Of a stretch of 64,000 nt of DNA, positions 1 through 64,000 are shown one piece after another. How positions within the stretch are numbered: the first letter of the stretch is position 1; every line of letters begins with the position of its first letter. A program made the translations under genes and the position numbers. Origin of the DNA: Rhodovulum bhavnagarense (GTDB lineage Bacteria > Pseudomonadota > Alphaproteobacteria > Rhodobacterales > Rhodobacteraceae); the NCBI RefSeq assembly GCF_004343505.1, contig NZ_SLXU01000003.1, forward strand, positions 1 through 64,000, written 5' to 3'. The notes under the pieces are model-generated. The model was not told the DNA's origin, did not search any database, and worked only from the letters and a program-made list of their open reading frames with translations.

Positions 1-482
1 ACCGAATGGATCGCCCCGATCCGCGCACAGGCCAGCATCGCATAGGCCGCCTCGGGGATCATCGGCAGGTAGATCACCACCCGGTCGCCCCGCATCACCC
101 CCTGGCTCAGCAGAACGTTGGCAAAGCGGTTCACCTTTTCATGCAGATCGCGATAGCTGATATGCTGCACCGGGTCCGCCGGGTCGTCGGGCACGAAGAT
201 GATCGCCGTCTGATCGCCCCGCTTCGCAAGGTGACGGTCGATGCAGTTCGCCGCAACGTTCAACGTGCCGTCCCGGAACCAGTGGATCTCGACCTCGCCA
301 AAGTTGAAATTGGTGCTCTTGACCTCGGTATAGGGCCTGATCCAGTCAAGTCGCTTGCCATGCTCGCCCCAAAACCCCTCGGGGTCCGTGATCGAGGCGC
401 GGTACATCTCGTCATACTTGGCCGCGTCGACATGGGCAGAACGCGAAAAATCAGCGCGCGGAGCGTAGGTCTGGTCGGTCAT
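1..482 (-). CDS. acs: Acetyl-CoA synthetase, N-terminal part (cut by window edge)
   Basis: AMP-forming acetyl-CoA synthetase activates acetate to acetyl-CoA in the cytoplasm. Only the first ~160 residues are in the window, starting MTDQTYAPRADF. The N-terminal domain shows FWGEHGKRLDW, the GTLNVAANCIDRH segment and PMIPEAAYAMLACARIGA, all in the order found in Acs proteins. The AMP-binding core and the acetylatable lysine lie outside. It starts 72 bp after livF in the same direction, so it is probably the last gene of the liv-type operon. A GGGGGA ribosome site precedes the ATG. A propionyl-CoA synthetase is less likely given the close match to Acs N-termini. Confidence 0.93.
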   Translation of the reverse strand, partial: MTDQTYAPRADFSRSAHVDAAKYDEMYRASITDPEGFWGEHGKRLDWIRPYTEVKSTNFNFGEVEIHWFRDGTLNVAANCIDRHLAKRGDQTAIIFVPDDPADPVQHISYRDLHEKVNRFANVLLSQGVMRGDRVVIYLPMIPEAAYAMLACARIGAIHS

Positions 483-554
483 ATTCGATATCCCCCTGGC
501 TGGGCGGTTTGTCATGCGATTGCCCCGCCCGGGTGGGGCGGGGCGCATCCCGGC

Positions 555-1310
555 TCAGATGGCCAGGTATTCGGCGCGCAGCGCCTCGTCTTTCAGTACC
601 TCGGCGGCACTGCCGTCGAACACGATCTGCCCCGTATCAAGGATAACGGCCCGATCCGACAGTTCCAGCGCGCGGATCGCGTTCTGTTCGACGATGACCG
701 TGGTGATGCCCTGTTCCTTGATGTGGATCAGCGTCTTTTCGATCTCGTCGACGATGACTGGGGCAAGCCCCTCATAGGGTTCGTCGAGCAGCAGAACCTT
801 GATGTCGCGAGCCAATGCGCGGGCGATGGCCAGCATCTGCTGTTCGCCGCCCGAGAGCGTCACGCCCTCCTGCTTGCGGCGTTCGCCGAGGCGCGGGAAG
901 AGATCGTAGAGGCGATCCAGCGACCAGCCGATGGGCGGCGCGATCTGGGCCAGTTGCAGGTTTTCCTCGACGGTCAGCCCCGAGATGATCCGCCGGTCCT
1001 CTGGCACCAGGCCGATGCCGGCCATGCTGGCCTGGTGGGCGGACATGGTGTGCAGCGGCTGGTGATCCAGCCAGATTTCACCATAGGTAACCTGGGGATC
1101 GGCCAGTCGTGCCACCGCGCGCAGCGTCGAGGTCTTGCCCGCGCCGTTGCGCCCCAAAAGTGCGAGGATCTCGCCCTCGTGGACGTTGAAATTCACACCC
1201 TGCACGATGTAGCTTTCACCGTAATAGGCATGCAGATCGTAGACCGACAGGAAGGCCGGGGCGGTGGCCGCCTGGTTGGCATTCTTGTTGAAGTCGGGTT
1301 TGACGTTCAT
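555..1310 (-). CDS. livF: Branched-chain-type ABC transporter ATP-binding protein LivF
   Basis: Second ATPase of a HAAT-family (Liv/Urt/Ami) importer, 251 residues. Walker A GRNGAGKT is at about residues 53-60, the signature LSGGEQQMLAIAR near 155 and Walker B VLLLDEP near 175. I start it at MNVKPDFNKN; the same frame stays open upstream through livG but the family alignment begins after this Met. A ~20-residue N-terminal tail precedes the ABC domain. It lies 13 bp after livG and before acs. The substrate is not necessarily an amino acid: the pairing with acs and a short-chain acyl regulator suggests a carboxylate or amide. Confidence 0.93.
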   Translation of the reverse strand: MNVKPDFNKNANQAATAPAFLSVYDLHAYYGESYIVQGVNFNVHEGEILALLGRNGAGKTSTLRAVARLADPQVTYGEIWLDHQPLHTMSAHQASMAGIGLVPEDRRIISGLTVEENLQLAQIAPPIGWSLDRLYDLFPRLGERRKQEGVTLSGGEQQMLAIARALARDIKVLLLDEPYEGLAPVIVDEIEKTLIHIKEQGITTVIVEQNAIRALELSDRAVILDTGQIVFDGSAAEVLKDEALRAEYLAI

Positions 1311-1323
1311 CTGCGGCTCCTCC

Positions 1324-2082
1324 TTAGCCGTGCGCCTGGCCGAGATAGGCCTCTTGCACCTTTGGGTGGCCCTTGATCTTTTCGGGGATATCCTCGACCA
1401 GTGGCGTTCCCTGGGCCAACACCGTGATCCGGTCGGCGAGGCTGAACACGACGTGCATGTCATGTTCGATGATCGCCATGGTAATGTCGCGCTTTTCCTT
1501 GATCTCGCGCAGCAGATCGATGGTGTTGTTGGTGTCGGCACGCGCCATGCCGGCGGTGGGTTCGTCCAGCAGCAAAAGCTTCGGTTCCTGCACCAGGCAC
1601 ATGGCCATTTCCAGCCGCCGCTTGTCCCCGCGCGACAGGCTGGCGGCGTGCATGTCCTTCTTGTCGGCCATGTTGACATCGTCGAGCATCTGCGTCGCCT
1701 TCGCGACAATGTCCCTTTCGTGGGCGACCGTTTCAAAGGCGTGCATACGGAACGCCCCGTCGCGTTTCGCGAAACAGGGGATCAGCACATTTTCCAGAAC
1801 CGTGAGATCGCCGAAGATCTCGGGCGTCTGGAACACGCGGGAAATGCCCATCTGGTTGATCTCGTGCGGTTTGCGGCCCAGCACGCTTTGCCCGTCGAAC
1901 ATAACCGATCCGGTGTCGGGGATCAGCTTGCCGACAAGGCAATTGAGAAGGGTGGATTTACCTGCCCCGTTCGGCCCGATGATCGCGTGAACCGTGTTTT
2001 CCGCGACCGAGAGGTTGACGTCGCCAAGCGCCTGGAGCCCGCCGAAACGCTTGTTGACGCCTTTGACTTCAAGGATACCCAT
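1324..2082 (-). CDS. livG: Branched-chain-type ABC transporter ATP-binding protein LivG
   Basis: First ATPase of the importer, 252 residues. Walker A GPNGAGKS sits at about 36-43; the signature region is SLSRGDKRRLEMA, a slightly divergent LSGGQ (SRGDK), as in many LivG/UrtD proteins; Walker B is LLLDEPTAGM. It is 12 bp downstream of livM and directly followed by livF. It would dimerise with LivF on the cytoplasmic face of LivHM. Confidence 0.93.
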   Translation of the reverse strand: MGILEVKGVNKRFGGLQALGDVNLSVAENTVHAIIGPNGAGKSTLLNCLVGKLIPDTGSVMFDGQSVLGRKPHEINQMGISRVFQTPEIFGDLTVLENVLIPCFAKRDGAFRMHAFETVAHERDIVAKATQMLDDVNMADKKDMHAASLSRGDKRRLEMAMCLVQEPKLLLLDEPTAGMARADTNNTIDLLREIKEKRDITMAIIEHDMHVVFSLADRITVLAQGTPLVEDIPEKIKGHPKVQEAYLGQAHG

Positions 2083-2094
2083 TCGTCACTCTCC

Positions 2095-3312
2095 TCACTC
2101 GGCCACGTGTGGCGCGGGTTTCGGTTGATGGTCGCGGTTGCGGCCGCCGGGGCCGGCGGTCTTTGTTTTCTTGCTGCGGAACAGCCGCGCGATGCGCTGT
2201 CCGCCCTCTACCAGCCCGCCGGGCAGGAAGATCACCACCAGCATGAACAGGATGCCCAGCGTCAGGTGCCAGCCCTTGCCGACGAAGGGGTGGATCAGTG
2301 CGACCACCAGATCCTCCAGCCCGTCGGGCAGGAATGCGAACCATGCATGCAGGACGCCATCGTTGATCTTCGAGAAGATGTTTTCGAAATACTTGATGAA
2401 ACCCGCACCCAGCACCGGGCCCATAAGCGTGCCCGCACCGCCCAGGATCGTCATAAGCACCACCTCGCCCGACGCCGTCCACTGCATCCGTTCGGCGCCC
2501 GCCAAGGGGTCCATCGCGGCCAGCAGACCACCGGCCAGACCGGCATACATCCCCGAGATCACGAAGGCGGCCAGCGTGTAGGGCCGCGAGTTCAGGCCCG
2601 TGTAGTTCATGCGCGTCTGGTTGGTCTTGATCGCGCGCAACATCATGCCGAAGGGCGAGCGGAAGATCCGCAGGCTGAGATAGAATGCCAGGATCGCGAT
2701 CACGGCACAGAAATAATAGCCGTTATTGAGGGTAAAGAGCCATCCGCCGACTTCGAATTGGGTCGATTCGCGCATCACGATCCCGAACAGATGCGGGCTG
2801 GTCGGGGAATTTTCGCCCATCAGGATCTGCGGGTCGTTCGAATAGACTTGCAGGCCAGTCTCGCCATTGGTGATCGGCGTGAGTACCGAATAGGCGAGGT
2901 TATAGCTCATCTGGGCAAAGGCCAGCGTCAGGATCGAGAAATAGATCCCGGACCGCCTGAGCGAGATAAAGCCGATCAAGAGTGCGAACAGGGCCGATAC
3001 GATGACCGCCAGAACCAGCCCCGGCAGGACGTTGTAGCCCAGGAGTTTATACATCCAGACGACGGTGTAGCTGCCCACGCCCAGGAAAGCCGCGTGTCCG
3101 AAGGACAGGTAACCGGTCAGCCCGAACAGGATATTGAACCCGATCGCGAAGATGCCGAAAATCGCGAATTTCTGCATCAGGTCCGGGTAGCCCGCGTTGA
3201 ACTGCGCCAAGCTGGAGCCTTCGGGAAAGGGTTGCAGCAAGATCGGCGTCGCCAGCGTCAGGAAGACGACGATCAATAGGAAACGGGTGTCTTTTGAACT
3301 CAGTCCGAACAT
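2095..3312 (-). CDS. livM: Branched-chain-type ABC transporter permease LivM
   Basis: Integral membrane permease of 405 residues with many hydrophobic helices and the LivM-type segment [16 protein letters not shown]. The C-terminal ~30 residues are hydrophilic and basic ([16 protein letters not shown]). It starts 4 bp after livH ends. The 405-residue length includes a large loop (roughly 145-200) between helices that is not in short LivM proteins but is common in the Urt/amide-type relatives. Confidence 0.92.
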
Positions 3313-3316
3313 TGTC

Positions 3317-4348
3317 TCAGTCCTCCATCACACCCTTGCGCCCCATCAGGCCGCGCGGCCGGGTCAGCAGGATGACGATTGCAATCAGGTAGATGATGAC
3401 CTGGTCGATGCCGGGGATGATGCTCTTGATCTCGTTCATCGAGGCAAAGCTCTGCAGGATGCCCAGCAAAAAGCCCGCGAGGACGGCGCCGGGCAACGAG
3501 CCCATGCCGCCAACCACAACCACGACGAAGGACAGCACGAGGAAATCCATGCCCATGTGATAATTCGGGGACAGGATCGGGGTGTACATGACACCCGCCA
3601 GCCCCGCGACCGCGGCGGCCAGTCCGAACATGATTGTAAAGCGGCGGTCGATGTCGATGCCCAACAGGCCCACGGTTTCCCGGTCGGCCATGCCTGCGCG
3701 AACCACCATCCCGAAGGTCGTGAATTGCAGGAAGGCGAAGACACCCCCGATGATTACGAGTGCGAACAAGAAATACACCATCCGCCAGTAGGGGTAGATG
3801 ATCACGTTCGGATCAAAGCCCATGAGAACGCCGAAATCGAAAGACCCCGCGAACATGTCCGGCGCGCCTGTCTGGATCGGGTTTGCGCCGAAAAAGTATT
3901 TCACGATCTCTTGCAAGACGATCGCCAGGCCAAAGGTCACGAGGATCTGGTCGGCATGGGGGCGCTTGTAGAAATGCTTGATCAACCCGCGTTCCATTGC
4001 AAAGCCAAGGGCGATCATCACCGGGATTGCCATGACGATTGCGATCGGTACGGACCAGTCGATTATGGCGCCGCCAACTTCCGGCCCGAACCAGCTTTCC
4101 ACATAGGGCACCTGCACCTTGAGTGGATTGCCGAGAAAGTCGGTCTTGGTCGGGTCGACCTGCGAAAAGGACAGGCCAAGGATGCGCTGCATGGTTACTG
4201 CGCAGAAAGCGCCGATCATGAACAGCGCGCCATGGGCGAAATTTACCACACCCAGCGTGCCAAAGATCAGCGTAAGGCCCAGCGCGATCAGCGCGTAGGC
4301 AGAGCCCTTGTCGAGCCCGTTCAGGATTTGCAGAAGGATCGCGTCCAT
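3317..4348 (-). CDS. livH: Branched-chain-type ABC transporter permease LivH
   Basis: Membrane permease of 343 residues starting [20 protein letters not shown], the typical LivH N-terminus, with the [19 protein letters not shown] motif. The open frame extends upstream, but the extension is basic and unlike the family, and GGGTGGGG before this ATG fits a ribosome site. An insert around residues 55-95 ([15 protein letters not shown]...) makes it longer than E. coli LivH. It partners LivM. Confidence 0.92.
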
Positions 4349-4464
4349 CGTCCCCACCCGTGATGTCGGTTTGGTTCCGGGGTGTCGGGGCCGCTTGGCA
4401 ACGGACCGTGCCCCGACGGAAAACCGGCCACGCAAAGCGCGCGGCCGGCAGGTGCGTCAACGGT

Positions 4465-5814
4465 TCAGGCGCCGCTGTTGCACTGGCCCAGAGAGGCTTC
4501 GTCGCCACCAAACATCGGATGATTCGGTGCGTATTCGACCTGTGCGCGCGGCGTGATCTCGACCACTTCGAGAGTGTCGAAGGGGGTGGTCGGATTCTCG
4601 GCGCCCTTCATGACCAGCACATCCTTGAAGCACTGGTGATCCTCGGCGCGGTACAGCGTCGGACCATTGCCCATACCGTCGAATTCGAAGCCTTCGAGGG
4701 CTTCGGCCACGGCGCAGGGGTTGAAAGAGCCCGCACGCGCCACCGCATCGGCATAAAGCAGCGTCTGCACATAGCAGGTATGGGCCGAGTTCGAGGGCGG
4801 GCGGCCGTATTTCTGACCGAAGGACTGAACGAAAGCCTTGGTGCCCGCGTCCTGCAACTGCCAGTTCCAGTTCATCGAGCCGAACACGCCCTTGATATTC
4901 TCGCCGGCGCCCTCGGCCATCAATTCGGAATAAAGCGGCACGACGATCTCGAAATTCTTGCCGTTCACCTGCTTGTCGCGCAGCCCGAACTGGACCGCCT
5001 GGGTCAGCGAGTTGACCATGTCGCCGCCGTAGTGGTTCAAGATCAGAACGTCGGCGCCCGAGTTCAGCACCGGCGCGATATAGGACGAGAAATCGCCCGC
5101 ACCGACCGGCGTGAGCACGTTGTTGACGGTCTGCCAGCCCAGCGCCTCGGTGAAGGACTGGATCGATTCCTGCTGGGTGTAGCCCCAGGTGTAGTCGGCG
5201 GTCAGGTGATAGGCGCGGCGCTCGGTTCCATAAGCCTTTTCCAGCACCGGGGCCAAGGCCGCGCCCGACATGTAGGCGTTGAAGAAATGGCGGAAGCCAT
5301 TGGCCTTGCGGTCCTTGCCGGTCGTGTCGTTCGAGTGTGTCAGACCGGCCATGAAGATGATGCCGGCCTCCTGGCAAAGGCTCTGTACCGCCACGGCCAC
5401 GCCCGAGGACGAGCCGCCGTTGATCATCACCACGCCGTCCTTTTCGATCATCGACTTGGCGGCGGCGCGGGCGGCGTCGGACTTGGTCTGGGTGTCGCCG
5501 GTCACGAACTGAACCTTCTTGCCCAGGATGCCGGTTCCGTCCAGCGCCTTGGAGGTGAAGGTGTTCAGCATGCCGCCGTCACCGATGCCGTTGATATGTT
5601 CGACGGCCAGTTCCTGGGCGCGCAGCTCGTCGAGCCCTTCCTCGGCATAGGGGCCGGTCTGGGGCACGTTGAAGCCGAAAGTGACCGTGTTGCCGGTCGG
5701 TTCGTTGGTAAAGGCCGATGCGGACGAGGTGAAAATCGTCGGCAGGGCCAGGCCCGCGCCGGTAACCGCACCGGTCTTGAGCACGCCGCGGCGTGTGAAA
5801 GTCGAATTCGTCAT
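4465..5814 (-). CDS. ABC transporter substrate-binding protein (branched-chain/amide family), Tat-exported
   Basis: Periplasmic binding protein of 449 residues feeding LivHMGF. The N-terminus carries a twin-arginine signal (TFTRRGVLKTG, R8-R9) followed by a hydrophobic stretch and an Ala-rich cleavage region, so export is probably by Tat. The mature part begins NTVTFGFNVPQTGPYAEEG, typical of the peripla_BP_6 family. Two in-frame ATGs are six bases apart; GGGAGG lies six bases before the second, which I chose. It is the first gene of the leftward operon, with a 116 bp gap before livH. The ligand is not evident. Confidence 0.9.
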   Translation of the reverse strand: MTNSTFTRRGVLKTGAVTGAGLALPTIFTSSASAFTNEPTGNTVTFGFNVPQTGPYAEEGLDELRAQELAVEHINGIGDGGMLNTFTSKALDGTGILGKKVQFVTGDTQTKSDAARAAAKSMIEKDGVVMINGGSSSGVAVAVQSLCQEAGIIFMAGLTHSNDTTGKDRKANGFRHFFNAYMSGAALAPVLEKAYGTERRAYHLTADYTWGYTQQESIQSFTEALGWQTVNNVLTPVGAGDFSSYIAPVLNSGADVLILNHYGGDMVNSLTQAVQFGLRDKQVNGKNFEIVVPLYSELMAEGAGENIKGVFGSMNWNWQLQDAGTKAFVQSFGQKYGRPPSNSAHTCYVQTLLYADAVARAGSFNPCAVAEALEGFEFDGMGNGPTLYRAEDHQCFKDVLVMKGAENPTTPFDTLEVVEITPRAQVEYAPNHPMFGGDEASLGQCNSGA

Positions 5815-5869
5815 GAACATCCTCCCGTGATGCAGGGTGACCCCGAGCCTCCTCTGCCCGGTGTCATGC

Positions 5870-5980
5870 TTTACAAAGCACGGAAAGTATCGCGGAGGAT
5901 TCGAAAATTTAGCAACAACTGCTTTCACATAAACGATTTTTTTGTAAAGGTTTGCACAGGTTGGCGCGGAGATGTGTAAA
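5870..5980. promoter_or_regulatory. Divergent control region with TTTGTAAA-type repeats
   Basis: This unusually A+T-rich stretch between the binding protein and the divergent ScfR-type regulator holds repeated octamers: TTTACAAA (5870-5877), TTTGTAAA (5941-5948), TTTGCACA (5951-5958) and TGTGTAAA (5973-5980). The middle two are direct repeats offset by exactly 10 bp. The ScfR protein PccR of Rhodobacter sphaeroides is reported to use TTTGCAAA-type half-sites, so these are candidate operators for the adjacent regulator. The link is inference. Confidence 0.5.
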
Positions 5981-6033
5981 AAAATTATCTCGCTCCCGCA
6001 GAAAGCCGTTGGAAAGAAACGAGGTTTCCAAAC

Positions 6034-7344
6034 ATGGCGCGCAGCACTTTGACCGGAACCCGTATCCGTGAACGGCGGGCGGTAATGGGGATTCGCCAGG
6101 CAGACCTTGCGCGGGCGGTCGGAATCTCGGCCTCTTATCTCAACCTGATCGAACACAACAGGCGCAGAATCGGCGGCAAGCTGCTGGTAGAGATTGCCCG
6201 CGCCCTCGAGGTCGAGGCCACGGCCCTGACCGAGGGGGCAGGTGCGGCACTGGTCGAAACCCTGCGCGAGGCCGCGGCCGGGCACGAGGGCGCGTTGGCC
6301 GATCTGCCCCGGATCGAGGAATTCGCGGGCCGTTTTCCCGGCTGGGCCCAGCTTCTGGCAGACCGCCATCGTCGGGTGTCCGAACTGGAACGCACCGTCG
6401 AGATGCTGACTGATCGGATGACGCATGACCCGTTCCTGTCGGCCTCTTTGCACGAGGTGATCTCGGCCGTGACCGCGATCCGTTCCACCGCGGCGATCCT
6501 GGTCGATACAGAGGATATTGATGCCGACTGGCAGCGCCGCTTTCATCGCAATCTGTCCGAGGATAGCCGGCGTCTTGCCGACGGGGCGCAGGCGCTTGTA
6601 GCCTATCTTGACGAGGGCGCCGAAGAAACGGGCATCCAGTCCACCCCCCAGGAAGAGGTCGAGGCCTTCTTGCGGGGGCGCGCCTATCACGTGGCGGAAT
6701 TGGAACGCGCCCTGCCGCCCCCACCCGAGCGTCTGGTTGCCGGCGCGCCCGAACTTTCATCGGCCCCCGCGCGCGAACTGGCACTTGCCTATCTGCGCCG
6801 CTATCGCCGCGATGCCGAACTCATGCCTTTGGCCGCCTTTGCCGAGGCCGCGCGCGCCGAGGGGCTGGATCCGGGGCGGTTGGCGCATCGGTTCGGCGTA
6901 GATCCCGGTGCCGTTTTCCGCCGCCTGGCCACATTGCCGCGAGAGATGGCGGGCGGGCCGGTGGGGCTGGTGACCTGCGATGGCTCGGGCACGTTGACCT
7001 TCCGCAAGCCGGTGGCGGGGTTCGCGCTGCCGCGCTTCGGGGCGGCCTGTCCGCTCTGGCCGCTTTACCAGGCGCTTTCGCGCCCGATGGCGCCCCTGCG
7101 CGCGGTGGTGGAACATGGCGGGCGGCGCCAAGGCCGTTTTCTGACTTATGCGCTGTGCCAGCCCACGTTGAGTTCCGGTTTTGACGGTCCGCAGGTCATG
7201 GAGGCCGCGATGCTGATCCTGCCCGAGGAAACGGCCGACTTGCCTGGCGGCGCGGGCCAGCCGGTTGGCACATCCTGCCGGATCTGTCCGCGGCGCGACT
7301 GCGTGGCTCGGCGCGAACCATCGATCCTGGCGGACGGGTTTTGA
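6034..7344 (+). CDS. ScfR-type (XRE HTH + DUF2083) short-chain acyl-CoA regulator
   Basis: Transcription factor of 436 residues. Residues ~8-62 form an XRE helix-turn-helix (QADLARAVGISASYLNLIEHNRR). The C-terminal half ends in a cysteine cluster CRICPRRDC (C415, C418, C423), the hallmark of DUF2083/ScfR proteins that sense short-chain acyl-CoAs. The middle region (~100-200) is less conserved and partly helical. It diverges from the liv-acs operon, which it probably regulates together with itself. PccR and IclR-like RamB proteins are the closest characterised relatives known to me. Confidence 0.85.
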   Translation: MARSTLTGTRIRERRAVMGIRQADLARAVGISASYLNLIEHNRRRIGGKLLVEIARALEVEATALTEGAGAALVETLREAAAGHEGALADLPRIEEFAGRFPGWAQLLADRHRRVSELERTVEMLTDRMTHDPFLSASLHEVISAVTAIRSTAAILVDTEDIDADWQRRFHRNLSEDSRRLADGAQALVAYLDEGAEETGIQSTPQEEVEAFLRGRAYHVAELERALPPPPERLVAGAPELSSAPARELALAYLRRYRRDAELMPLAAFAEAARAEGLDPGRLAHRFGVDPGAVFRRLATLPREMAGGPVGLVTCDGSGTLTFRKPVAGFALPRFGAACPLWPLYQALSRPMAPLRAVVEHGGRRQGRFLTYALCQPTLSSGFDGPQVMEAAMLILPEETADLPGGAGQPVGTSCRICPRRDCVARREPSILADGF

Positions 7345-7415
7345 CAAGCGGGTCGCTTTGCGGGGATAATTTCTGAACCAAGCGGGCGCAGCTCCGCGTC
7401 GAGGGAGGAGACGGA

Positions 7416-7784
7416 ATGGGCAAACATGTCCTTCTGATAGAGGACGAGCCGAACATCATCGAGGCGATCCGGTTCATCCTGTCGCGCGACGGCTGGCAGG
7501 TGGACACCCACTCCGACGGCATGACCGCCTTTGACCGGGTGGGCGCGCTGCGCCCAGATATCGTGATCCTTGACGTGATGCTGCCGGGGCGCTCAGGGTT
7601 CGACATCCTGCGCGACATCCGGGCCGACCCGGAACTATGCGCGCTCCCGGTGCTGATGCTGACGGCCAAGGGCCAGGTCAAGGATCGCGAGATGGCCGAG
7701 CGGATGGGTGTCAGTCGGTTCATGGCAAAACCGTTCTCCAATACCGAGGTGTTGTCTTCGGTGCGCGAACTGACGGGTGGCTAG
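7416..7784 (+). CDS. Receiver-only response regulator (CheY-like)
   Basis: Single receiver domain of 122 residues with no output domain. Acidic pair E9/D10, phospho-acceptor D53 (VILDVMLPG), the switch Thr in LMLTAKG and the conserved Lys in MAKPF are all present. It has a strong GGGAGGAG ribosome site and is followed after 3 bp by the small membrane protein and then the symporter-histidine kinase, its likely partner. With no DNA-binding domain it must act through protein contacts or a phosphorelay. Confidence 0.9.
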   Translation: MGKHVLLIEDEPNIIEAIRFILSRDGWQVDTHSDGMTAFDRVGALRPDIVILDVMLPGRSGFDILRDIRADPELCALPVLMLTAKGQVKDREMAERMGVSRFMAKPFSNTEVLSSVRELTGG

Positions 7785-7787
7785 GCG

Positions 7788-8045
7788 ATGGCGCGCGCGC
7801 CGCTTTTCCTGGCTCGGCAAGGCTATCGCCGTCGGCGGCTGGCCGACATGGCGCGGCTGCTGCCGCTATTCGGGCTGTGGGTGTTTCTGCTGCCGCTTCT
7901 GGATGCCGACGACGGATTGGACGCGGCGCTGTTGATCTACCTGTTCTCGGCCTGGTTCATTCTGATCGCGGCCTCGGCCCTGCTTGCGCGGCGCCTGTGT
8001 GCCGACGCGCAAACGGGTGATGCGGAAGGACCCCGGTCGCGATGA
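7788..8045 (+). CDS. Small two-helix membrane protein next to symporter-kinase
   Basis: An 85-residue protein with a basic N-terminus and two predicted membrane helices (roughly 24-40 and 45-67) and a hydrophilic tail. Its stop overlaps the kinase start (ATGA). The position matches that of DUF4212 small subunits that sit before some sodium/solute symporters, and size and topology fit, but I cannot see the DUF4212 sequence signature. I infer a small subunit or stabiliser of the SSS domain. Confidence 0.65.
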   Translation: MARAPLFLARQGYRRRRLADMARLLPLFGLWVFLLPLLDADDGLDAALLIYLFSAWFILIAASALLARRLCADAQTGDAEGPRSR

Positions 8046-10732
8046 TCTCTTTCGATCTCCTGGTGGCGATCTGCCTGGTCTACGTGATCTTCCTGTTCGG
8101 CGTGGCCTTTTGGGCCGAGCGGCGGGCGGCGCGTGGCCAGGGCGGCTGGCTGCGATCGCCTGCGATCTACACGCTGTCGTTATCCGTCTATTGCACGGCA
8201 TGGACTTTTTACGGCGCCGTCGGCTATGCGGCGCGATCCGGCCTCGAATTCGTCACGATCTATCTCGGGCCCACGCTGATACTTGTCGGCTGGTGGTGGA
8301 CGTTGCGCAAACTGGTGCGGATTGCCAAGACACAGCGTATCACCTCTATCGCGGACCTGGTCTCGTCGCGCTATGGCAAGTCCAACATGCTGGGCGTCAT
8401 CGTGACACTGATCGCGGTGGTTGGCACGACGCCTTACATCGCGTTGCAACTGCAATCGGTCACCTTGTCATTCGCGGTCTTCGCGCCTGACGGGGTGGGA
8501 CCATGGCGCCCGACGGATCTCGATTCGGCCGCGTTGACGGTGGCGGTGGGGCTTGCGCTTTTCACGGTTCTGTTCGGCACGCGCAACCTGGATGCCAACG
8601 AACGTCATCATGGTGTGGTGACGGCGATTGCCGTCGAGGCGGTTGTCAAGCTGGTGGCGCTTCTGGCGGTGGGGATCTTCGTGGTTTGGGGGATCGCGGG
8701 GGGCGCCTCGGCGGTGCTTGAACGGATCGACACCTCTGGCCTGTCAGAGATGCCGATCCTGCCTGGACGCTGGATGGCTCTGACTTTCCTGGCGGCTGCC
8801 GCGATCCTGACCTTGCCGCGCATGTTCCAGGTGCTGGTGGTTGAAAACGAGGATGAACGCCATCTTGCCACCGCATCCTGGGCATTCCCGGCCTACCTGT
8901 TCCTGATGAGCCTGTTCGTGGTGCCCATCGCGGTGGTGGGCCTGGCAGAGATGCCCGCGGGGTCAAATCCCGACCTCTTCGTGCTGACGTTGCCCATGGC
9001 CCATGGGCGCGAGGGTCTGGCGACGCTTGCCTTTCTGGGCGGGTTTTCCTCGGCCACCTCGATGGTGATCGTGGCGGCGATCGCGTTGTCGACGATGGTG
9101 TCGAACCATATCGTGATGCCGCTTTTCCTGCACCTGACCCGCTCGGGCGCGACGATCTCGGGCGATGTGCGCAAGCTGGTGCTACGCGCGCGTCGGGTGT
9201 CGATCGGGGCAGTTCTGTTCCTTGGCTATCTCTATTACCGGCTGACCGGCGGTTCCGAGGCGCTGGCAGCCATCGGCTTGATCTCGTTTGCCGGCGTGGC
9301 GCAGGTTCTGCCCGCGCTCCTGGGGGCGGTCCTGTGGCGGGGGGCAACCCGAACCGGTGCGATCACGGGGCTGGTGGCGGGCTTTGTCGTCTGGGCCTAC
9401 ACCCTGTTCCTGCCGAGTTTCGGCGAAGGCGCGGTGATGGGCGCGCGGCTTTTGGCCGAGGGTCCGTGGGGGATCGGCTGGCTGCGCCCGCAGGCCCTGT
9501 TCGGCATGGCGGGATTGGACCCGCTTGTTCACGCGGTGGTGTTTTCCATGGCTGCCAATGTCCTGGTTTTCGTGCTCGTGTCTCTGTTCGATTTCCCATC
9601 GCCGATGGAGCGGCTCCAAGGTGCGCAATTCGTCAACGTGTTCGAGCATTCGACTGCCGCGCAGGGCTGGAGCCAGGGCCGCGCCGAGGCGGAAGACCTG
9701 CTGTTGATGGCCCAGCGTATCCTGGGGGCTGAGGATGCGCAGAGCCTGTTCCAGCGCGCTGCTGTTGCGCAGGGGCTTCAGGGCTATTTGCCAGAGATCA
9801 CGCCTGAATTCCTTCAAAGTCTGGAACGTATCCTTGCAGGATCGGTCGGCGCAGCCACTGCGCATGCCATGGTGGGCCAGATCGTGGGGCGTTCTTCGGT
9901 ATCGGTCGAAGACCTGATGAGGGTCGCCGACGAGACCGCGCAGATGATGGAATATTCCAGCCAGCTCGAGGCCAAGTCCGAGGAACTTGCCCGCACCGCC
10001 CGACAGTTGCGAGAGGCCAATGAAAAATTGACCGAACTTTCGGTGCAAAAGGATGCGTTTCTTAGCCAGATCAGTCATGAATTGCGTACGCCGATGACCT
10101 CGATCCGCGCATTTTCCGAGATACTCATGACTGGCGCGGACCTATCGTCTGGCGAGTTTCGGAACTATTCCCGTATTATTCACGAGGAAAGCCTGCGCCT
10201 GACCCGGTTGCTGGACGACCTTCTGGATCTCTCGGTGCTTGAAAACGGGCAGGTCACGCTGAATGCCCAGCCCGTAATGTTGCACGATCTGATCGAGCGG
10301 GCGGTCGTCGCGACCGCGCGCCTGCAAGGAGGGCAGGGGCTGATGATCCACCGCGACCCGGAAGCTGAACGGGTGGAACTGGTGACCGATGGCGACCGTC
10401 TGAGCCAGGTCTTTATCAACCTGATCTCGAATGCACAGAAATATTGCGATGCCGGGGCACCGGAACTGACGATCCGCGTGTGCCGGACCGACAGTGCCGT
10501 TGCGATCGATTTCATCGACAATGGCAGCGGTATCCCGCAGAAAAGCCAGGCGATCATCTTCGAGAAATTCGCGCGCCTTTCCGATCCGCGCTCGGCCGGT
10601 GGTGCGGGGCTGGGGCTTGCGATCTGCCGCGAGATCATGGTGCGGCTGGGTGGTTCGATCGTCTACCTCTCGGCACAGGGCGGTGCGGCATTCCGGCTGA
10701 CGCTGCCCTTGTCTTTGGCAGAAGCCGCCTGA
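8042..10732 (+). CDS. Sodium/solute symporter-fused sensor histidine kinase (CbrA/CrbS-like)
   Basis: An 896-residue protein. Residues ~1-520 are a multi-helix SSS-family (PutP/ActP-like) transporter domain. A linker and a coiled-coil (~635-670, rich in E, L and R) follow, then HisKA with SHELRTPMTS (H679), and a HATPase with NLISNAQKY, DNGSGIP and GAGLGLAICREI. This is the architecture of CbrA and CrbS, which control carbon and acetate use in gammaproteobacteria; I see no PAS domain here. The likely phosphate acceptor is the receiver protein two genes upstream. Given acs and the short-chain acyl regulator nearby, acetate or a related acid is a reasonable guess for the stimulus. Confidence 0.9.
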   Translation: MISFDLLVAICLVYVIFLFGVAFWAERRAARGQGGWLRSPAIYTLSLSVYCTAWTFYGAVGYAARSGLEFVTIYLGPTLILVGWWWTLRKLVRIAKTQRITSIADLVSSRYGKSNMLGVIVTLIAVVGTTPYIALQLQSVTLSFAVFAPDGVGPWRPTDLDSAALTVAVGLALFTVLFGTRNLDANERHHGVVTAIAVEAVVKLVALLAVGIFVVWGIAGGASAVLERIDTSGLSEMPILPGRWMALTFLAAAAILTLPRMFQVLVVENEDERHLATASWAFPAYLFLMSLFVVPIAVVGLAEMPAGSNPDLFVLTLPMAHGREGLATLAFLGGFSSATSMVIVAAIALSTMVSNHIVMPLFLHLTRSGATISGDVRKLVLRARRVSIGAVLFLGYLYYRLTGGSEALAAIGLISFAGVAQVLPALLGAVLWRGATRTGAITGLVAGFVVWAYTLFLPSFGEGAVMGARLLAEGPWGIGWLRPQALFGMAGLDPLVHAVVFSMAANVLVFVLVSLFDFPSPMERLQGAQFVNVFEHSTAAQGWSQGRAEAEDLLLMAQRILGAEDAQSLFQRAAVAQGLQGYLPEITPEFLQSLERILAGSVGAATAHAMVGQIVGRSSVSVEDLMRVADETAQMMEYSSQLEAKSEELARTARQLREANEKLTELSVQKDAFLSQISHELRTPMTSIRAFSEILMTGADLSSGEFRNYSRIIHEESLRLTRLLDDLLDLSVLENGQVTLNAQPVMLHDLIERAVVATARLQGGQGLMIHRDPEAERVELVTDGDRLSQVFINLISNAQKYCDAGAPELTIRVCRTDSAVAIDFIDNGSGIPQKSQAIIFEKFARLSDPRSAGGAGLGLAICREIMVRLGGSIVYLSAQGGAAFRLTLPLSLAEAA

Positions 10733-10742
10733 CGGGAACGTT

Positions 10743-11780
10743 TTGTCAACCCTGCCGCGGATAGACGGGGATGAACCCCGCATCCATGGGCCGACCATGA
10801 TAGACGACACGCATCGCGCCATTCTCAAACGCATCACCGCGCCCCCCGCCGATACCGACCCGGCGGGGGATGCCGCGGCCTTGGCGCAGGCCCTGCGCGT
10901 GGCGGCGATGCGCGCGGGGCAGGGTGGCTATGGGCTTATGCTGTCGGTAGAGGACGCAACGGTAGACGAAACCGATCTTGCCGGTCTGGCCGGCGAGATG
11001 ACGGAGAATTCCCTCGGCGTTTTGCTGGACGCTGAGAACGGGGGCGGGGGGCTGGCTGTTTTTTCGGCGGACCTGGCGCTCATGCTTGTGGAATGGCGCC
11101 TGACCGGCGCGCTGGCAGAGGTCGCACCGTCGCCGCGCCCGATGACCCCCACCGATGCGGCGATCCTGGCCGATTTCACCGACCCGTTGCTTACCGCTCT
11201 CGCGGCCGAAACCGGTGCCGATTGGGCAAGGGGCTTTGTCCAGGGGGCCGTTCTGGAGGATGCGCGGCATGTCGTCTTGCGGATGGCACGGGGCGATTAT
11301 CGCGCGCTGCGCCTTTCCTTGTCGACCGTGGCGGGCGCGCGGTGCGGGACGCTTGTGCTGGCATTGCCCGGACTTCGCGCAGGCGATGGGGCCAGCCCGG
11401 CGCAGGGGGCGCCTATCTGCGGGGCGCCCGCGACGCTGGACGAGGGCGTGCTGGCCGCTGGCCTGTCGCTTCGCGCCGTGTTGTGGCGGTTGCGGATGCC
11501 TGCGGCGGCGGTCGGGCGGTTGGGGGCGGGCGATAGGCTGGTGATACCTGCCGCGGCCATCGCGCGCTTGCGACTGGAAACACCGGCGGGCCACCTGGTC
11601 GCGCGGGGACGTCTTGGCCAGTCCGCGGGAGAGCGGGCGGTGCGGATTGAAAGGCCGGATCGGGCCGGATCGGGCCTGTCGCCGTCGACAATGCAAGACG
11701 ATCCATCCTTGCCCGCCGCCCCGTATGCACCGACCCCGTGCGCTCCCACCTCGCGCGCCTTGCCCGAAAGCGGCAGGTAA
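10743..11780 (+). CDS. FliM/SPOA-domain protein, flagellar-switch-like
   Basis: A 345-residue protein if it starts at the TTG just after the kinase; an in-frame ATG (MIDDTHRAILKR) lies at 10797. The C-terminal region (~250-310) resembles a SPOA/FliN surface: RLRMPAAAVGRLGAGDRLVIP then VARGRLGQSAGERAVRIE. The central part (PMTPTDAAILADFTDPLL...) resembles the FliM CheC-like middle domain. No other flagellar gene is visible. It is cotranscribed with the two-component genes, so it may connect the receiver to a motor-like target, but this is inference. Confidence 0.6.
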   Translation: MSTLPRIDGDEPRIHGPTMIDDTHRAILKRITAPPADTDPAGDAAALAQALRVAAMRAGQGGYGLMLSVEDATVDETDLAGLAGEMTENSLGVLLDAENGGGGLAVFSADLALMLVEWRLTGALAEVAPSPRPMTPTDAAILADFTDPLLTALAAETGADWARGFVQGAVLEDARHVVLRMARGDYRALRLSLSTVAGARCGTLVLALPGLRAGDGASPAQGAPICGAPATLDEGVLAAGLSLRAVLWRLRMPAAAVGRLGAGDRLVIPAAAIARLRLETPAGHLVARGRLGQSAGERAVRIERPDRAGSGLSPSTMQDDPSLPAAPYAPTPCAPTSRALPESGR

Positions 11781-11858
11781 AAAGGCGGGCCGCGTCGTGA
11801 CGCAGCCGCTCCTCCAGCGTTTTTGATCTGGATCATCCACGCTGAAGCGCGCCACTGT

Positions 11859-11880
11859 TACATTCAAAACCAAGAATGTA
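11859..11880. promoter_or_regulatory. SqrR/BigR-type operator (TACATTC-N8-GAATGTA)
   Basis: A perfect 7-bp inverted repeat with an 8-bp spacer, 15 bp before the pmpA-like ATG. The core ATTC-N8-GAAT is the operator described for the persulfide-responsive ArsR-family repressors SqrR, BigR and YgaV. The regulator itself is not in this window. Binding here would block transcription or initiation of the YeeE/YedE pair until sulfide or persulfide rises. Confidence 0.75.
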
Positions 11881-11895
11881 AATGGGAGGTAACCT

Positions 11896-12447
11896 ATGGT
11901 CATGAACTGGAAATACGGCGGGCTCGCGCTCGGCCTTGTGTTTTTCCTGGCGGTGCTGCTGGTCAAACCGATCGGGGTTTCCACGCAGTTCGTCATCCTC
12001 GACGGTATCCTTTGGGACATGCAGAACCCCGATATCGTCACCCAGACCGACGAGGGCTATACATCGACGAATGCCTATCTTGCCAAGTCGGGCGGCAAGT
12101 ACGCCAAATCTGTGGCCAACCCGATCAACTATTCGTTCGTATTCGTCGGCGCGATGATGCTGGGCGCGTTGATTTCGACGATCCTGCGGAACAGCGTCCC
12201 GAAAGGCGAGCGCATGGTGCCCTCGATCTGGCGGGCAAATTACGGCGGCAACGTGCTGAAACGCTGGCTGGTTGCCTTTGCGGGTGGGTTCATCGTCCTT
12301 TACGGCGCGCGCCTTGCGGGGGGCTGCACCTCTGGGCACATGATGTCGGGCATGTCACAGACCGCGGTCTCTGGATATGTTTTTGCGCTGGGTGCGTTCA
12401 TCTCGGCCTTTACCACCGCCCTGATCATGTTCAAGCAGGAGGGCTGA
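11896..12447 (+). CDS. YeeE/YedE-family sulfur transporter, first half (PmpA-like)
   Basis: A 183-residue membrane protein with four or five helices and the conserved GGCTSGHMMSG motif, whose cysteine is the sulfur-relay residue known from YeeE (thiosulfate transporter). A GGGAGG site precedes the ATG. The second half follows 3 bp later, giving the split two-gene form called PmpA/PmpB. Probable role: movement of sulfane sulfur or thiosulfate across the inner membrane. A ~60-residue periplasmic segment (~30-75) lies between the first two helices. Confidence 0.85.
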   Translation: MVMNWKYGGLALGLVFFLAVLLVKPIGVSTQFVILDGILWDMQNPDIVTQTDEGYTSTNAYLAKSGGKYAKSVANPINYSFVFVGAMMLGALISTILRNSVPKGERMVPSIWRANYGGNVLKRWLVAFAGGFIVLYGARLAGGCTSGHMMSGMSQTAVSGYVFALGAFISAFTTALIMFKQEG

Positions 12448-12450
12448 GCC

Positions 12451-13038
12451 ATGCTGACAATCACTCTTGCCATCGTGATCGGCGCGGCGTTCGGTTTCGT
12501 CCTGGACAGGATCGGTGCGACCAATCCCAACTGGATCGGCCGGATGCTGAACCTGACCAACCTGCACCTGATGAAAACCATCCTCCTGGCCATCGGGGTT
12601 GCCTCTGTCCTGACCTTTGGCGGACAGATGCTTGGCCTGGTCGATGTCGGTCACATGTCGGTCAAGACAGCCTATGTCGGGGTGTTCATCGGTGGTCTGA
12701 TGCTGGGGCTGGGCTGGGCCGCTTCGGGCTTTTGTCCCGGAACCGGTCTTTGCGCGGCGGCCGTGGGCCGGATCGACGCGCTGTTCTTCGTGGCGGGCGG
12801 TCTGCTTGGGGCGGCGGCCTACATGCTGAGCTATCCCGTCTGGAAAGGACTGGGCCTGCTTGAGGGGCAGGCCTGGACATTGGGCACGGTGCCGGGTGCC
12901 GACTATCCGGCGGCTTTTCCGACCCTGCCTGGCGATCTCGCGGGCATCGCGATCGGTGCGGCCTTCATCGTGATTGCCTTCATCCTTCCGCGCCGTTTTT
13001 CGCGCAAGCGGGCCCCTGCGGGCGAGGCGATCGAGTAA
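12451..13038 (+). CDS. YeeE/YedE-family sulfur transporter, second half (PmpB-like)
   Basis: A 195-residue membrane protein with the second YeeE cysteine motif, GFCPGTGLCAAAVGR. A short loop near residues 130-160 (EGQAWTLGTVPGADYP) separates the last helices, and the C-terminus is basic. It lies 3 bp after its partner and is closed by a strong terminator. The pair would form one pseudosymmetric transporter under the SqrR-type operator. Confidence 0.85.
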   Translation: MLTITLAIVIGAAFGFVLDRIGATNPNWIGRMLNLTNLHLMKTILLAIGVASVLTFGGQMLGLVDVGHMSVKTAYVGVFIGGLMLGLGWAASGFCPGTGLCAAAVGRIDALFFVAGGLLGAAAYMLSYPVWKGLGLLEGQAWTLGTVPGADYPAAFPTLPGDLAGIAIGAAFIVIAFILPRRFSRKRAPAGEAIE

Positions 13039-13064
13039 GATCCGCAACCTGGTTCAAGACATGC

Positions 13065-13096
13065 ACGCCGCGGAGCCTCGGGTCCGCGGCGTTTTT
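13065..13096 (+). terminator. Rho-independent terminator after pmpAB-like pair
   Basis: Ten-base perfect stem ACGCCGCGGA/TCCGCGGCGT with an 8-base loop, followed by a T run. It separates the sulfur transporter from xdhC. Confidence 0.9.
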
Positions 13097-13151
13097 GCGT
13101 GCTGGCCCCGTGCCGCGCGGTAGGGCACAATCGGGAAAGGGAGGATGAGGG

Positions 13152-14138
13152 ATGAGGCAGAGCGATCATGACGCGATCCCCGAGATCGCGTTGGCCTGGC
13201 ACCGCGCCGGACAGGGTGCAGTGCTGGCTACGGTAGTGGAAACCTGGGGCAGCGCCCCCCGCGGCGTGGGTAGTCAGTTGGCCGTATCGGGGGCGGGTGA
13301 CATGGCAGGATCGGTCTCGGGGGGGTGCGTCGAGGGTGCGGTTGTCGCCGAGGCGGTCGAGGCTTTGGCCGATGGTCGCTTGCGCCTACTGGAGTTCGGT
13401 GTCAGCGATCAGGATGCCTTTGCCGTAGGTCTGGCTTGCGGCGGGCGCATCCGCGTGCTGGTGGAACCCGTGGGCGTGGTTCTGCCCGAGCCGATACTGG
13501 CCGCCCTGGTCGAGGCCCGCGCCGCGCGCCGCGCCATCGCCTATCTTGTCGATCCGGCGGGAGGGGCGCGGCGGCTGGCCGGGCCGGAGGACGAAGCCCT
13601 GGGTACTGCAATCGCCCAGCGGATGCGTGCGGACCAATCGGGTTTCGAGGGGGACTGTTTCGTGCATGTGCATAATCCGCCACTGCGCCTTGCCGTCGTC
13701 GGTGCGGTCCATATCGCGCAGACGCTGGTGCCGATGGCGCGTCTCGCCGGGCTCGTGCCAACGCTGATCGACCCGCGCCCGGCCTTTGCCTCAGATGTCC
13801 GGTTTCCCGGCGAGTCGATTCTCGAAGACTGGCCCGACGCGGCGCTGGCCGCCCACGGACTGGATGCGCGCAGCGCGGTGGTGACCTTGACCCATGACCC
13901 CAAGCTCGACGATCCGGCAATCCTGGCCGCGCTCGGGTCCGAGGTCTTTTACCTGGGCTGCCTGGGATCGAGGCGCACCCATGCCGGGCGGGTGGCGAGA
14001 CTGCGCGAGGCGGGCGTCGCGCCGGAACGGATCGCGCGCATTCACGCGCCCGTGGGCCTGGATATCGGGGCAAGAACGCCGGCCGAAATCGCGGTTTCGA
14101 TCCTGGCCGAAATCGTCGAACGGCAGCGCAAGGGCTGA
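13152..14138 (+). CDS. XdhC/CoxI-family molybdoenzyme maturation protein
   Basis: A 328-residue protein with an N-terminal XdhC/CoxI domain ([16 protein letters not shown] then [13 protein letters not shown]) and a C-terminal Rossmann XdhC_C domain ([15 protein letters not shown]). XdhC-family proteins bind molybdenum cofactor and help its sulfuration and insertion into xanthine-oxidase-type enzymes. It lies 132 bp before coxS-like and in the same direction, so it most likely matures that enzyme. GGGAGG precedes the start. Confidence 0.9.
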
Positions 14139-14167
14139 TCCGGCGGGCCCTGCCGCGACCGGGCAAT

Positions 14168-14187
14168 GGGTATTTGGGCCAAGAAGA
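14168..14187. repeat. Half copy of GGGTATTT...CCAAGAAGAA element
   Basis: This 20-base stretch matches one arm of the large hairpin at 25004-25057, with GGG in place of TTA in the middle. It sits between xdhC and coxS with no partner arm. I know this motif as a common intergenic element in Rhodobacterales. Confidence 0.6.
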
Positions 14188-14270
14188 ACGGGAGGGCCGG
14201 TGCCGAAATTGAGCGGTTCTCAAACCGTACCCCCCGTGCTTTACTCTTTTGCATGACAGGGAGGAGAGCG

Positions 14271-14756
14271 ATGACCAAGGTCACGATGACCGTGAACGGC
14301 AAGGCCGTTTGCGGGGAGGTTGAGGGGCGCACGCTGCTTGTGCAGTTCCTGCGCGAACGGCTAGGGCTGACTGGTACCCATGTGGGGTGTGATACCAGCC
14401 AGTGCGGGGCTTGCGTGGTGCATGTGGATGGCAGGGCGGTGAAATCCTGCACCATGCTTGCGCTGGAGGCCGAGGGGGCCGAGGTGACGACGATCGAGGG
14501 TATGGCGGATGCCGATGGCGGGCTGTCGTCTCTCCAGCAGGCGTTCCAGGATCATCACGGTTTGCAATGCGGGTTCTGCACACCGGGAATGGTGATGTCG
14601 GCAGCAGCACTGCTGGCGGAAAATCCTCGCCCCAGCGAGGCCGAGATCCGTGGTTACCTGTCGGGTAATATCTGCCGCTGCACGGGCTATCACAACATCG
14701 TCAAGGCGATCATGGCGGCATCGGGCCAGGACGTGAGCGCCATCGCCGCCGAATAG
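14271..14756 (+). CDS. CoxS-like [2Fe-2S] subunit of molybdenum hydroxylase
   Basis: A 161-residue iron-sulfur subunit. The plant-type ferredoxin cluster ligands are C40, C45, C48 ([10 protein letters not shown]) and C60; the second cluster uses CGFC and CRCTGY. I start it at [10 protein letters not shown], four bases after a GGGAGGAG site, although the frame is open further upstream. It passes electrons between the Mo site (CoxL-like) and FAD (CoxM-like). Confidence 0.92.
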
Positions 14757-14802
14757 GCGGCCGCGCGGGCGGGGAGGTCCGCGTCAAAAGGGAGGATAAG
14801 AC

Positions 14803-17169
14803 ATGCCGAAAGATCACGGCATCGGGGCGCCGTCCAAGCGCCGCGAGGATGTGCGGTTCCTGACGGGGCAGGGCCGCTATACCGACGATATAAATCTGCA
14901 CGGGCAGGCCCATGCGGTTTTCGTGCGTAGCCAGGTGGCCCATGGGCGCCTGAACGGCCTTGACACTACGGCCGCCGCGGCCATGCCCGGTGTGATCCGC
15001 GTCTTTACCGGCGCGGATTTCGCGGGGGTGGGCGGTCTGCCCTGCGGCTGGCAGGTGACCGACCGGCATGGGCAACCGATGCAGGAACCCGCCCATCCGG
15101 TGCTTGCCCAGGGAAAGGTGCGCCATGTCGGCGATCCCATCGCCGTTGTCGTCGCCGAAACGCTGGAGCAGGCGCGCGACGCCGCCGAGGCGGTCGAGGT
15201 CGATGTCGAGGAATTGGAGCCGGTTCTGGACATGAAGGCGGCGCTGTCGGATGGCGCGCCGCTGGTCCATGACGATCTGACCAGCAACCTGTGCTATGAC
15301 TGGGGTTTTGTCGAAGAGAACCGCGAGGCGGTGAACGCGGCCTTTGAAAAGGCGCATCACGTCACCAAACTGGAACTGGTCAACCAGCGCCTTGTGCCCA
15401 ACGCGATGGAGCCGCGGGTCGCCGTGGGCGACTATAACACGGGCACCGGCGACTCCACGCTTTATACAACCAGCCAGAACCCGCATGTTATCCGCCTGCT
15501 GATGGGCGCTTTCGTGCTGGGTATCCCGGAACACAAGCTGCGCGTCGTGGCCCCGGATGTGGGTGGGGGTTTTGGCTCCAAGATCTTCCACTATGCCGAA
15601 GAGGCATTCTGTACCTTCGCGGCCAAGGCCCTGCGGCGGCCGGTGAAATGGACCTGCACCCGGTCGGAGAGTTTCATCACCGATGCCCATGGGCGCGACC
15701 ACGTTACCAGGATCGAGCTGGCGCTGGATGCAGAGGGGAATTTTCAGGCGATCCGCACCGAAACCCACGCGAATATGGGGGCCTACCTGTCGACCTTTGC
15801 GCCGTCTGTGCCAACGTGGCTGCATGGCACGCTGATGGCTGGCAATTACAAGACGCCGCTGATCTACGTGAACGTCAAGGCGGTGTTTACCAATACCGTG
15901 CCGGTCGATGCTTATCGCGGGGCCGGGCGGCCGGAGGCGACCTATCAACTGGAACGGCTTATCGACAAGGCCGCGCGCGAGCTGGGCATGGACCCGATCG
16001 AGATCCGGCGCAGGAATTTCATTACCGAGTTTCCCTACGCCACGCCCGTGGCCGTCGAATATGACACCGGCGATTACAACGCCACGCTGGACAAGCTTAT
16101 CGAGATTGCCGACCTCGCCGGGTTCGATGCGCGACTGGCCGAGAGCAAGGCACGGGGCAGGCTGCGAGGCCTGGGGATCAATTGCTATATCGAGGCTTGT
16201 GGGATCGCGCCCAGCCATCTGGTGGGGCAACTGGGTGCGCGTGCGGGGCTTTACGAATCCGCCACGGTGCGTGTGAACGCGACCGGCGGGCTGGTGGTGA
16301 TGACCGGCAGCCACTCGCATGGGCAGGGGCACGAGACCTCCTTCGCGCAGGTGGTGGCCGACATGATCGGCATCGACGAGAACATGGTCGAGATTGTCCA
16401 TGGCGACACCGCCAACACGCCGATGGGCATGGGGACCTATGGGTCCCGCTCGCTGGCCGTGGGTGGCAGCGCCATGGTGCGCGCCACCGAAAAGATCATC
16501 GCCAAGGCGAAGAAGATCGCCGCTCACCTGATGGAGGCCAGCCCGGAGGATATCGAACTCAAGGACGGCGCGTTTACCGTGGCGGGCACCGATAGGTCGG
16601 TGGCCTGGGGTGACGTGACGCTCGCGGCCTACGTGCCCCACAACTACCCGCTGGAGGAACTGGAGCCGGGGCTGGAGGAAACCGCGTTTTACGATCCCAA
16701 CAACTTTACCTATCCGGCCGGGGCCTATGCCTGTGAGGTCGAGGTGGACCCCGAGACCGGCAAGGTCACGGTCGAGCGTTTTGCCGCCGCTGACGATTTC
16801 GGCAATATCGTCAATCCGATGATCGTCGACGGCCAGGTGCATGGCGGCATCGCGCAAGGTATCGGCCAGGCGCTTCTTGAGCGGGCCGTCTATGACGAGT
16901 ACGGGCAATTGCTGTCGGGGTCGTACATGGATTACGCCATGCCGCGAGCCGATGACATGCCGTTTTTCACCGTCGATCATTCCTGTCAGACCCCCTGCAC
17001 CCATAATCCTCTCGGGGTGAAGGGGTGCGGCGAGGCCGGCGCCATAGGTAGCCCGCCGGCCGTGGCCAATGCCGTGGTGGATGCCTTGCAACGGGCTGGC
17101 CATGCCAGCGTCACCCATATCGACATGCCGCTGACGCCCGCGCGCGTCTGGGCGGCCATGCAGGGCTGA
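14803..17169 (+). CDS. CoxL-like molybdopterin subunit, form II (substrate unknown)
   Basis: Large catalytic subunit of 788 residues in the xanthine oxidase family. The active-site loop reads AYRGAGR (370-376), the form II signature, not the AYRCSFR of true aerobic CO dehydrogenase, so the copper-binding cysteine is absent. The catalytic glutamate is E744 in GCGEAGA. It is commonly annotated as carbon monoxide dehydrogenase, which the missing Cys argues against. More likely it hydroxylates an aldehyde or N-heterocycle. It sits between CoxS- and CoxM-like subunits. Confidence 0.9.
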
Positions 17170-17179
17170 GGAGGACATC

Positions 17180-17971
17180 ATGTATTCAGTCGAATTCGAC
17201 CGTCCCGCGACGCTGGAGGCCGCGCTTGCCGGGCTCAAGGCAGAGGACGCGCAGGCACTCTCGGGGGGGCAGACGCTGATCCCGACACTGAAACAGCGTC
17301 TCGCGCAGCCTTCGAAACTGGTCAGCCTGACCGCCATTCCGTCCTTGCAGGGGATATGCGTGGCCGATGACGGGATGCTTTGCATCGGGGCGACGACGAC
17401 GCATGCCACGGTTGCAGCCGAGGCGGGGGCGCATTACCCCGCGCTGGCCCGCCTTGCAGCGCAGATCGGCGACCCGGCGGTGCGTAACCGCGGGACCATC
17501 GGGGGCAGTCTTGCCAATAACGACCCGTCGGCCTGTTATCCGGCGGCGGTGCTGGCCTCTGGGGCGTTGATCAGGACCAACGCGCGTGACATCGCGGCCG
17601 ATGACTATTTCGAGGGCATGTTCGCCACCGCCTTGCAAGAGGGCGAGATTATCACCGAGATCCGCTTCCCGATCCCCGAGGCGGCCGCTTACATGAAATT
17701 CGCGCAACCCGCCTCACGCTTTGCACTGGTGGGGGTCTTCGTGGCGAAGACCGCCGGCGGGGTCCGCGTGGCAGTAACCGGCGCCTCCGAAGAGGGCGTG
17801 TTCCGCTGGGGCGCGGCCGAAGAGGCGCTGTCGGCGGATTTCAGCGCCGGGGCCATTGCGGGGCTCAGCCTGCCCGCTGACGACATGATCGACGATCTGC
17901 ACGGCACGCCCGACTATCGCGCGCATCTGGTCAAGGTGATGACCGGCCGTGCCGTAAGCGCCGCACAATAG
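17180..17971 (+). CDS. CoxM-like FAD-binding subunit of molybdenum hydroxylase
   Basis: A 263-residue FAD subunit with both flavin motifs, SGGQT (28-32) and TIGG (106-109), and the CO_deh_flav_C-type C-terminus. It follows coxL-like after 10 bp with a GGAGGA ribosome site. The gene order here is S-L-M; the well-studied coxMSL operon has M first. No CoxD/E/F-type maturation genes are present; only XdhC upstream. Confidence 0.92.
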   Translation: MYSVEFDRPATLEAALAGLKAEDAQALSGGQTLIPTLKQRLAQPSKLVSLTAIPSLQGICVADDGMLCIGATTTHATVAAEAGAHYPALARLAAQIGDPAVRNRGTIGGSLANNDPSACYPAAVLASGALIRTNARDIAADDYFEGMFATALQEGEIITEIRFPIPEAAAYMKFAQPASRFALVGVFVAKTAGGVRVAVTGASEEGVFRWGAAEEALSADFSAGAIAGLSLPADDMIDDLHGTPDYRAHLVKVMTGRAVSAAQ

Positions 17972-17987
17972 TGCGCTGGACCAAAAA

Positions 17988-18018
17988 AACGCCCCGCCGG
18001 CAATCCTGGCGGGGCGTT
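17988..18018. terminator. Bidirectional terminator between coxM-like and infC
   Basis: Perfect 11-base stem AACGCCCCGCC/GGCGGGGCGTT with a 9-base loop, preceded by seven A on the top strand. It serves the leftward infC transcript with a U run and can also end the coxSLM transcript. Confidence 0.85.
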
Positions 18019-18039
18019 CCTGCGCGGCGATGATCGAGC

Positions 18040-18585
18040 CTATTTGCTGACCGGGCCGATCATCATGATCATCTGGCGGCCTTCCATCTTGGGCATGTTC
18101 TCGACCTTGCCGATGTCCTTGACGTCCTCGGCCACCCGTTCGAGAAGTTCCCGTCCGAGATTCTGGTGCGCCATCTCGCGCCCGCGGAAGCGCAAGGTCA
18201 CCTTGACCTTGTCGCCGTTTTCAAGGAACCGCATCACGTTACGCATTTTGACATCGTAATCATGCGTGTCGGTGTTTGGGCGAAACTTGACTTCCTTGAC
18301 CTCGATGATCTTCTGTTTCTTGCGCGCCTCGGCCTCGCGCTTTTGTGTCTCGTACTTGAACTTGCCGAAATCCATGATCTTGCAGACCGGCGGCGTCGCG
18401 TTCGGCGAGATCTCGACCAGGTCAAGGCCAGCCTCTTCTGCAAGCGCCAGTGCCTTGGCGGGGGGGACGACCCCGATGTTTTCGCCTTCGGCGCCAATCA
18501 GACGGATTTCGGGGGCCCGGATGCGCTGGTTGACGCGGGGGCCTGTTTCGCGCGTGGGGGGCGCGTTATGGGGTCTTCGGGCTAT
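18040..18585 (-). CDS. infC: Translation initiation factor IF-3, from a non-canonical ATA start
   Basis: IF-3 binds the 30S subunit and checks the start codon. From the ATA codon at 18585 the product is 181 residues beginning (M)[20 protein letters not shown], the expected N-terminus; the first ATG would lose the N-domain. GAGGAG lies seven bases before ATA; the ATT six bases earlier is only one base from it. The C-domain ([17 protein letters not shown]) is complete. Rare start codons are typical of infC and allow autoregulation because IF-3 rejects them. Whether ATA or ATT is used needs N-terminal data. Confidence 0.88.
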
Positions 18586-18762
18586 GGGAATGCTCCTCGT
18601 GCCGTTGCGTTCAGATGGCTGACAAACTACCGCCCGCCATGATCCGTTTCAAGGCGGTATTCCGCTGTTCCCAGGGGGTGCGGCAAGGGGTGGCCTTGTC
18701 GGGCGGTCTTAGTCTGCGCACCGTTGACTGGTGAAAATTCGCAGAGTCGGAGGAAGACCGCG

Positions 18763-19212
18763 ATGGGACGCATTCTTGCCGTGATCATCATACTAGCTGC
18801 CCTGGCGGGGGGCGGCTATTATTGGTACATGACGCAGCCGGCCGCACCGGAGGAAGCACCGGATGCGGTCACAACCCCCGAAGCCGGGGAGGCGGCGCCC
18901 GCGGCCGCCATCCAAGAGGCCGCGCAAGAGGCCACTGACCAGGCCGAGGCTGCACAGGAGGCCGCAGAGCAGGCCGCGCAAGCGGCCCAGGATGCCGCAA
19001 GCGAGGCAGCCGCAGCCATTGAGAACGCCGCCAGCGCGGCAGTCGAAGCCGCCGAAGAAGCCGCCAGCGATGCGGTCGAGGCCGCGACCGGTGCCGTCGA
19101 AGCAGCCACAGAGGCGACGCAAGACATGGCGACCGGCGCCGTCGAGGCCGTCGAAGGGGCAGCGGATGACGCCATGGAAGGCGTTCAGCAGAGCGTGACC
19201 CCGGCGGAATGA
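18763..19212 (+). CDS. Membrane-anchored Ala/Glu-rich helical protein
   Basis: A 149-residue protein with one N-terminal membrane helix (ILAVIIILAALAGGGYYW) and then ~110 residues built almost only of A, E, Q, D, T and V in EAAxxA-type repeats. This predicts one long amphipathic helix or disordered polymer outside the membrane. No catalytic motif is visible. GGAGGA precedes the ATG. It resembles LEA-like or periplasmic spacer proteins in composition only. It is monocistronic, ended by the hairpin at 19261. Confidence 0.75.
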   Translation: MGRILAVIIILAALAGGGYYWYMTQPAAPEEAPDAVTTPEAGEAAPAAAIQEAAQEATDQAEAAQEAAEQAAQAAQDAASEAAAAIENAASAAVEAAEEAASDAVEAATGAVEAATEATQDMATGAVEAVEGAADDAMEGVQQSVTPAE

Positions 19213-19260
19213 ACGCGCGCCGGCCGCTGCCTGTATGCGCGCCATCTGCAACATGTAAAA

Positions 19261-19295
19261 AAACGCCCCGCGGGCCAGTGGCTTGCGGGGCGTTT
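19261..19295. terminator. Bidirectional terminator
   Basis: Perfect 11-base stem AAACGCCCCGC/GCGGGGCGTTT with a 13-base loop and A/T runs on both sides, between the convergent Ala-rich protein and fpr. Confidence 0.88.
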
Positions 19296-19312
19296 CGTAT
19301 CGCTCGGCGTTC

Positions 19313-20131
19313 TTAACCTACGAAGGCTTTCTCGACTACATATTGCGCGGGTTCCGAATTGGCGCCCTCGTTCAGGCCCCAGCCTTCCATGATCGCCATC
19401 ACGTCCTTGTTGAAGTCGAGCGAGCCGCAAACCATCGCGCGGTCGGTGACAGGGTCCATCTGGGTGCCCTCCAGGCCGAGATCGGCGAACACCTTGCCCG
19501 AGGCCAGGTTGTCGGTGACGCGGCCCATCCACTTGCTGTCTTCGCGCGTGGTGGTGGGGTAGTATTTCAGCTTGTCGCCGACGAATTCGCCGATCAGCGG
19601 GTCTTCGGGCAGGCTTTCGACCAGTTGCCGACCAAATTCCAACTCTGCCACCTCACGGCAGGTGTGCATCATGATGACCTCGTCATACCGCTCGTAGGTA
19701 TCGGGGTCGCGCATGAGGCTGGCGAAGGGGGCGATGCCGGTGCCGGTGGCCAGGAACCACAGCCGCTTGCCGGGCAGCAGCGCATCGAGCACCAGGGTGC
19801 CCACGGGCTTGGGGCGCAGGATGATCTCGTCGCCGGGCTGTATATGTTGCAGCCGCGAGGTCAGCGGGCCATCCTGCACCTTGATCGAGTAGAAATCCAA
19901 GCCCTCGTCCCAGGCGGGCGAGGCGATGGAATAGGCGCGCATGATCGGCTTGCCGTCCTCGCCGGGCAGGCCGATCATCACGAACTCGCCCGAGCGAAAG
20001 CGCAAGGATTGGGGGCGCGTCGTTCGGAAATAGAACAGCCGGTCGGTGTAATGGCGCACCTCGGTTACGGTCTGCGCGTCTGGCAGGGTTTTCTTGGTGG
20101 CGGTCTGGGGCGCGGCAGTCTGTTGGTTCAT
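19313..20131 (-). CDS. fpr: Ferredoxin/flavodoxin-NADP+ reductase
   Basis: A 272-residue FAD enzyme that moves electrons between NADPH and ferredoxin or flavodoxin. The FAD motif RAYSIAS starts at R65, the NADP motif GTGIAPFAS lies near 130 and the C-terminus YVVEKAFVG is the bacterial FPR type. The ~15 N-terminal residues before the FAD domain (QQTAAPQTATKK) are an unconserved tail, and no good ribosome site is next to the ATG, so the start is not certain. Likely roles are oxidative-stress defence and Fe-S metabolism. It is monocistronic. Confidence 0.92.
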   Translation of the reverse strand: MNQQTAAPQTATKKTLPDAQTVTEVRHYTDRLFYFRTTRPQSLRFRSGEFVMIGLPGEDGKPIMRAYSIASPAWDEGLDFYSIKVQDGPLTSRLQHIQPGDEIILRPKPVGTLVLDALLPGKRLWFLATGTGIAPFASLMRDPDTYERYDEVIMMHTCREVAELEFGRQLVESLPEDPLIGEFVGDKLKYYPTTTREDSKWMGRVTDNLASGKVFADLGLEGTQMDPVTDRAMVCGSLDFNKDVMAIMEGWGLNEGANSEPAQYVVEKAFVG

Positions 20132-20443
20132 GTGGCTTCACGCAACGGGGCCGATGGTCCCGCTCCTTTCCTATAGGTGTCCTTGCAGGCAGGGGAACCC
20201 CCCTTCGCACGGCCCGGGCCGCGAGCCCGGTATGTCCCGTCTGCCCGCGTATTCCCGCACAGGGGCGCGGACCACCATGACTCAGATCAAGCATGAATGT
20301 CGCAGGGGCGGAGGCACCAGCCGAAAAAGACATCCCCCGATGTGGCGGTTTCCCTTGAGACCTGCGCGATCATCGGTGATAGTCGGGCGCCGCCGGACAC
20401 TAACGGCGGATATCAACGAAGCAGCTACCTGGGAGGGTACACT
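20132..20443. other. 312 bp intergenic region between divergent fpr and dctP
   Basis: No gene is supported here. It must hold the promoters of fpr and the dctPQM operon. I see a GC-rich hairpin around 20205-20240 but no clear sigma-54 GG/GC box or strong inverted repeat that I would call an operator. Confidence 0.4.
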
Positions 20444-21445
20444 ATGAAATTCGTGACTGCCGCCGCCGCGGCCGTAGCGCTTTCCGTTTCCGCCGGCACC
20501 GCGCTCGCGCAGTGCGACGATGGCGAAATGGTCATCAAGTTCAGCCATGTGACCAATTCCGACAAGCATCCCAAGGGCATCGCCGCCTCGCTGTTTGCCG
20601 AGCGTGTTAACACGGAAATGAACGGCGTGGCCTGCATGGAGGTGTATCCCAACACCACGCTTTACAACGACGACCAGGTGCTTGAGGCCATGCTGAACGG
20701 TGACGTTCAGTTCGCGGCGCCCTCGTTGTCGAAATTCGAAAAATATACCAAGCAGTTCCGCATTTTCGACCTGCCCTTCATGTTCAAGAACATCGAAGCG
20801 GTCGATGCCTTCCAGGCCTCTGATGCAGGTCAGGCCATGAAGGAATCGATGGCCCGCCGCGGCCTTCTGGGCCTGGAATTCTGGCATAACGGGATGAAAC
20901 AGTTTTCGGCCAACAAGCCGCTGCTGAGCCCCGAGGATGCCAAGGGCCTGAAATTCCGGGTTCAGACCTCTGACGTGCTGGTTGCCCAGATGGAGGCGCT
21001 GGATGCCAGCCCGCAGCCGATGGCATTTTCCGAGGTCTACGGCGCGTTGCAGACCGGCGTCGTCGACGGACAGGAAAATACCTGGTCGAACATCTATGGC
21101 CAGAAGTTTTTCGAGGTGCAGGACGGAACCACCGAAACCAATCACGGCGTCCTGGATTACCTCGTCGTGACGTCGGTCGAGTGGTTGGAGGGGCTTGATG
21201 CGGATGTCCGTGATCAACTGCTCACCATTCTCGCCGAGGTGAGTGCCGAGCGTAACGCCGCGGTTGGCGAGGTCGATGCCGAGGCACGCCAGGCGATCCT
21301 GGACGCCGGTGGCGAGATCCGTGAGCTGACACCCGAGCAGCGCCAGGCCTGGGTCGATGCCATGAAACCTGTCTGGGCCAAGTTCGAGGCCGATGTCGGG
21401 GCCGAGAATATCGAGGCCGCGCAACAGATCAACGCTATGAACTGA
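20444..21445 (+). CDS. dctP: TRAP transporter substrate-binding protein DctP
   Basis: Periplasmic binding protein of 333 residues with a Sec signal (about 1-22, ending TALAQ). Mature motifs include FSHVTNSDKHPKG, LKFRVQTSDV and ALQTGVVDGQENTW, in the order seen in C4-dicarboxylate DctP proteins; the Arg in FRVQ is the usual carboxylate-binding residue. GGGAGG lies a few bases upstream. It heads a dctPQM operon. The ligand is probably succinate, malate or fumarate, by family. Confidence 0.92.
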   Translation: MKFVTAAAAAVALSVSAGTALAQCDDGEMVIKFSHVTNSDKHPKGIAASLFAERVNTEMNGVACMEVYPNTTLYNDDQVLEAMLNGDVQFAAPSLSKFEKYTKQFRIFDLPFMFKNIEAVDAFQASDAGQAMKESMARRGLLGLEFWHNGMKQFSANKPLLSPEDAKGLKFRVQTSDVLVAQMEALDASPQPMAFSEVYGALQTGVVDGQENTWSNIYGQKFFEVQDGTTETNHGVLDYLVVTSVEWLEGLDADVRDQLLTILAEVSAERNAAVGEVDAEARQAILDAGGEIRELTPEQRQAWVDAMKPVWAKFEADVGAENIEAAQQINAMN

Positions 21446-21468
21446 GCCACTTGAAGGTGGTTAGAGGA

Positions 21469-21488
21469 GGCGGCCCCTTGGGGCCGCC
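21469..21488 (+). terminator. Intra-operon hairpin between dctP and dctQ
   Basis: Nine-base perfect stem GGCGGCCCC/GGGGCCGCC with a 2-base loop and no T run, in the 85 bp gap. In TRAP operons such hairpins attenuate transcription so that the binding protein is made in excess; they may also protect the upstream mRNA end. Confidence 0.65.
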
Positions 21489-21530
21489 ACCCGTCATTTC
21501 AGGATTCCGAAACAGTCAGGGAATAGCGGT

Positions 21531-22226
21531 ATGAGCGCAACGTATCGCCCGAAAACCGCGCTGGGGCGTGCCATCCATGTTTTCGAGGAAACAGTGATCG
21601 CCGCGCTTCTGGGGCTGATGGTGCTTGTTACCTTCGTGAATGTGGTGCTGCGCTATGTGTTCAACAGCGGGCTGATCTGGGGGCTGGAACTGACCCTGAT
21701 ACTGTTTGCCTGGCTGATTCTGTTCGGGATCGCCTACGGTTTCAAGATCACCATGCATCTGGGCGTTGATGCCGTGCTCAACATGGTGTCGCGAGGAACG
21801 AGGCGGGTGATGGCCATCATCGCGCTGGCGATCTGCCTCGTCTACGCGGTTTTGCTGATGAAGGGGGCCTATGATTACTGGGCGCCGTTCGCCAACCTGC
21901 CTCCGACGACCGGGCATTGGTTCCCGACCGGTTTCAAGGAAATGAAACCCTGGGACTACCGGGGCTATGTCCCGACCGAGCGGATTCCGATGCCCGAGAT
22001 CCTGCGCGCACCCCTTGAATTCCTGTTCCTGCCCGAGGGCGAGGATCCTTACGATAAACTTCCCGTTGCATTGCCTTACCTGATGATCCCCCTCGCGGTG
22101 GCATTGATGCTCGTCCGGCTTGTCGAGGCGGGCCTGCGTATCCTGCGTGGCACGCAGGAAAGCCTGATCGTCAGCCACGAGGCCGAAGATGCGGTCGAGG
22201 AAGTCGCCGCAAAGAAAGGCGCCTGA
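21531..22226 (+). CDS. dctQ: TRAP transporter small permease DctQ
   Basis: A 231-residue four-helix membrane subunit with the VVLRYVFNSGLIWGLEL motif of DctQ. It carries a ~65-residue hydrophilic insert (about 118-182, PPTTGHWFPTGF to PEGEDPYDKL) between helices 3 and 4, making it longer than the usual 160-180 residues; I know this long form from marine Rhodobacterales. It pairs with DctM, which starts 3 bp later. Confidence 0.92.
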   Translation: MSATYRPKTALGRAIHVFEETVIAALLGLMVLVTFVNVVLRYVFNSGLIWGLELTLILFAWLILFGIAYGFKITMHLGVDAVLNMVSRGTRRVMAIIALAICLVYAVLLMKGAYDYWAPFANLPPTTGHWFPTGFKEMKPWDYRGYVPTERIPMPEILRAPLEFLFLPEGEDPYDKLPVALPYLMIPLAVALMLVRLVEAGLRILRGTQESLIVSHEAEDAVEEVAAKKGA

Positions 22227-22229
22227 TCC

Positions 22230-23627
22230 ATGGATGTCATTCTTCTTTTTGCAATGGTGATCGGTTTCCTGCTGATCGGGGTGCCGATCGCGGTGTCGCT
22301 CGGCATGGCCTCGATCATCTTCCTGCTTGCCCTGTCGGACACCTCGTTGGCCTCGGTGGCGCAGTCGCTCTACCAGGCGATGGCCGGGCATTACACGCTT
22401 TTGGCGATCCCGTTCTTCATCCTTGCATCCAGTTTCATGTCTACGGGCGGCGTTGCGCTGCGGATCATCCGCTTTGCCATCGCCTGCGTGGGGCACTTGC
22501 GCGGCGGCTTGGCGATTGCGGGTGTGTTTGCCTGCATGATGTTCGCGGCGCTGTCTGGGTCGTCGCCTGCGACCGTGGTTGCCATCGGCTCGATCGTGAT
22601 CGCGGCGATGCGCAAGGTTGGCTATACCAATGATTTTGCCGCCGGCGTGATCTGCAACGCGGGCACGCTGGGCATCCTGATCCCGCCCTCTATCGTGATG
22701 GTGGTCTATGCGTCGGCCACTGACGTCTCGGTGGGAAGGATGTTCCTGGCCGGGGTCATTCCGGGTCTTCTGGCGGGCCTGATGCTGATGGTATCGATCT
22801 ACGTGATCGCCTTGATCCGCGACATGCCCAAGGGGCAATGGCAGGGCTGGGGCGAGATCCTTGCCAGTTTCCGCGATGCGTTCTGGGGCCTGATGCTGAT
22901 CATCATCATCATGGGCGGCATCTACGGGATCCCGGGCGTGACCGGCGCCATCTTCACGCCGACCGAGGCGGCTGCGGTGGCCTCTGTCTACGCATTCGTT
23001 ATTGCCGTCTTCGTCTATCGCGACATGGGGCCGTTGAAACCGGCACAGGAAGGGGGCGCGCCATTCAGCCTGGCGCGGCGGCCCCAGGCGCTGGTGACGG
23101 GGTTCTTCCACGCCGATACGCGGCGCACGCTGCTGGACGCGGGCAAGCTGACCATCATGCTGATGTTCATCATCGCCAACGCGCTGATCCTGAAACACGT
23201 CCTCACCGATGAACAGATCCCGCAGAAGATCGCCGGCGCCATGCTGGAGGCGGGCTTTGGCCCGATCATGTTCCTTGTGATGGTCAACGTGATCCTTCTG
23301 ATCGGCGGCCAGTTCATGGAACCCTCTGGCCTGATCGTGATCGTGGCGCCCCTGGTCTTTCCCATCGCGATCGAACTGGGGATCGACCCGATCCATTTGG
23401 GGATCATCATGGTCGTGAACATGGAAATCGGGATGATCACGCCTCCGGTCGGCCTGAACCTGTTCGTGACCTCGGGTGTCGCGGGGATGCCGATGATGCG
23501 GGTGGTTCGGGCGGCGCTGCCGTTTCTCGCTGTTCTCTTCGTGTTCCTGATCATCGTGACCTACGTTCCGTGGTTGTCTACCGCGCTGCCGACCGCGTTG
23601 ATGGGGCCCGAGATCATCGTCAAATAG
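22230..23627 (+). CDS. dctM: TRAP transporter large permease DctM
   Basis: A 465-residue, 12-helix sodium-coupled permease. Typical stretches are LSGSSPATVVAIGSI, AGTLGILIPPSIVMVVY and ITPPVGLNLFV. A cytoplasmic insert of ~30 residues near 265-300 (GPLKPAQEGGAPFSLARR) is extra relative to short DctM. It completes the dctPQM set and is followed by the hairpin at 23652. Confidence 0.93.
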   Translation: MDVILLFAMVIGFLLIGVPIAVSLGMASIIFLLALSDTSLASVAQSLYQAMAGHYTLLAIPFFILASSFMSTGGVALRIIRFAIACVGHLRGGLAIAGVFACMMFAALSGSSPATVVAIGSIVIAAMRKVGYTNDFAAGVICNAGTLGILIPPSIVMVVYASATDVSVGRMFLAGVIPGLLAGLMLMVSIYVIALIRDMPKGQWQGWGEILASFRDAFWGLMLIIIIMGGIYGIPGVTGAIFTPTEAAAVASVYAFVIAVFVYRDMGPLKPAQEGGAPFSLARRPQALVTGFFHADTRRTLLDAGKLTIMLMFIIANALILKHVLTDEQIPQKIAGAMLEAGFGPIMFLVMVNVILLIGGQFMEPSGLIVIVAPLVFPIAIELGIDPIHLGIIMVVNMEIGMITPPVGLNLFVTSGVAGMPMMRVVRAALPFLAVLFVFLIIVTYVPWLSTALPTALMGPEIIVK

Positions 23628-23651
23628 GCCCGCGGCGCAGGCAAAGGAAAA

Positions 23652-23674
23652 GGGCCGCGCGATCCGCGCGGCCC
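23652..23674. terminator. Terminator between dctM and tpiA
   Basis: Perfect 10-base stem GGGCCGCGCG/CGCGCGGCCC with a 3-base loop. The leftward transcript of tpiA meets TTTTCCTTT after it; the rightward side lacks a T run, so it acts mainly for tpiA. Confidence 0.8.
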
Positions 23675-23702
23675 GTGGCGACCTTTGGCTCTTTCCGGTG
23701 GC

Positions 23703-24452
23703 TCAGGCCGCTTCTAGTGCAGAGATGATCGCCGAGAAATCAACCGCCTTGAGCGAAGCGCCGCCAACCAGAGCCCCATCGACATTAGAGATGGCAAAGA
23801 TGTCCGCCGCGTTCGCCGGTTTCACCGAGCCGCCGTAAAGAAGGCGGATGCCCTGGGCATCCTCGCCAAAGCGATCGACGAGCCCCGCGCGGATGAAATC
23901 ATGAACCTCAGCGATCTGGTCCAGTGTCGGCACGCGACCGGTGCCGATGGCCCAGACCGGTTCGTAGGCGATGACGATGGTGGCGCCGTTTACGCCGTGG
24001 TCGGGCAACGATCCCTGCAACTGGGTGCCGATCACCGACAGCGTCTCGCCGGCATCCCGCTGCGTCTCGGTTTCCCCCACGCAAACGATGGCGACCAGTT
24101 TCTCGTCCAGGGCTGCCTCGGTCTTGGCGCGCACGGTCGCGTCGGTTTCGCCATGGTCCGTGCGGCGCTCCGAGTGGCCGAGGATGACATGGCTGGCACC
24201 CGCCTCGTGAAGCATATGGGCCGACACATCGCCGGTATGGGCACCGGTCCGCGCTTTATGGCAATCCTGCCCGCCCACGGCGATCGCCGTTCCGCGTGCC
24301 ACCTCCGCCATGCGCTGGATCAGCGTGGCAGGCGGACAGATCAGGATATCGACCTGCGGGTTGGGATGGCCGCCGGACAATGCCGTGACCTCGGCCAAGG
24401 CTGCGCCGGTTCCGTTCATTTTCCAATTGCCCGCGGCCAGTCTTCTGCGCAT
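23703..24452 (-). CDS. tpiA: Triose-phosphate isomerase
   Basis: A 249-residue TIM-barrel enzyme interconverting dihydroxyacetone phosphate and glyceraldehyde 3-phosphate. Substrate Lys is K11 (NWKMNG), catalytic His is in GHSERR and catalytic Glu in AYEPVWAIGTG; the phosphate loop is LYGGSVKPAN. I start it at MRRRLAAGNWK after GAGGGTGAAC, although the frame is open upstream. It is transcribed leftwards, 85 bp after the A-type carrier gene. Confidence 0.96.
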   Translation of the reverse strand: MRRRLAAGNWKMNGTGAALAEVTALSGGHPNPQVDILICPPATLIQRMAEVARGTAIAVGGQDCHKARTGAHTGDVSAHMLHEAGASHVILGHSERRTDHGETDATVRAKTEAALDEKLVAIVCVGETETQRDAGETLSVIGTQLQGSLPDHGVNGATIVIAYEPVWAIGTGRVPTLDQIAEVHDFIRAGLVDRFGEDAQGIRLLYGGSVKPANAADIFAISNVDGALVGGASLKAVDFSAIISALEAA

Positions 24453-24537
24453 GTTCACCCTCGCTGGAATTGACGTTTCCCGTCTTCCTAGGGCATTTCG
24501 GCGCGCGGCGGAACGGCCCAATTGGCGCAGGCGGCAA

Positions 24538-24906
24538 TTAGCCGTTCGTGGCCTGGTCGGGGTCGCGGAACTTTACGGATTCGCCGCAGCCGCAAGCATC
24601 CACCACGTTGGGATTGCGAAACCTGAACCCCGATTCCAACAGCGAGACCTCGTAATCGATCTCGGTTCCTAACAGGAACATTTGCGCCATTGGCGCGATC
24701 ATTACCCGCGCGCCGCCCAGTTCGACCACTTCGTCCAGGGGATCGGCCTTTGCGACCACCTCCATCGTGTATTCCATTCCTGCACAACCGCCCTTCTTGA
24801 CGCCGATGCGCAGGCCCGCCGCATCCTCGCGCGCAACAAGCCGCGCCACTTGCGCGGCGGCGGCCGGCGTGAGTGTGACCGGTGCTTTCCCGGGATTTCC
24901 GAACAT
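24538..24906 (-). CDS. A-type iron-sulfur carrier (SufA/IscA/HesB family)
   Basis: A 122-residue carrier with the three cluster-binding cysteines C41 (KKGGCAG), C105 and C107 (ACGCGES). It hands Fe-S clusters to apo-targets. Downstream of sufT in the same direction, but a phosphodiesterase gene and a hairpin lie between them, whereas SufT and SufA are often adjacent. SufA, ErpA and IscA cannot be told apart by sequence alone here. Confidence 0.9.
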   Translation of the reverse strand: MFGNPGKAPVTLTPAAAAQVARLVAREDAAGLRIGVKKGGCAGMEYTMEVVAKADPLDEVVELGGARVMIAPMAQMFLLGTEIDYEVSLLESGFRFRNPNVVDACGCGESVKFRDPDQATNG

Positions 24907-25003
24907 TTTGCACCTCTCCCTTTCCCACTTTAAAGGGTAGGTGGTCGGCGGGGGGCGCTCAAGGGGGTGGGGGCCTGCTCAGGCTGAAAGGGGCAGATTT
25001 TTT

Positions 25004-25057
25004 GGGTATTTTTACCAAGAAGAAGACCGAGGCGACTTCTTCTTGGTAAAAATACCC
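25004..25057. repeat. Perfect 22-bp inverted repeat (large hairpin)
   Basis: Two 22-base arms, starting GGGTATTTTTACCAAG and its exact complement, separated by a 10-base loop (accgaggcga). A T run precedes the left arm. It lies between the phosphodiesterase and the A-type carrier, both leftward, so it may end the phosphodiesterase transcript. One arm is shared, with changes, at 14168-14187. Such elements recur between genes in Rhodobacterales. Confidence 0.85.
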
Positions 25058-25136
25058 ATGGCCAGACGCCGCCGCCGGGGACCAGGACAGGCAAGGGCGA
25101 TAGGCTGGCCGCCCCTGCCGGCACGTGCAGCGGGGC

Positions 25137-26363
25137 TCAGATGCCCATGCAGTTCGCGTAGAAAGTCACCGTCGCGGGCCAGTCCGAGAACACGCCCTTT
25201 ACCCCGACATCTTGTGCCAAGACATCCAGCAACTCGAAATAGACACCGTCATTGTCGGTGACATCCGCGATCGACTGGAAGTACCAGCCGCCCCCCGTTG
25301 CCAGCGGGCCCGAACGTTCCAGCGTCCAGGTGATGATGTTCAGCCCGGCCTCTTGGGCCTTCTCGGCATAGACCGACGGGACGATCTGGCCGTTTTCGAC
25401 GGTGACCAGCATCCACATCGGCGGCGCGATGTAGTTGACGCCCATGTCGGCGAGCTCCTGCATGGTCGGCTTGAAGGTCGCCGGGTCCATGGGGTCGATC
25501 AGGCCCTCATCCTCGTCCGAGGCCTCGTAGCGGTCGTCGAGATAGACCGCTTGGGCGCCGAAGTCAGGCTCGTTCTCGATCCAGTAGAGAATGTCGGAGA
25601 GGTCGAAGGACTGGGCGAAGACGTCCTTGGCGGGGATGCCGGCGGCCTTGTACTCGTCGATCATCTTCTGTGCGTAATCGGCTTGGGTGAAGCCGTCAAA
25701 GGGCATGTCCACCGCAGGGCTTTTCAGTTCGGGGGTGAACCTGGCGCCAAGCGCCTTGAACAGGCGGATCGACTCGGCATGGGTCATCAGCTGCGCGCCG
25801 TTCGTGTAGAGATCGGTGCGGAACCCGGCGATGCCGCCCTGGTAGGCCTCGGGCGTGGTGGCCGACTTGTCGGCGGCGTCCATCTTGGGCTTCAGCGTCT
25901 TGAACTCGGCCAGCGTCAGTTCGGCGGTGCGGCACTCGGCGCGGGCCGGGGCATCGCCATTGGCCGGGGTGAAGGGGGTGACGCATTTCCCGGCCAGCTC
26001 GGTGGTCAGGATGTTCGTGGTGGTGTGCAGGTCGTTCTGGGCGTGACGGCAGACCAGTTCCTTGTCCTTGGTGAAGGTCACGTCGCATTCCAGGACGCCC
26101 GCGCCCATCCGCGCCGCGGCCATGTTCGATTCGACCGTGTGTTCGGGAAACATCAGCGGCGCGCCGCGATGGCCGATCGAGAAATCGGTACGCGTCGGCG
26201 TCTGGCCGATGCAGGCGGCCAGCTTTTCCTTGAGCGGGCCGTCGTCCATCTTGTCGATCAGGTAATAGGGGCGCGGGCCGTATTCCAGGCCGGTTTCGGC
26301 CAGCGCGGGCAGGGCGGTTGCGGCCAGCAGCGCGGCCGCGGCGGTCAGGCGGGTGATCGTCAT
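25137..26363 (-). CDS. Periplasmic glycerophosphodiester phosphodiesterase (GlpQ-like)
   Basis: A 408-residue exported enzyme with a Sec signal (about 1-22, ALPALAE). The GDPD core has [14 protein letters not shown] (H65, R66, E74, H75) and the metal pair LECDVTF (E92, D94), then CRHAQNDL. GDPDs release glycerol 3-phosphate from lipid-derived diesters. At 408 residues it is longer than E. coli GlpQ (~358), with extra sequence at ~25-60 and ~120-175. It splits the sufT and A-type carrier genes. Confidence 0.88.
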
Positions 26364-26444
26364 CTGGATCTCCGTTCGCAGGGATGAGGCAACGGAAATC
26401 CAATGACCGCGCTCCGTGACAGGGGCGCGAAGCCTGCGTGACGC

Positions 26445-26807
26445 CTACATGAAGCCGAGTTCGAGCCGCGCCTCGTCCGACATCATGTCCATGCCCCAAG
26501 GCGGGTCCCAGGTGATGTCCACATCGACCTGGCGGACGCCCGGGACCGGGGCCACGGCCTCTTGCAGCCAGCCGGGCATGTCGCCAGCCACCGGACAGCC
26601 GGGGGCTGTGAGCGTCATCGTGATGAAGACGGCATTCTCGTCATCGATCTCGATCGTGTAGACCAGCCCCAGGTCGTAGATATTCACCGGGATTTCTGGG
26701 TCGTAGACGCTGCGGCATGCCTCGACGACTTGCTCGTAGAGCGGGTGGTCGGTTGAGGACGGCTTGATCAGGGGGGTGCCTTCGAGCTTTTCCTGCGGCT
26801 GGGACAT
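26445..26807 (-). CDS. sufT: SufT, MIP18/DUF59-family Fe-S assembly protein
   Basis: A 120-residue protein with the MIP18 motifs DPEIPVNIYDLGLVY (36-50) and TAPGCPV (C71), ending in DPPWGMDMMSDEARLELGF. SufT assists maturation of Fe-S proteins, especially under high demand. The AGGAG site precedes the ATG. It diverges from the LOV gene with 123 bp between. The rest of the suf operon is not in the window. Confidence 0.9.
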   Translation of the reverse strand: MSQPQEKLEGTPLIKPSSTDHPLYEQVVEACRSVYDPEIPVNIYDLGLVYTIEIDDENAVFITMTLTAPGCPVAGDMPGWLQEAVAPVPGVRQVDVDITWDPPWGMDMMSDEARLELGFM

Positions 26808-26816
26808 GGGGGCTCC

Positions 26817-26829
26817 TGTAAAGCTTACA
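26817..26829. promoter_or_regulatory. Short inverted repeat just upstream of sufT
   Basis: TGTAA-AGC-TTACA, a 5-bp perfect inverted repeat ten bases before the sufT start in an A+T-rich patch. It could be an operator for an iron or Fe-S regulator, but it is short and no family can be named. Confidence 0.3.
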
Positions 26830-26930
26830 AAACATATAAGGAATGGAGCAAACGGCGTCCAGTGCGTGTTTGCCTTGTCTGGCGATCGCGGGCGGGCTAG
26901 CCATGGTCACAGGTGGAACGGAGAGAACCG

Positions 26931-27299
26931 ATGCAGTTGTCCATGGATGAGGCGCGCGGCCTGTTGCAGGCCGAAGAGCAAGAGATGAGCGTGGTCATTT
27001 CCGATCCCAACCTGCCTGACAATCCGATGATCTATGTCAGCGAAGAATTCGAGAGGCAGACCGGTTATAGCTCGGACGAGGCATTGGGACGCAATTGCCG
27101 CTTCCTTCAGGGGGAGGGCACCGATCCCCATGCGATAGAGGCGATCCGCCACGCGTTGGCTGCGCAGACGACCTTTACGATCGATCTCCTGAACTATCGC
27201 AGGGATGGCACGCCATTCATGAACCGGCTGCGCATCCGGCCGATTTTCGACGAGGCGGGTCGACTGGTCTATTTCGCGGGGGCGCAGAACCCGGTCTGA
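26931..27299 (+). CDS. Short LOV-domain blue-light photoreceptor
   Basis: A 122-residue protein that is a single LOV domain. The photoactive cysteine is C56 in GRNCRFLQG, followed by the NYRRDGTPFMNRLRI flavin-contact segment and Q119 in FAGAQNPV. All residues needed for the flavin-cysteine adduct are present, and no effector domain follows. RsLOV of Rhodobacter sphaeroides and DsLOV of Dinoroseobacter shibae are similar short LOV proteins. I start at the ATG after GGAGAG, not the upstream GTG. It ends 6 bp from the convergent rimK-type gene. Confidence 0.9.
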   Translation: MQLSMDEARGLLQAEEQEMSVVISDPNLPDNPMIYVSEEFERQTGYSSDEALGRNCRFLQGEGTDPHAIEAIRHALAAQTTFTIDLLNYRRDGTPFMNRLRIRPIFDEAGRLVYFAGAQNPV

Positions 27300-27305
27300 G
27301 CGCGG

Positions 27306-28718
27306 TCAACTGCGCTTGCGGCCCTTGGGTACGGGCAGGGGGCGGGCGCGTTTCTCGATCTCGTCGTAAAGCAGCGCGGCGATGTTCTTGCCCGAGGCCC
27401 TTTCGATGCCTTCGAGGCCGGGCGAGGAATTGACCTCCAGCACCTTGGGGCCGTTATCCGAGCGCAGCAGGTCCACGCCCGCGAGGTTCAGCCGGAAGGC
27501 GCGCGCGGCGCGCACCGCCGCCTCGCGTTCCTCCTTGGTGATGCGCACCGCCACGGCGTGGCCGCCCTGGTGCAGGTTGGAGCGGAAATCGCCTTCGGCG
27601 CCGGTGCGTTTCATCGCGGCCACCACCTTTGAGCCGACGACGAGGCAACGGATATCTTCGCCCGCGGCCTCCTTCACGAAATGCTGAACAAGGAAGGAGG
27701 CCTTGAGGCCGCGAAAGGCCGAGATCACGGATTCGGCCGCCTTCTTGGTTTCGGCAAGTACCACGCCCTTGCCTTGGGTCGATTCCAGAAGTTTCACGAT
27801 CAACGGGGCGCCACCCACGAGCGAGATCAGGTTGTCGGTATCCTTGGGCGAGGCGGCAAAGGCCGTCATCGGCATCCCGATCTTGTGGCGCGCGAGGATC
27901 TGGTGGGCGTGCAACTTGTCACGGCTGGCGGTGATGCCCTCGGAGCCGTTCACGCAATAGGTGCCGATGGTTTCGAACTGGCGGATCACGGCAGTGCCGT
28001 AAGAGGTGACCGAGGCACCGACCCGAGGGATGATCGCGTCATAGCGGGGCAGGCGCTTGCCATCGTAATAAACCTCGGGCGACAGCGCGCTGAGCGCCAT
28101 GTAACAGCGCGTGGTGTCGATCACCTCGACGACGTGGCCGCGTTTTTCGCCCTCGTCCACCAGGCGGGCGGTGGAGTAGCTATGCGCCTCGCGGCTGAGG
28201 ACGGCGATGCGCAGAACGCGCGCGGGGGCGACCTGGCGTACCTCGGCCGAATGGTAGACATCGTAGGACAGGCGCGGCTGGCAAAAGCTTTCGCCGGGGC
28301 TGACCACCACGTCCTCGCCTAGCGCCTGGCGCCCCAGGAGCATCCGGTAAGCCATGCCGCCCCGATGGGTCAGCGTCAGTTCGATCGGCCAGCGCCGGTT
28401 GCCGACCTCGATCTCGGAGCCGATGACGTAACGCCATTCGGATTCCCCGTTCGACGAGATGACTTCGCGCCGGTCGATCACCTCGGCCGAGCAGGGGATC
28501 GACAGATCCTCGCGACCCGGGATCGGATGAACGGCAAACCGTACCCTGGGACGAGTGGCCGGGCCGAAAGGTTCGATATCGAAGGCATGCAGCGCCGAGG
28601 TCTTTGCGCCGGTATCCACCTTGGCCTTGAGCGCGGGCAGGCCCAGGCCGGGCAGGGCGACCCATTCCTCCCACCCTAGGCGGAAAAGGGGCGTTTCGGG
28701 CACGTCGCTATCGAGCAT
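27306..28718 (-). CDS. RimB-RimK fusion: retropepsin-like domain + ATP-grasp glutamate ligase
   Basis: A 470-residue two-domain protein. Residues ~10-165 match the RimB/PF05618 family (called ATP-dependent zinc protease) with the [13 protein letters not shown] motif (D35-T36-G37). Residues ~180-460 are a RimK-type ATP-grasp ligase ([47 protein letters not shown]). RimK adds glutamates to ribosomal protein S6 and RimB trims them, so the fusion joins writer and putative eraser. The start at [10 protein letters not shown] follows AAGGAG; the frame stays open far upstream over tgt. Confidence 0.9.
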
Positions 28719-28790
28719 GGGTCTGGCTCCTTGGATTCCGGGCAGAATCGCATATGAACGCGACCCTGGGTGCCTATCGCGAGAACAGAT

Positions 28791-29921
28791 ATGACGGCTG
28801 CGTTCAACTTCGAAGTTAAGGCCACCGACGGCAAGGCGCGTGGCGGGGTCATCACGACGCCGCGCGGACAGATTCGCACGCCCGCCTTCATGCCGGTGGG
28901 CACCGCGGGTACCGTCAAGGCAATGTTGCCCGATAGCGTGGCGGCCACCGGGGCCGACATCATTCTGGGCAATACCTATCACCTGATGCTGCGGCCTACG
29001 GCGGAACGGATCGACCGCCTGGGAGGTCTGCATCGTTTCATGAACTGGCGAGGGCCGATCCTGACGGATTCGGGGGGCTTCCAGGTGATGAGCCTTGCGG
29101 AACTGCGCAAGTTGACCGAGGACGGCGTTACATTCAAAAGCCATGTCGACGGTTCGCGCCACACGTTGACCCCCGAACGCAGCATGGAGATACAGCGCCT
29201 GTTGGGGTCCGACATCGTGATGTGTTTCGACGAGTGTCCCGCGCTGCCGGCGACGGACGACGAGGTGGCTCGCGCCATGCGCTTGTCGATGCGCTGGGCG
29301 GAACGGTCCAGGGCGGCGTTCGGGGATCGACCCGGCCACGCACTGTTCGGGATCATGCAGGGCGGTGTAACGCGCGAGTTGCGCGAGGAAAGCGCCGAGG
29401 CGCTGAAATCCATCGGGTTTGACGGCTACGCGGTGGGCGGCCTGGCTGTGGGCGAAGGGCAGGAGGCCATGTTCGGGGTTCTGGACTATGCCCCCGATTG
29501 CCTGCCAGCCGACAAGCCGCGCTATCTGATGGGGGTGGGCAAGCCCGACGATATCGTGGGCGCGGTGGCGCGCGGCATAGACATGATGGATTGTGTCCTT
29601 CCCACGCGGTCGGGGCGCACCGGCCAGGTCTTTACCCGCCGGGGCGTGGTCAACATCAAGAACGCGCGCCACGCCGATGATCCCCGCCCGCTGGACGAGG
29701 AGTGCGCCTGCCCGGCCTGCCGGCATTATTCCCGCGCCTATTTGCACCATGTCTTTCGCGCGCAGGAAATCATCTCGTCCATGTTGTTGACCTGGCACAA
29801 CCTGCATTATTATCAGGACTTGATGGCGGGTATGCGCGCGGCTATTGCCGAGGGTCGGTTTGCCGACTGGCAGGCCACATTTCACGCCGCGCGCGCCGAG
29901 GGCGATATCGCGCCGCTCTAG
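28791..29921 (+). CDS. tgt: tRNA-guanine(34) transglycosylase
   Basis: A 376-residue enzyme that swaps guanine for preQ1 in tRNAs with GUN anticodons, in queuosine synthesis. [12 protein letters not shown] contains the catalytic-pocket Asp, GIMQGG the base-binding loop and [14 protein letters not shown] the second Asp; the zinc site is [10 protein letters not shown] plus a later His (YLHH). I start at MTAAFNFEV; the frame opens 21 bp earlier. It diverges from the RimB-RimK gene with 72 bp between and precedes lon. The neighbouring tRNA-Asp genes at 43934 and 44040 encode natural substrates. Confidence 0.96.
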
Positions 29922-30100
29922 GTCTGCGCCGCCCCAAAGCATGCTTGCACCCGGCAGGTGCGGCGGGCATTGTAACAACCGAGTTGCAACTAGCCTGGTT
30001 GAATGCGGGGCAGGGCGCCCCCAGATATTGCGGCCAGAGAGGAGAGGGCCGTGGTCGCCGAAACGGGGCCGGTGTCCTCCTGCCAGACCAAGGAAAACAC

Positions 30101-32506
<2,406 letters not shown>

Positions 32507-32534
32507 GTTCTGCCTGCAAGGCCCGATGACCTGA

Positions 32535-32558
32535 CGGCGCGCCTTTCAGGGCGCGCCG
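32535..32558 (+). terminator. Hairpin after lon
   Basis: Perfect 9-base stem CGGCGCGCC/GGCGCGCCG with a 6-base loop, 28 bp after the lon stop, followed by CTTGTCGTTT rather than a clean T run. Confidence 0.65.
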
Positions 32559-32656
32559 CTTGTCGTTTGGCGAACGGATTTGATCGTGGCAAAGCAGCGC
32601 CAGCTTCGCTAGTGTTACTGTGAGCGAGTTTCGAAACGGCACATCCAGAGGCAGGC

Positions 32657-33106
32657 ATGACCAAAGCCCCCACCACCACGCGCAAGCGCAGCACGACCAC
32701 GGTTCGCAAAGCTCCGGCCGCGGCGCGGAGTTCGGCGGCCGCCACGTCAAGGCCCGACCCCAACCCGACCGAGACCGCGATCATCGATGCACCCATTCCG
32801 GCACCGCAGATTGATGGCAACGAGTTGCGCAAGAACGACCTCGTAGACATGGTGGTCGAGACCTCGGGCATGAAAAAGAAGGACGTCAAGCCCGCTGTCG
32901 AGGCGATGCTTGCCGTGCTGGGTCAGGTGCTGTCGGATGGGCGGACGCTGAGCCTTCAGCCGCTGGGCAAGGTGATGGTCACCAACAAGAAAGACAAGGA
33001 TAACGGCGAGGTCCTGACCCTTCGTCTGCGACGTTCGCGCCAGTCCGCCGAGCAGGCTGCCGATGAGGTCAAAACCCCCCTTGCAGAGCCTTGCGAGGAC
33101 GGCTAA
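32657..33106 (+). CDS. HU-family DNA-binding protein with basic N-terminal tail
   Basis: A 149-residue protein. Residues ~1-50 are a T/A/R/P/K-rich tail (TKAPTTTRKRSTTTVRK) and ~55-130 are an HU/IHF fold (LRKNDLVDMVVETSG, then LQPLGKVMVTNKK, where a DNA-bending arm is expected). HU compacts DNA and lines up regulatory complexes. The basic tail makes it resemble the eukaryotic H1-like C-terminal tails of other bacteria, here placed at the N-terminus. Follows lon. Confidence 0.85.
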   Translation: MTKAPTTTRKRSTTTVRKAPAAARSSAAATSRPDPNPTETAIIDAPIPAPQIDGNELRKNDLVDMVVETSGMKKKDVKPAVEAMLAVLGQVLSDGRTLSLQPLGKVMVTNKKDKDNGEVLTLRLRRSRQSAEQAADEVKTPLAEPCEDG

Positions 33107-33118
33107 GAAGCGCGCCAC

Positions 33119-33193
33119 GGGTGATTAGCTCAGTGGTAGAGCGCTTCGTTCACATCGAAGATGTCGGGAGTTCGAATCTCTCATCACCCACCA
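33119..33193 (+). tRNA. tRNA-Val (CAC anticodon), CCA encoded
   Basis: Complete cloverleaf: acceptor GGGTGAT/ATCACCC, D stem GCTC/GAGC, anticodon stem CTTCG/CGAAG around TTCACAT (anticodon CAC), T arm GGGAG-TTCGAAT-CTCTC, then A and a genomically encoded CCA. Confidence 0.96.
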
Positions 33194-33340
33194 TTTTTCC
33201 TAGAAACACGTGGTTGTTACGTTTGTCTTGGCCGATGGCAAAGTCGGTTGCGACGCGTGGTGCATGAACTGGCCGTTTGGATCATACCCGGCCCCCCGAA
33301 CCGTCGGTGCCCTGCATCTGCGCAGAAAGACGATCGGGGC

Positions 33341-33370
33341 TTGCGCTTTGGGTGCGGGCCGGTCTAAACC
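33341..33370 (+). promoter_or_regulatory. Candidate promoter of the second tRNA-Val
   Basis: TTGCGC and TAAACC separated by 18 bp, with the -10 ending 11 bp before the tRNA, a spacing that fits a stable-RNA promoter. Moderate match to the sigma-70 consensus. Confidence 0.45.
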
Positions 33371-33380
33371 CCGCCTGTCA

Positions 33381-33456
33381 GGGCGATTAGCTCAGTTGGT
33401 AGAGCGCCTCGTTTACACCGAGGATGTCGGGAGTTCGAGTCTCTCATCGCCCACCA
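33381..33456 (+). tRNA. tRNA-Val (TAC anticodon), CCA encoded
   Basis: Cloverleaf: acceptor GGGCGAT/ATCGCCC, D arm GCTC-AGTTGGTA-GAGC, anticodon stem CCTCG/CGAGG around TTTACAC (TAC), T arm identical in style to the first tRNA-Val, and encoded CCA. The two valine tRNAs are 187 bp apart. The 157 bp that follow up to the lyase gene show nothing I can name. Confidence 0.96.
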
Positions 33457-33613
33457 GACCTTCAATGTCTTGTCCCGCTCTTGCTGGGGACTTTACGGTT
33501 CTCTGAACCCTGCGCGGTTTGGTTGCGTCCCCTGCAACCGCCGCGTGGCATCGATGCTTAGGTTGGAACCAGGGATATCTTGGCCGCGCTTGCAGCCGCC
33601 GGGCAGTATTGGC

Positions 33614-34510
33614 CTAAATGTCGCGATAGCGCCTTTCGAACTCCCACACATCGTCAAAGCCCATCAGCGCGCTGAAGGCGTTGAAATCTGCCAGCCGGTC
33701 CTGGACACCGACCGATGACCCCTCCGTGCGGATCGCGTCGTAGACCGTCTCCAGGGTCTTTGCCATGGCAAGGAACCCTGTCGCGGGATAGATCGCCAGG
33801 CGGTAGCCGATCCTTTCGAGATCTTCGCGCGGCAGGATCGGTGTCTTGCCGCCCTCGACCATGTTGGCGACCAGGGGCTTGTCGACGACCCGGCCGATAC
33901 GTTCCATCTGTTCGACAGTTTCCGGCGCCTCGACAAAGATGAGGTCGGCCCCTGCCTCGGCATAGGCTTCGGCGCGACGCAGCGCCTCGTCGATACCCAT
34001 AGACGAAAGCGCGTCGGTGCGCGCCACGATCAGAAAGTCAGGGTCGGACCGGGTGTCGACCGCGACCTTGATCTTGCGCACCATCTCTGCGCCCGGGATG
34101 ACGGGGCGGTTCGGGGTATGTCCACATTTCTTGGGAAATTCCTGATCTTCCAGTTGAATGCCCGCGACCCCGGCGGCTTCGTAGCCGCGCACGGTATGCG
34201 CGACGTTCAACAGGCCACCATAGCCGGTATCGCCATCGGCAATCAGCGCGGTACGCGTGCCATTGGCCATGGCCGATGCCCGGTTCAGCATGTCGCTATA
34301 GGTTGCCAGCCCTGCATCGGGCAGGCCCAGATATGACCCCACGGTGCCATAACCGGTCATGTAAAGGACATCGAATCCCATACGGTCGGCGATTTTGGCG
34401 GAAATCATCTCGAAAACGCCGGGGGCAGGTATCAGGCTATTCTGTGAGAGGCGGGCGCGCAGACCGCGCCGCTTTTCTTGAACGCTCGGGGTGTTACTTT
34501 CCTCGGCCAT
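33614..34510 (-). CDS. Isocitrate lyase/PEP mutase superfamily C-C lyase
   Basis: A 298-residue TIM-barrel enzyme. The metal/substrate segment is ADGDTGYGG and the catalytic loop is FPKKCGH (C129), the form found in 2-methylisocitrate lyase and 2,3-dimethylmalate lyase and used as general acid/base for retro-aldol cleavage. QLEDQ supplies the metal-site Glu/Asp. GGAGGG lies 7 bases before the ATG. It diverges from gntR. Likely substrates are branched hydroxy-di/tricarboxylates; oxaloacetate decarboxylase is a possible alternative. Confidence 0.85.
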   Translation of the reverse strand: MAEESNTPSVQEKRRGLRARLSQNSLIPAPGVFEMISAKIADRMGFDVLYMTGYGTVGSYLGLPDAGLATYSDMLNRASAMANGTRTALIADGDTGYGGLLNVAHTVRGYEAAGVAGIQLEDQEFPKKCGHTPNRPVIPGAEMVRKIKVAVDTRSDPDFLIVARTDALSSMGIDEALRRAEAYAEAGADLIFVEAPETVEQMERIGRVVDKPLVANMVEGGKTPILPREDLERIGYRLAIYPATGFLAMAKTLETVYDAIRTEGSSVGVQDRLADFNAFSALMGFDDVWEFERRYRDI

Positions 34511-34570
34511 GGATGCCCTCCGTAACTTGGACGAACTGAAATTTCTTGTCGGGGGATAGCATGCGTCCAT

Positions 34571-34582
34571 ATTGCATACAAT
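34571..34582. promoter_or_regulatory. Candidate GntR operator (lyase/gntR intergenic)
   Basis: ATTGCATACAAT is a 12-bp imperfect palindrome (10 of 12 positions pair) that fits the ATTGTATACAAT-like sites of FadR/FCD-subfamily GntR proteins. It lies between the lyase and gntR starts and shares ATTGYATAC with the site at 35385. Confidence 0.6.
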
Positions 34583-34606
34583 CCTGGCAGGGTAGAGGGA
34601 GGAACC

Positions 34607-35338
34607 ATGAAATCGGACAGGGCCGGCAGAGCCGCGGAAGAGCGCGGCCGAAAATTGAAACATGGCCATGCGGCGCGGCGCGCTTACACGATCATCCGCG
34701 ATGACCTGCTGCGCGATGCGTGGCCCAGCGGCACGCATCTGCCCGAGGCCGAACTTGCGCGGCGTATCGGCGTCAGCCGGACGCCAGTGCGGGATGCGTT
34801 GCGCATGCTCGTCAACGAGGGGTTCCTGGAATATTCGGCAAATGTCGGATGCCGCGTCCGCGGCTGGAGCGAGGACGAGATCGAATCACTTTTCGATTTG
34901 CGACTGGAGCTTGAATCCTATGCCGCGCGACGGGCGGCACAGCGGATGGACGACGTCGGCATACAAGAGCTGAACGCGCTGTGCGATCAAATGGAAAGTA
35001 TTGCTTTCAAAGTGTTAGATGTTCCGGCGCTACGTGATGACCTCACTCCGCTGAACGATGTCTTTCACATGCGGATCATTGATGCGGCGGCCAATCCCAG
35101 GCTTGCATCGCTGATCAAAAGCGTCACTGCCGCGCCAATCGTGCTGCGCACTTATCGTCGTTATGACGCGGACGAGGTTGCACGCAGCATGAACCATCAT
35201 CGCGAAATCGTCGCCGCGCTTGACGCGGGGCGCGGGGAATGGGCGGCGGCGGTGATGCGGGCGCATCTCCATGCCGGATATACGGCCATGCGCCGGGGAG
35301 GGGAAGGCAAGGTCGGTCCGATGTCGAGCGGCCGGTGA
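34607..35338 (+). CDS. GntR-family (FCD) transcriptional regulator
   Basis: A 243-residue regulator. The winged helix at ~25-95 contains ELARRIGVSRTPVRDALRML; the FCD ligand domain (~100-230) has the metal-site residues in NDVFHMRI (His), NHHREIVAAL (His) and RAHLHAG (His). FCD proteins usually sense organic acids. AGGGAGGAA precedes the ATG. It sits between the lyase and the first accessory TRAP operon, and the two matching palindromes suggest it represses both. Confidence 0.92.
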   Translation: MKSDRAGRAAEERGRKLKHGHAARRAYTIIRDDLLRDAWPSGTHLPEAELARRIGVSRTPVRDALRMLVNEGFLEYSANVGCRVRGWSEDEIESLFDLRLELESYAARRAAQRMDDVGIQELNALCDQMESIAFKVLDVPALRDDLTPLNDVFHMRIIDAAANPRLASLIKSVTAAPIVLRTYRRYDADEVARSMNHHREIVAALDAGRGEWAAAVMRAHLHAGYTAMRRGGEGKVGPMSSGR

Positions 35339-35370
35339 CAAGGGTGGGGCTATCTCGGGGTTCGCGGCAA

Positions 35371-35407
35371 TTGACGCATCAAAGATTGTATACTAGCGTT
35401 CTGATGC
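35371..35407 (+). promoter_or_regulatory. Promoter with overlapping GntR-type operator upstream of accessory dctP
   Basis: TTGACG (35371-35376) and TAGCGT (35394-35399) are separated by 17 bp. ATTGTATACTA (35385-35395) lies between and over the -10, and a wider inverted repeat GCATCA/TGATGC spans 35376-35407. The ATTGTATAC core matches the site at 34571, so repression by the adjacent GntR protein would be direct. Confidence 0.55.
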
Positions 35408-35478
35408 AACGCGCCACCTGACAGGCCGGCAAACGGTCGGGCGGATCGTGGCGGACTTAGACCCGGGAGGTAAGCACA

Positions 35479-36477
35479 ATGAATAACGTGGGACGGGGCG
35501 CCTTGGCCGCCCTTGCATTTTTCGCCGCGACCACTGGTACGGCACATGCGGAACGCACCCTCCGGCTGACCCTGCAAGTTCCGGTGAACCACCCGGTCGG
35601 CCAGAATATCGTGTTTTTCAAGGACCAGGTCGAAGAGGCCTCTGGCGGCGAGATAAAGATCGAGGTCTATGACTCTGCCCAACTCTATAAGGGTAGCGAA
35701 GTGCCCCAAGCGGTTGCATCGGGCGCCATCGACATGGGGTTGGTCCTGATCGACGAATATGCAGGCACTATTCCCGCGACCGGCCTGTTCAGCGTGGCCT
35801 TCATGTTCCCCGATTACGACGCCCTTGCACGCGCGGCCAATGCCGATAGCGCCGTGCGCCAGCAGATCGACGAGTTGATCCGCCAGACCGGTACGCGGGT
35901 GATGTGGTGGCAGGATTACGGGCCGGTGCAACTTCTGTCCAAGGACGCACCCCTGCTCAGCCCCGAAGACATGAAGGGCAAGAAGGTGCGCGTGCTGGGC
36001 AAGCCGTCGGGGGATTTCATCCAGGCCGTTGGCGGCGTGCCGGTCAAGATCGGTGGTTCTGAACAGTTCCTGGCCTATCAGCGCGGCACCGTCGATATCG
36101 GCATGACCGGCACGACCGCCATCGAATCGCGCAAGCTTTACGAAGTCATGGACTGGGTGACGATCACCAACCACGCCCAGACCGAATTCCTGGTCGTGAT
36201 GAACGACGCCACCTGGGACAAGATGAGCGAGGAAGAGCAGGGCTGGATGCGCCAGGCCGCACTGGCCGCCGAAGAAAAGATGCGCGCCGAGACCAAGGAC
36301 AAGAACCTGGCCTCCGAGGCTTTCATCGCCGAAAATACCGACATGCAGGTGCAGAACCTGACGGCTGAGCAGATTGCCGCATGGCAGGCGGCAGCCGCTC
36401 CCGCGGTCGATGCCTATATCGCGGCGGCCGGCGAGGAGGGGCGCAAACTCGTCGAGGCGGTTCGCGCCCTCAAATGA
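35479..36477 (+). CDS. TRAP transporter substrate-binding protein (accessory system 1)
   Basis: A 332-residue periplasmic protein with a Sec signal (about 1-24, ATTGTAHAE). DctP-family motifs: NHPVGQNIVFFKDQVEEAS, GKKVRVLGKPSG (ligand Arg in VRV) and LAYQRGTVDIGMTG. CGGGAGGTAAG precedes the ATG. It differs clearly from the DctP at 20444 and has W-rich segments (RVMWWQDYGPVQLL), so the ligand is probably different. Confidence 0.9.
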   Translation: MNNVGRGALAALAFFAATTGTAHAERTLRLTLQVPVNHPVGQNIVFFKDQVEEASGGEIKIEVYDSAQLYKGSEVPQAVASGAIDMGLVLIDEYAGTIPATGLFSVAFMFPDYDALARAANADSAVRQQIDELIRQTGTRVMWWQDYGPVQLLSKDAPLLSPEDMKGKKVRVLGKPSGDFIQAVGGVPVKIGGSEQFLAYQRGTVDIGMTGTTAIESRKLYEVMDWVTITNHAQTEFLVVMNDATWDKMSEEEQGWMRQAALAAEEKMRAETKDKNLASEAFIAENTDMQVQNLTAEQIAAWQAAAAPAVDAYIAAAGEEGRKLVEAVRALK

Positions 36478-36490
36478 TTGCGATCCTGCC

Positions 36491-37075
36491 GTGAACTCTA
36501 GACACCATGACAGGCCGGACCCCGCGGGGTCCGGTAATCCCATCCTTCGGGGGGTGGATGGCGTTTCCTATGCCTGCGCGAGGCTTGGCGAGGTCATGGT
36601 GGCCGCGATCGCCGCGATGCTGTGTTTCGAGGTCGCAGCTCGTTACCTTTTTAACTCTCCGACAATCTGGGCGCAGGATATCGCGGTCGTCTGCCAGGTC
36701 TGGTTCACCTATCTGGGGATGGCCTACGTGCTGCGCCAGCGCAGCCTCATCCGCATTACCGCACTTCTGGCGCTGGCTGGCCCGGCGCTGCGGCGCATCG
36801 CGGATGGCCTGGCGCTGCTCATCATTCTCGCCTTCAGCCTCGTGGCCGTGATCTATGGGTGGGACATCGTCGCAGACTCGATCCGCCTGGGCCGGCGTCA
36901 GCCGACCATGCTGGAATTGCCGAACTGGATCGCCGAACTTCCCGTCGTGGTCGGTTTCGCCTTGCTCGCGCTTCAGGCGCTGGCCGAACTGATCCGCCTG
37001 CCATTCGCGCCCGCGCCCGATTTCTCGCCCTCGGGTGAACATGCGCCAACACATGCCGGACCCCCGATCGAATGA
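36491..37075 (+). CDS. TRAP transporter small permease (accessory system 1)
   Basis: A DctQ-type four-helix membrane protein. From the GTG at 36491 it is 194 residues; the first membrane helix begins near GEVMVAAIAAMLCFEV, and GTG 36554 or ATG 36596 are alternatives since no strong ribosome site marks any of them. RYLFNSPTIWAQDIAVVCQVW is the expected family motif. Its stop overlaps the large permease start (ATGA). Confidence 0.85.
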   Translation: MNSRHHDRPDPAGSGNPILRGVDGVSYACARLGEVMVAAIAAMLCFEVAARYLFNSPTIWAQDIAVVCQVWFTYLGMAYVLRQRSLIRITALLALAGPALRRIADGLALLIILAFSLVAVIYGWDIVADSIRLGRRQPTMLELPNWIAELPVVVGFALLALQALAELIRLPFAPAPDFSPSGEHAPTHAGPPIE

Positions 37076-38346
37076 CGCTCGTCCTGGTCATCCTCGCACT
37101 TCTTGTGCTTTTGTTTATCGGTATTCCGGTCGCCTTCGCGCTGGCGGGATTGGGAACGGTCATGCTCGCGCTCAAGGGGTTGCCCCTTGTGATGGTCGCG
37201 CAGAACCTGCACGGGGCGATCGACAATTTCGTTCTCCTGTCGGTGCCCCTTTTCCTGTTGATGTCGAACATCCTGCTGAAGGGGGGGGTCGGGCGTGACC
37301 TGTTCGACGCGCTGCAAAGCTGGGTCGGACATTGGCCCGGCGGGCTTGGGATCGCGGCGCTTGCGTCTTGCGGCATATTCTCGGCCATATCGGGCAGCTC
37401 GGTTGCAACGGCGGCGACGGTGGCAACCGTTGCGGTGCCCGAAATGACCAGCCGCGGATATGGCAAGTCCTTCACGCTGGGGCTTCTTGCGGCGGGGGGC
37501 ACTCTGGGGATTCTGATCCCACCCTCGATCCCTCTGATCGTCTACGGTGTCATCACCGAGGAAAGCATCGGAAAGCTGTTCCTGGCGGGCATCGGCCCGG
37601 GGCTCGTGCTGATCGCGCTCTTTGCCATCTATTGCGTTGGTTATTCTTTCTTTTCAAAGGAGTACAAGCCCTCTGCAAAAGTCGGACGCGCGCAGCGCTG
37701 GCACGCGACAATGCGGGCGCTGCCCACCGGGGGGCTGGCCCTTCTGATGATCGGCGGCATCTATTCGGGTGTATTCACCCCGACCGAGGCATCGGCCGTC
37801 GGCGCGGTCTTTGCATTGGTCATCACCGCGCTGGTGCTGCGCTCGCTCAGTTGGGCGGGCTTCGTGCAGGCGCTGCGCGAGACAGTCACGACGACCATCG
37901 TGCTGTTCCTGATCGTGATCGGGGCCAAGATCTTTGGCAAAGCGGTGACCATCTACCAGGTGCCCGCCCAGATCTCGCAGTTGTTCGACACCCAGGTTCA
38001 GTCCGACCTCGGCTTTCTTCTGATCGTGGGCCTGATCCTTCTGTTCATCGGGCTGTTTCTTGAAAGCCTGTCCATGCTTTTGATCATGGTGCCGGTCCTG
38101 TTTCCCACGGTGCTATCTCTCGGGATCGACCCGATCTGGTTCGCGATGTATTTCGTGATCCTGATCGAGATCGCGCTGATCACTCCGCCCGTCGGGCTGA
38201 ACCTCTTCGTGATACAGGCTGTCGCGCGATCTTCGCTTGGGGCCGTCGCACGTGGTGTGCTGCCGTTTATCGGGTTGATGTTCCTTGCGCTTGTCCTGCT
38301 TTGGCTGCTGCCGGGGATCGTGACCTACATCCCCTACCGCCTTTAG
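37072..38346 (+). CDS. TRAP transporter large permease (accessory system 1)
   Basis: A 424-residue DctM-type permease with SGSSVATAATVATVAV, GGTLGILIPPSIPLIVYG and LITPPVGLNLFVIQ. It overlaps the small permease by 4 bp, showing tight coupling. The next gene, the CoA-transferase, starts after a 176 bp gap. Confidence 0.92.
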   Translation: MTLVLVILALLVLLFIGIPVAFALAGLGTVMLALKGLPLVMVAQNLHGAIDNFVLLSVPLFLLMSNILLKGGVGRDLFDALQSWVGHWPGGLGIAALASCGIFSAISGSSVATAATVATVAVPEMTSRGYGKSFTLGLLAAGGTLGILIPPSIPLIVYGVITEESIGKLFLAGIGPGLVLIALFAIYCVGYSFFSKEYKPSAKVGRAQRWHATMRALPTGGLALLMIGGIYSGVFTPTEASAVGAVFALVITALVLRSLSWAGFVQALRETVTTTIVLFLIVIGAKIFGKAVTIYQVPAQISQLFDTQVQSDLGFLLIVGLILLFIGLFLESLSMLLIMVPVLFPTVLSLGIDPIWFAMYFVILIEIALITPPVGLNLFVIQAVARSSLGAVARGVLPFIGLMFLALVLLWLLPGIVTYIPYRL

Positions 38347-38513
38347 ATCCGGTTCGGTCATGGCGCATCACGCATTCCATCTCCCTCGGTCCGGTTCCGA
38401 TCACAGCCTCCTGACAGGGCGCCCTTCGGCCTGCGAGCCGCGGATCGCGCGGGGAGTGCCGGCAGGGATCGGAGCCGAACCTGCCTGCACGAGGCAAGAG
38501 AAAGTTTGAAAGG

Positions 38514-38523
38514 TATGATATCA
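38514..38523. promoter_or_regulatory. Palindrome over the CoA-transferase start codon
   Basis: ATGATATCAT is a perfect 10-bp palindrome whose last base is the A of the start codon at 38523. The preceding 176 bp gap also holds a small stem TGCCT/AGGCA near 38490-38510 but no T run. Could be an operator; could be chance. Confidence 0.3.
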
Positions 38524-39716
38524 TGGGTCCGCTGAATTCTCTTCGCATCATAGAGCTTGGACAGTTGATCGCTGGTCCGTTCTGCGGCCAGGTGCTGGCC
38601 GATTTCGGCGCCGAGGTGATCAAGGTAGAGCCGCCAAAGGGGGGCGATCCGATGCGGCAATGGGGCCGCTCCGGCGAGGATGGCGCGCCGGTCTGGTGGT
38701 CGGTGATCGCGCGCGGCAAGCGGTCACTCACGCTGGATCTGCGCACCCCCGAAGGCCAGCAGGTGCTGCGCGACCTTGTTGCCACGGCCGATGTGCTGAT
38801 CGAGAATTTCCGGCCCGGCACGATGGAACGCTGGGGTCTGGGCTATGACGTTCTGTCCGAGATCAACCCGCGGCTGGTCATGGCGCGGGTCTCTGGGTTC
38901 GGGCAGGACGGGCCCTATGCGGATCGGGCGGGCTTTGCCTCGGTCTGCGAGGCGATGGGGGGATTGCGCTATCTCAGCGGCTATCCTGACCGCCCGCCGG
39001 TGCGGGTTGGCCTGTCGCTGGGCGACACCATGGCAGGGATGAATGCCGCGATGGGCGTTTTGCTGGCACTTCAGCGGCGGCACACCACGGGGCGCGGCCA
39101 GGTTGTAGACAGCTCGATCTACGAAAGTGTTCTGGGCCTGACCGAGGCGCTGATCGCCGAATACGACGCAGGCGGCCATATCCGCGAACGGCACGGATCA
39201 ACGCTGCCCGGTATCGCCCCCTCGAATGCCTATCCCACCGGTGACGGGCGCGAGATGATCATCGGCGCCAACCAAGACAACGTGTTCCGTCGCCTGTGCG
39301 AGGTGATGGGCACCCCCGAAATGGCTGACGACCCACGTTATGCCACCCATCGCGCCCGCGGCGAACATGCCGAGGAACTGGATGCACGCATCGCCGACTG
39401 GACCAGCCAGCATCCGGCCGACGAGATGATCTCTGCGCTGGCCGCGGCCGGCGTGCCGGTCGGGTTGGCTTATACCGCGCGCGAAATGATGGCAGATCCC
39501 CATTTCGCCGCGCGCGAGAGCATCGTGCGGGTGGAAGACCCGAAAAGCGGCAAGACACTGGCGATGCAGAACGTCTTTCCGCGCCTGTCCGAAAGTCCGG
39601 GTGCCGTCCGGGCGCTGGGCCCGGAACTGGGCGAGGCGACTGAAACGATCCTGCGCGACCTGCTGGGCTATACCGATGACAGGATCGCGATGCTGAGGGA
39701 CGCCGGCATCATCTGA
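38523..39716 (+). CDS. Class III CoA-transferase (CaiB/BaiF family)
   Basis: A 397-residue enzyme that moves CoA from one acyl-CoA to a carboxylic acid. N-terminal motif LRIIELGQLIAGPFCGQVLADFGAEVIKVE, ENFRPGTMERWGLGY in the middle, and the catalytic aspartate D196 in VVDSSIYES. It lies between two TRAP systems, so it probably activates an imported acid as its CoA ester before cleavage by the HMG-CoA-lyase-like enzyme at 42727. The ribosome site (AAAGG, ~9 bases away) is weak. Confidence 0.9.
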   Translation: MGPLNSLRIIELGQLIAGPFCGQVLADFGAEVIKVEPPKGGDPMRQWGRSGEDGAPVWWSVIARGKRSLTLDLRTPEGQQVLRDLVATADVLIENFRPGTMERWGLGYDVLSEINPRLVMARVSGFGQDGPYADRAGFASVCEAMGGLRYLSGYPDRPPVRVGLSLGDTMAGMNAAMGVLLALQRRHTTGRGQVVDSSIYESVLGLTEALIAEYDAGGHIRERHGSTLPGIAPSNAYPTGDGREMIIGANQDNVFRRLCEVMGTPEMADDPRYATHRARGEHAEELDARIADWTSQHPADEMISALAAAGVPVGLAYTAREMMADPHFAARESIVRVEDPKSGKTLAMQNVFPRLSESPGAVRALGPELGEATETILRDLLGYTDDRIAMLRDAGII

Positions 39717-39771
39717 CAGGGCACAGCGCGGGCGACAAGACCCGCCGCGGCCAACCAAAGGGAGGACAGAC

Positions 39772-39807
39772 ATGCACATCCCCAACGAGTGGCGCGGGCG
39801 CAGATGA
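39772..39807 (+). CDS. 11-codon mini-ORF coupled to TRAP permease
   Basis: ATG to TGA encoding MHIPNEWRGRR, with a strong AAAGGGAGGA site 6 bases before it, and its stop overlapping the dctM-type start (ATGA). The permease ATG itself has no ribosome site, so this mini-ORF may deliver ribosomes by coupling, or it may be the remnant of a lost gene. Confidence 0.5.
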   Translation: MHIPNEWRGRR

Positions 39808-41099
39808 TCGAGCCTGTCATTGTTGTCATCGTCCTGGTCGGCCTTATCGGCATCGGTGCACCGATCTTTCTGGCGCTGGGGGCCAGCGGTCTGCTGGGGC
39901 TGTGGATGGCGCGGGGGCCGCTGGCCTTTTTCTTTGCGCCGACATCTTTCTTCGGACAACTCAACTCGTTCGAATTGATTGCCCTGCCGCTGTTCATCCT
40001 GATGGGCAACCTGCTGGGGGCCACGCCGGTGGGGCAGAACCTGTTCCGTGCCGCCGCGCTGTGGCTGCAATGGCTGCGCGGCGGGCTGGCGATTTCCACC
40101 GTCGGGGCCTCGGCCGTCTTTGGCGCGGTTTCTGGCGTGTCGGTGGCAGGTGTGGCGGCCGTTGGCTCGATCGCGGTGCCCCAGATGCTGGAGCGTGGCT
40201 ATTCACGCGGGCTTGCGGCGGGGTCGGTGGCATCGTCCGGGGCGCTGGCCATGCTGATCCCGCCCTCGGTGCCATTCATCATCTATGGCGCGGTCTCGGG
40301 CGTCAGCGTCGGCGCGTTATTCATCGGGGGCATTCTGCCTGGCCTGTTGCTGGCGCTGGCGCTGGCCGTCTACATATATATCCGCGTGTCGCTTAATCCG
40401 GCCGAGGCGCCGCGCGAAACAGGCCCCATGCCGCCCTTGGGCGAACGGATGCGGGCGCTGGGCGGCATCTGGCATGCGCTGCTGCTGGTTTTCATCGTGC
40501 TGGGTGCGATCTATAGCGGCGTCGCTACACCATCCGAGGCCGCGGCGTTCGGGGCGGCGGGGGCCTTTGTTCTGGCCGCGGCCGTTTTTCGTGTGCTGAC
40601 CTGGCGCAAGACGATGGAGGTGCTGGCCAGTTCGGTTAAGATTTCCGGCGCGATCCTGCTGATCATCGGCTGTGCCAAGATCTTCGGCGACTATCTGAAT
40701 CTTGTCCGCGTGCCCGAAATCGTCACCGAGACGCTGACCCAGACGGCCCTGCCGGACTGGGCGATACTGCTGATCCTGATGCTGGCGCTTGTGCTTCTGG
40801 GTATGCTGGTGGATGCGGTGTCGCTGATCGTGGTGACCACGCCGATCCTGTTGCCGCTGATCACGACGATGGGCTACGATCCGCTGTGGTTCGGCATCAT
40901 CCTGGTTATGAACCTAGAAATCGCGGTCGTGACACCGCCGGTCGGGTTGAACCTGTATGCCCTGCGCGGCGTCTGCCCGATGCTGAGCGTCGAAGAGATC
41001 ATCCGCTCGGTGGTGCCGTTCATCTTCGTGCAGTTCTTCGTTCTGATGATCTTCGTGCTGTTCCCGGGGCTAAGCTTGTGGCTGCCTGGCCTGTTGTGA
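39804..41099 (+). CDS. TRAP transporter large permease (accessory system 2)
   Basis: A 431-residue DctM-type permease starting MIEPVIVVIVLVGLIGIG, with GVSVAGVAAVGSIAVPQM, SGALAMLIPPSVPFIIYG and VVTPPVGLNLYAL. In this system the order is M-P-Q, unlike the usual P-Q-M. An in-frame GTG at 39789 would add five residues. Translation is probably coupled to the 11-codon reading frame before it. Confidence 0.9.
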   Translation: MIEPVIVVIVLVGLIGIGAPIFLALGASGLLGLWMARGPLAFFFAPTSFFGQLNSFELIALPLFILMGNLLGATPVGQNLFRAAALWLQWLRGGLAISTVGASAVFGAVSGVSVAGVAAVGSIAVPQMLERGYSRGLAAGSVASSGALAMLIPPSVPFIIYGAVSGVSVGALFIGGILPGLLLALALAVYIYIRVSLNPAEAPRETGPMPPLGERMRALGGIWHALLLVFIVLGAIYSGVATPSEAAAFGAAGAFVLAAAVFRVLTWRKTMEVLASSVKISGAILLIIGCAKIFGDYLNLVRVPEIVTETLTQTALPDWAILLILMLALVLLGMLVDAVSLIVVTTPILLPLITTMGYDPLWFGIILVMNLEIAVVTPPVGLNLYALRGVCPMLSVEEIIRSVVPFIFVQFFVLMIFVLFPGLSLWLPGLL

Positions 41100-41151
41100 C
41101 TTGCCCCCAATAACAAGAAAGACAACCGTCATATCCTTGGAGGACAAACAC

Positions 41152-42186
41152 ATGACACAGACCCGCAGACACTTTCTGCAAACCGGCGCGGCCATGGCCG
41201 GCGGCACCGCCCTGCTTGGCCTTGGCGCCGGTCCCGCCCGTGCCGAGACCACGCTGACCGGCGTCAGCTACCTGCCGCCGAGCTACAAGGCGCTGTCCTA
41301 CGGTTCGGCCGGGTTCGTCGAGCGGCTGAATGCCAGCGATGCGGTGGCAGTCGACTATTACGACAGCGGCAAGCTGTTGAAGGCCGACGAGCAGTTGCCC
41401 GCCCTGCGCGCGGGCACCATCGACTTCATGTTCCACACCTCCAGCTACATCACCCGCTCGGTGCCGATCCTTGGCATCACCGGCCTGCCCGGCATCGTCG
41501 AGGCGCTCTACGAGAATCCTGGGCGGATCGCCAAGGGCAGCCCGCTGTTTGACCTGATCAACGCGGAACTGGCGAAGGAAGGTCTCTACATGGCCTCGAT
41601 GATGGGCAACATCCTTGAGCCGGAATATATCTGGTCGACCCAGGCGGCCCCGATCCACTCGATTGCGGAAATCTCGGGCAAGAAGGTGCGCGTGGTCAGC
41701 TTCGAGGCGACCAAGGTGATCGAGGACTTTGGCGGTGCCTCGGTGCGCGTGCCTTCCTCGGAACTGTATCTTGCGTTGCAGCGCAACACGGTGGACGCGG
41801 CAGTGGCCAACATCTCGACCATCATCGGCCGTTCGTTGCAAGAACAGATCGACTTTGTCTACAAGTTGCCGATGACCGGGTTCGGCATCGGCCTCTTCCT
41901 GACCACCAAGCGGTGGGACGGCCTTGGCACTGATGAAAAGGCGGCCTTTGACGAGGCGGCGGCCTGGTTCGACGAAAACGGCGCGGCCTATTCCAACAAC
42001 ACGATTTACCCCGACGAATTCTGGCCGATGATCGCGGCCGAGGGGATCGAGGTGATCGAGCCGTCCGCAGATGACTTGGCTGCGCTGGATGCCGCCGCGT
42101 CCGAGGTGCGCACGGCATGGATCAACGAGGTCGGCACCGAGATCGGCGAACGCGCGATCGCGCTGGCGCTGGGCGACGCGTCGTAA
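41152..42186 (+). CDS. TRAP transporter substrate-binding protein (accessory system 2), Tat-type signal
   Basis: A 344-residue binding protein. TRRHFLQTGAAMAGGTALLG is a twin-arginine signal, cleaved near GPARAE, so the protein may fold or bind a ligand before export. Mature motifs GKKVRVVSFEATK and LALQRNTVDAAVANIS are of the DctP fold but distant from the two other binding proteins here. TTGGAGGA precedes the ATG. Confidence 0.88.
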   Translation: MTQTRRHFLQTGAAMAGGTALLGLGAGPARAETTLTGVSYLPPSYKALSYGSAGFVERLNASDAVAVDYYDSGKLLKADEQLPALRAGTIDFMFHTSSYITRSVPILGITGLPGIVEALYENPGRIAKGSPLFDLINAELAKEGLYMASMMGNILEPEYIWSTQAAPIHSIAEISGKKVRVVSFEATKVIEDFGGASVRVPSSELYLALQRNTVDAAVANISTIIGRSLQEQIDFVYKLPMTGFGIGLFLTTKRWDGLGTDEKAAFDEAAAWFDENGAAYSNNTIYPDEFWPMIAAEGIEVIEPSADDLAALDAAASEVRTAWINEVGTEIGERAIALALGDAS

Positions 42187-42201
42187 GATCGGAGGGGTGC
42201 C

Positions 42202-42711
42202 GTGAGACAGGTTTTCCAAGGCGTGGGGCGGGGCCTTCGGGTCCTGGGGCAGCTTGTGCTGGCCTTCATGGTGGTGACCATCTGCTATGACGCGATCATG
42301 CGTTACGTCTTCACGGCACCCACCTCGTGGTCGCTCGAAATCAATACCTTCCTGATCATTTTCGTTGCCCTTCTCACGGCAGCGGATGCCCAGCGTAGCG
42401 ATAGTCATATCCGCATCACCTTTTTCTCGGACATGGCCGGGGCGGGGGGGCGGCGGGTCATACGCGCGCTGATCGGTCTGATCGGCGCGCTGTTCTGCGC
42501 CATCATGGCATGGCGCGGCTTTCTGTTGGCCTGGCAGGCGTGGGAGTATGGCGAGAGGGTCTCGTCAGGTTTCGGCACGCCCATGGTTCTGCCCTACGGA
42601 TTGTTGCCGGTCGGTTTCGGGATGCTGGCGGTTCAATTCCTGCTTGATGCGCTCGATGCGGCGTTCTGGCCTGACCGGCGTGGCGAGCGGGACGAAATTC
42701 AGAACATCTGA
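42202..42711 (+). CDS. TRAP transporter small permease (accessory system 2)
   Basis: A 169-residue DctQ-type protein with four helices, starting at GTG after GGAGGGG. The family motif is MRYVFTAPTSWSLEINTFL. It completes system 2 and is 15 bp before the lyase gene, so transport and the last catabolic step are cotranscribed. Confidence 0.88.
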   Translation: MRQVFQGVGRGLRVLGQLVLAFMVVTICYDAIMRYVFTAPTSWSLEINTFLIIFVALLTAADAQRSDSHIRITFFSDMAGAGGRRVIRALIGLIGALFCAIMAWRGFLLAWQAWEYGERVSSGFGTPMVLPYGLLPVGFGMLAVQFLLDALDAAFWPDRRGERDEIQNI

Positions 42712-42726
42712 CACGAGGGATATCCC

Positions 42727-43638
42727 ATGAAAGACATGCGCCCCATCATCTGCGAAGTGGCGCCGCGGGACGGCTTTCAGTCGATTGCTGCCCCGATCGC
42801 GACCGATGAAAAGATCGCCATCATCCTCGATCTGATCGCGGCGGGCTGTCCGCGGGTCGAGATCGGCAGTTTCGTCAGCCCCAGGGCCGTGCCGCAGATG
42901 GCCGACATGGCCGAGATCGCGGCTGCGGTCCGGGGGACGCCCGCGCGACTGTCGGCGCTGGTGCCCAATGTGCGCGGCGCCGAGAATGCGCTGGCCGCCG
43001 GTATCGATGAACTTGTCTACGTCTTTTCCGTGTCAGAGGCACATAACCGCAACAACGTGCGCCAAGGCGTGGACCAATCGCTGGAGGGGCTGGCGCAGGT
43101 TGCGGCCGCGCTGCCGGGTGAGGCGCGGCTGAGGGTTGCCGTCGCGACCGCGTTTGACTGCCCGTTCGAAGGCACGGTTCCCCAGGCGGCGGTGATCGAG
43201 GCGGTACGCCGCGTGGCCGTCCTGGTGCCCGGGGCAGAGATAGCGCTGTGCGACACGACCGGCCGGGCCAATCCGTTTGTCGTGGGTGAACGGTTCCGCG
43301 CCGCCATGGCCCTGCCTGAGACCGCGGCGAATGGATGGGCCTTTCATGGCCATGATACCTATGGACAGGGCGTGGCAAATGCACTTGCGGCCTGGGGCGC
43401 GGGTGTGTGTGTGTTCGATACCGCGGCGGCGGGGCTGGGCGGCTGTCCGTTTGCGCCTGGCGCAACCGGGAACACCGCGACCGAAGATCTGGTCTTTGCC
43501 TTCAACGAGGGGGGGCATGACACAGGTATCGACCTGCGCGCGCTGCTGGCGGTTGCTGACCGTATCGCGAATCTGCCCGGCGGTGTGACCGGCGGCCATC
43601 TGCGGATCGTACCGCGTGATCGCGCCGCGTTCGGGTGA
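42727..43638 (+). CDS. HMG-CoA-lyase-family enzyme
   Basis: A 303-residue TIM-barrel lyase. It has EVAPRDGFQS (catalytic Arg/Asp), the metal histidines in FHGHDTYGQG and the family signature GLGGCPFAPGATGN with the catalytic-loop cysteine. HMG-CoA lyase splits HMG-CoA into acetoacetate and acetyl-CoA; relatives act on other 3-hydroxy-3-methylacyl- or citramalyl-CoA esters. It closes the CaiB-TRAP operon, which favours a CoA ester formed from an imported acid over leucine breakdown. Confidence 0.88.
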   Translation: MKDMRPIICEVAPRDGFQSIAAPIATDEKIAIILDLIAAGCPRVEIGSFVSPRAVPQMADMAEIAAAVRGTPARLSALVPNVRGAENALAAGIDELVYVFSVSEAHNRNNVRQGVDQSLEGLAQVAAALPGEARLRVAVATAFDCPFEGTVPQAAVIEAVRRVAVLVPGAEIALCDTTGRANPFVVGERFRAAMALPETAANGWAFHGHDTYGQGVANALAAWGAGVCVFDTAAAGLGGCPFAPGATGNTATEDLVFAFNEGGHDTGIDLRALLAVADRIANLPGGVTGGHLRIVPRDRAAFG

Positions 43639-43872
43639 ACCGAGGCACGTGCATCGCCTGTCTGTTCTGCCCTGCGATCCCTGTGGTCCGCCTTGCATGT
43701 GCGCTCCAGCTTTGCGTCAACGGTGTGTTCCGTGGGGGGGCGCGCCACTGACCTGCGCGCGACAGCCTGCCAATTCTGCGCGCGAGGGCGCCGATGGTGG
43801 CCGCGTGGGCGTGGCGCGCCGTACGATGGTCGGCGGGTGGGAAAACACTTGAAAATTCGTGTGAGAGGGCGC

Positions 43873-43901
43873 TTGACGCCGTCGGAACCGGGGCCTAAAA
43901 G
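43873..43901 (+). promoter_or_regulatory. Promoter of the tRNA-Asp pair
   Basis: TTGACG and TAAAAG with a 17-bp spacer, 32 bp before the first tRNA-Asp. Close to the sigma-70 consensus and correctly spaced. The rest of 43639-43872 shows no gene I support. Confidence 0.75.
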
Positions 43902-43933
43902 GCACCTCACGCCGGGCAGACCCGGCAGGCGCT

Positions 43934-44010
43934 GCGGTTGTAGCTCAGTTGGTTAGAGTACCGGCCTGTCACGCCGGGGGTCGCGGGTTCGAGCCCCGTC
44001 AACCGCGCCA
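43934..44010 (+). tRNA. tRNA-Asp (GTC), copy 1, CCA encoded
   Basis: 77 nt cloverleaf: acceptor GCGGTTG/CAACCGC, anticodon stem CCGGC/GCCGG around CTGTCAC (GTC), T arm CGGGTTCGAGCCCCG region, discriminator G and encoded CCA. Confidence 0.97.
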
Positions 44011-44039
44011 TCGCCTGCCTGTTTCGTCCTGCGTCATGC

Positions 44040-44116
44040 GCGGTTGTAGCTCAGTTGGTTAGAGTACCGGCCTGTCACGCCGGGGGTCGCGGGTTCGAGC
44101 CCCGTCAACCGCGCCA
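44040..44116 (+). tRNA. tRNA-Asp (GTC), copy 2, CCA encoded
   Basis: Identical over all 77 bases to the copy at 43934, 29 bp downstream, and probably in the same transcript. A recent or gene-conversion-maintained duplication. Confidence 0.97.
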
Positions 44117-44142
44117 CTCCTTTTCCAAAGTCAGGGTGTGGA

Positions 44143-44373
44143 ATGTTGCGCATCGTTGACGAGATGCCGCTTTGGCTGGTCCTCTTGGCGGTGCTGAGTG
44201 TCGGGCTGGCCCCGTTCGCACCCGAACCACATGTATGGCAAAAACTCCGGATGTTGGCATCGGGCGATCTGCGCCGGGGAATAGACATCCTTGACCTGTG
44301 CCTGCACGGTACTCCGTGGCTGGTATTGCTGGCCAAGCTGGGGCGCTTGGCCTTCCTTGCGTCGCGCCGCTGA
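44143..44373 (+). CDS. Small membrane protein (76 aa), unknown role
   Basis: A 76-residue protein with a hydrophobic N-terminal helix (~9-26, LWLVLLAVLSVGLAPF), a central basic and charged segment with KLRMLASGDLRRGIDILDL, and a second hydrophobic stretch (~57-70). Similar small proteins are widespread in Rhodobacterales and are often labelled 'RND transporter', for which I see no basis in the sequence. It sits 26 bp after tRNA-Asp. Confidence 0.6.
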   Translation: MLRIVDEMPLWLVLLAVLSVGLAPFAPEPHVWQKLRMLASGDLRRGIDILDLCLHGTPWLVLLAKLGRLAFLASRR

Positions 44374-44392
44374 GCGCGGCGCGGGCTGGCGT

Positions 44393-45766
44393 TCAGGCCG
44401 ACAGCGCAGCAAGGATTCGGGCCCAACTGCGAATTCCGCGGTGAAAGCTGGAGAGATCGTATTTTTCGTTCGGCGAATGGATCGCGTCGTCATCCTTGCC
44501 GAATCCGATCAACATCGATTCCATCCCGAGGATCTGCTTGAAATGGCCTGCCACGGGGATCGAGCCGCCGCAGCCCACGAAAGCCGCGGGTTTCGGCCAT
44601 TCGGCGGAGAGCGCGGCGCGCGCCTTTTCGAAGGCGGGATCGTCGATCGACATCCGTGCCGCGCGGGACGCGCCATGCTCGGCAAAGTCCGCCGTGCAAT
44701 CGGGCGGCAGCATATCGCGCACCATCTTTCGGAACGAGCGTCGGATCTCCAGCGGGTCCTGGTCGCCGACAAGGCGGAAACTGATCTTGGCTGACGCCTT
44801 CGAGGGCAGCACCGTCTTGAACCCAGCCCCCGTATATCCACCCTGGATGCCGTTGACTTCGCAGGTGGGGCGCGACCAGATCATTTCCAGCGCCGTGCGG
44901 TCGGTCTCCCCGGCCGGGGTGGACAGCCCGACCTCGCCCAGGAATTGCCCCGCATCGAAGTTCAGGTCGTGCCACTGCTGCGCCACGGTTTCGGGCAACT
45001 CGGGCACACCGTCGTAAAAGCCGGGAACCGTCACTCGGCCGGTCTCGTCATGCAGTGCCGCGATCACATTCGTCAGAACCCGGATCGGGTTCATCGCAGG
45101 GCCGCCATACATGCCCGAGTGCAAATCCTTTGATGGGCCCGTGATCGTGACCTCTTCGCCCAGAAGTCCGCGCAGCATCGTCACGATGGCGGGGCGGTCC
45201 TCGCCGAAAAGGCCGGTGTCGCAGATCAGCGCGATATCGGCGCGCAGCTCGGCCCGATTCTGTTCGAGGAAAGGCACCAGCGAGGGCGAGCCCGATTCCT
45301 CTTCGCCCTCGAAAAACATCGTGATCCGGGCGGGCAGGGTGCCGTGGACCGCCAGCCATGCGCGGCAAGCCTCGACAAAGGTCATCAACTGCCCCTTGTC
45401 GTCGCTGGCCCCACGAGCGCGGATCACGCGCCCCTTGGACGTATCCTCGATTGCCGGATCAAAGGGATCGCGTGCCCACAAATCCAGCGGGTCCACCGGC
45501 TGCACGTCGTAATGCCCGTAAAACAGCAGGTTGGGCCCCGCATCGCCCCCCTTGCCCACGACCATCGGATGCCCGGCCGTTGCACGGGTTGCGGCATCAA
45601 GGCCCATGCTGCGCAGATCCCGCGCAAGCCAATCGGCGGCACGGGCGCAGTCGTCGGCATGGGCGGGATCAGTGGAAATCGAGGCGATTCGCAGCAGCGC
45701 CATCAGGCGTTCGGTCGCCTGCGGCAGATCGGCATCGATTCGGGACAGCACGGCATCGAGGGGCAT
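44393..45766 (-). CDS. M20-family metallopeptidase (dipeptidase-like)
   Basis: A 457-residue zinc peptidase. Metal-ligand motifs in order: GHYDVQP (His, Asp), GASDDKGQ (bridging Asp), EGEEESGS (catalytic Glu pair), CDTGLF (Asp) and a late HSPNEKY (His). The dimerisation lid lies at ~200-370. M20 enzymes of this length hydrolyse dipeptides or acylated amino acids; the exact substrate is not evident. It is leftward and monocistronic. Confidence 0.9.
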   Translation of the reverse strand: MPLDAVLSRIDADLPQATERLMALLRIASISTDPAHADDCARAADWLARDLRSMGLDAATRATAGHPMVVGKGGDAGPNLLFYGHYDVQPVDPLDLWARDPFDPAIEDTSKGRVIRARGASDDKGQLMTFVEACRAWLAVHGTLPARITMFFEGEEESGSPSLVPFLEQNRAELRADIALICDTGLFGEDRPAIVTMLRGLLGEEVTITGPSKDLHSGMYGGPAMNPIRVLTNVIAALHDETGRVTVPGFYDGVPELPETVAQQWHDLNFDAGQFLGEVGLSTPAGETDRTALEMIWSRPTCEVNGIQGGYTGAGFKTVLPSKASAKISFRLVGDQDPLEIRRSFRKMVRDMLPPDCTADFAEHGASRAARMSIDDPAFEKARAALSAEWPKPAAFVGCGGSIPVAGHFKQILGMESMLIGFGKDDDAIHSPNEKYDLSSFHRGIRSWARILAALSA

Positions 45767-45843
45767 TGGGTATTCTCCGGTCGGGGTGTGAGCGGAGCCT
45801 AACAGCCATGCAGGCCCTGTCCAGAGGTGCGGGAGAACGGAAC

Positions 45844-45857
45844 TTGACCGAAATCAA
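45844..45857. promoter_or_regulatory. FNR/FnrL-type box upstream of hemA
   Basis: TTGAC-CGAA-ATCAA matches the FNR consensus TTGAT-N4-ATCAA with one change. FnrL is known to control hemA in Rhodobacter sphaeroides. It is ~400 bp from the hemA start and ~80 bp from the M20 peptidase start, so either gene could be its target. Confidence 0.65.
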
Positions 45858-45959
45858 GGCGATGACGTTGCGCCGGGTGCTTATCTGTCGATGTCGAGAC
45901 GCGCGACCCGGTCGGTTTACGGCTGTCTTTTCGAGTCTTCAGCGGCGCAGGACCACGAT

Positions 45960-45983
45960 GGAAACAGATGTTTCCTATAGGAA
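45960..45983. promoter_or_regulatory. Two overlapping palindromes in the hemA leader
   Basis: GGAAACA-GA-TGTTTCC (45960-45975) overlaps TTCCTATAGGAA (45972-45983, perfect). The shared TTTCC can pair with either flank, giving two mutually exclusive hairpins or three half-sites for one protein. Confidence 0.5.
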
Positions 45984-46255
45984 CGCAGTCGCCGCCGGAG
46001 ACCGGGAAAGAGCACATAAAATGGGCAATTGCCGCGACAAGACGCTTCGACGGGCCGCTTTTTTGAAATATCAAATGGGGCGGGAACGAAGAGCATTCAA
46101 TGGCCAGCGGCTCGAAAAAAGGGGCGCAGTGCCAGGGTGCAAGACCGGCGCCGGATTGCCGGGATAAATGGGGAAAACCCCGGCCGGCCTGCTCGAAAAA
46201 ACGGGGTAGGTCGGGGAGGTATCGGCCGAAAGGCCCGGAACTAAGGAGAGACCTG

Positions 46256-47479
46256 GTGGACTATACCGCTGCACTGGACACCGCCATCGGCAAGCTTCAC
46301 GAGGAAGGCCGTTACCGCACTTTCATCGATATCGAACGGCGCAAGGGACAGTTCCCCGAGGCTGTCTGGAGCCGCCCGGATGGGGAAAAGCAGGATATCA
46401 CCGTCTGGTGCGGGAACGACTACCTCGGCATGGGCCAGCACCCCGTTGTGCTGGAGGCGATGCAGGATGCGATGTTGGCAACGGGTGCCGGGTCGGGCGG
46501 CACGCGCAACATCTCGGGCACCACGGTCTATCACAAGGCGCTGGAAGCCGAGATCGCGGATCTGCACCAGAAAGAGGCCGGCCTGATTTTTACCTCGGCC
46601 TACAACGCCAATGACGCGACCCTGTCGACGCTGCCTGTTCTGTTCCCCAACCTGGTCATCGTGTCGGATGAACTGAACCACGCCTCGATGATCCAGGGCA
46701 TCCGCCGCGGCCGCTGTGAAAAGCACATCTTCCGTCACAACGACGTCGCCCATCTGCGCGAGATCCTTGAGAAGATCGAAAAGGGCCGTCCGATCGTGAT
46801 CGCTTTCGAATCCGTCTACTCGATGGACGGCGATTTCGGCCCGATCGAGGAAATCTGCGACCTGGCCGACGAGTTCGGCGCGCTGACCTATATCGACGAG
46901 GTACACGCCGTTGGCATGTACGGCCCCCGCGGCGCCGGTGTCTGTGAGCGCGACAACCTGATGCACCGCATCGACATCATCAACGGCACGCTGGCCAAGG
47001 CCTATGGCGTATTCGGCGGCTATATCGCGTCGTCGGCAAAAATGTGCGACGCCGTGCGGTCTTATGCGCCGGGCTTTATCTTTTCGACCTCGCTGCCGCC
47101 GGCGGTTGCGGCGGGTGCGGCGGCCTCGGTCCGCCACCTCAAGACCGACAATGCGCTGCGCGAGAAACATCAGGACCGTGCCCGTGTCATGAAGGCGCGG
47201 TTCAAGGGGCTGGGCATGCCCTGCATCGATCACGGCAGCCATATCGTGCCGCTGATTGTCGGCGACCCGGTCCATACCAAGCGTATCTCGGACATGCTGC
47301 TGGAAGGATATGGCATCTACGTGCAGCCGATCAACTTCCCGACCGTGCCGCGCGGTACCGAGCGTTTGCGCTTTACGCCGTCGCCGGTGCATACGCCCGA
47401 GCAGATGGATCACCTAATCCGCGCGATGGACGAGCTCTGGTCGCATTGTGCGCTGAATCGTGCCGAACTGACCGCCTGA
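46256..47479 (+). CDS. hemA: 5-aminolevulinate synthase
   Basis: A 407-residue PLP enzyme joining glycine and succinyl-CoA to 5-aminolevulinate, the first step of tetrapyrrole synthesis in alphaproteobacteria. The PLP lysine is K248 ([13 protein letters not shown]), the glycine loop is [13 protein letters not shown] and the PLP-ring Asp/His region is [17 protein letters not shown]. Length and sequence follow Rhodobacter HemA closely. It starts at GTG after AAGGAGAG; the frame is open upstream but with unrelated sequence. The upstream FNR-type box suggests oxygen control. Confidence 0.97.
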
Positions 47480-47597
47480 CCGCGCGTTCCGGGTGCATGC
47501 CCGGCGGTGCTTGTGCTAGCGTCTAGCCAGTAGGGTGGCGATTCTGTCGGGTCGCCACCCGATCTGGGGGCAGGATAACAGGCACGGGGCGGTTTTG

Positions 47598-48821
47598 ATG
47601 ATCAGGCGCAGGCAGCCGCGACATGCGGCTGAGGGCATCCAAGACACTCCCAAGGGGTTCGATGCGTTCGAACTCAAGCTCGGCGATATCATGCGCGGAG
47701 AGCGTGCCACGCTGGGCAAGTCCTTGTTGGACGTGCAGCGCGAGTTGAAAATCCGCGCAACCTATATTGCCGCAATCGAGAATTCCGATCCCACCGCGTT
47801 CGAGACGCCCGGTTTCATCGCTGGCTATGTCCGCTCTTACGCACGCTACCTCGCGCTTGATCCCGAATGGGCCTATCGCCGCTTTCGCGAAGAGGCCCGG
47901 TTCGAGACCGTGCATGGCATGGAGGCCGCTTCCGCGGTCAGGGCGCCCGTGCGCAACAAGGTCACGGAAAAACGCGATCCGCTGGCCGATCCGAATGCGA
48001 TCTTCGTGCCCCGCGGCGAGGCTTTCCTGTCGCGCATCGAACCGGGGGCGATCGGGTCCAGCCTTGTGCTGGTCGCGCTGATGGCGGTGCTCGGGTTCGG
48101 CGGCTGGTCGGTGCTACAGCAGATCCAGAAGGTAAAGGTTGCGCCTCTGGACCAACAGCCCGGTCTGTTGGCTGACGTGGGGCCACTTCCGGGTGCGGCG
48201 AGGGACGATGCGTCCGCCTCTGGCCCCGGCATGCCGCCTACGACCGAGGCGCTGGATCGTCTGTACCGGCCGCAGGTCCTGGATCGTCCCGTTCTGGTGG
48301 CGCGCGATGCGCCGATCGCTACGCTGGATCCGGGGGAAATCGGCGTGCTGGCCCCCGAGCGAGGCATCGCCCGCGCAACCCCGGCCCAGCCCCCGGTTGA
48401 GATTGCCGCCGCAGAGACTGGCGTGGATATGCCAGCCATGGCGGTGGCGTCGACCCAGATGGTTCAGGTCGTGGCCGCGAATGAAACGCCCGAACTGGCG
48501 ATCCTCGCGGTGCGCCCGGCCTGGGTGCGGATAACCGGGGCGGATGGTTCGGTCATCTTCGAAAAGATCCTGGACGCAGGCGAACGCTATGTCCTTCCCG
48601 ACACGGAAGAACCGCCGCGCCTGCGGGCGGGCAACTCGGCCTCTGTCTATTTTGCAATCGCCGGACAGACTTATGGGCCGGTCGACCCCAAGGGACGCGT
48701 GGCCAAGAATATCGCGCTCTCTCCCGAGGCGGTGACCGGCGGCTATCAGGTCGCCGATATCACCGCCGATCCCGACCTGGCCGTGGCGCTGGCCCAGGCA
48801 GGAGAGTCCCCCGCGAGATAG
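47598..48821 (+). CDS. RodZ-like protein: cytoplasmic HTH, one membrane helix, periplasmic DUF4115
   Basis: A 407-residue protein from the ATG at 47598 (a GTG at 47535 would add 21). Residues ~20-90 are an HTH_25 domain (LGKSLLDVQRELKIRATYIAAIE, then RSYARYLALDP), a single membrane helix lies near 150-170 (SSLVLVALMAVLGFGGW), a Pro/Ala-rich linker follows, and the C-terminus (~290-385) is DUF4115 (WVRITGADGSVIFEK). RodZ links MreB to the cell-wall machinery. ispG follows, an order seen widely in proteobacteria. Confidence 0.85.
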   Translation: MIRRRQPRHAAEGIQDTPKGFDAFELKLGDIMRGERATLGKSLLDVQRELKIRATYIAAIENSDPTAFETPGFIAGYVRSYARYLALDPEWAYRRFREEARFETVHGMEAASAVRAPVRNKVTEKRDPLADPNAIFVPRGEAFLSRIEPGAIGSSLVLVALMAVLGFGGWSVLQQIQKVKVAPLDQQPGLLADVGPLPGAARDDASASGPGMPPTTEALDRLYRPQVLDRPVLVARDAPIATLDPGEIGVLAPERGIARATPAQPPVEIAAAETGVDMPAMAVASTQMVQVVAANETPELAILAVRPAWVRITGADGSVIFEKILDAGERYVLPDTEEPPRLRAGNSASVYFAIAGQTYGPVDPKGRVAKNIALSPEAVTGGYQVADITADPDLAVALAQAGESPAR

Positions 48822-48908
48822 CGCGGGCGCGACAGGCCGCACATTGCAGAAGGAACGGTAATCCTCTATCCATGGGGCACGCATTCTCACGCCGAACAGG
48901 TGGCCCCC

Positions 48909-50036
48909 ATGTCGCTGAACCACGTGCGCCCGTGGCGCAATATCGAACGTCGCAAATCCCGTCAGATCCATGTCGGCCCGGTGGCCGTCGGCGGTGATGC
49001 GCCGATCTCGGTGCAGACCATGACCAATACGGTCACCACCGATATCAAGGGCACGATCGAACAAATCCTGCGAGCGGCCGAGGCGGGCGCGGACATCGTG
49101 CGCGTATCGGTGCCCGACGAGGATTCGTCGCGTGCGCTCAAGGAAATCGTCGCCGAAAGCCCGGTGCCGATCATTGCCGACATCCATTTCCACTATCGCC
49201 GCGGGATCGAGGCCGCCGAGGCAGGCGCCGCCTGCCTGCGGATCAATCCAGGCAATATTGGTGATGAAAAGCGCGTGCGCGAGGTCATCAAGGCCGCGCG
49301 CGACCACGGCTGTTCGATGCGTATCGGGGTTAATGCGGGCTCGTTGGAAAAGCACCTGCTGGACAAATACGGCGAGCCGTGCCCCGAGGCGATGGTCGAA
49401 AGCGCGCTGGAACATATCCGCATTCTCGAGGACAACGATTTCTTCGAGTTCAAGATCAGCGTCAAGGCATCCGACGTCTTCCTCGCCGCTGCCGCCTACC
49501 AGGGCATCGCCGAGGCCACCGATGCGCCGCTGCACCTGGGTATCACCGAGGCGGGTGGGTTCGTTGCCGGGACGATCAAATCCGCCGTCGGCCTGGGGAA
49601 CCTGCTTTGGGCGGGGATCGGCGACACGATCCGCGTGTCACTTTCGGCCGATCCGGTCGAGGAGGTCAAGGTCGGTTACGAGATCCTGAAATCGCTTGGC
49701 TTGCGCCATCGCGGCGTCAACATCATTTCCTGCCCCTCCTGTGCGCGGCAGGGATTTGACGTGATCAAGACGGTCGAGGCGCTTGAAAAACGGCTGGAAC
49801 ACATAAAAACCCCGATGAGCCTTTCGATCATCGGTTGCGTGGTCAACGGCCCCGGTGAGGCGCTGATGACCGATGTCGGGTTCACCGGCGGCGGCAATGG
49901 CAACGGAATGGTCTATCTGGCCGGCAAGCAGGACCATCGCATCTCGAACGAGAAAATGATCGACCATATCGTCGAGCAGGTTGAACGCAAGGCCGCCGAG
50001 ATCGAGGCCGCAGCCGAGGCCCAGGCCGCCGAATGA
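48909..50036 (+). CDS. ispG: 4-hydroxy-3-methylbut-2-enyl-diphosphate synthase
   Basis: A 375-residue [4Fe-4S] enzyme of the MEP isoprenoid pathway (MEcPP to HMBPP). Cluster ligands are C275, C278 (SCPSCARQ), C310 and E317 (GCVVNGPGE); the N-terminal TIM barrel starts with [21 protein letters not shown] start at MSLNHV, preceded by AGGTGG; a GTG nine bases earlier is the alternative. Convergent with dsbA-type genes across a hairpin. Confidence 0.96.
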
Positions 50037-50039
50037 AAA

Positions 50040-50068
50040 CGCGCCCCGGCCAAGGCGGGCGGGGCGCG
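50040..50068. terminator. Terminator between ispG and dsbA-like gene
   Basis: Perfect 9-base stem CGCGCCCCG/CGGGGCGCG with an 11-base loop. A-rich sequence on its left gives a U run to leftward transcripts (dsbA-like); ispG may also use it. Confidence 0.8.
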
Positions 50069-50100
50069 AAGAGTTCGGGAATATGCGGGTGACGCGTCGA

Positions 50101-50847
50101 TCAGTCTGCGCGGAGTTCGGCGACGAGTTGGCGCATCGCCTCAAGCGGCACATAGCCACGCAGCATCTCGTCCTCCAGAACGAAGGTCGGCGTTCCCGTG
50201 ATCTGCAAGCGTTGGGCCAGGGCCCGGTTCGCGGCGATCACGTTGTTTACTTCGGGCGCATCCATCCGCGCCATGATCGCGGCGGCGTCGAGATCCAGGT
50301 CCTCGGCCAGCCGTTTCAGGCTTTCAGACGTCACGGCCCCGCGAAAAGCGATCAGCGCATCGCTCACCTGTTTGTAGGCCGCGTCTCCGGCCACCTGCAA
50401 CGTCGCGATGGCGAAGCGTGACGAGATCACCGATTGATCACCCAGGATCGGGAATTCCTTTACAATGAACCTGATGTTCCTGTCCGTCTCGATCAGCGCG
50501 GCAACATCCTCATGCGCCTTGCGGCAATAGGTGCAGCGGTAGTCGACGAATTCGACCAGCGTCACGTCGCCCTCGGAATTGCCGCCCACCCAGGACATGG
50601 TGTCGTTGAACAAATCGTTCGCGTTCGCCGCGATCAGCGTGCCGTCATTGGCCGCCTGTGCCTCGGCCTGGCGTTGTTCCAGAACGCCGATGGCCTCCAT
50701 CAGGACTTCGGGATTTTCCAGCAGGTATGCCCGCACCTCGGCGCCGAAGGCTTCGCGTTCTGCGCTGTTCATGTCGGTCAGGTCAACGGCGTGGGCCGGG
50801 ACGGCAAGGGCAATTGCGCTCAGCGTGGCAGCAAGGGGGCGAAACAT
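50101..50847 (-). CDS. DsbA-family thiol-disulfide protein, active-site CTYC
   Basis: A 248-residue periplasmic protein with a Sec signal (1-20, VPAHA). A helical N-terminal region (~25-85, FGAEVRAYLLENPEVLMEAI) is followed by a thioredoxin fold with the redox pair C105 and C108 (VDYRCTYC) and the cis-Pro loop TGTPTF. This layout matches Com1/ScsC-type DsbA proteins. It lies 89 bp after a paralogue that has lost the cysteines. The GGAGAG site supports the ATG chosen. Confidence 0.9.
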   Translation of the reverse strand: MFRPLAATLSAIALAVPAHAVDLTDMNSAEREAFGAEVRAYLLENPEVLMEAIGVLEQRQAEAQAANDGTLIAANANDLFNDTMSWVGGNSEGDVTLVEFVDYRCTYCRKAHEDVAALIETDRNIRFIVKEFPILGDQSVISSRFAIATLQVAGDAAYKQVSDALIAFRGAVTSESLKRLAEDLDLDAAAIMARMDAPEVNNVIAANRALAQRLQITGTPTFVLEDEMLRGYVPLEAMRQLVAELRAD

Positions 50848-50936
50848 CGTATCTCTCCGTCTTTGGGCGGGATCGCTTGTGTCACTTTCCACCACATCGC
50901 GCGCGTCGGGCCAATGACGAAATGGAACAGGGTCGG

Positions 50937-51674
50937 TCAATTCTGGCGGCGTAGGGCGTCAACGATACGGGCCAGCGCCACCGCGGGCACGTCGCCGCGC
51001 ACCATGGCGCGGTCCAGCACCTGCGCCGGGGCGGGTCCGAGTTCGAGCCTATCGGCTAGGGCGCGGGTGGCGTCGATATGCGCGTCGATTCGTGGGTCGG
51101 CCATTTGTGCGGCAATCCGCTCGGGTGAGAGGCCCAGATCCAGGGCGATTGCGGACAGGGTTGCCGGGCTTGCGTCGGGCGCGGCGAAAAGGGCGGCCTG
51201 TGCCTGCCGATAGACCTCGCCGCCCGCCACCCACAGCACCGCAAGGGCAAAGCGGGCGGCGCGCTCTGCCTCGGTGTTGCCGGGGGCGGGGGCCTGCTTG
51301 ATCACCCAGCGCAAGGCCCCGTCCTTCGCGATCAGCGCCTGAGCGGCCTCAAGCGCGCGTGCGCTGGCCGCGTCGCGGTAGTCAATGAAACTGACAAGGG
51401 TCAAATCGCCCTTTGCCGCGCCGCCGCTCCAGTCGCCGGGGGCGTGAAACAAGGCCCGCGCATTGGCCTGCAGCAGGGCGATATCCCCGGCCGCATGGTT
51501 GGCCTGCCGCCTGGCCTCGGCCCTTTGCATCGCCTCGCCGATCACCTCGGGATGGGTCAGCAGGTAGGTGCGCACCGCCTCGCCAAAGGCGGTGCGTTCG
51601 GCCTGTGTCAGCTCAAGCGCGGGGACGGGCGATGCGGCCAGCGCGAGGATTGTCAACAGGGGCACGTATCTCAT
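50937..51674 (-). CDS. DsbA-family paralogue without redox cysteines
   Basis: A 245-residue exported protein (signal ~1-19) aligned along its length with the gene that follows. The active-site segment reads IDYRDAAS (101-104) in place of VDYRCTYC, so both cysteines are gone, and the cis-Pro loop reads LGPAPA instead of TGTPT. No other Cys is present. The reading frame is intact with normal codon use, so it is not a pseudogene; it may act as a chaperone or binding partner rather than an oxidoreductase. Its start overlaps the M48 gene stop by 4 bp. Confidence 0.8.
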   Translation of the reverse strand: MRYVPLLTILALAASPVPALELTQAERTAFGEAVRTYLLTHPEVIGEAMQRAEARRQANHAAGDIALLQANARALFHAPGDWSGGAAKGDLTLVSFIDYRDAASARALEAAQALIAKDGALRWVIKQAPAPGNTEAERAARFALAVLWVAGGEVYRQAQAALFAAPDASPATLSAIALDLGLSPERIAAQMADPRIDAHIDATRALADRLELGPAPAQVLDRAMVRGDVPAVALARIVDALRRQN

Positions 51675-53056
51675 CGTTTCCTTGCCTGCTCGGCCGCGGC
51701 CAGGATGTCTTGCGCCCGCAGCCAGCCCGGTGCGCCGCGCGGTACAAGCCCCAACGCGCGGTTCGCGTGAACCGAGGCTGTATCCAGCCGGCCCATGAGC
51801 GCGTAACGCTCTGCCGTGGCGACCGAGGCCATCCCGTTATCGCCCGCCCGTGCATAGGCCAGTGCCAGGTCGCGCAGCATTCGCGGGTCATAAGGATCGC
51901 GGACCCGTGCCCGCTTGAGAACGTCGAGGGCTTGCCGGTTGGCCGCGGGCGTGTCCAGCGCCAGAAGCGCACGGCCCTGTCCGGCCAGGATCAGCGGTTC
52001 TTTCGGGGCCAGCCCCACGGCGCGGCCATACGCCTGTGCGGCGGGTGCGAACTGGCGCGATTCCAAAAGGATCTGGCCCTTGAGTTCCTGAACATAGGGA
52101 TCGTTGGGGCGTCTGGTCTCAAGTCTGTTCATCTCGGCAAGCGCTCGGCCTGTGTCTGGCATCCTGTGATAGGCCACCGCCCGCCGCATCAGCGCGATGT
52201 CCGAGCCATCCCCCTTATCCACCTGGCGCAGGGTGTGGCGCGGGTTTTGCAGGAAGGCGCCCAGCTTGCCCTTGGCGCGGGCAAACCACTCTGCCGCATG
52301 AGGATCCTGCGCGGCGCGCCCGCCATAGGCGGCGGCATAGCCCTTGAGTGCTCGCATCCGTTCGGCGCTCAGCGGGTGGGTGCGCAAATAGGGGTCCTGG
52401 CGTGCGACATTAAGCGCCTCTTGCCCGCGAAAGCGGTCCAGAACATCGACCATGCCCTGCGGGTCCACGTCGGCATGCGCCATGAACCGCACGCCGGCCT
52501 GGTCGGCCGATGACTCCTCGGCGCGGGTATGGCCAAAGAATACTCGCTGCGCCGATGATGCGGTCCCCATCGCTAGACCCGCGCCTGCCTCGGCATTGCC
52601 GCCGGCAACCATCGCCATGGACATCAGCAGGCCCATTGCCGCGGCGCCGCGTGCGCCCCGCAGGTTGGCCATGCGGCGGGTGAGGTGGCCACCGGTGATA
52701 TGGGCCAATTCATGCGCGATTACGCCCTGCAATTCCTCGGCCCGGTCGAGCCGCAGGATCAGGCCGGAATGGATCATCACCGTCTGGGCGTCCACGACAA
52801 AGGCATTCATGGAGCTGTCATTGATCACCAGGATGTCCAGTGTATCGGTGTTGATCCCGGCGGCGTTTGCGATGGGGCGGGTCAATTCACGCAGCGCATG
52901 TTCGATCTCGGCATCGCGGATCAGGCTTTGCGATCGGGCGGGACCCAGCGCAAGCGCGAGCAGCAGGGCCCCCAGTCCAAGACGCAATAACCAAGCCCCC
53001 GCGCGCGAAGCGGGGACCATTGACCTTGGCACGCGGCGCTGGAACAAAGCCTCCAT
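51671..53056 (-). CDS. M48-family metalloprotease with TPR repeats (BepA-like)
   Basis: A 461-residue exported zinc protease with an N-terminal signal/anchor (~20-42). The zinc site is HELAH (H115, E116, H119) with the third ligand in TRAEESSADQAG, and residues ~300-455 are helical TPR repeats (PDTGRALAEMNRLE...). BepA clears misfolded LptD and BamA partners in the outer membrane. It begins only 24 bp from the divergent aminotransferase. The DsbA-type genes follow in the same transcript, a sensible set for envelope quality control. Confidence 0.88.
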   Translation of the reverse strand: MEALFQRRVPRSMVPASRAGAWLLRLGLGALLLALALGPARSQSLIRDAEIEHALRELTRPIANAAGINTDTLDILVINDSSMNAFVVDAQTVMIHSGLILRLDRAEELQGVIAHELAHITGGHLTRRMANLRGARGAAAMGLLMSMAMVAGGNAEAGAGLAMGTASSAQRVFFGHTRAEESSADQAGVRFMAHADVDPQGMVDVLDRFRGQEALNVARQDPYLRTHPLSAERMRALKGYAAAYGGRAAQDPHAAEWFARAKGKLGAFLQNPRHTLRQVDKGDGSDIALMRRAVAYHRMPDTGRALAEMNRLETRRPNDPYVQELKGQILLESRQFAPAAQAYGRAVGLAPKEPLILAGQGRALLALDTPAANRQALDVLKRARVRDPYDPRMLRDLALAYARAGDNGMASVATAERYALMGRLDTASVHANRALGLVPRGAPGWLRAQDILAAAEQARKR

Positions 53057-53080
53057 GATAAATACCCTAAGGAGGCGGGC

Positions 53081-54220
53081 ATGAAGGTTTCAAGCCGCGG
53101 AGAGGTCGATCCCTTTATCGTGATGGACGTCATGGCCGCCGCGTCACGGGCAGAGGCCGAGGGCCGGCGCATCATCCATATGGAGATCGGTCAGCCCGGA
53201 ACGCCTGCACCCGCCGCCGCGCGCGCAGCACTGGCCCGCGCGATGGAGGAAGGGCCGCTGGGCTATACTGTGGGCCTTGGCCTGCCTGAGTTGCGCGCGC
53301 GCATCGCGCGGCTATACGGAGAGTGGTATGATGTCGATCTGAACCCCGAGCGGGTGGTGATCACACCGGGATCTTCGGGCGGTTTCACGCTGGCCTTTAC
53401 CTCGCTGTTCGATACGGGCGCGAGGGTCGGGATCGGGATGCCCGGTTATCCCTCTTACAAGGCCATCCTCACCGCGCTGGATCTTGTGCCGGTCAGGATC
53501 GAAACCGCGCTTGAAAACCGGCTGCAACCCGTGCCCTCTGATCTGCCCCCCGATCTGGACGGTTTGCTGGTGGCCTCGCCGGCCAACCCGTCTGGCACGA
53601 TGCTGGATCGTGCAGCGCTGGTCGACCTGATCGAGGCCGCGCGGGGGCAGGGCGCAGCCTTTATCTCTGACGAGATTTACCACGGCGTCGAATACGAGAA
53701 AAAGGCGGTCAGCGCGGTCGAGATTACCGACGAGGCCTATGTGATCAACTCGTTTTCCAAGTATTTCTCGATGACTGGCTGGCGCGTGGGCTGGATGGTG
53801 GTGCCCGAGAATCATATCCGCCGGGTCGAACGGCTTGTGCAGAACCTGTTCATCTGTGCGCCTCATGCCAGCCAGGTTGTGGCGCTTGCCGCGATGGATG
53901 CTACCGATGAGTTGGAGGCAAACATGGTCATCTATCGCCGCAACCGCGCCCTGATGATGGAGGGGTTGCCCAAGGCGGGATTTACAAAGATCGCGCCGCC
54001 CGATGGGGCGTTCTACGTCTACGCGGATGTGTCCGACCTGACCGATGACAGCCGCGCATTCGCCGCCGAAATCCTTGACAAGGCGGGGGTCGCGGTGACG
54101 CCCGGGCTGGATTTCGATCCGGCGCGCGGGCATGGCACGCTGCGCTTTTCCTATGCGCGGGCAACATCGGATATCGAGGAGGGCCTGGACCGGCTCGCCC
54201 GTTTCATGGCAGCGCGTTAA
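53081..54220 (+). CDS. Class I/II PLP aminotransferase
   Basis: A 379-residue aminotransferase. The PLP lysine is K227 (NSFSKYFSMTGWRVGW), the phosphate/ring region is PGSSGGFTLAF, NPSGTM the Asn loop and ISDEIYHGVEY the Asp/Tyr pair; the carboxylate Arg is in LRFSYARAT. It belongs to the aspartate/alanine aminotransferase fold group, with no clear specificity. AAGGAGG precedes the ATG. RarD follows after 4 bp. Confidence 0.9.
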   Translation: MKVSSRGEVDPFIVMDVMAAASRAEAEGRRIIHMEIGQPGTPAPAAARAALARAMEEGPLGYTVGLGLPELRARIARLYGEWYDVDLNPERVVITPGSSGGFTLAFTSLFDTGARVGIGMPGYPSYKAILTALDLVPVRIETALENRLQPVPSDLPPDLDGLLVASPANPSGTMLDRAALVDLIEAARGQGAAFISDEIYHGVEYEKKAVSAVEITDEAYVINSFSKYFSMTGWRVGWMVVPENHIRRVERLVQNLFICAPHASQVVALAAMDATDELEANMVIYRRNRALMMEGLPKAGFTKIAPPDGAFYVYADVSDLTDDSRAFAAEILDKAGVAVTPGLDFDPARGHGTLRFSYARATSDIEEGLDRLARFMAAR

Positions 54221-54224
54221 AACC

Positions 54225-55163
54225 GTGGGCGAGCCGCAGAAGGGCATCCTGGCCATGGCCGCGGCCTGTGTCATCTGGGGCCTGTCGGCGATGTATTACA
54301 AGCTGGTTGCGCATGTGCCGCCGCTTGAGGTGCTGAGCCATCGCACGCTTTGGTCGCTGGTTTTTTTCGGGCTCGTGCTGGCCGCGCAGGGGCGGCTGAT
54401 CGAGTTGGGCCGGTTGCTGGTTCGCCCACGCGCGCTGGCGGTGGTTTTCGTCGCGGCGCTGGCCATCTCGACCAACTGGTTCTTCTTCATCTACTCGGTT
54501 CAGGTGGGACAGGCGGTTCAGGCCAGCCTGGGCTATTACATCTTTCCGCTGGTGGCGGTGGCTTTGGGGTTTGTATTTCTTGGAGAGCGGCATTCGGCGC
54601 CGAAATGGCTGGCTGTCGGCCTGGCCTTTGCCGCGGTAACCGGGCTGACCTGGGGGCTTGGAGTTGCGCCCTGGGTCTCTTTGGTTCTGGCGTTTACCTT
54701 CGGGCTTTACGGGCTGGTCAAGCGCGGAGTGCCCGCCGGTCCGGTCGTGTCCGTGACTGCCGAGGTTCTGCTGTTGGCGCCGCTCGCACTGGTCTGGCTC
54801 TGGGGGGTGCATGGTCTGGGATGGCAGGGTCTGACCGGCCGCAACCTTGGGGCGTTCGGTCAAGATCTTGGCGACAGCCTGCTGCTGGCGTTTTCAGGGC
54901 CACTTACGGCAACGCCCCTGATCTTGTTCTCTTACGCATCTAAACGGGTCAGCTATGCCACGGTCGGATTGGTGCAATACATTAATCCTACCCTGCAATT
55001 CATTGTTGCAACGTTGGTTTTTCGCGAGTCTTTTACCGGCTGGCATGCGCTGGCCTTTGCCTTGATCTGGACTGCGCTGGCGCTCTACTCGGCGGAATCG
55101 TTACGGCAGGACAGGGCCGCGCGCAGGTCTGTAATCAACGTGGGTACGTCGGGAACGCGCTGA
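54225..55163 (+). CDS. rarD: RarD-like EamA-family transporter
   Basis: A 312-residue, ten-helix DMT/EamA protein. It starts at GTG (M)GEPQKGILAMAAACVIWG, close to RarD proteins, and shows QVGQAVQASLGYYIFPL, FLGERHSAPKWLAV and YINPTLQFIVA. No good ribosome site precedes it; it is 4 bp from the aminotransferase and may depend on coupling. The last 79 bp overlap the opposite-strand LOG gene. Substrate unknown. Confidence 0.85.
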   Translation: MGEPQKGILAMAAACVIWGLSAMYYKLVAHVPPLEVLSHRTLWSLVFFGLVLAAQGRLIELGRLLVRPRALAVVFVAALAISTNWFFFIYSVQVGQAVQASLGYYIFPLVAVALGFVFLGERHSAPKWLAVGLAFAAVTGLTWGLGVAPWVSLVLAFTFGLYGLVKRGVPAGPVVSVTAEVLLLAPLALVWLWGVHGLGWQGLTGRNLGAFGQDLGDSLLLAFSGPLTATPLILFSYASKRVSYATVGLVQYINPTLQFIVATLVFRESFTGWHALAFALIWTALALYSAESLRQDRAARRSVINVGTSGTR

Positions 55164-55663
55164 ACGAAATCGCGCAGCGATGGCTCGGCAAAGCCTTCCG
55201 CGATGAAATGGTCGATAAGGGCGGTCAGCGGGTCCCAGAAACCTTCGGTATTCAGTAACAGGATCGGTTTTTCGTGCAGCCCCAGTTGCCGCCAGGTCAA
55301 GACCTCGAAAAACTCGTCCAGCGACCCCGCGCCCCCCGGCAAGACCACGATCGCGTCAGAATTCATGAACATGACCTTTTTGCGCTCGTGCATGTTCTCG
55401 GTCACGATAAAGGTGGACAGGTCGCGCTTGCCCACTTCGCGGTCGAACAGGTGGATCGGGATAACCCCGAAAGTCTGCCCCCCTGCCGTCTGGGCTGCGC
55501 GCGCCACGCGTCCCATCAGCCCGACATCGCCCGCGCCATAGACCAGCCGCCATCCTGCCCCAGCAATGGCGTATCCCAGGGCCTCGGCCTCGGTGCCATA
55601 GGCTGGGCGATGACCGTCACGCGACCCGCAAAATACACAGACGGAAGGAATGCGCGCGGTCAT
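55085..55663 (-). CDS. LOG-family (TIGR00730) Rossmann protein
   Basis: A 192-residue protein with VFCGSRDG near the N-terminus, RLVYGAGDVGLMG and PGGAGSLDEFFEVLTW, the PGGxGTxxE motif with Ser for Thr and Asp for the first Glu. LOG proteins cleave nucleoside 5'-monophosphates at the ribosyl bond, producing cytokinin-like bases in plants and bacteria. The stop lies inside rarD, giving a 79 bp tail-to-tail overlap. It diverges from the LysM gene, whose start is just 49 bp away. Confidence 0.88.
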   Translation of the reverse strand: MTARIPSVCVFCGSRDGHRPAYGTEAEALGYAIAGAGWRLVYGAGDVGLMGRVARAAQTAGGQTFGVIPIHLFDREVGKRDLSTFIVTENMHERKKVMFMNSDAIVVLPGGAGSLDEFFEVLTWRQLGLHEKPILLLNTEGFWDPLTALIDHFIAEGFAEPSLRDFVQRVPDVPTLITDLRAALSCRNDSAE

Positions 55664-55712
55664 GGGGGCCTCTGGGGTTGCGGCGATCTGGACCCGTGAT
55701 AGCGAGGTTGCT

Positions 55713-57014
55713 ATGGTCCCGCAAGCGCGCGGGATCGCGCGGATGCCGGGGGCCAAGGGCATGACGGGGAGGCGGAATTCGGTTGGGTGGCGCACCGGCG
55801 CGCTGGCGGCGCTGGTGCTGGCGGGGACGAGTTTGGTGGCGTTCACGCTCTGGCTTGGGGTGCCCGACCCCAAAGGCATGGCCCCTGGTATGTCCCAAGA
55901 CGTCGGCACAGATGACCATTTGCCTGACGCGGCTGCCGAAATCGCGGAATCAGAGCCAGCCCCGCAGACAGCGCCGGGTCCCGTGCCGCCCAGGTTCGAC
56001 GTGGTACGTGTCGAGGCCGGGGGCGATGCGCTGGTTGCCGGGCGGGCGCTTGCCGGCAGCCTTGTCGGGATAGAGGTGGCGGGCGAGCGGGTCGCGCAAA
56101 CCCGGACCGGTCAGGATGGCCGTTTCGCCGCGTTCTTTACCTTGGCGCCCGCCGATACCCCCCTGCCGCTGCGGCTGATCATGGAAACGGGTGCCGGGGT
56201 GCGTGTGGTCTCGGAGGGGACTGTTCTTGTCGCCCCGGTTGCGCCCGCCCCGGCAAGGGCAAGCGAGGATACCGAGGCGGATCCCGCGCCGACTGCGACG
56301 ACTGCGCCGCCGGTTTCCGGCGATCTTGCTCCGCGGCCCCCGGTCGTGCCGACGGCCGGGATCGCACCCGTCGCGCCTGCCGCTGCGCCGGCGGTTCTCA
56401 TGGCCGGGGCAGAGGGGGTGCGGGTGTTACAACCCCCCGCGGGCGAGCTGCTTCCTGGGTCCGAGGTGGTGATGATCGACGCGATATCCTATGACGCCGG
56501 GGGCAGGGTGCATGTCTCGGGGCGGGGGGACGCTGGGGCGAGCTTTCGGCTTTATCTCGATAATACCGCGATCGGGCGGGCGCAGGCCGATGCGCAGGGC
56601 CATTGGCGTCTTTCGCTAAACGGCATATCGCCGGGCCTTTATACCCTCAGGGTGGACCAGATCGCCGAGGCCGGGCATGTGGGCGCGCGGTTCGAAACGC
56701 CTTTTCTGCGTGAACGGGCGGAACGGTTGGCCGACATGAGCGCCGAGATGGCGGGCAGCACGGAAACGGGCGGCGAGGCGGCAGGCTCGGGCGCGGCCGG
56801 GGCGCGGGCTGCGCCGCATACCCCTGAGATGCGCCTGGTCACGGTTCAGCCCGGCTATACGCTTTGGGGAATTGCCGACCGGGCCTATGGGCGTGGTTTC
56901 GATTACATCGCGATCTTCAACGCCAATCGCGACCAGATTCAGGACCCCGACCTGATCTATCCCGGCCAGGTTCTCGATCTGCCGCGGCAGGGGCAGGATA
57001 GCTTACCCGATTAG
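55713..57014 (+). CDS. LysM-domain envelope protein
   Basis: A 433-residue protein with an N-terminal membrane helix (~30-50), two or more Ig-like/beta domains (~95-180 and ~255-330, ASFRLYLDNTAIGRAQAD), A/P-rich linkers and a C-terminal LysM (~375-425, VQPGYTLWGIADRAYG to YPGQVLDLP). LysM binds peptidoglycan, so it probably anchors in the periplasm. I chose the ATG at 55713 after GCGAGG; other in-frame starts exist nearby. Followed by the Atm1-type exporter. Confidence 0.82.
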   Translation: MVPQARGIARMPGAKGMTGRRNSVGWRTGALAALVLAGTSLVAFTLWLGVPDPKGMAPGMSQDVGTDDHLPDAAAEIAESEPAPQTAPGPVPPRFDVVRVEAGGDALVAGRALAGSLVGIEVAGERVAQTRTGQDGRFAAFFTLAPADTPLPLRLIMETGAGVRVVSEGTVLVAPVAPAPARASEDTEADPAPTATTAPPVSGDLAPRPPVVPTAGIAPVAPAAAPAVLMAGAEGVRVLQPPAGELLPGSEVVMIDAISYDAGGRVHVSGRGDAGASFRLYLDNTAIGRAQADAQGHWRLSLNGISPGLYTLRVDQIAEAGHVGARFETPFLRERAERLADMSAEMAGSTETGGEAAGSGAAGARAAPHTPEMRLVTVQPGYTLWGIADRAYGRGFDYIAIFNANRDQIQDPDLIYPGQVLDLPRQGQDSLPD

Positions 57015-57061
57015 GGCCGCTGGCCTTCTGCGCGGTGGCGCTTTAGGGTGGTTCATCACCC

Positions 57062-58912
57062 ATGCAGCGACGTGATACCATGCCTCCCAGACCGACCACC
57101 GCCGACTTGTCGAAATTCGATCGCGCACAGGGGATGCGAACGATCCGCAAGGTGTTGCCCTATCTCTGGCCCGATGGGCAGGGCTGGGTAAAGCGCCGCG
57201 TGGTGCTGGCGATGGCTGCGTTGATCCTGGCCAAGATCGTTTCGGTTCTGACCCCCTTTCTCTACAAGGCGGCGGTGGACAGCCTGACGGGCGAGGGTGC
57301 GCCGGACGCGATGATGATGGCCGTGGGGGCGGTTGGCCTGACCGTGGCCTATGGCATGGCGCGGCTGATGAACGTGGGTTTCCAGCAATTGCGCGATGCG
57401 CTCTTTGCTCGTGTGGCACAGCGGGCGTTGCGCCGCCTGGCGCTGGAAACCTTTACCCACATCCATCGCCTGAGCCTGCGCTACCACATCGCGCGCAAGA
57501 CCGGCGGCCTGTCGCGTATCATCGAGCGTGGCGTGAAGGGGGTAGAGTTCCTCTTGCGCTTCATGCTGTTCAGTGTCGGCCCGCTGGTGATCGAGCTGAC
57601 GCTGGTCGCGCTTATTTTCTTTTTTGTCTTCGATGTTTGGTACCTGGCCGTGGTCGTGGTCACCATTGCACTATACGTTCAGTTTACCTTCAAGGTGACC
57701 GAGTGGCGGGTGCAGATCCGCCGCCGCATGAACGCTCAGGATACCGACGCCAACCAGAAGGCCATAGACAGCCTGCTGAATTTCGAGACGGTCAAGTATT
57801 TCGGAGCCGAGACGCGCGAGGCCGAGCGATACGACCGTGCGATGGAGGGCTATGAAGAGGCCGCGGTCAAGACCTCGCTGTCGCTGGCTTTTCTGAATTT
57901 CGGGCAATCCCTGCTGATCACCGGCGGGTTGATCGCGGTGATGGTGATGGCGGCGCTGGGCGTTCAGGCCGGCGAGCTGACCGTGGGCGATTTCGTCATG
58001 GTCAACGCCTATATGGTGCAGATCACCATGCCGCTGAATTTTCTTGGCACGGTCTACCGCGAAATTCGCCAAAGCTTGGTGGACATGGGAGAGATGTTCG
58101 ACCTGCTGGAACAGCCCGCAGAAGTGACAGACAAGCCCGGTGCGCCGGCCCTGCGCGTCAGCGGCGGCACGGTCGAGTTTCGCGATGTTCATTTCGGTTA
58201 TGACGCTGCCCGGCCAATTCTGCGCGGCGTTACGCTCATGGTTCCAGCGGGCCGAAAGGTGGCCATTGTTGGTCCTTCGGGGGCCGGCAAGTCGACGATC
58301 GGGCGTCTTTTGTTCCGGTTCTACGACGTCACGGCGGGCGCGGTGGCAATCGACGATCAGGATGTGCGCGACGTGTCCCAGGACAGCCTGCACGCCCGTA
58401 TCGGGGTGGTGCCGCAGGACACGGTATTGTTCAACGATACGATCCGCTACAACATCGCCTATGGTCGCCCAGAGGCAAGCCTGACCGAGATCGAGGCGGC
58501 GGCAAAGGCTGCAAGGATACACGATTTCATTGCGTCGCTGCCACAGGGTTACGAGACCCAGGTGGGCGAACGGGGGCTGAAGCTGTCCGGCGGCGAAAAG
58601 CAAAGGGTCGGGATAGCGCGCACATTGCTAAAGAATCCGCCCATCCTGCTGTTGGACGAGGCGACCTCTGCGCTCGATTCAGAGACCGAGGCGGGCATTC
58701 AGGCGCAACTCAAGGCGATGGGCGAGGGACGCACGGTCATCGCCATTGCGCACCGGCTGTCGACCATTGTGGATGCCGACGAGATCGTGGTGCTGGAAGC
58801 CGGCCGCGTTGCCGAACGCGGCACCCACGAGGCACTGGTCGCTCGCGGCGAGCGCTACGCGACGATGTGGGCGCGACAGCAGGCCGGCGAAGAGGACGAC
58901 GCGGCGGCGTAA
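57062..58912 (+). CDS. Atm1-type ABC exporter (heavy-metal/glutathione, ABCB7 family)
   Basis: A 616-residue half-transporter with six membrane helices (~45-335) and a C-terminal ATPase: Walker A GPSGAGKS (404-411), signature LSGGEKQR, Walker B ILLLDEATSALD. FHIHRLSLRYHIARKTGG and LLNFETVKYFGAE are Atm1-family motifs. It exports glutathione-linked sulfur or metal species needed for cytosolic Fe-S assembly in eukaryotes, and metal tolerance in bacteria. An ATG at 57080 is an alternative start. Confidence 0.9.
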   Translation: MQRRDTMPPRPTTADLSKFDRAQGMRTIRKVLPYLWPDGQGWVKRRVVLAMAALILAKIVSVLTPFLYKAAVDSLTGEGAPDAMMMAVGAVGLTVAYGMARLMNVGFQQLRDALFARVAQRALRRLALETFTHIHRLSLRYHIARKTGGLSRIIERGVKGVEFLLRFMLFSVGPLVIELTLVALIFFFVFDVWYLAVVVVTIALYVQFTFKVTEWRVQIRRRMNAQDTDANQKAIDSLLNFETVKYFGAETREAERYDRAMEGYEEAAVKTSLSLAFLNFGQSLLITGGLIAVMVMAALGVQAGELTVGDFVMVNAYMVQITMPLNFLGTVYREIRQSLVDMGEMFDLLEQPAEVTDKPGAPALRVSGGTVEFRDVHFGYDAARPILRGVTLMVPAGRKVAIVGPSGAGKSTIGRLLFRFYDVTAGAVAIDDQDVRDVSQDSLHARIGVVPQDTVLFNDTIRYNIAYGRPEASLTEIEAAAKAARIHDFIASLPQGYETQVGERGLKLSGGEKQRVGIARTLLKNPPILLLDEATSALDSETEAGIQAQLKAMGEGRTVIAIAHRLSTIVDADEIVVLEAGRVAERGTHEALVARGERYATMWARQQAGEEDDAAA

Positions 58913-58919
58913 GTGCCGA

Positions 58920-61900
58920 TTATTCCGCGGCTTTCAAAGGCGCGTGTCCACGCGTTCCGCCGGGGCCGGGCGGGGCCTTGCGGCCTTGGTCTTCGGCGTT
59001 AGCACCGTGAGGTTCTGGCCCGTCGGGGGGCAGGTCGCTCCAGATGATTTCGGTTGTGCCGAGGTTGCGTGCGGCGCGGTTGATTGCAAGATCGCGTGCC
59101 GCGGCGCTGTCGGGTCCGCCCGTCAGCGCCTTGAACCGCCTGAATGAACCATAGGCGCCGGTCCAGAACCACACCCGGATCGCCAGAAGCGATGGCGTGA
59201 AGACCAGGGTCAGAACCGTCGCGATCCCCAACCCGAAGACCACCGCCGTCGCGAGCTGTTTCCACCAAAGCGCGGTTGGGCTGTCGATGGTGTATCCGCC
59301 ATTCACGAAATCAAAGCTAAGCCCGAGCATCATCGAACTGAGGCCTGCCATCGTGGTAACCGTTGTCAGCAGAACCGGGCGAAGGCGGGTTTCCACGGTG
59401 CGAATGATCGCCTCTATCCGCGGCATGTAGCGGGCGAATTCCTGGTAGGTGTCGATCAGGACGATGTTGTTGTTCACCACGATCCCGGCCAGCGAAACAA
59501 TGCCCACGCCCGTCATAATGATCGAGAACGACTGATCCATCACCAGCATACCGATCAGTACGCCCGTGGTCGACAGCACCACCGCCAGAAGTACCAGGGC
59601 GGCGTTGTAAAAGCTGTTGAATTGCGCCAGCAAGATAATGAACATCAAGGCCAGCGCGGCGGCAAAGGCACTCATCAGGAAGGCCCCGGATTCTGCCTGT
59701 TCTTGCTGGTCGCCCGTCCATTCCCACTCTACACCCTCTGGAAGCGGGCCGGTTGACAGCCACTCTGTCAGGGTGGCGATCCGCTCATTGGCGTTGATCG
59801 GCATGCCATCCTCATTGGTCAGCCCCTCTGCAACCGCTGCCTTGATATCGAAATAGCGCTTGCCGTCGACACGGTTTATGCGACCTAGCTTTTCGACCGG
59901 CGTGCGGGTGATGAAATTGCCCAAGGGTACCAATCCCTCGGGCGTGCGCACCTTGAGCGTGTCCAGCGTCGTCAGAACCCGGTCGTCCTCGGGCAGGCGC
60001 ACGCGGATCTCGATTTCCTCATCCGATGAGGGCACGCGCATGGTGTCCAGCAGGATGCCGCGCGTGACAAGCTGCACCATCGCGCCGACGCTTGCGGCAT
60101 TGGCGCCAAAACGTCCGGCAGTCTCGACATCGACGTCGATCTGCCAGTCTATTCCAGGTAGTGGTAGCGTATCCTCGATGTCGGTCAGGCCAGGGGTGGC
60201 CTCGAACCGGGCGACGGCCATTTTCGCGGCCTCTGTAAGCGCGCCCCAATCCTCGCCCTTGAGACGCAGATGCACCGGCTTTGCCGAGGCCGGCCCGCGG
60301 CTTTGTTCCAGGATTTCAGAACGCACGCCGGGGATCTTGGCCAGGCCAGCCTCGATTTCTGCCATCACGGCATCACCGTCAAAGGCTGGATTGTCCTTGC
60401 GCGCTTCCCAGGCTATCAGCTCGATCTGGACTTGGCCCACGGTATCAAGCGGCGGGCTTGCCCCACCAGTATTCTGGTCCAGCCCACCCTCGCCGGCAAA
60501 GGCAAAGACGCTGTCGACCGCCGGATGTGCGAGCGCTATGGCCTCGGCCTGACGTACCAGCGCGTCTTTTTCGTCGAGCGAGAGGTTGCCGCGGGCGCGG
60601 ACATAGATGATAGCCTGTTCCGGTTCGGTGGCGACAAAGAACTCGGTTCCGTTGTTATGCTTGCCGTAATAGGTGAACACCGCGAGCACGAGCATCAGCA
60701 CCGCCGCCACGGTTACCACCGGCATCACGGGATTGCCGGCGATCAGCTTGATCAGGTGGCCGACGGGGCGCCGGCGATAGCCTGCGCTGACTGCCTGCTT
60801 GCGCGGGATGTATAGCGCGTTGACCGCGATCGAGCACAGCACCAGCCCGCCCAGGAACAACAGCACGCCGGGCAGGATCGCCAGCGTGCCGTCCAGCTTG
60901 GCGGCTCGGACCAGGTAGTTGGGGTTCAACATCTGCATCGTGCCGACATAGACGGTGGACAGTGCCAGCACCGCCAATGCAAGGCGCGCCAGGACCGGCC
61001 AGGGCCGCATGTGCGCCGTGATCCGCCACAAGATACGCGAAAACCGCCCGGCGACGCCTCCTACCACCGGCAGATAGACAAGTGCCACCATCAGGCTGGC
61101 CGTCAGCACGAAGATCAGCGTCACGGGAAGCATCCCCATGAATTCGCCCGCGACGCCGGGCCAGAACAGCATCGGCAGGAACGCGCAAAGAGTGGTCGCG
61201 GTGGAACTGACAATGGGCCAGAACATCCGCTTTGCGGCCTCGGCAAAAGCGTGCATCGGGCCTACACCCTCGGAAATGCGGCGGTCGGCATATTCGACCA
61301 CCACGATGGCGCCGTCGACCAGCATGCCCACGGCCAGGATCAGGCCGAACATCACGATGTTGGACACCGTGACGTTCATGACGCCGAGTAACACGAAGCA
61401 CAACAGGAACGAGGTCGGGATCGCAAAGCCGACCAACAACGCCGACCGGGTACCGAGAAAGGCCAGCACCACGATCATCACCAGCGCGATCGCGGTCAGC
61501 ACCGACCCCTCGAGCTGACGTACCATCGAGGCCACGGTGTCGGACTGGTCCAGCGAGGTTTCCACGCTTATTGCCTGGCGCAGATCCTCGGGCCAGGCGG
61601 CCTGTGTCAGGGCGACCACCTCGCGCACGGTGGCAGCGGTCTGAATGATGTTGAAGCCCTTGCGCTTGACAACCTGCAAGGCAACCGTGGGCTCGCCGTT
61701 GAAACGCGCGGTCGAGGTGCGATCCTCGAAGGTCAGCCGGATTTCGGCCAGGTCGCCGAGTGTAACCACGCGGTTTCCGTTGGTCTTGACGGCCAGGTCG
61801 TAGACATCGCGCGGCTCGTCGAAAGAGGACGGGATCTTGACCGAGAACGTGCCGCCGGGCGCGTCGACCTCGCCAGCCGCGATCAACAGGTTGTTTGCGG

Positions 61901-62519
61901 TTACCACGTTGATCAGTTCAGTCGCCGTGATGTTGTAGGATTCAAGCTTTAGCGGGTCGATGATCACCTCGACCATCTCGTCGCGGTGACCGGCAAGGGC
62001 GACCTCAAGGACAGAATCGAGCCCCTCAAGACGGTCCTGCAACTCCTTGGCGAGATGGAGCAGCGTACGTTCGGGAAGCGGGCCTGACAGAGAGACGATG
62101 ATGATCGGGAATTCCGAGAAGTTGATCTCGCTGATCGAGTATTTCTCATAGCCGTCGGGAAAGCTGGCCTCGGCCGTGTTCATCCGGTCGCGGACATCCG
62201 CGATGATCTTGGTCTTGTCCCACCCGAACTCGAATTCAAGCGCCATTCCGGCGTAATTCTCGCGCGCGGTGGCTGTCATGGAATCGAGCCCGTCCAGATC
62301 GGCAAGCTCGGTTTCCATAGGTTTGATCAACAACCTTTCCGCATCCTCGGCGGAAATCCCGGGGAAGGGGACCGAGATGAAAAGCGCAGGCACCTCGATA
62401 TCGGGTTCGCCTTCCTTTGGCAGGCCGGTATAGGCCATCACGCCCGCCGCGACCGACAGCACGACGAAGGCGATAACCATTCTTGCGCGGGCGGCGGCCC
62501 AATCGACGATCCTGGTCAT
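58920..62519 (-). CDS. RND efflux permease with central insertion
   Basis: A 1199-residue RND pump, longer than the usual ~1030-1050. TM1 starts RARMVIAFVVLSVAAGVMAY and the porter motifs GLPKEGEPDIEVPALFISV and FGLILAVGMLVDGAIVVVEY (TM4 proton-relay Asp) are present. About residues 540-630 form a central insert with extra membrane helices (LAILPGVLLFLGGLVLC, LMLVLAVFTYYG), and a ~75-residue hydrophilic tail ends the protein. Overlaps its adaptor by 4 bp. Substrate unknown. Confidence 0.9.
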   Translation of the reverse strand: MTRIVDWAAARARMVIAFVVLSVAAGVMAYTGLPKEGEPDIEVPALFISVPFPGISAEDAERLLIKPMETELADLDGLDSMTATARENYAGMALEFEFGWDKTKIIADVRDRMNTAEASFPDGYEKYSISEINFSEFPIIIVSLSGPLPERTLLHLAKELQDRLEGLDSVLEVALAGHRDEMVEVIIDPLKLESYNITATELINVVTANNLLIAAGEVDAPGGTFSVKIPSSFDEPRDVYDLAVKTNGNRVVTLGDLAEIRLTFEDRTSTARFNGEPTVALQVVKRKGFNIIQTAATVREVVALTQAAWPEDLRQAISVETSLDQSDTVASMVRQLEGSVLTAIALVMIVVLAFLGTRSALLVGFAIPTSFLLCFVLLGVMNVTVSNIVMFGLILAVGMLVDGAIVVVEYADRRISEGVGPMHAFAEAAKRMFWPIVSSTATTLCAFLPMLFWPGVAGEFMGMLPVTLIFVLTASLMVALVYLPVVGGVAGRFSRILWRITAHMRPWPVLARLALAVLALSTVYVGTMQMLNPNYLVRAAKLDGTLAILPGVLLFLGGLVLCSIAVNALYIPRKQAVSAGYRRRPVGHLIKLIAGNPVMPVVTVAAVLMLVLAVFTYYGKHNNGTEFFVATEPEQAIIYVRARGNLSLDEKDALVRQAEAIALAHPAVDSVFAFAGEGGLDQNTGGASPPLDTVGQVQIELIAWEARKDNPAFDGDAVMAEIEAGLAKIPGVRSEILEQSRGPASAKPVHLRLKGEDWGALTEAAKMAVARFEATPGLTDIEDTLPLPGIDWQIDVDVETAGRFGANAASVGAMVQLVTRGILLDTMRVPSSDEEIEIRVRLPEDDRVLTTLDTLKVRTPEGLVPLGNFITRTPVEKLGRINRVDGKRYFDIKAAVAEGLTNEDGMPINANERIATLTEWLSTGPLPEGVEWEWTGDQQEQAESGAFLMSAFAAALALMFIILLAQFNSFYNAALVLLAVVLSTTGVLIGMLVMDQSFSIIMTGVGIVSLAGIVVNNNIVLIDTYQEFARYMPRIEAIIRTVETRLRPVLLTTVTTMAGLSSMMLGLSFDFVNGGYTIDSPTALWWKQLATAVVFGLGIATVLTLVFTPSLLAIRVWFWTGAYGSFRRFKALTGGPDSAAARDLAINRAARNLGTTEIIWSDLPPDGPEPHGANAEDQGRKAPPGPGGTRGHAPLKAAE

Positions 62520-63733
62520 TGCCCGCGCTCGCGATAGGTGATGTCCAGCGGCACGCCATCAGTGACAAATTCCTGCCCGGTGACGATCACGTCGGCCCTT
62601 TCCGGCAGACCCGACACCCAGACGCCCGCCACCGTGTCGCGCAACACCTTGACCGGGGCAAAGCGGGCGGTGCCATCCGGGGCGGCCAGCCGCACGCCGA
62701 GGCGACCGTCATTGTCCAGTGTCAGAGCCGATTGTGGCAACAGGTGCGCTTGTTCTGTCGGGGTCTGGATCCTGATCTCGACGGTCTGACCGGCGCGGAT
62801 CGTGCCGTCGGCATTCGCGATCTCGGCCTCGACGCGGAAGGTGCGCGTCGTTTCGTCGGCCGTGCGCCCGACAAATCGGACGCGGCCTGACACTTCTTGC
62901 CCCGAACTCAACCGGCCCGAGGCCATCGCGCCGGGCCGGATGCGGGCCAGGTCGGTTTCGGGAACGTGGCCCACCAGCCGAATCGGATCCAGTTGAATCA
63001 CACGCGCGCAAAGCGCGCCGGGCTGCAACAGCGCCCCCAGTTCGGCCGCGTCGGTTTCGAGAACCCCGTCAAAGGGCGCGGCAATCGTCAGGCGCGCGAT
63101 CTCGGTGCGGGCCACGGCCAGTTGCGCCTCGGCGGTCCTTATGCCGGTCTGAGCCGCCTCAAGCCCCGCGCGCGCAGAGGCCAGTGCGGCCTCGGCGCTG
63201 GACACTGCGGCGGTTGTTGCCGCGACGCGGGTTTCCGAGGCAAAGCCGCTCTCGGCAAGGCTTCGGGCGGCGCGGTCGTTCAACCGTGCCTCTTCCAGCG
63301 TGGCGGTCGCCTGGTTGACCCTCGCTTCGGCCTCGGGCAGGCGAAGCCGAGCCTCTGCCAATCCGGCCTCTGCCTGGGCCAGCGCGGCGGCGCGCGTGCC
63401 CGGATCAAGCTGACATAGCGTGTCGCCCGTGCCGACCATGGCGCCCCGGCGCAGTGGTTCGGAAATCACGCGGCCGCTGGTTTCGGCGCGTATCTCGACC
63501 TCGCGGGCGGCCGCGGTTTCGCCGCGGATCAGGACGTGGCCCTGCACCTCGCGCGCGGCGCTGTCGAGGACCATGACAGGAACACGGTGGCTGGGCGCCT
63601 TGTCGTGCAGCGCGGGGGCCGGAGGTGGGGCAGGCTCTGCCCCGGCAAAGACCATAACCCTGTCGCGTTCCATCAACAGAAGGTAAAGAGAGAGGGTCAC
63701 CAGAACCGCGGTGAGCATTGAAATCCATCGCAT
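62516..63733 (-). CDS. RND efflux periplasmic adaptor (membrane fusion protein)
   Basis: A 405-residue adaptor with one N-terminal helix (~6-24) and the barrel-sandwich/coiled-coil layout: RAETSGRVISEPLRRG, a long helical hairpin (~95-190, Ala/Glu/Arg rich) and IAAPFDGVLE. I start at MRWISMLTAVL after AAGGATGGG; a GTG further upstream would add 14 residues. No outer-membrane factor gene is in the window, so it must use a TolC from elsewhere. Confidence 0.9.
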   Translation of the reverse strand: MRWISMLTAVLVTLSLYLLLMERDRVMVFAGAEPAPPPAPALHDKAPSHRVPVMVLDSAAREVQGHVLIRGETAAAREVEIRAETSGRVISEPLRRGAMVGTGDTLCQLDPGTRAAALAQAEAGLAEARLRLPEAEARVNQATATLEEARLNDRAARSLAESGFASETRVAATTAAVSSAEAALASARAGLEAAQTGIRTAEAQLAVARTEIARLTIAAPFDGVLETDAAELGALLQPGALCARVIQLDPIRLVGHVPETDLARIRPGAMASGRLSSGQEVSGRVRFVGRTADETTRTFRVEAEIANADGTIRAGQTVEIRIQTPTEQAHLLPQSALTLDNDGRLGVRLAAPDGTARFAPVKVLRDTVAGVWVSGLPERADVIVTGQEFVTDGVPLDITYRERGQ

Positions 63734-63944
63734 CGGGGCGGTCCCATCCTTCGTATTCCGTGACCATGGACTCACCGGGCGGCATCGTGCCCGTGCGGAC
63801 CTTGGCGCGGATCTGTTGCGATCCGGTGAACGACTTGGTTCAAACTATAGGTTGTCGGAGGCTTCGCGCAAGCGTGCCGCCGGGGGTGGCAACCGCCCGG
63901 GCGCTGCGCTAAGACATGCCGGTGCCCCGACCACGAGAGACCCC

Positions 63945-64000
63945 ATGAGCCAGTCCGACAGTTTCATCGAGGAAGTGACCGAAGAGGTTCGCCGCGAAAA
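63945..64000 (+). CDS. N-terminus of a further protein (cut by window edge)
   Basis: ATG with MSQSDSFIEEVTEEVRREK as far as the edge. This matches the start of tetratricopeptide-repeat proteins that precede bamB and der in Rhodobacterales genomes I know, but only 18 residues are visible. The 211 bp before it are shared with the divergent adaptor gene and must contain promoters; I cannot assign boxes. Confidence 0.55.
   Translation, partial: MSQSDSFIEEVTEEVRRE

Follow-up and report, generated by a model that had tools for sequence, protein, structure and literature searches.

What does a bacterium gain from two TRAP importers, a class III CoA-transferase and two lyases set side by side between tRNA genes? 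The question is raised by a ten-gene block in the window, by which we mean the whole stretch of 64,000 nucleotides of Rhodovulum bhavnagarense contig NZ_SLXU01000003.1 that was analysed. All ten genes were confirmed and each reached its Pfam family above the curated cut-off, the families being, in gene order, PEP_mutase/ICL, GntR plus FCD, DctP, DctQ, DctM, CoA_transf_3, DctM, DctP, DctQ and HMGL-like. The block is made up of two modules: module A comprises a lyase of the PEP-mutase/isocitrate-lyase superfamily, a GntR/FCD regulator and a TRAP system in the order P-Q-M, and module B comprises a CaiB/BaiF CoA-transferase, a TRAP system in the order M-P-Q and an HMGL-type lyase. These two TRAP gene orders, the divergence of the lyase and GntR genes with a single direction for all the others, and the motifs KKCGH (module A lyase) and GGCPFAPGATGN (HMGL loop) had been given by an earlier sequence-only reading, and the gene map and proteins of the window bore them out.

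The island is flanked by tRNA genes and its location is variable among congeners. ARAGORN placed tRNA-Val (tac) at the left boundary (33381..33456, + strand), tRNA-Val (cac) beyond that edge (33119..33193, +) and a tandem tRNA-Asp at the right boundary (43934..44116, +). In seven congeners tRNA-Val (tac) was found at the corresponding interval, and an adenine-deaminase-type ORF occupied the space between tRNA-Val and tRNA-Asp in place of the island. The ten-gene block looks like a swappable kit, by which a bacterium could take up small branched hydroxy diacids, most likely citramalate-like, and feed the fragments into central metabolism. A search for near-identical plasmid DNA returned 21 records, none covering 80% of the island; the ten plasmid matches listed were one CaiB fragment of 7%, another fragment of 2% and short stretches of 57-58 bases from the tRNA-Val end. 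Promoter and terminator signals between 33000 and 44500 (2 and 10 found) were close to the 1.9 and 8.9 expected.

Such a site might have collected two unrelated cassettes in one tRNA insertion hotspot, in which case their adjacency would be uninformative on common substrates. Related loci (33) were retrieved with short peptides of the window HMGL, a procedure favouring its motifs (e.g. TAFDCPFE) among them, and the genome searches were a sample in which some genomes had at most five candidates scored. As ten of the 33 loci and one genome beyond them (L120) show the order CaiB-M2-P2-Q2-HMGL, the island is more than a chance assembly. The hotspot explanation draws on the different cargo that congeners carry at the tRNA site and on the eight of the ten module-B loci in which module A is missing from the few kb of flank before CaiB. 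However, modules A and B are neighbours in Aurantimonas and Fulvimarina (L013 and L014) as well, the only such cases among the ten, and a further locus (L106) unites TRAP 1, LeuCD, an ICL-type lyase, CaiB and an HMGL, the last of which falls in another clade of the tree. We therefore regard independent insertion as possible but doubtful.

The enzyme that says most about module B is its HMGL-fold lyase (42727..43638, +; Pfam 125 bits). For its alignment, HMGL matches shorter than 220 residues were removed and repeats were dropped (L037 at alignment; L077, L038 and L039 at the tree; L119 repeats L004). The window protein keeps the set R, D, H, H, C and N, which we take to be the catalytic residues, and has these and its family in common with the HMG-CoA lyases of human (HMGCL), P. 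aeruginosa (2ftp) and B. subtilis (1ydo). In the tree, however, 37 of the 38 rows with R or K after CDTTG (or its counterpart) and A or L at the Trp position fell together in a single clade (SH-aLRT 91, not starred), which excludes those three lyases and the second HMGL copy of the host genome. The known lyases and that second copy carry RDGLQNE, SPKW (HPKW in B. subtilis) and GDTIG, none of which is present in the window HMGL. On motifs and tree, we consider the CDTTG[RK] protein a probable (R)-citramalyl/(R)-malyl-CoA lyase.

The sequence-only reading had put 3-hydroxy-3-methylglutarate first among its candidates, and this acid could be imported and loaded with CoA, a true HMG-CoA lyase then releasing acetoacetate and acetyl-CoA. 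The window HMGL does pass the cut-off (246) of NCBIfam NF004283, a broad subfamily HMG-CoA-lyase model, with 265 bits, and its partner, the CaiB/BaiF transferase (38523..39716, +; Pfam CoA_transf_3 439 bits), resembles structure 9br7 (223 bits), named succinate-hydroxymethylglutarate CoA-transferase, though behind 4ed9 (258 bits) and formyl-CoA transferase (243 bits). Yet a different gene of the host, in an apparent leucine operon, encodes an HMG-CoA lyase that reaches 460 bits with the same model, and the window HMGL neither groups with the known HMG-CoA lyases nor carries their motifs. An HMG pathway is hence improbable, and the acid loses its place as lead. The transferase itself has a GD motif with Asp168, presumably catalytic, and fell short of two NCBIfam equivalogs, succinate-glutarate (300 versus 750 bits) and succinyl-CoA:mesaconate CoA-transferase (271 versus 700 bits).

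Module B would most likely carry out CoA transfer to (R)-citramalate and cleavage of (R)-citramalyl-CoA. TRAP 2 would bring the acid in, CaiB would transfer CoA to it from a donor such as succinyl-CoA, and the HMGL-type lyase would cut the ester to acetyl-CoA plus a 2-oxo acid, pyruvate in the case of citramalyl-CoA and glyoxylate if (R)-malyl-CoA is accepted. PMC6689899 describes TIM-barrel HMGLs as lyases of (S)-HMG-CoA and gives (R)-HMG-CoA as the counterpart of (S)-citramalyl-CoA. Since HMGL-fold enzymes act on (S)-HMG-CoA, whose spatial counterpart we infer to be (R)-citramalyl-CoA, the fold would suit the latter ester.

Both importers have the composition of DctP-type TRAP systems, DctP, DctQ and DctM standing together with the conserved Arg. 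TRAP 1 consists of the solute-binding protein P1 (35479..36477, +; Pfam 203 bits; best PDB sequence match 4ovs), a small permease (36491..37075, +; 99 bits; start approximate) and the large permease M1 (37072..38346, +; 356 bits). TRAP 2 consists of the large permease M2 (39789..41099, +; 308 bits), the solute-binding protein P2 with a twin-arginine-type signal (41152..42186, +; 91 bits) and the small permease Q2 (42202..42711, +; 104 bits). P1 and P2 both retain the invariant Arg at the TRAP carboxylate position, which we take to bind the carboxylate, and in P2 the RR and Arg180 were invariant across 11 sequences. The general outline of acid-type importers, a class III CoA-transferase and a CoA-ester lyase thus holds. 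Taurine or sugar uptake as the main role of the island was rejected on gene content alone. The P2 structure model (pLDDT 77) matched TRAP solute-binding proteins in a fold search, in which binders of lactate, isethionate, aromatic acids, sialic acid and pyroglutamate matched alike, none being singled out; a P1 model built from three sequences (pLDDT 42) was set aside. Of the 26 genomes that carry P1, the host's own among them, at least 17 have a lyase of the ICL superfamily close to TRAP 1.

Neighbourhoods of the CDTTG[RK] clade were counted over 34 loci, the window excluded and the near-copies L013/L014, L016/L017 and L025/L026 included. CaiB lay within 5 kb in 31 of them, LeuCD or an aconitase-family hydratase within 8 kb in five, and five others had genes for gentisate dioxygenase or of maleylpyruvate-hydrolase-like type at up to 10 kb, L012, L068 and L076 counting by construction because marker genes were taken from these loci, among others. 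In the stretch examined around the remaining 24, hydratase and gentisate markers were both lacking, which counts against our main reading, and several clade loci have uninformative neighbours (Gfo/Idh, Nramp, MFS). Plasmid neighbourhoods were inspected for 10 of 70 listed matches (HMGL H1, H3, H4, H8, H10 and H18; lyase H31, H42 and H50; CaiB H51), and all seven regions with an annotated 'hydroxymethylglutaryl-CoA lyase' had an adjoining CoA-transferase gene.

The gentisate neighbours raise the prospect that the main substrate of module B is (R)-malate (D-malate) rather than citramalate, D-malyl-CoA being cut to acetyl-CoA and glyoxylate. Maleate, the product of maleylpyruvate hydrolase, hydrates to D-malate, and the same lyase clade occurs in gentisate clusters with maleylpyruvate-hydrolase-like genes. 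Moreover, a tartrate-dehydrogenase-family gene adjoins the HMGL gene in L010 (573 bits, cut-off 470), and EC 2.8.3.20 is named for both (R)-malate and (R)-citramalate in PMC8307300. Direct oxidation of D-malate would nevertheless be a simpler route. Methylated gentisates would yield citraconate and citramalate instead, and we judge D-malate unlikely as the main substrate.

The hydratase neighbours, which like the gentisate ones count among the evidence for our main reading, also allow another. An aconitase-family hydratase lies inside the module B operon in L012 and L120 and before CaiB in L015, and as the L012 protein scores 813 bits with the aconitate hydratase equivalog (cut-off 612), a tricarboxylate, aconitate or citrate for example, remains a candidate: CaiB would make a citryl-CoA-type ester and the HMGL would release acetyl-CoA and oxaloacetate. 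However, cells are generally known to degrade such acids without a cassette of this kind, and the sister clade was found with gentisate genes and LeuCD, so that we consider this very unlikely. Counting against our own reading, Pfam found no hydratase-family gene among the ten island genes, and the host genome has two aconitase-family genes only. (R)-Citramalate remains our preferred substrate of module B.

For module A, ORF 33614-34738 overlaps the GntR gene; the conserved lyase protein (298 aa) begins at 34510 rather than 34738, giving a gene at 33614..34510 (- strand; Pfam PF13714 141 bits). Petal death protein 1zlp, which we take to be a 2-alkylmalate lyase, matched it with 201 bits over residues 17-297 and shares FVEAP, ANM.EGG and KKCGH, but has AHSLTAV at the pocket segment where the module A lyase has IYPATGF; 2,3-dimethylmalate lyase 3fa3 gave 160 bits. 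A 2-methylisocitrate lyase of the methylcitrate cycle, coupled to an importer, would fit the high rank of PrpB-type structures (205 to 193 bits) and the 271 bits given by the prpB model TIGR02317. That score, however, misses the cut-off of 354, the FVEAP/EGG motifs differ from PrpB, and none of the ten island genes is of prpC or prpD type by Pfam. Methylisocitrate lyases align only up to residue 278 or earlier, whereas weaker matches of other function (oxaloacetate acetylhydrolase, PEP phosphomutase 5unc and phosphonopyruvate hydrolase) reach residues 291-295, and thus the C-terminus argues against PrpB more than it singles out petal death protein. We rejected the methylcitrate role as highly improbable. 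The module A lyase is nearer petal death protein than PrpB and is a probable 2-alkylmalate lyase. Relatives at 54-65% adjoin LeuCD-type genes in L070, L071 and L106; the LeuCD marker was not found by those in L013, L014, L105 and L072. In this weaker half of the proposal, TRAP 1 may take up a related acid and the lyase may split the free 2-alkylmalate without CoA.

The GntR/FCD gene (34607..35338, +; Pfam FCD 79.9 bits, GntR 54 bits) is the sole GntR in the block, as the sequence-only reading had it, but its control of the whole block is less clear. Operator-like sites, picked after the sequence had been seen, were located at module A promoters only: the palindrome ATTGCATACAAT at the divergent lyase/GntR promoter (34571..34582, unstranded; 0.03 expected in the window), which has an equivalent in L105, and a second site upstream of P1 (35385..35396, unstranded) with two mismatches, alone no more than chance, at the place where L105 has an exact TTGCATACAA before P1. 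The regulator may work at both sites. Six of the ten relatives have a GntR gene directly beside module B, and L013 and L014 have a second, divergent GntR gene between M1 and CaiB; in the island these two genes are 176 bp apart with no such gene between them.

Taken together, our best explanation, held with moderate confidence and leaning mainly on module B, is an accessory catabolic cassette of two separable modules that would serve (R)-2-hydroxy, mostly 2-alkyl, diacids of C4-C6, with (R)-citramalate as leading substrate. Citramalate and dimethylmalate, named earlier as candidates, fit well; convergence of two substrates on one route finds little support, the modules being separable and module A having its own lyase. 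More tentatively, the CDTTG[RK] lyases with CaiB may be a system of general use for cleaving (R)-malyl- and (R)-citramalyl-CoA, and an undescribed end of gentisate-type ring cleavage, in which maleate or citraconate would be turned into the (R)-hydroxy acid and this into acetyl-CoA plus glyoxylate or pyruvate. In Alphaproteobacteria, among them Ruegeria, Sulfitobacter, Aurantimonas and the host of the window, the system would have been combined with a TRAP importer of its own to scavenge these acids from the environment. If so, annotated 'hydroxymethylglutaryl-CoA lyase' proteins of this clade are misnamed, the motif being a quick test, and the islands would show bacterial harvest of (R)-citramalate, D-malate and alkylmalates. 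They would also account for the final steps missing from PAH/gentisate clusters: in Table 1 of PMC11705938, a Roseobacteraceae PAH cluster has an HMGL and an acyl-CoA transferase, the same two genes, left unassigned between NagKL- and HbzF-like genes.

Among known systems, a Chloroflexus aurantiacus pair, reportedly described by Friedmann in 2006 and 2007, combines a class III CoA-transferase with an HMGL-type lyase. In the window a class III CoA-transferase gene likewise accompanies the HMGL gene, as would be expected for EC 4.1.3.46. Module B is like this EC 2.8.3.20/4.1.3.46 pair in predicted chemistry and enzyme pairing; the Chloroflexus pair is tied to the context of the 3-hydroxypropionate cycle, whereas the window pair shares an operon with a TRAP importer. 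The earlier claim that no published pathway has this gene set stands for the full island, which literature searches of open-licence papers did not find, but not for the transferase and lyase chemistry, since PMC8307300 lists succinyl-CoA:(R)-citramalate CoA-transferase (EC 2.8.3.20, K18313) and (R)-citramalyl-CoA lyase (4.1.3.46, K18314). Itaconate degradation was considered as the island's role and rejected. The pseudomonad itaconate/methylsuccinate cluster ict-ich-ccl follows the same logic of CoA-transferase plus citramalyl-CoA lyase as module B (PMC12290011) but acts on (S)-citramalyl-CoA, and the island has no hydratase-family gene. The chemistry is already known and it is the import-and-cleave packaging that looks new.

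The best reading of the block at 33614-43638 is that it is an accessory cassette of two modules for (R)-2-hydroxy(-2-alkyl) diacids, with citramalate as the leading predicted substrate. The ten genes that the sequence-only reading placed here were borne out, every family scoring above its Pfam cut-off: an isocitrate-lyase (ICL)-type lyase on the minus strand (33614-34510) followed on the plus strand by a GntR/FCD regulator, a first TRAP importer (binding protein P1, small permease Q1 and large permease M1), a CaiB-type gene (38523-39716), a second importer in the order M2-P2-Q2 and an HMGL-fold lyase (42727-43638). The ICL-type reading frame had been carried to 34738, which enters the GntR gene; the conserved protein starts at 34510. 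P2 has a twin-arginine-type motif at its N-terminus, where RR is invariant in 11 sequences, presumably a Tat signal. By Pfam none of the ten genes encodes an integrase. Elsewhere the window holds a third TRAP system at 20297-23624 (DctP 345 bits, DctQ 82 bits, M subunit from ORF reading only) and, at 13152-17968, it encodes XdhC-like and molybdopterin hydroxylase proteins belonging to the aldehyde/xanthine dehydrogenase superfamily, with Pfam support at 13152-14135 and 14803-17166.

The island is two modules rather than one: module A (ICL-type lyase, GntR/FCD, P1-Q1-M1) and module B (CaiB, M2-P2-Q2, HMGL). The order CaiB-M2-P2-Q2-HMGL recurs in 10 of 33 loci encoding a relative of the window HMGL (L004-L008 and L011-L015) and also in L120, from genome G170 of the same family. 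Module A lies directly upstream of module B, as in the window, in two loci, L013 of Aurantimonas and L014 of a Fulvimarina MAG. Module B is rare. HMGL near-orthologs (77-80% identity) were found in 2 of 197 other sampled genomes of the family, the next best match being only 49% identical; P2 had no match at E≤1e-60 in 384 other sampled genomes of the class, and CaiB matches at E≤1e-150 were present in 2 of the 15 other genomes of the genus, each at 57% identity. The P1-type TRAP is commoner (26 of 385 class genomes at E≤1e-70, own genome counted), and at least 17 of these 26, again counting our own, have an ICL-superfamily lyase close by; neighbors in the 25 other genomes were read over up to 20 kb in 16 and about 4 kb in the remainder. 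In 14 of the 16 other genomes with such a lyase it was just 34-47% identical to that of the window. Among the 17, even two very small alphaproteobacterial genomes of about 1.2 Mb (L117, L118) keep a P1-like TRAP adjoining a PEP-mutase/ICL-superfamily lyase of 34% identity. Locus L106 brings together an HMGL from a different clade, GntR, CaiB (59% identical to window CaiB), M1-Q1-P1, LeuC-like and LeuD/DmdB-like genes and an ICL-type lyase.

Judged by its sequence, the window HMGL is no standard HMG-CoA lyase. Alignment with segments of the human, P. aeruginosa and B. subtilis enzymes showed that it retains the catalytic set and has RDGFQSI for RDGLQNE, PRA for PKW and CDTTGRAN for the human GDTIGVGT. 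In a 77-row tree, R/K and A/L at two such positions marked 38 rows, of which 37 formed one clade, the CDTTG[RK] clade (SH-aLRT 91, short of the starred level). Outside it fell L061 (one R/K and A/L row), the known lyases and G000:C19, the second copy of this genome. Against the HMG-CoA-lyase model the second copy scored 459.7 bits versus 264.7 for the window HMGL, which also passes the cut-off of 246. The neighbors of G000:C19 (acyl-CoA dehydrogenase, biotin carboxylase and, by eye, an enoyl-CoA-hydratase-like ORF) look like a leucine operon. Hence HMG, an earlier candidate substrate, is disfavored though conceivable: the window HMGL lies outside the known-lyase clade with its motifs replaced, and the genome carries a higher-scoring copy.

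Neighbors of the clade were counted at 34 loci, with the window left out and three near-copy pairs counted. A CaiB-type gene lay within 5 kb in 31 loci, a LeuCD or aconitase-family hydratase within 8 kb in five, and in five others genes for gentisate dioxygenase, a maleylpyruvate-hydrolase-like protein or both within 10 kb, the marker sequences having come from three of those ten positive loci themselves (L012, L068 and L076). Counting against the (R)-2-hydroxy diacid reading, neither marker kind was found in 24 of the 34, and the neighbors of several were unhelpful. LeuCD-type hydratases convert maleate-type diacids to (R)-2-hydroxy diacids, and a Sphingobium plasmid has CaiB-HMGL-LeuC-LeuD consecutively. 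An aconitase-family gene stands between Q2 and HMGL in L012 and L120 and upstream of CaiB in L015; L010 has a tartrate-dehydrogenase-family gene beside its HMGL. The L012 hydratase scored 813 bits against the aconitate hydratase model (cut-off 612), and therefore tricarboxylates, although disfavored, are conceivable substrates. In Sagittula MA-2 a CaiB/HMGL pair lies among gentisate genes; the gene next to it shares 57% identity with HbzF maleylpyruvate hydrolase, and the pair itself was listed as unrelated to known aromatic-degrading enzymes (PMC11705938). CaiB and HMGL pairs also lie within gentisate/PAH clusters in L025, L026, L067, L075 and L076, and may be a terminal part of the gentisate route that has so far gone unassigned. 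A Skermanella plasmid (L074) carries two distinct CaiB/HMGL pairs about 8 kb apart or less.

The top five PDB matches of the module A lyase (205 to 193 bits) were four methylisocitrate lyases and petal death protein, the substrates of which are 2-alkylmalates, citramalate among them. Among these five, petal death protein alone aligned up to residue 297, the others ending at 267-278. As weaker matches of other function reach residues 291-295 (oxaloacetate acetylhydrolase, PEP phosphomutase 5unc and phosphonopyruvate hydrolase), the C-terminus is a point against PrpB but not solely for petal death protein. The FVEAP and ANM.EGG motifs are shared with petal death protein, unlike PrpB, and the lyase scored below the prpB model cut-off. 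Relatives at 54-65% identity adjoin LeuCD-type genes or sit a few kb from them (L070, L071 and L106); the LeuCD marker was absent near relatives at 62-74% identity (L013, L014, L105 and L072).

Control of module A by its own GntR is plausible, because the window has the palindrome ATTGCATACAAT at 34571-34582, matched exactly nowhere else in the 64 kb against an expectation of 0.03, and L105 has TTGTATACAA and TTGCATACAA at both positions equivalent to the two window sites. The second of these, a weaker copy at 35385-35396, precedes P1; at two mismatches the window gave no above-chance excess (10 matches versus 14.6 expected). Its control of module B, as in the sequence-only proposal of one GntR over the whole island, would be conjecture; before CaiB the window has neither a second GntR gene nor a TTGNATNCAA-form site. 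A GntR gene lies right beside module B in 6 of 10 module-B loci (L008, L011-L015), and the TTGNATNCAA-form site is upstream of CaiB in 6 of 11 examined loci; L013 and L014 have a second GntR gene between M1 and CaiB and TTGGATACAA upstream of CaiB. An imperfect inverted repeat seen by eye in the M1-CaiB gap (38380-38490) might be a candidate attenuator.

On the left the island is bordered by tRNA-Val(tac) (33381-33456) and on the right by tandem tRNA-Asp genes (43934-44116), and the cargo of this interval varies within the genus. In 7 of 15 congeners no more than about 15 kb separates the flanking Lon and M20-peptidase genes, and all seven have an ORF of 565-610 aa in the same interval; the one that was profile-scored is an adenine deaminase (TIGR01178, 594 bits, cut-off 472.5). 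The two genes are distant or on separate contigs in the other eight, of which G580 alone was read; it has tRNA-Val and lacks tRNA-Asp within the stretches taken. Island GC (63.1%) is near that of the remaining window (63.5%). Just beside the equivalent site, congener G593 has some 10 kb of different cargo, placed between its two tRNA-Val genes (L140, 1077-11518).

HMGLs of the TIM-barrel type act as (S)-HMG-CoA lyases, and (R)-HMG-CoA is the counterpart of (S)-citramalyl-CoA (PMC6689899); given this shared geometry, the HMGL fold would suit (R)-citramalyl-CoA. EC 2.8.3.20 covers the transfer of CoA to (R)-malate or (R)-citramalate, and EC 4.1.3.46 is (R)-citramalyl-CoA lyase (PMC8307300). D-malate in place of citramalate is a serious alternative. 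Our search of open-licence literature found no description of such packaging, dedicated TRAP importers together with a second lyase predicted to be CoA-free. The predicted chemistry is already known, and the Chloroflexus (R)-citramalyl-CoA lyase is itself a member of the HMGL family.
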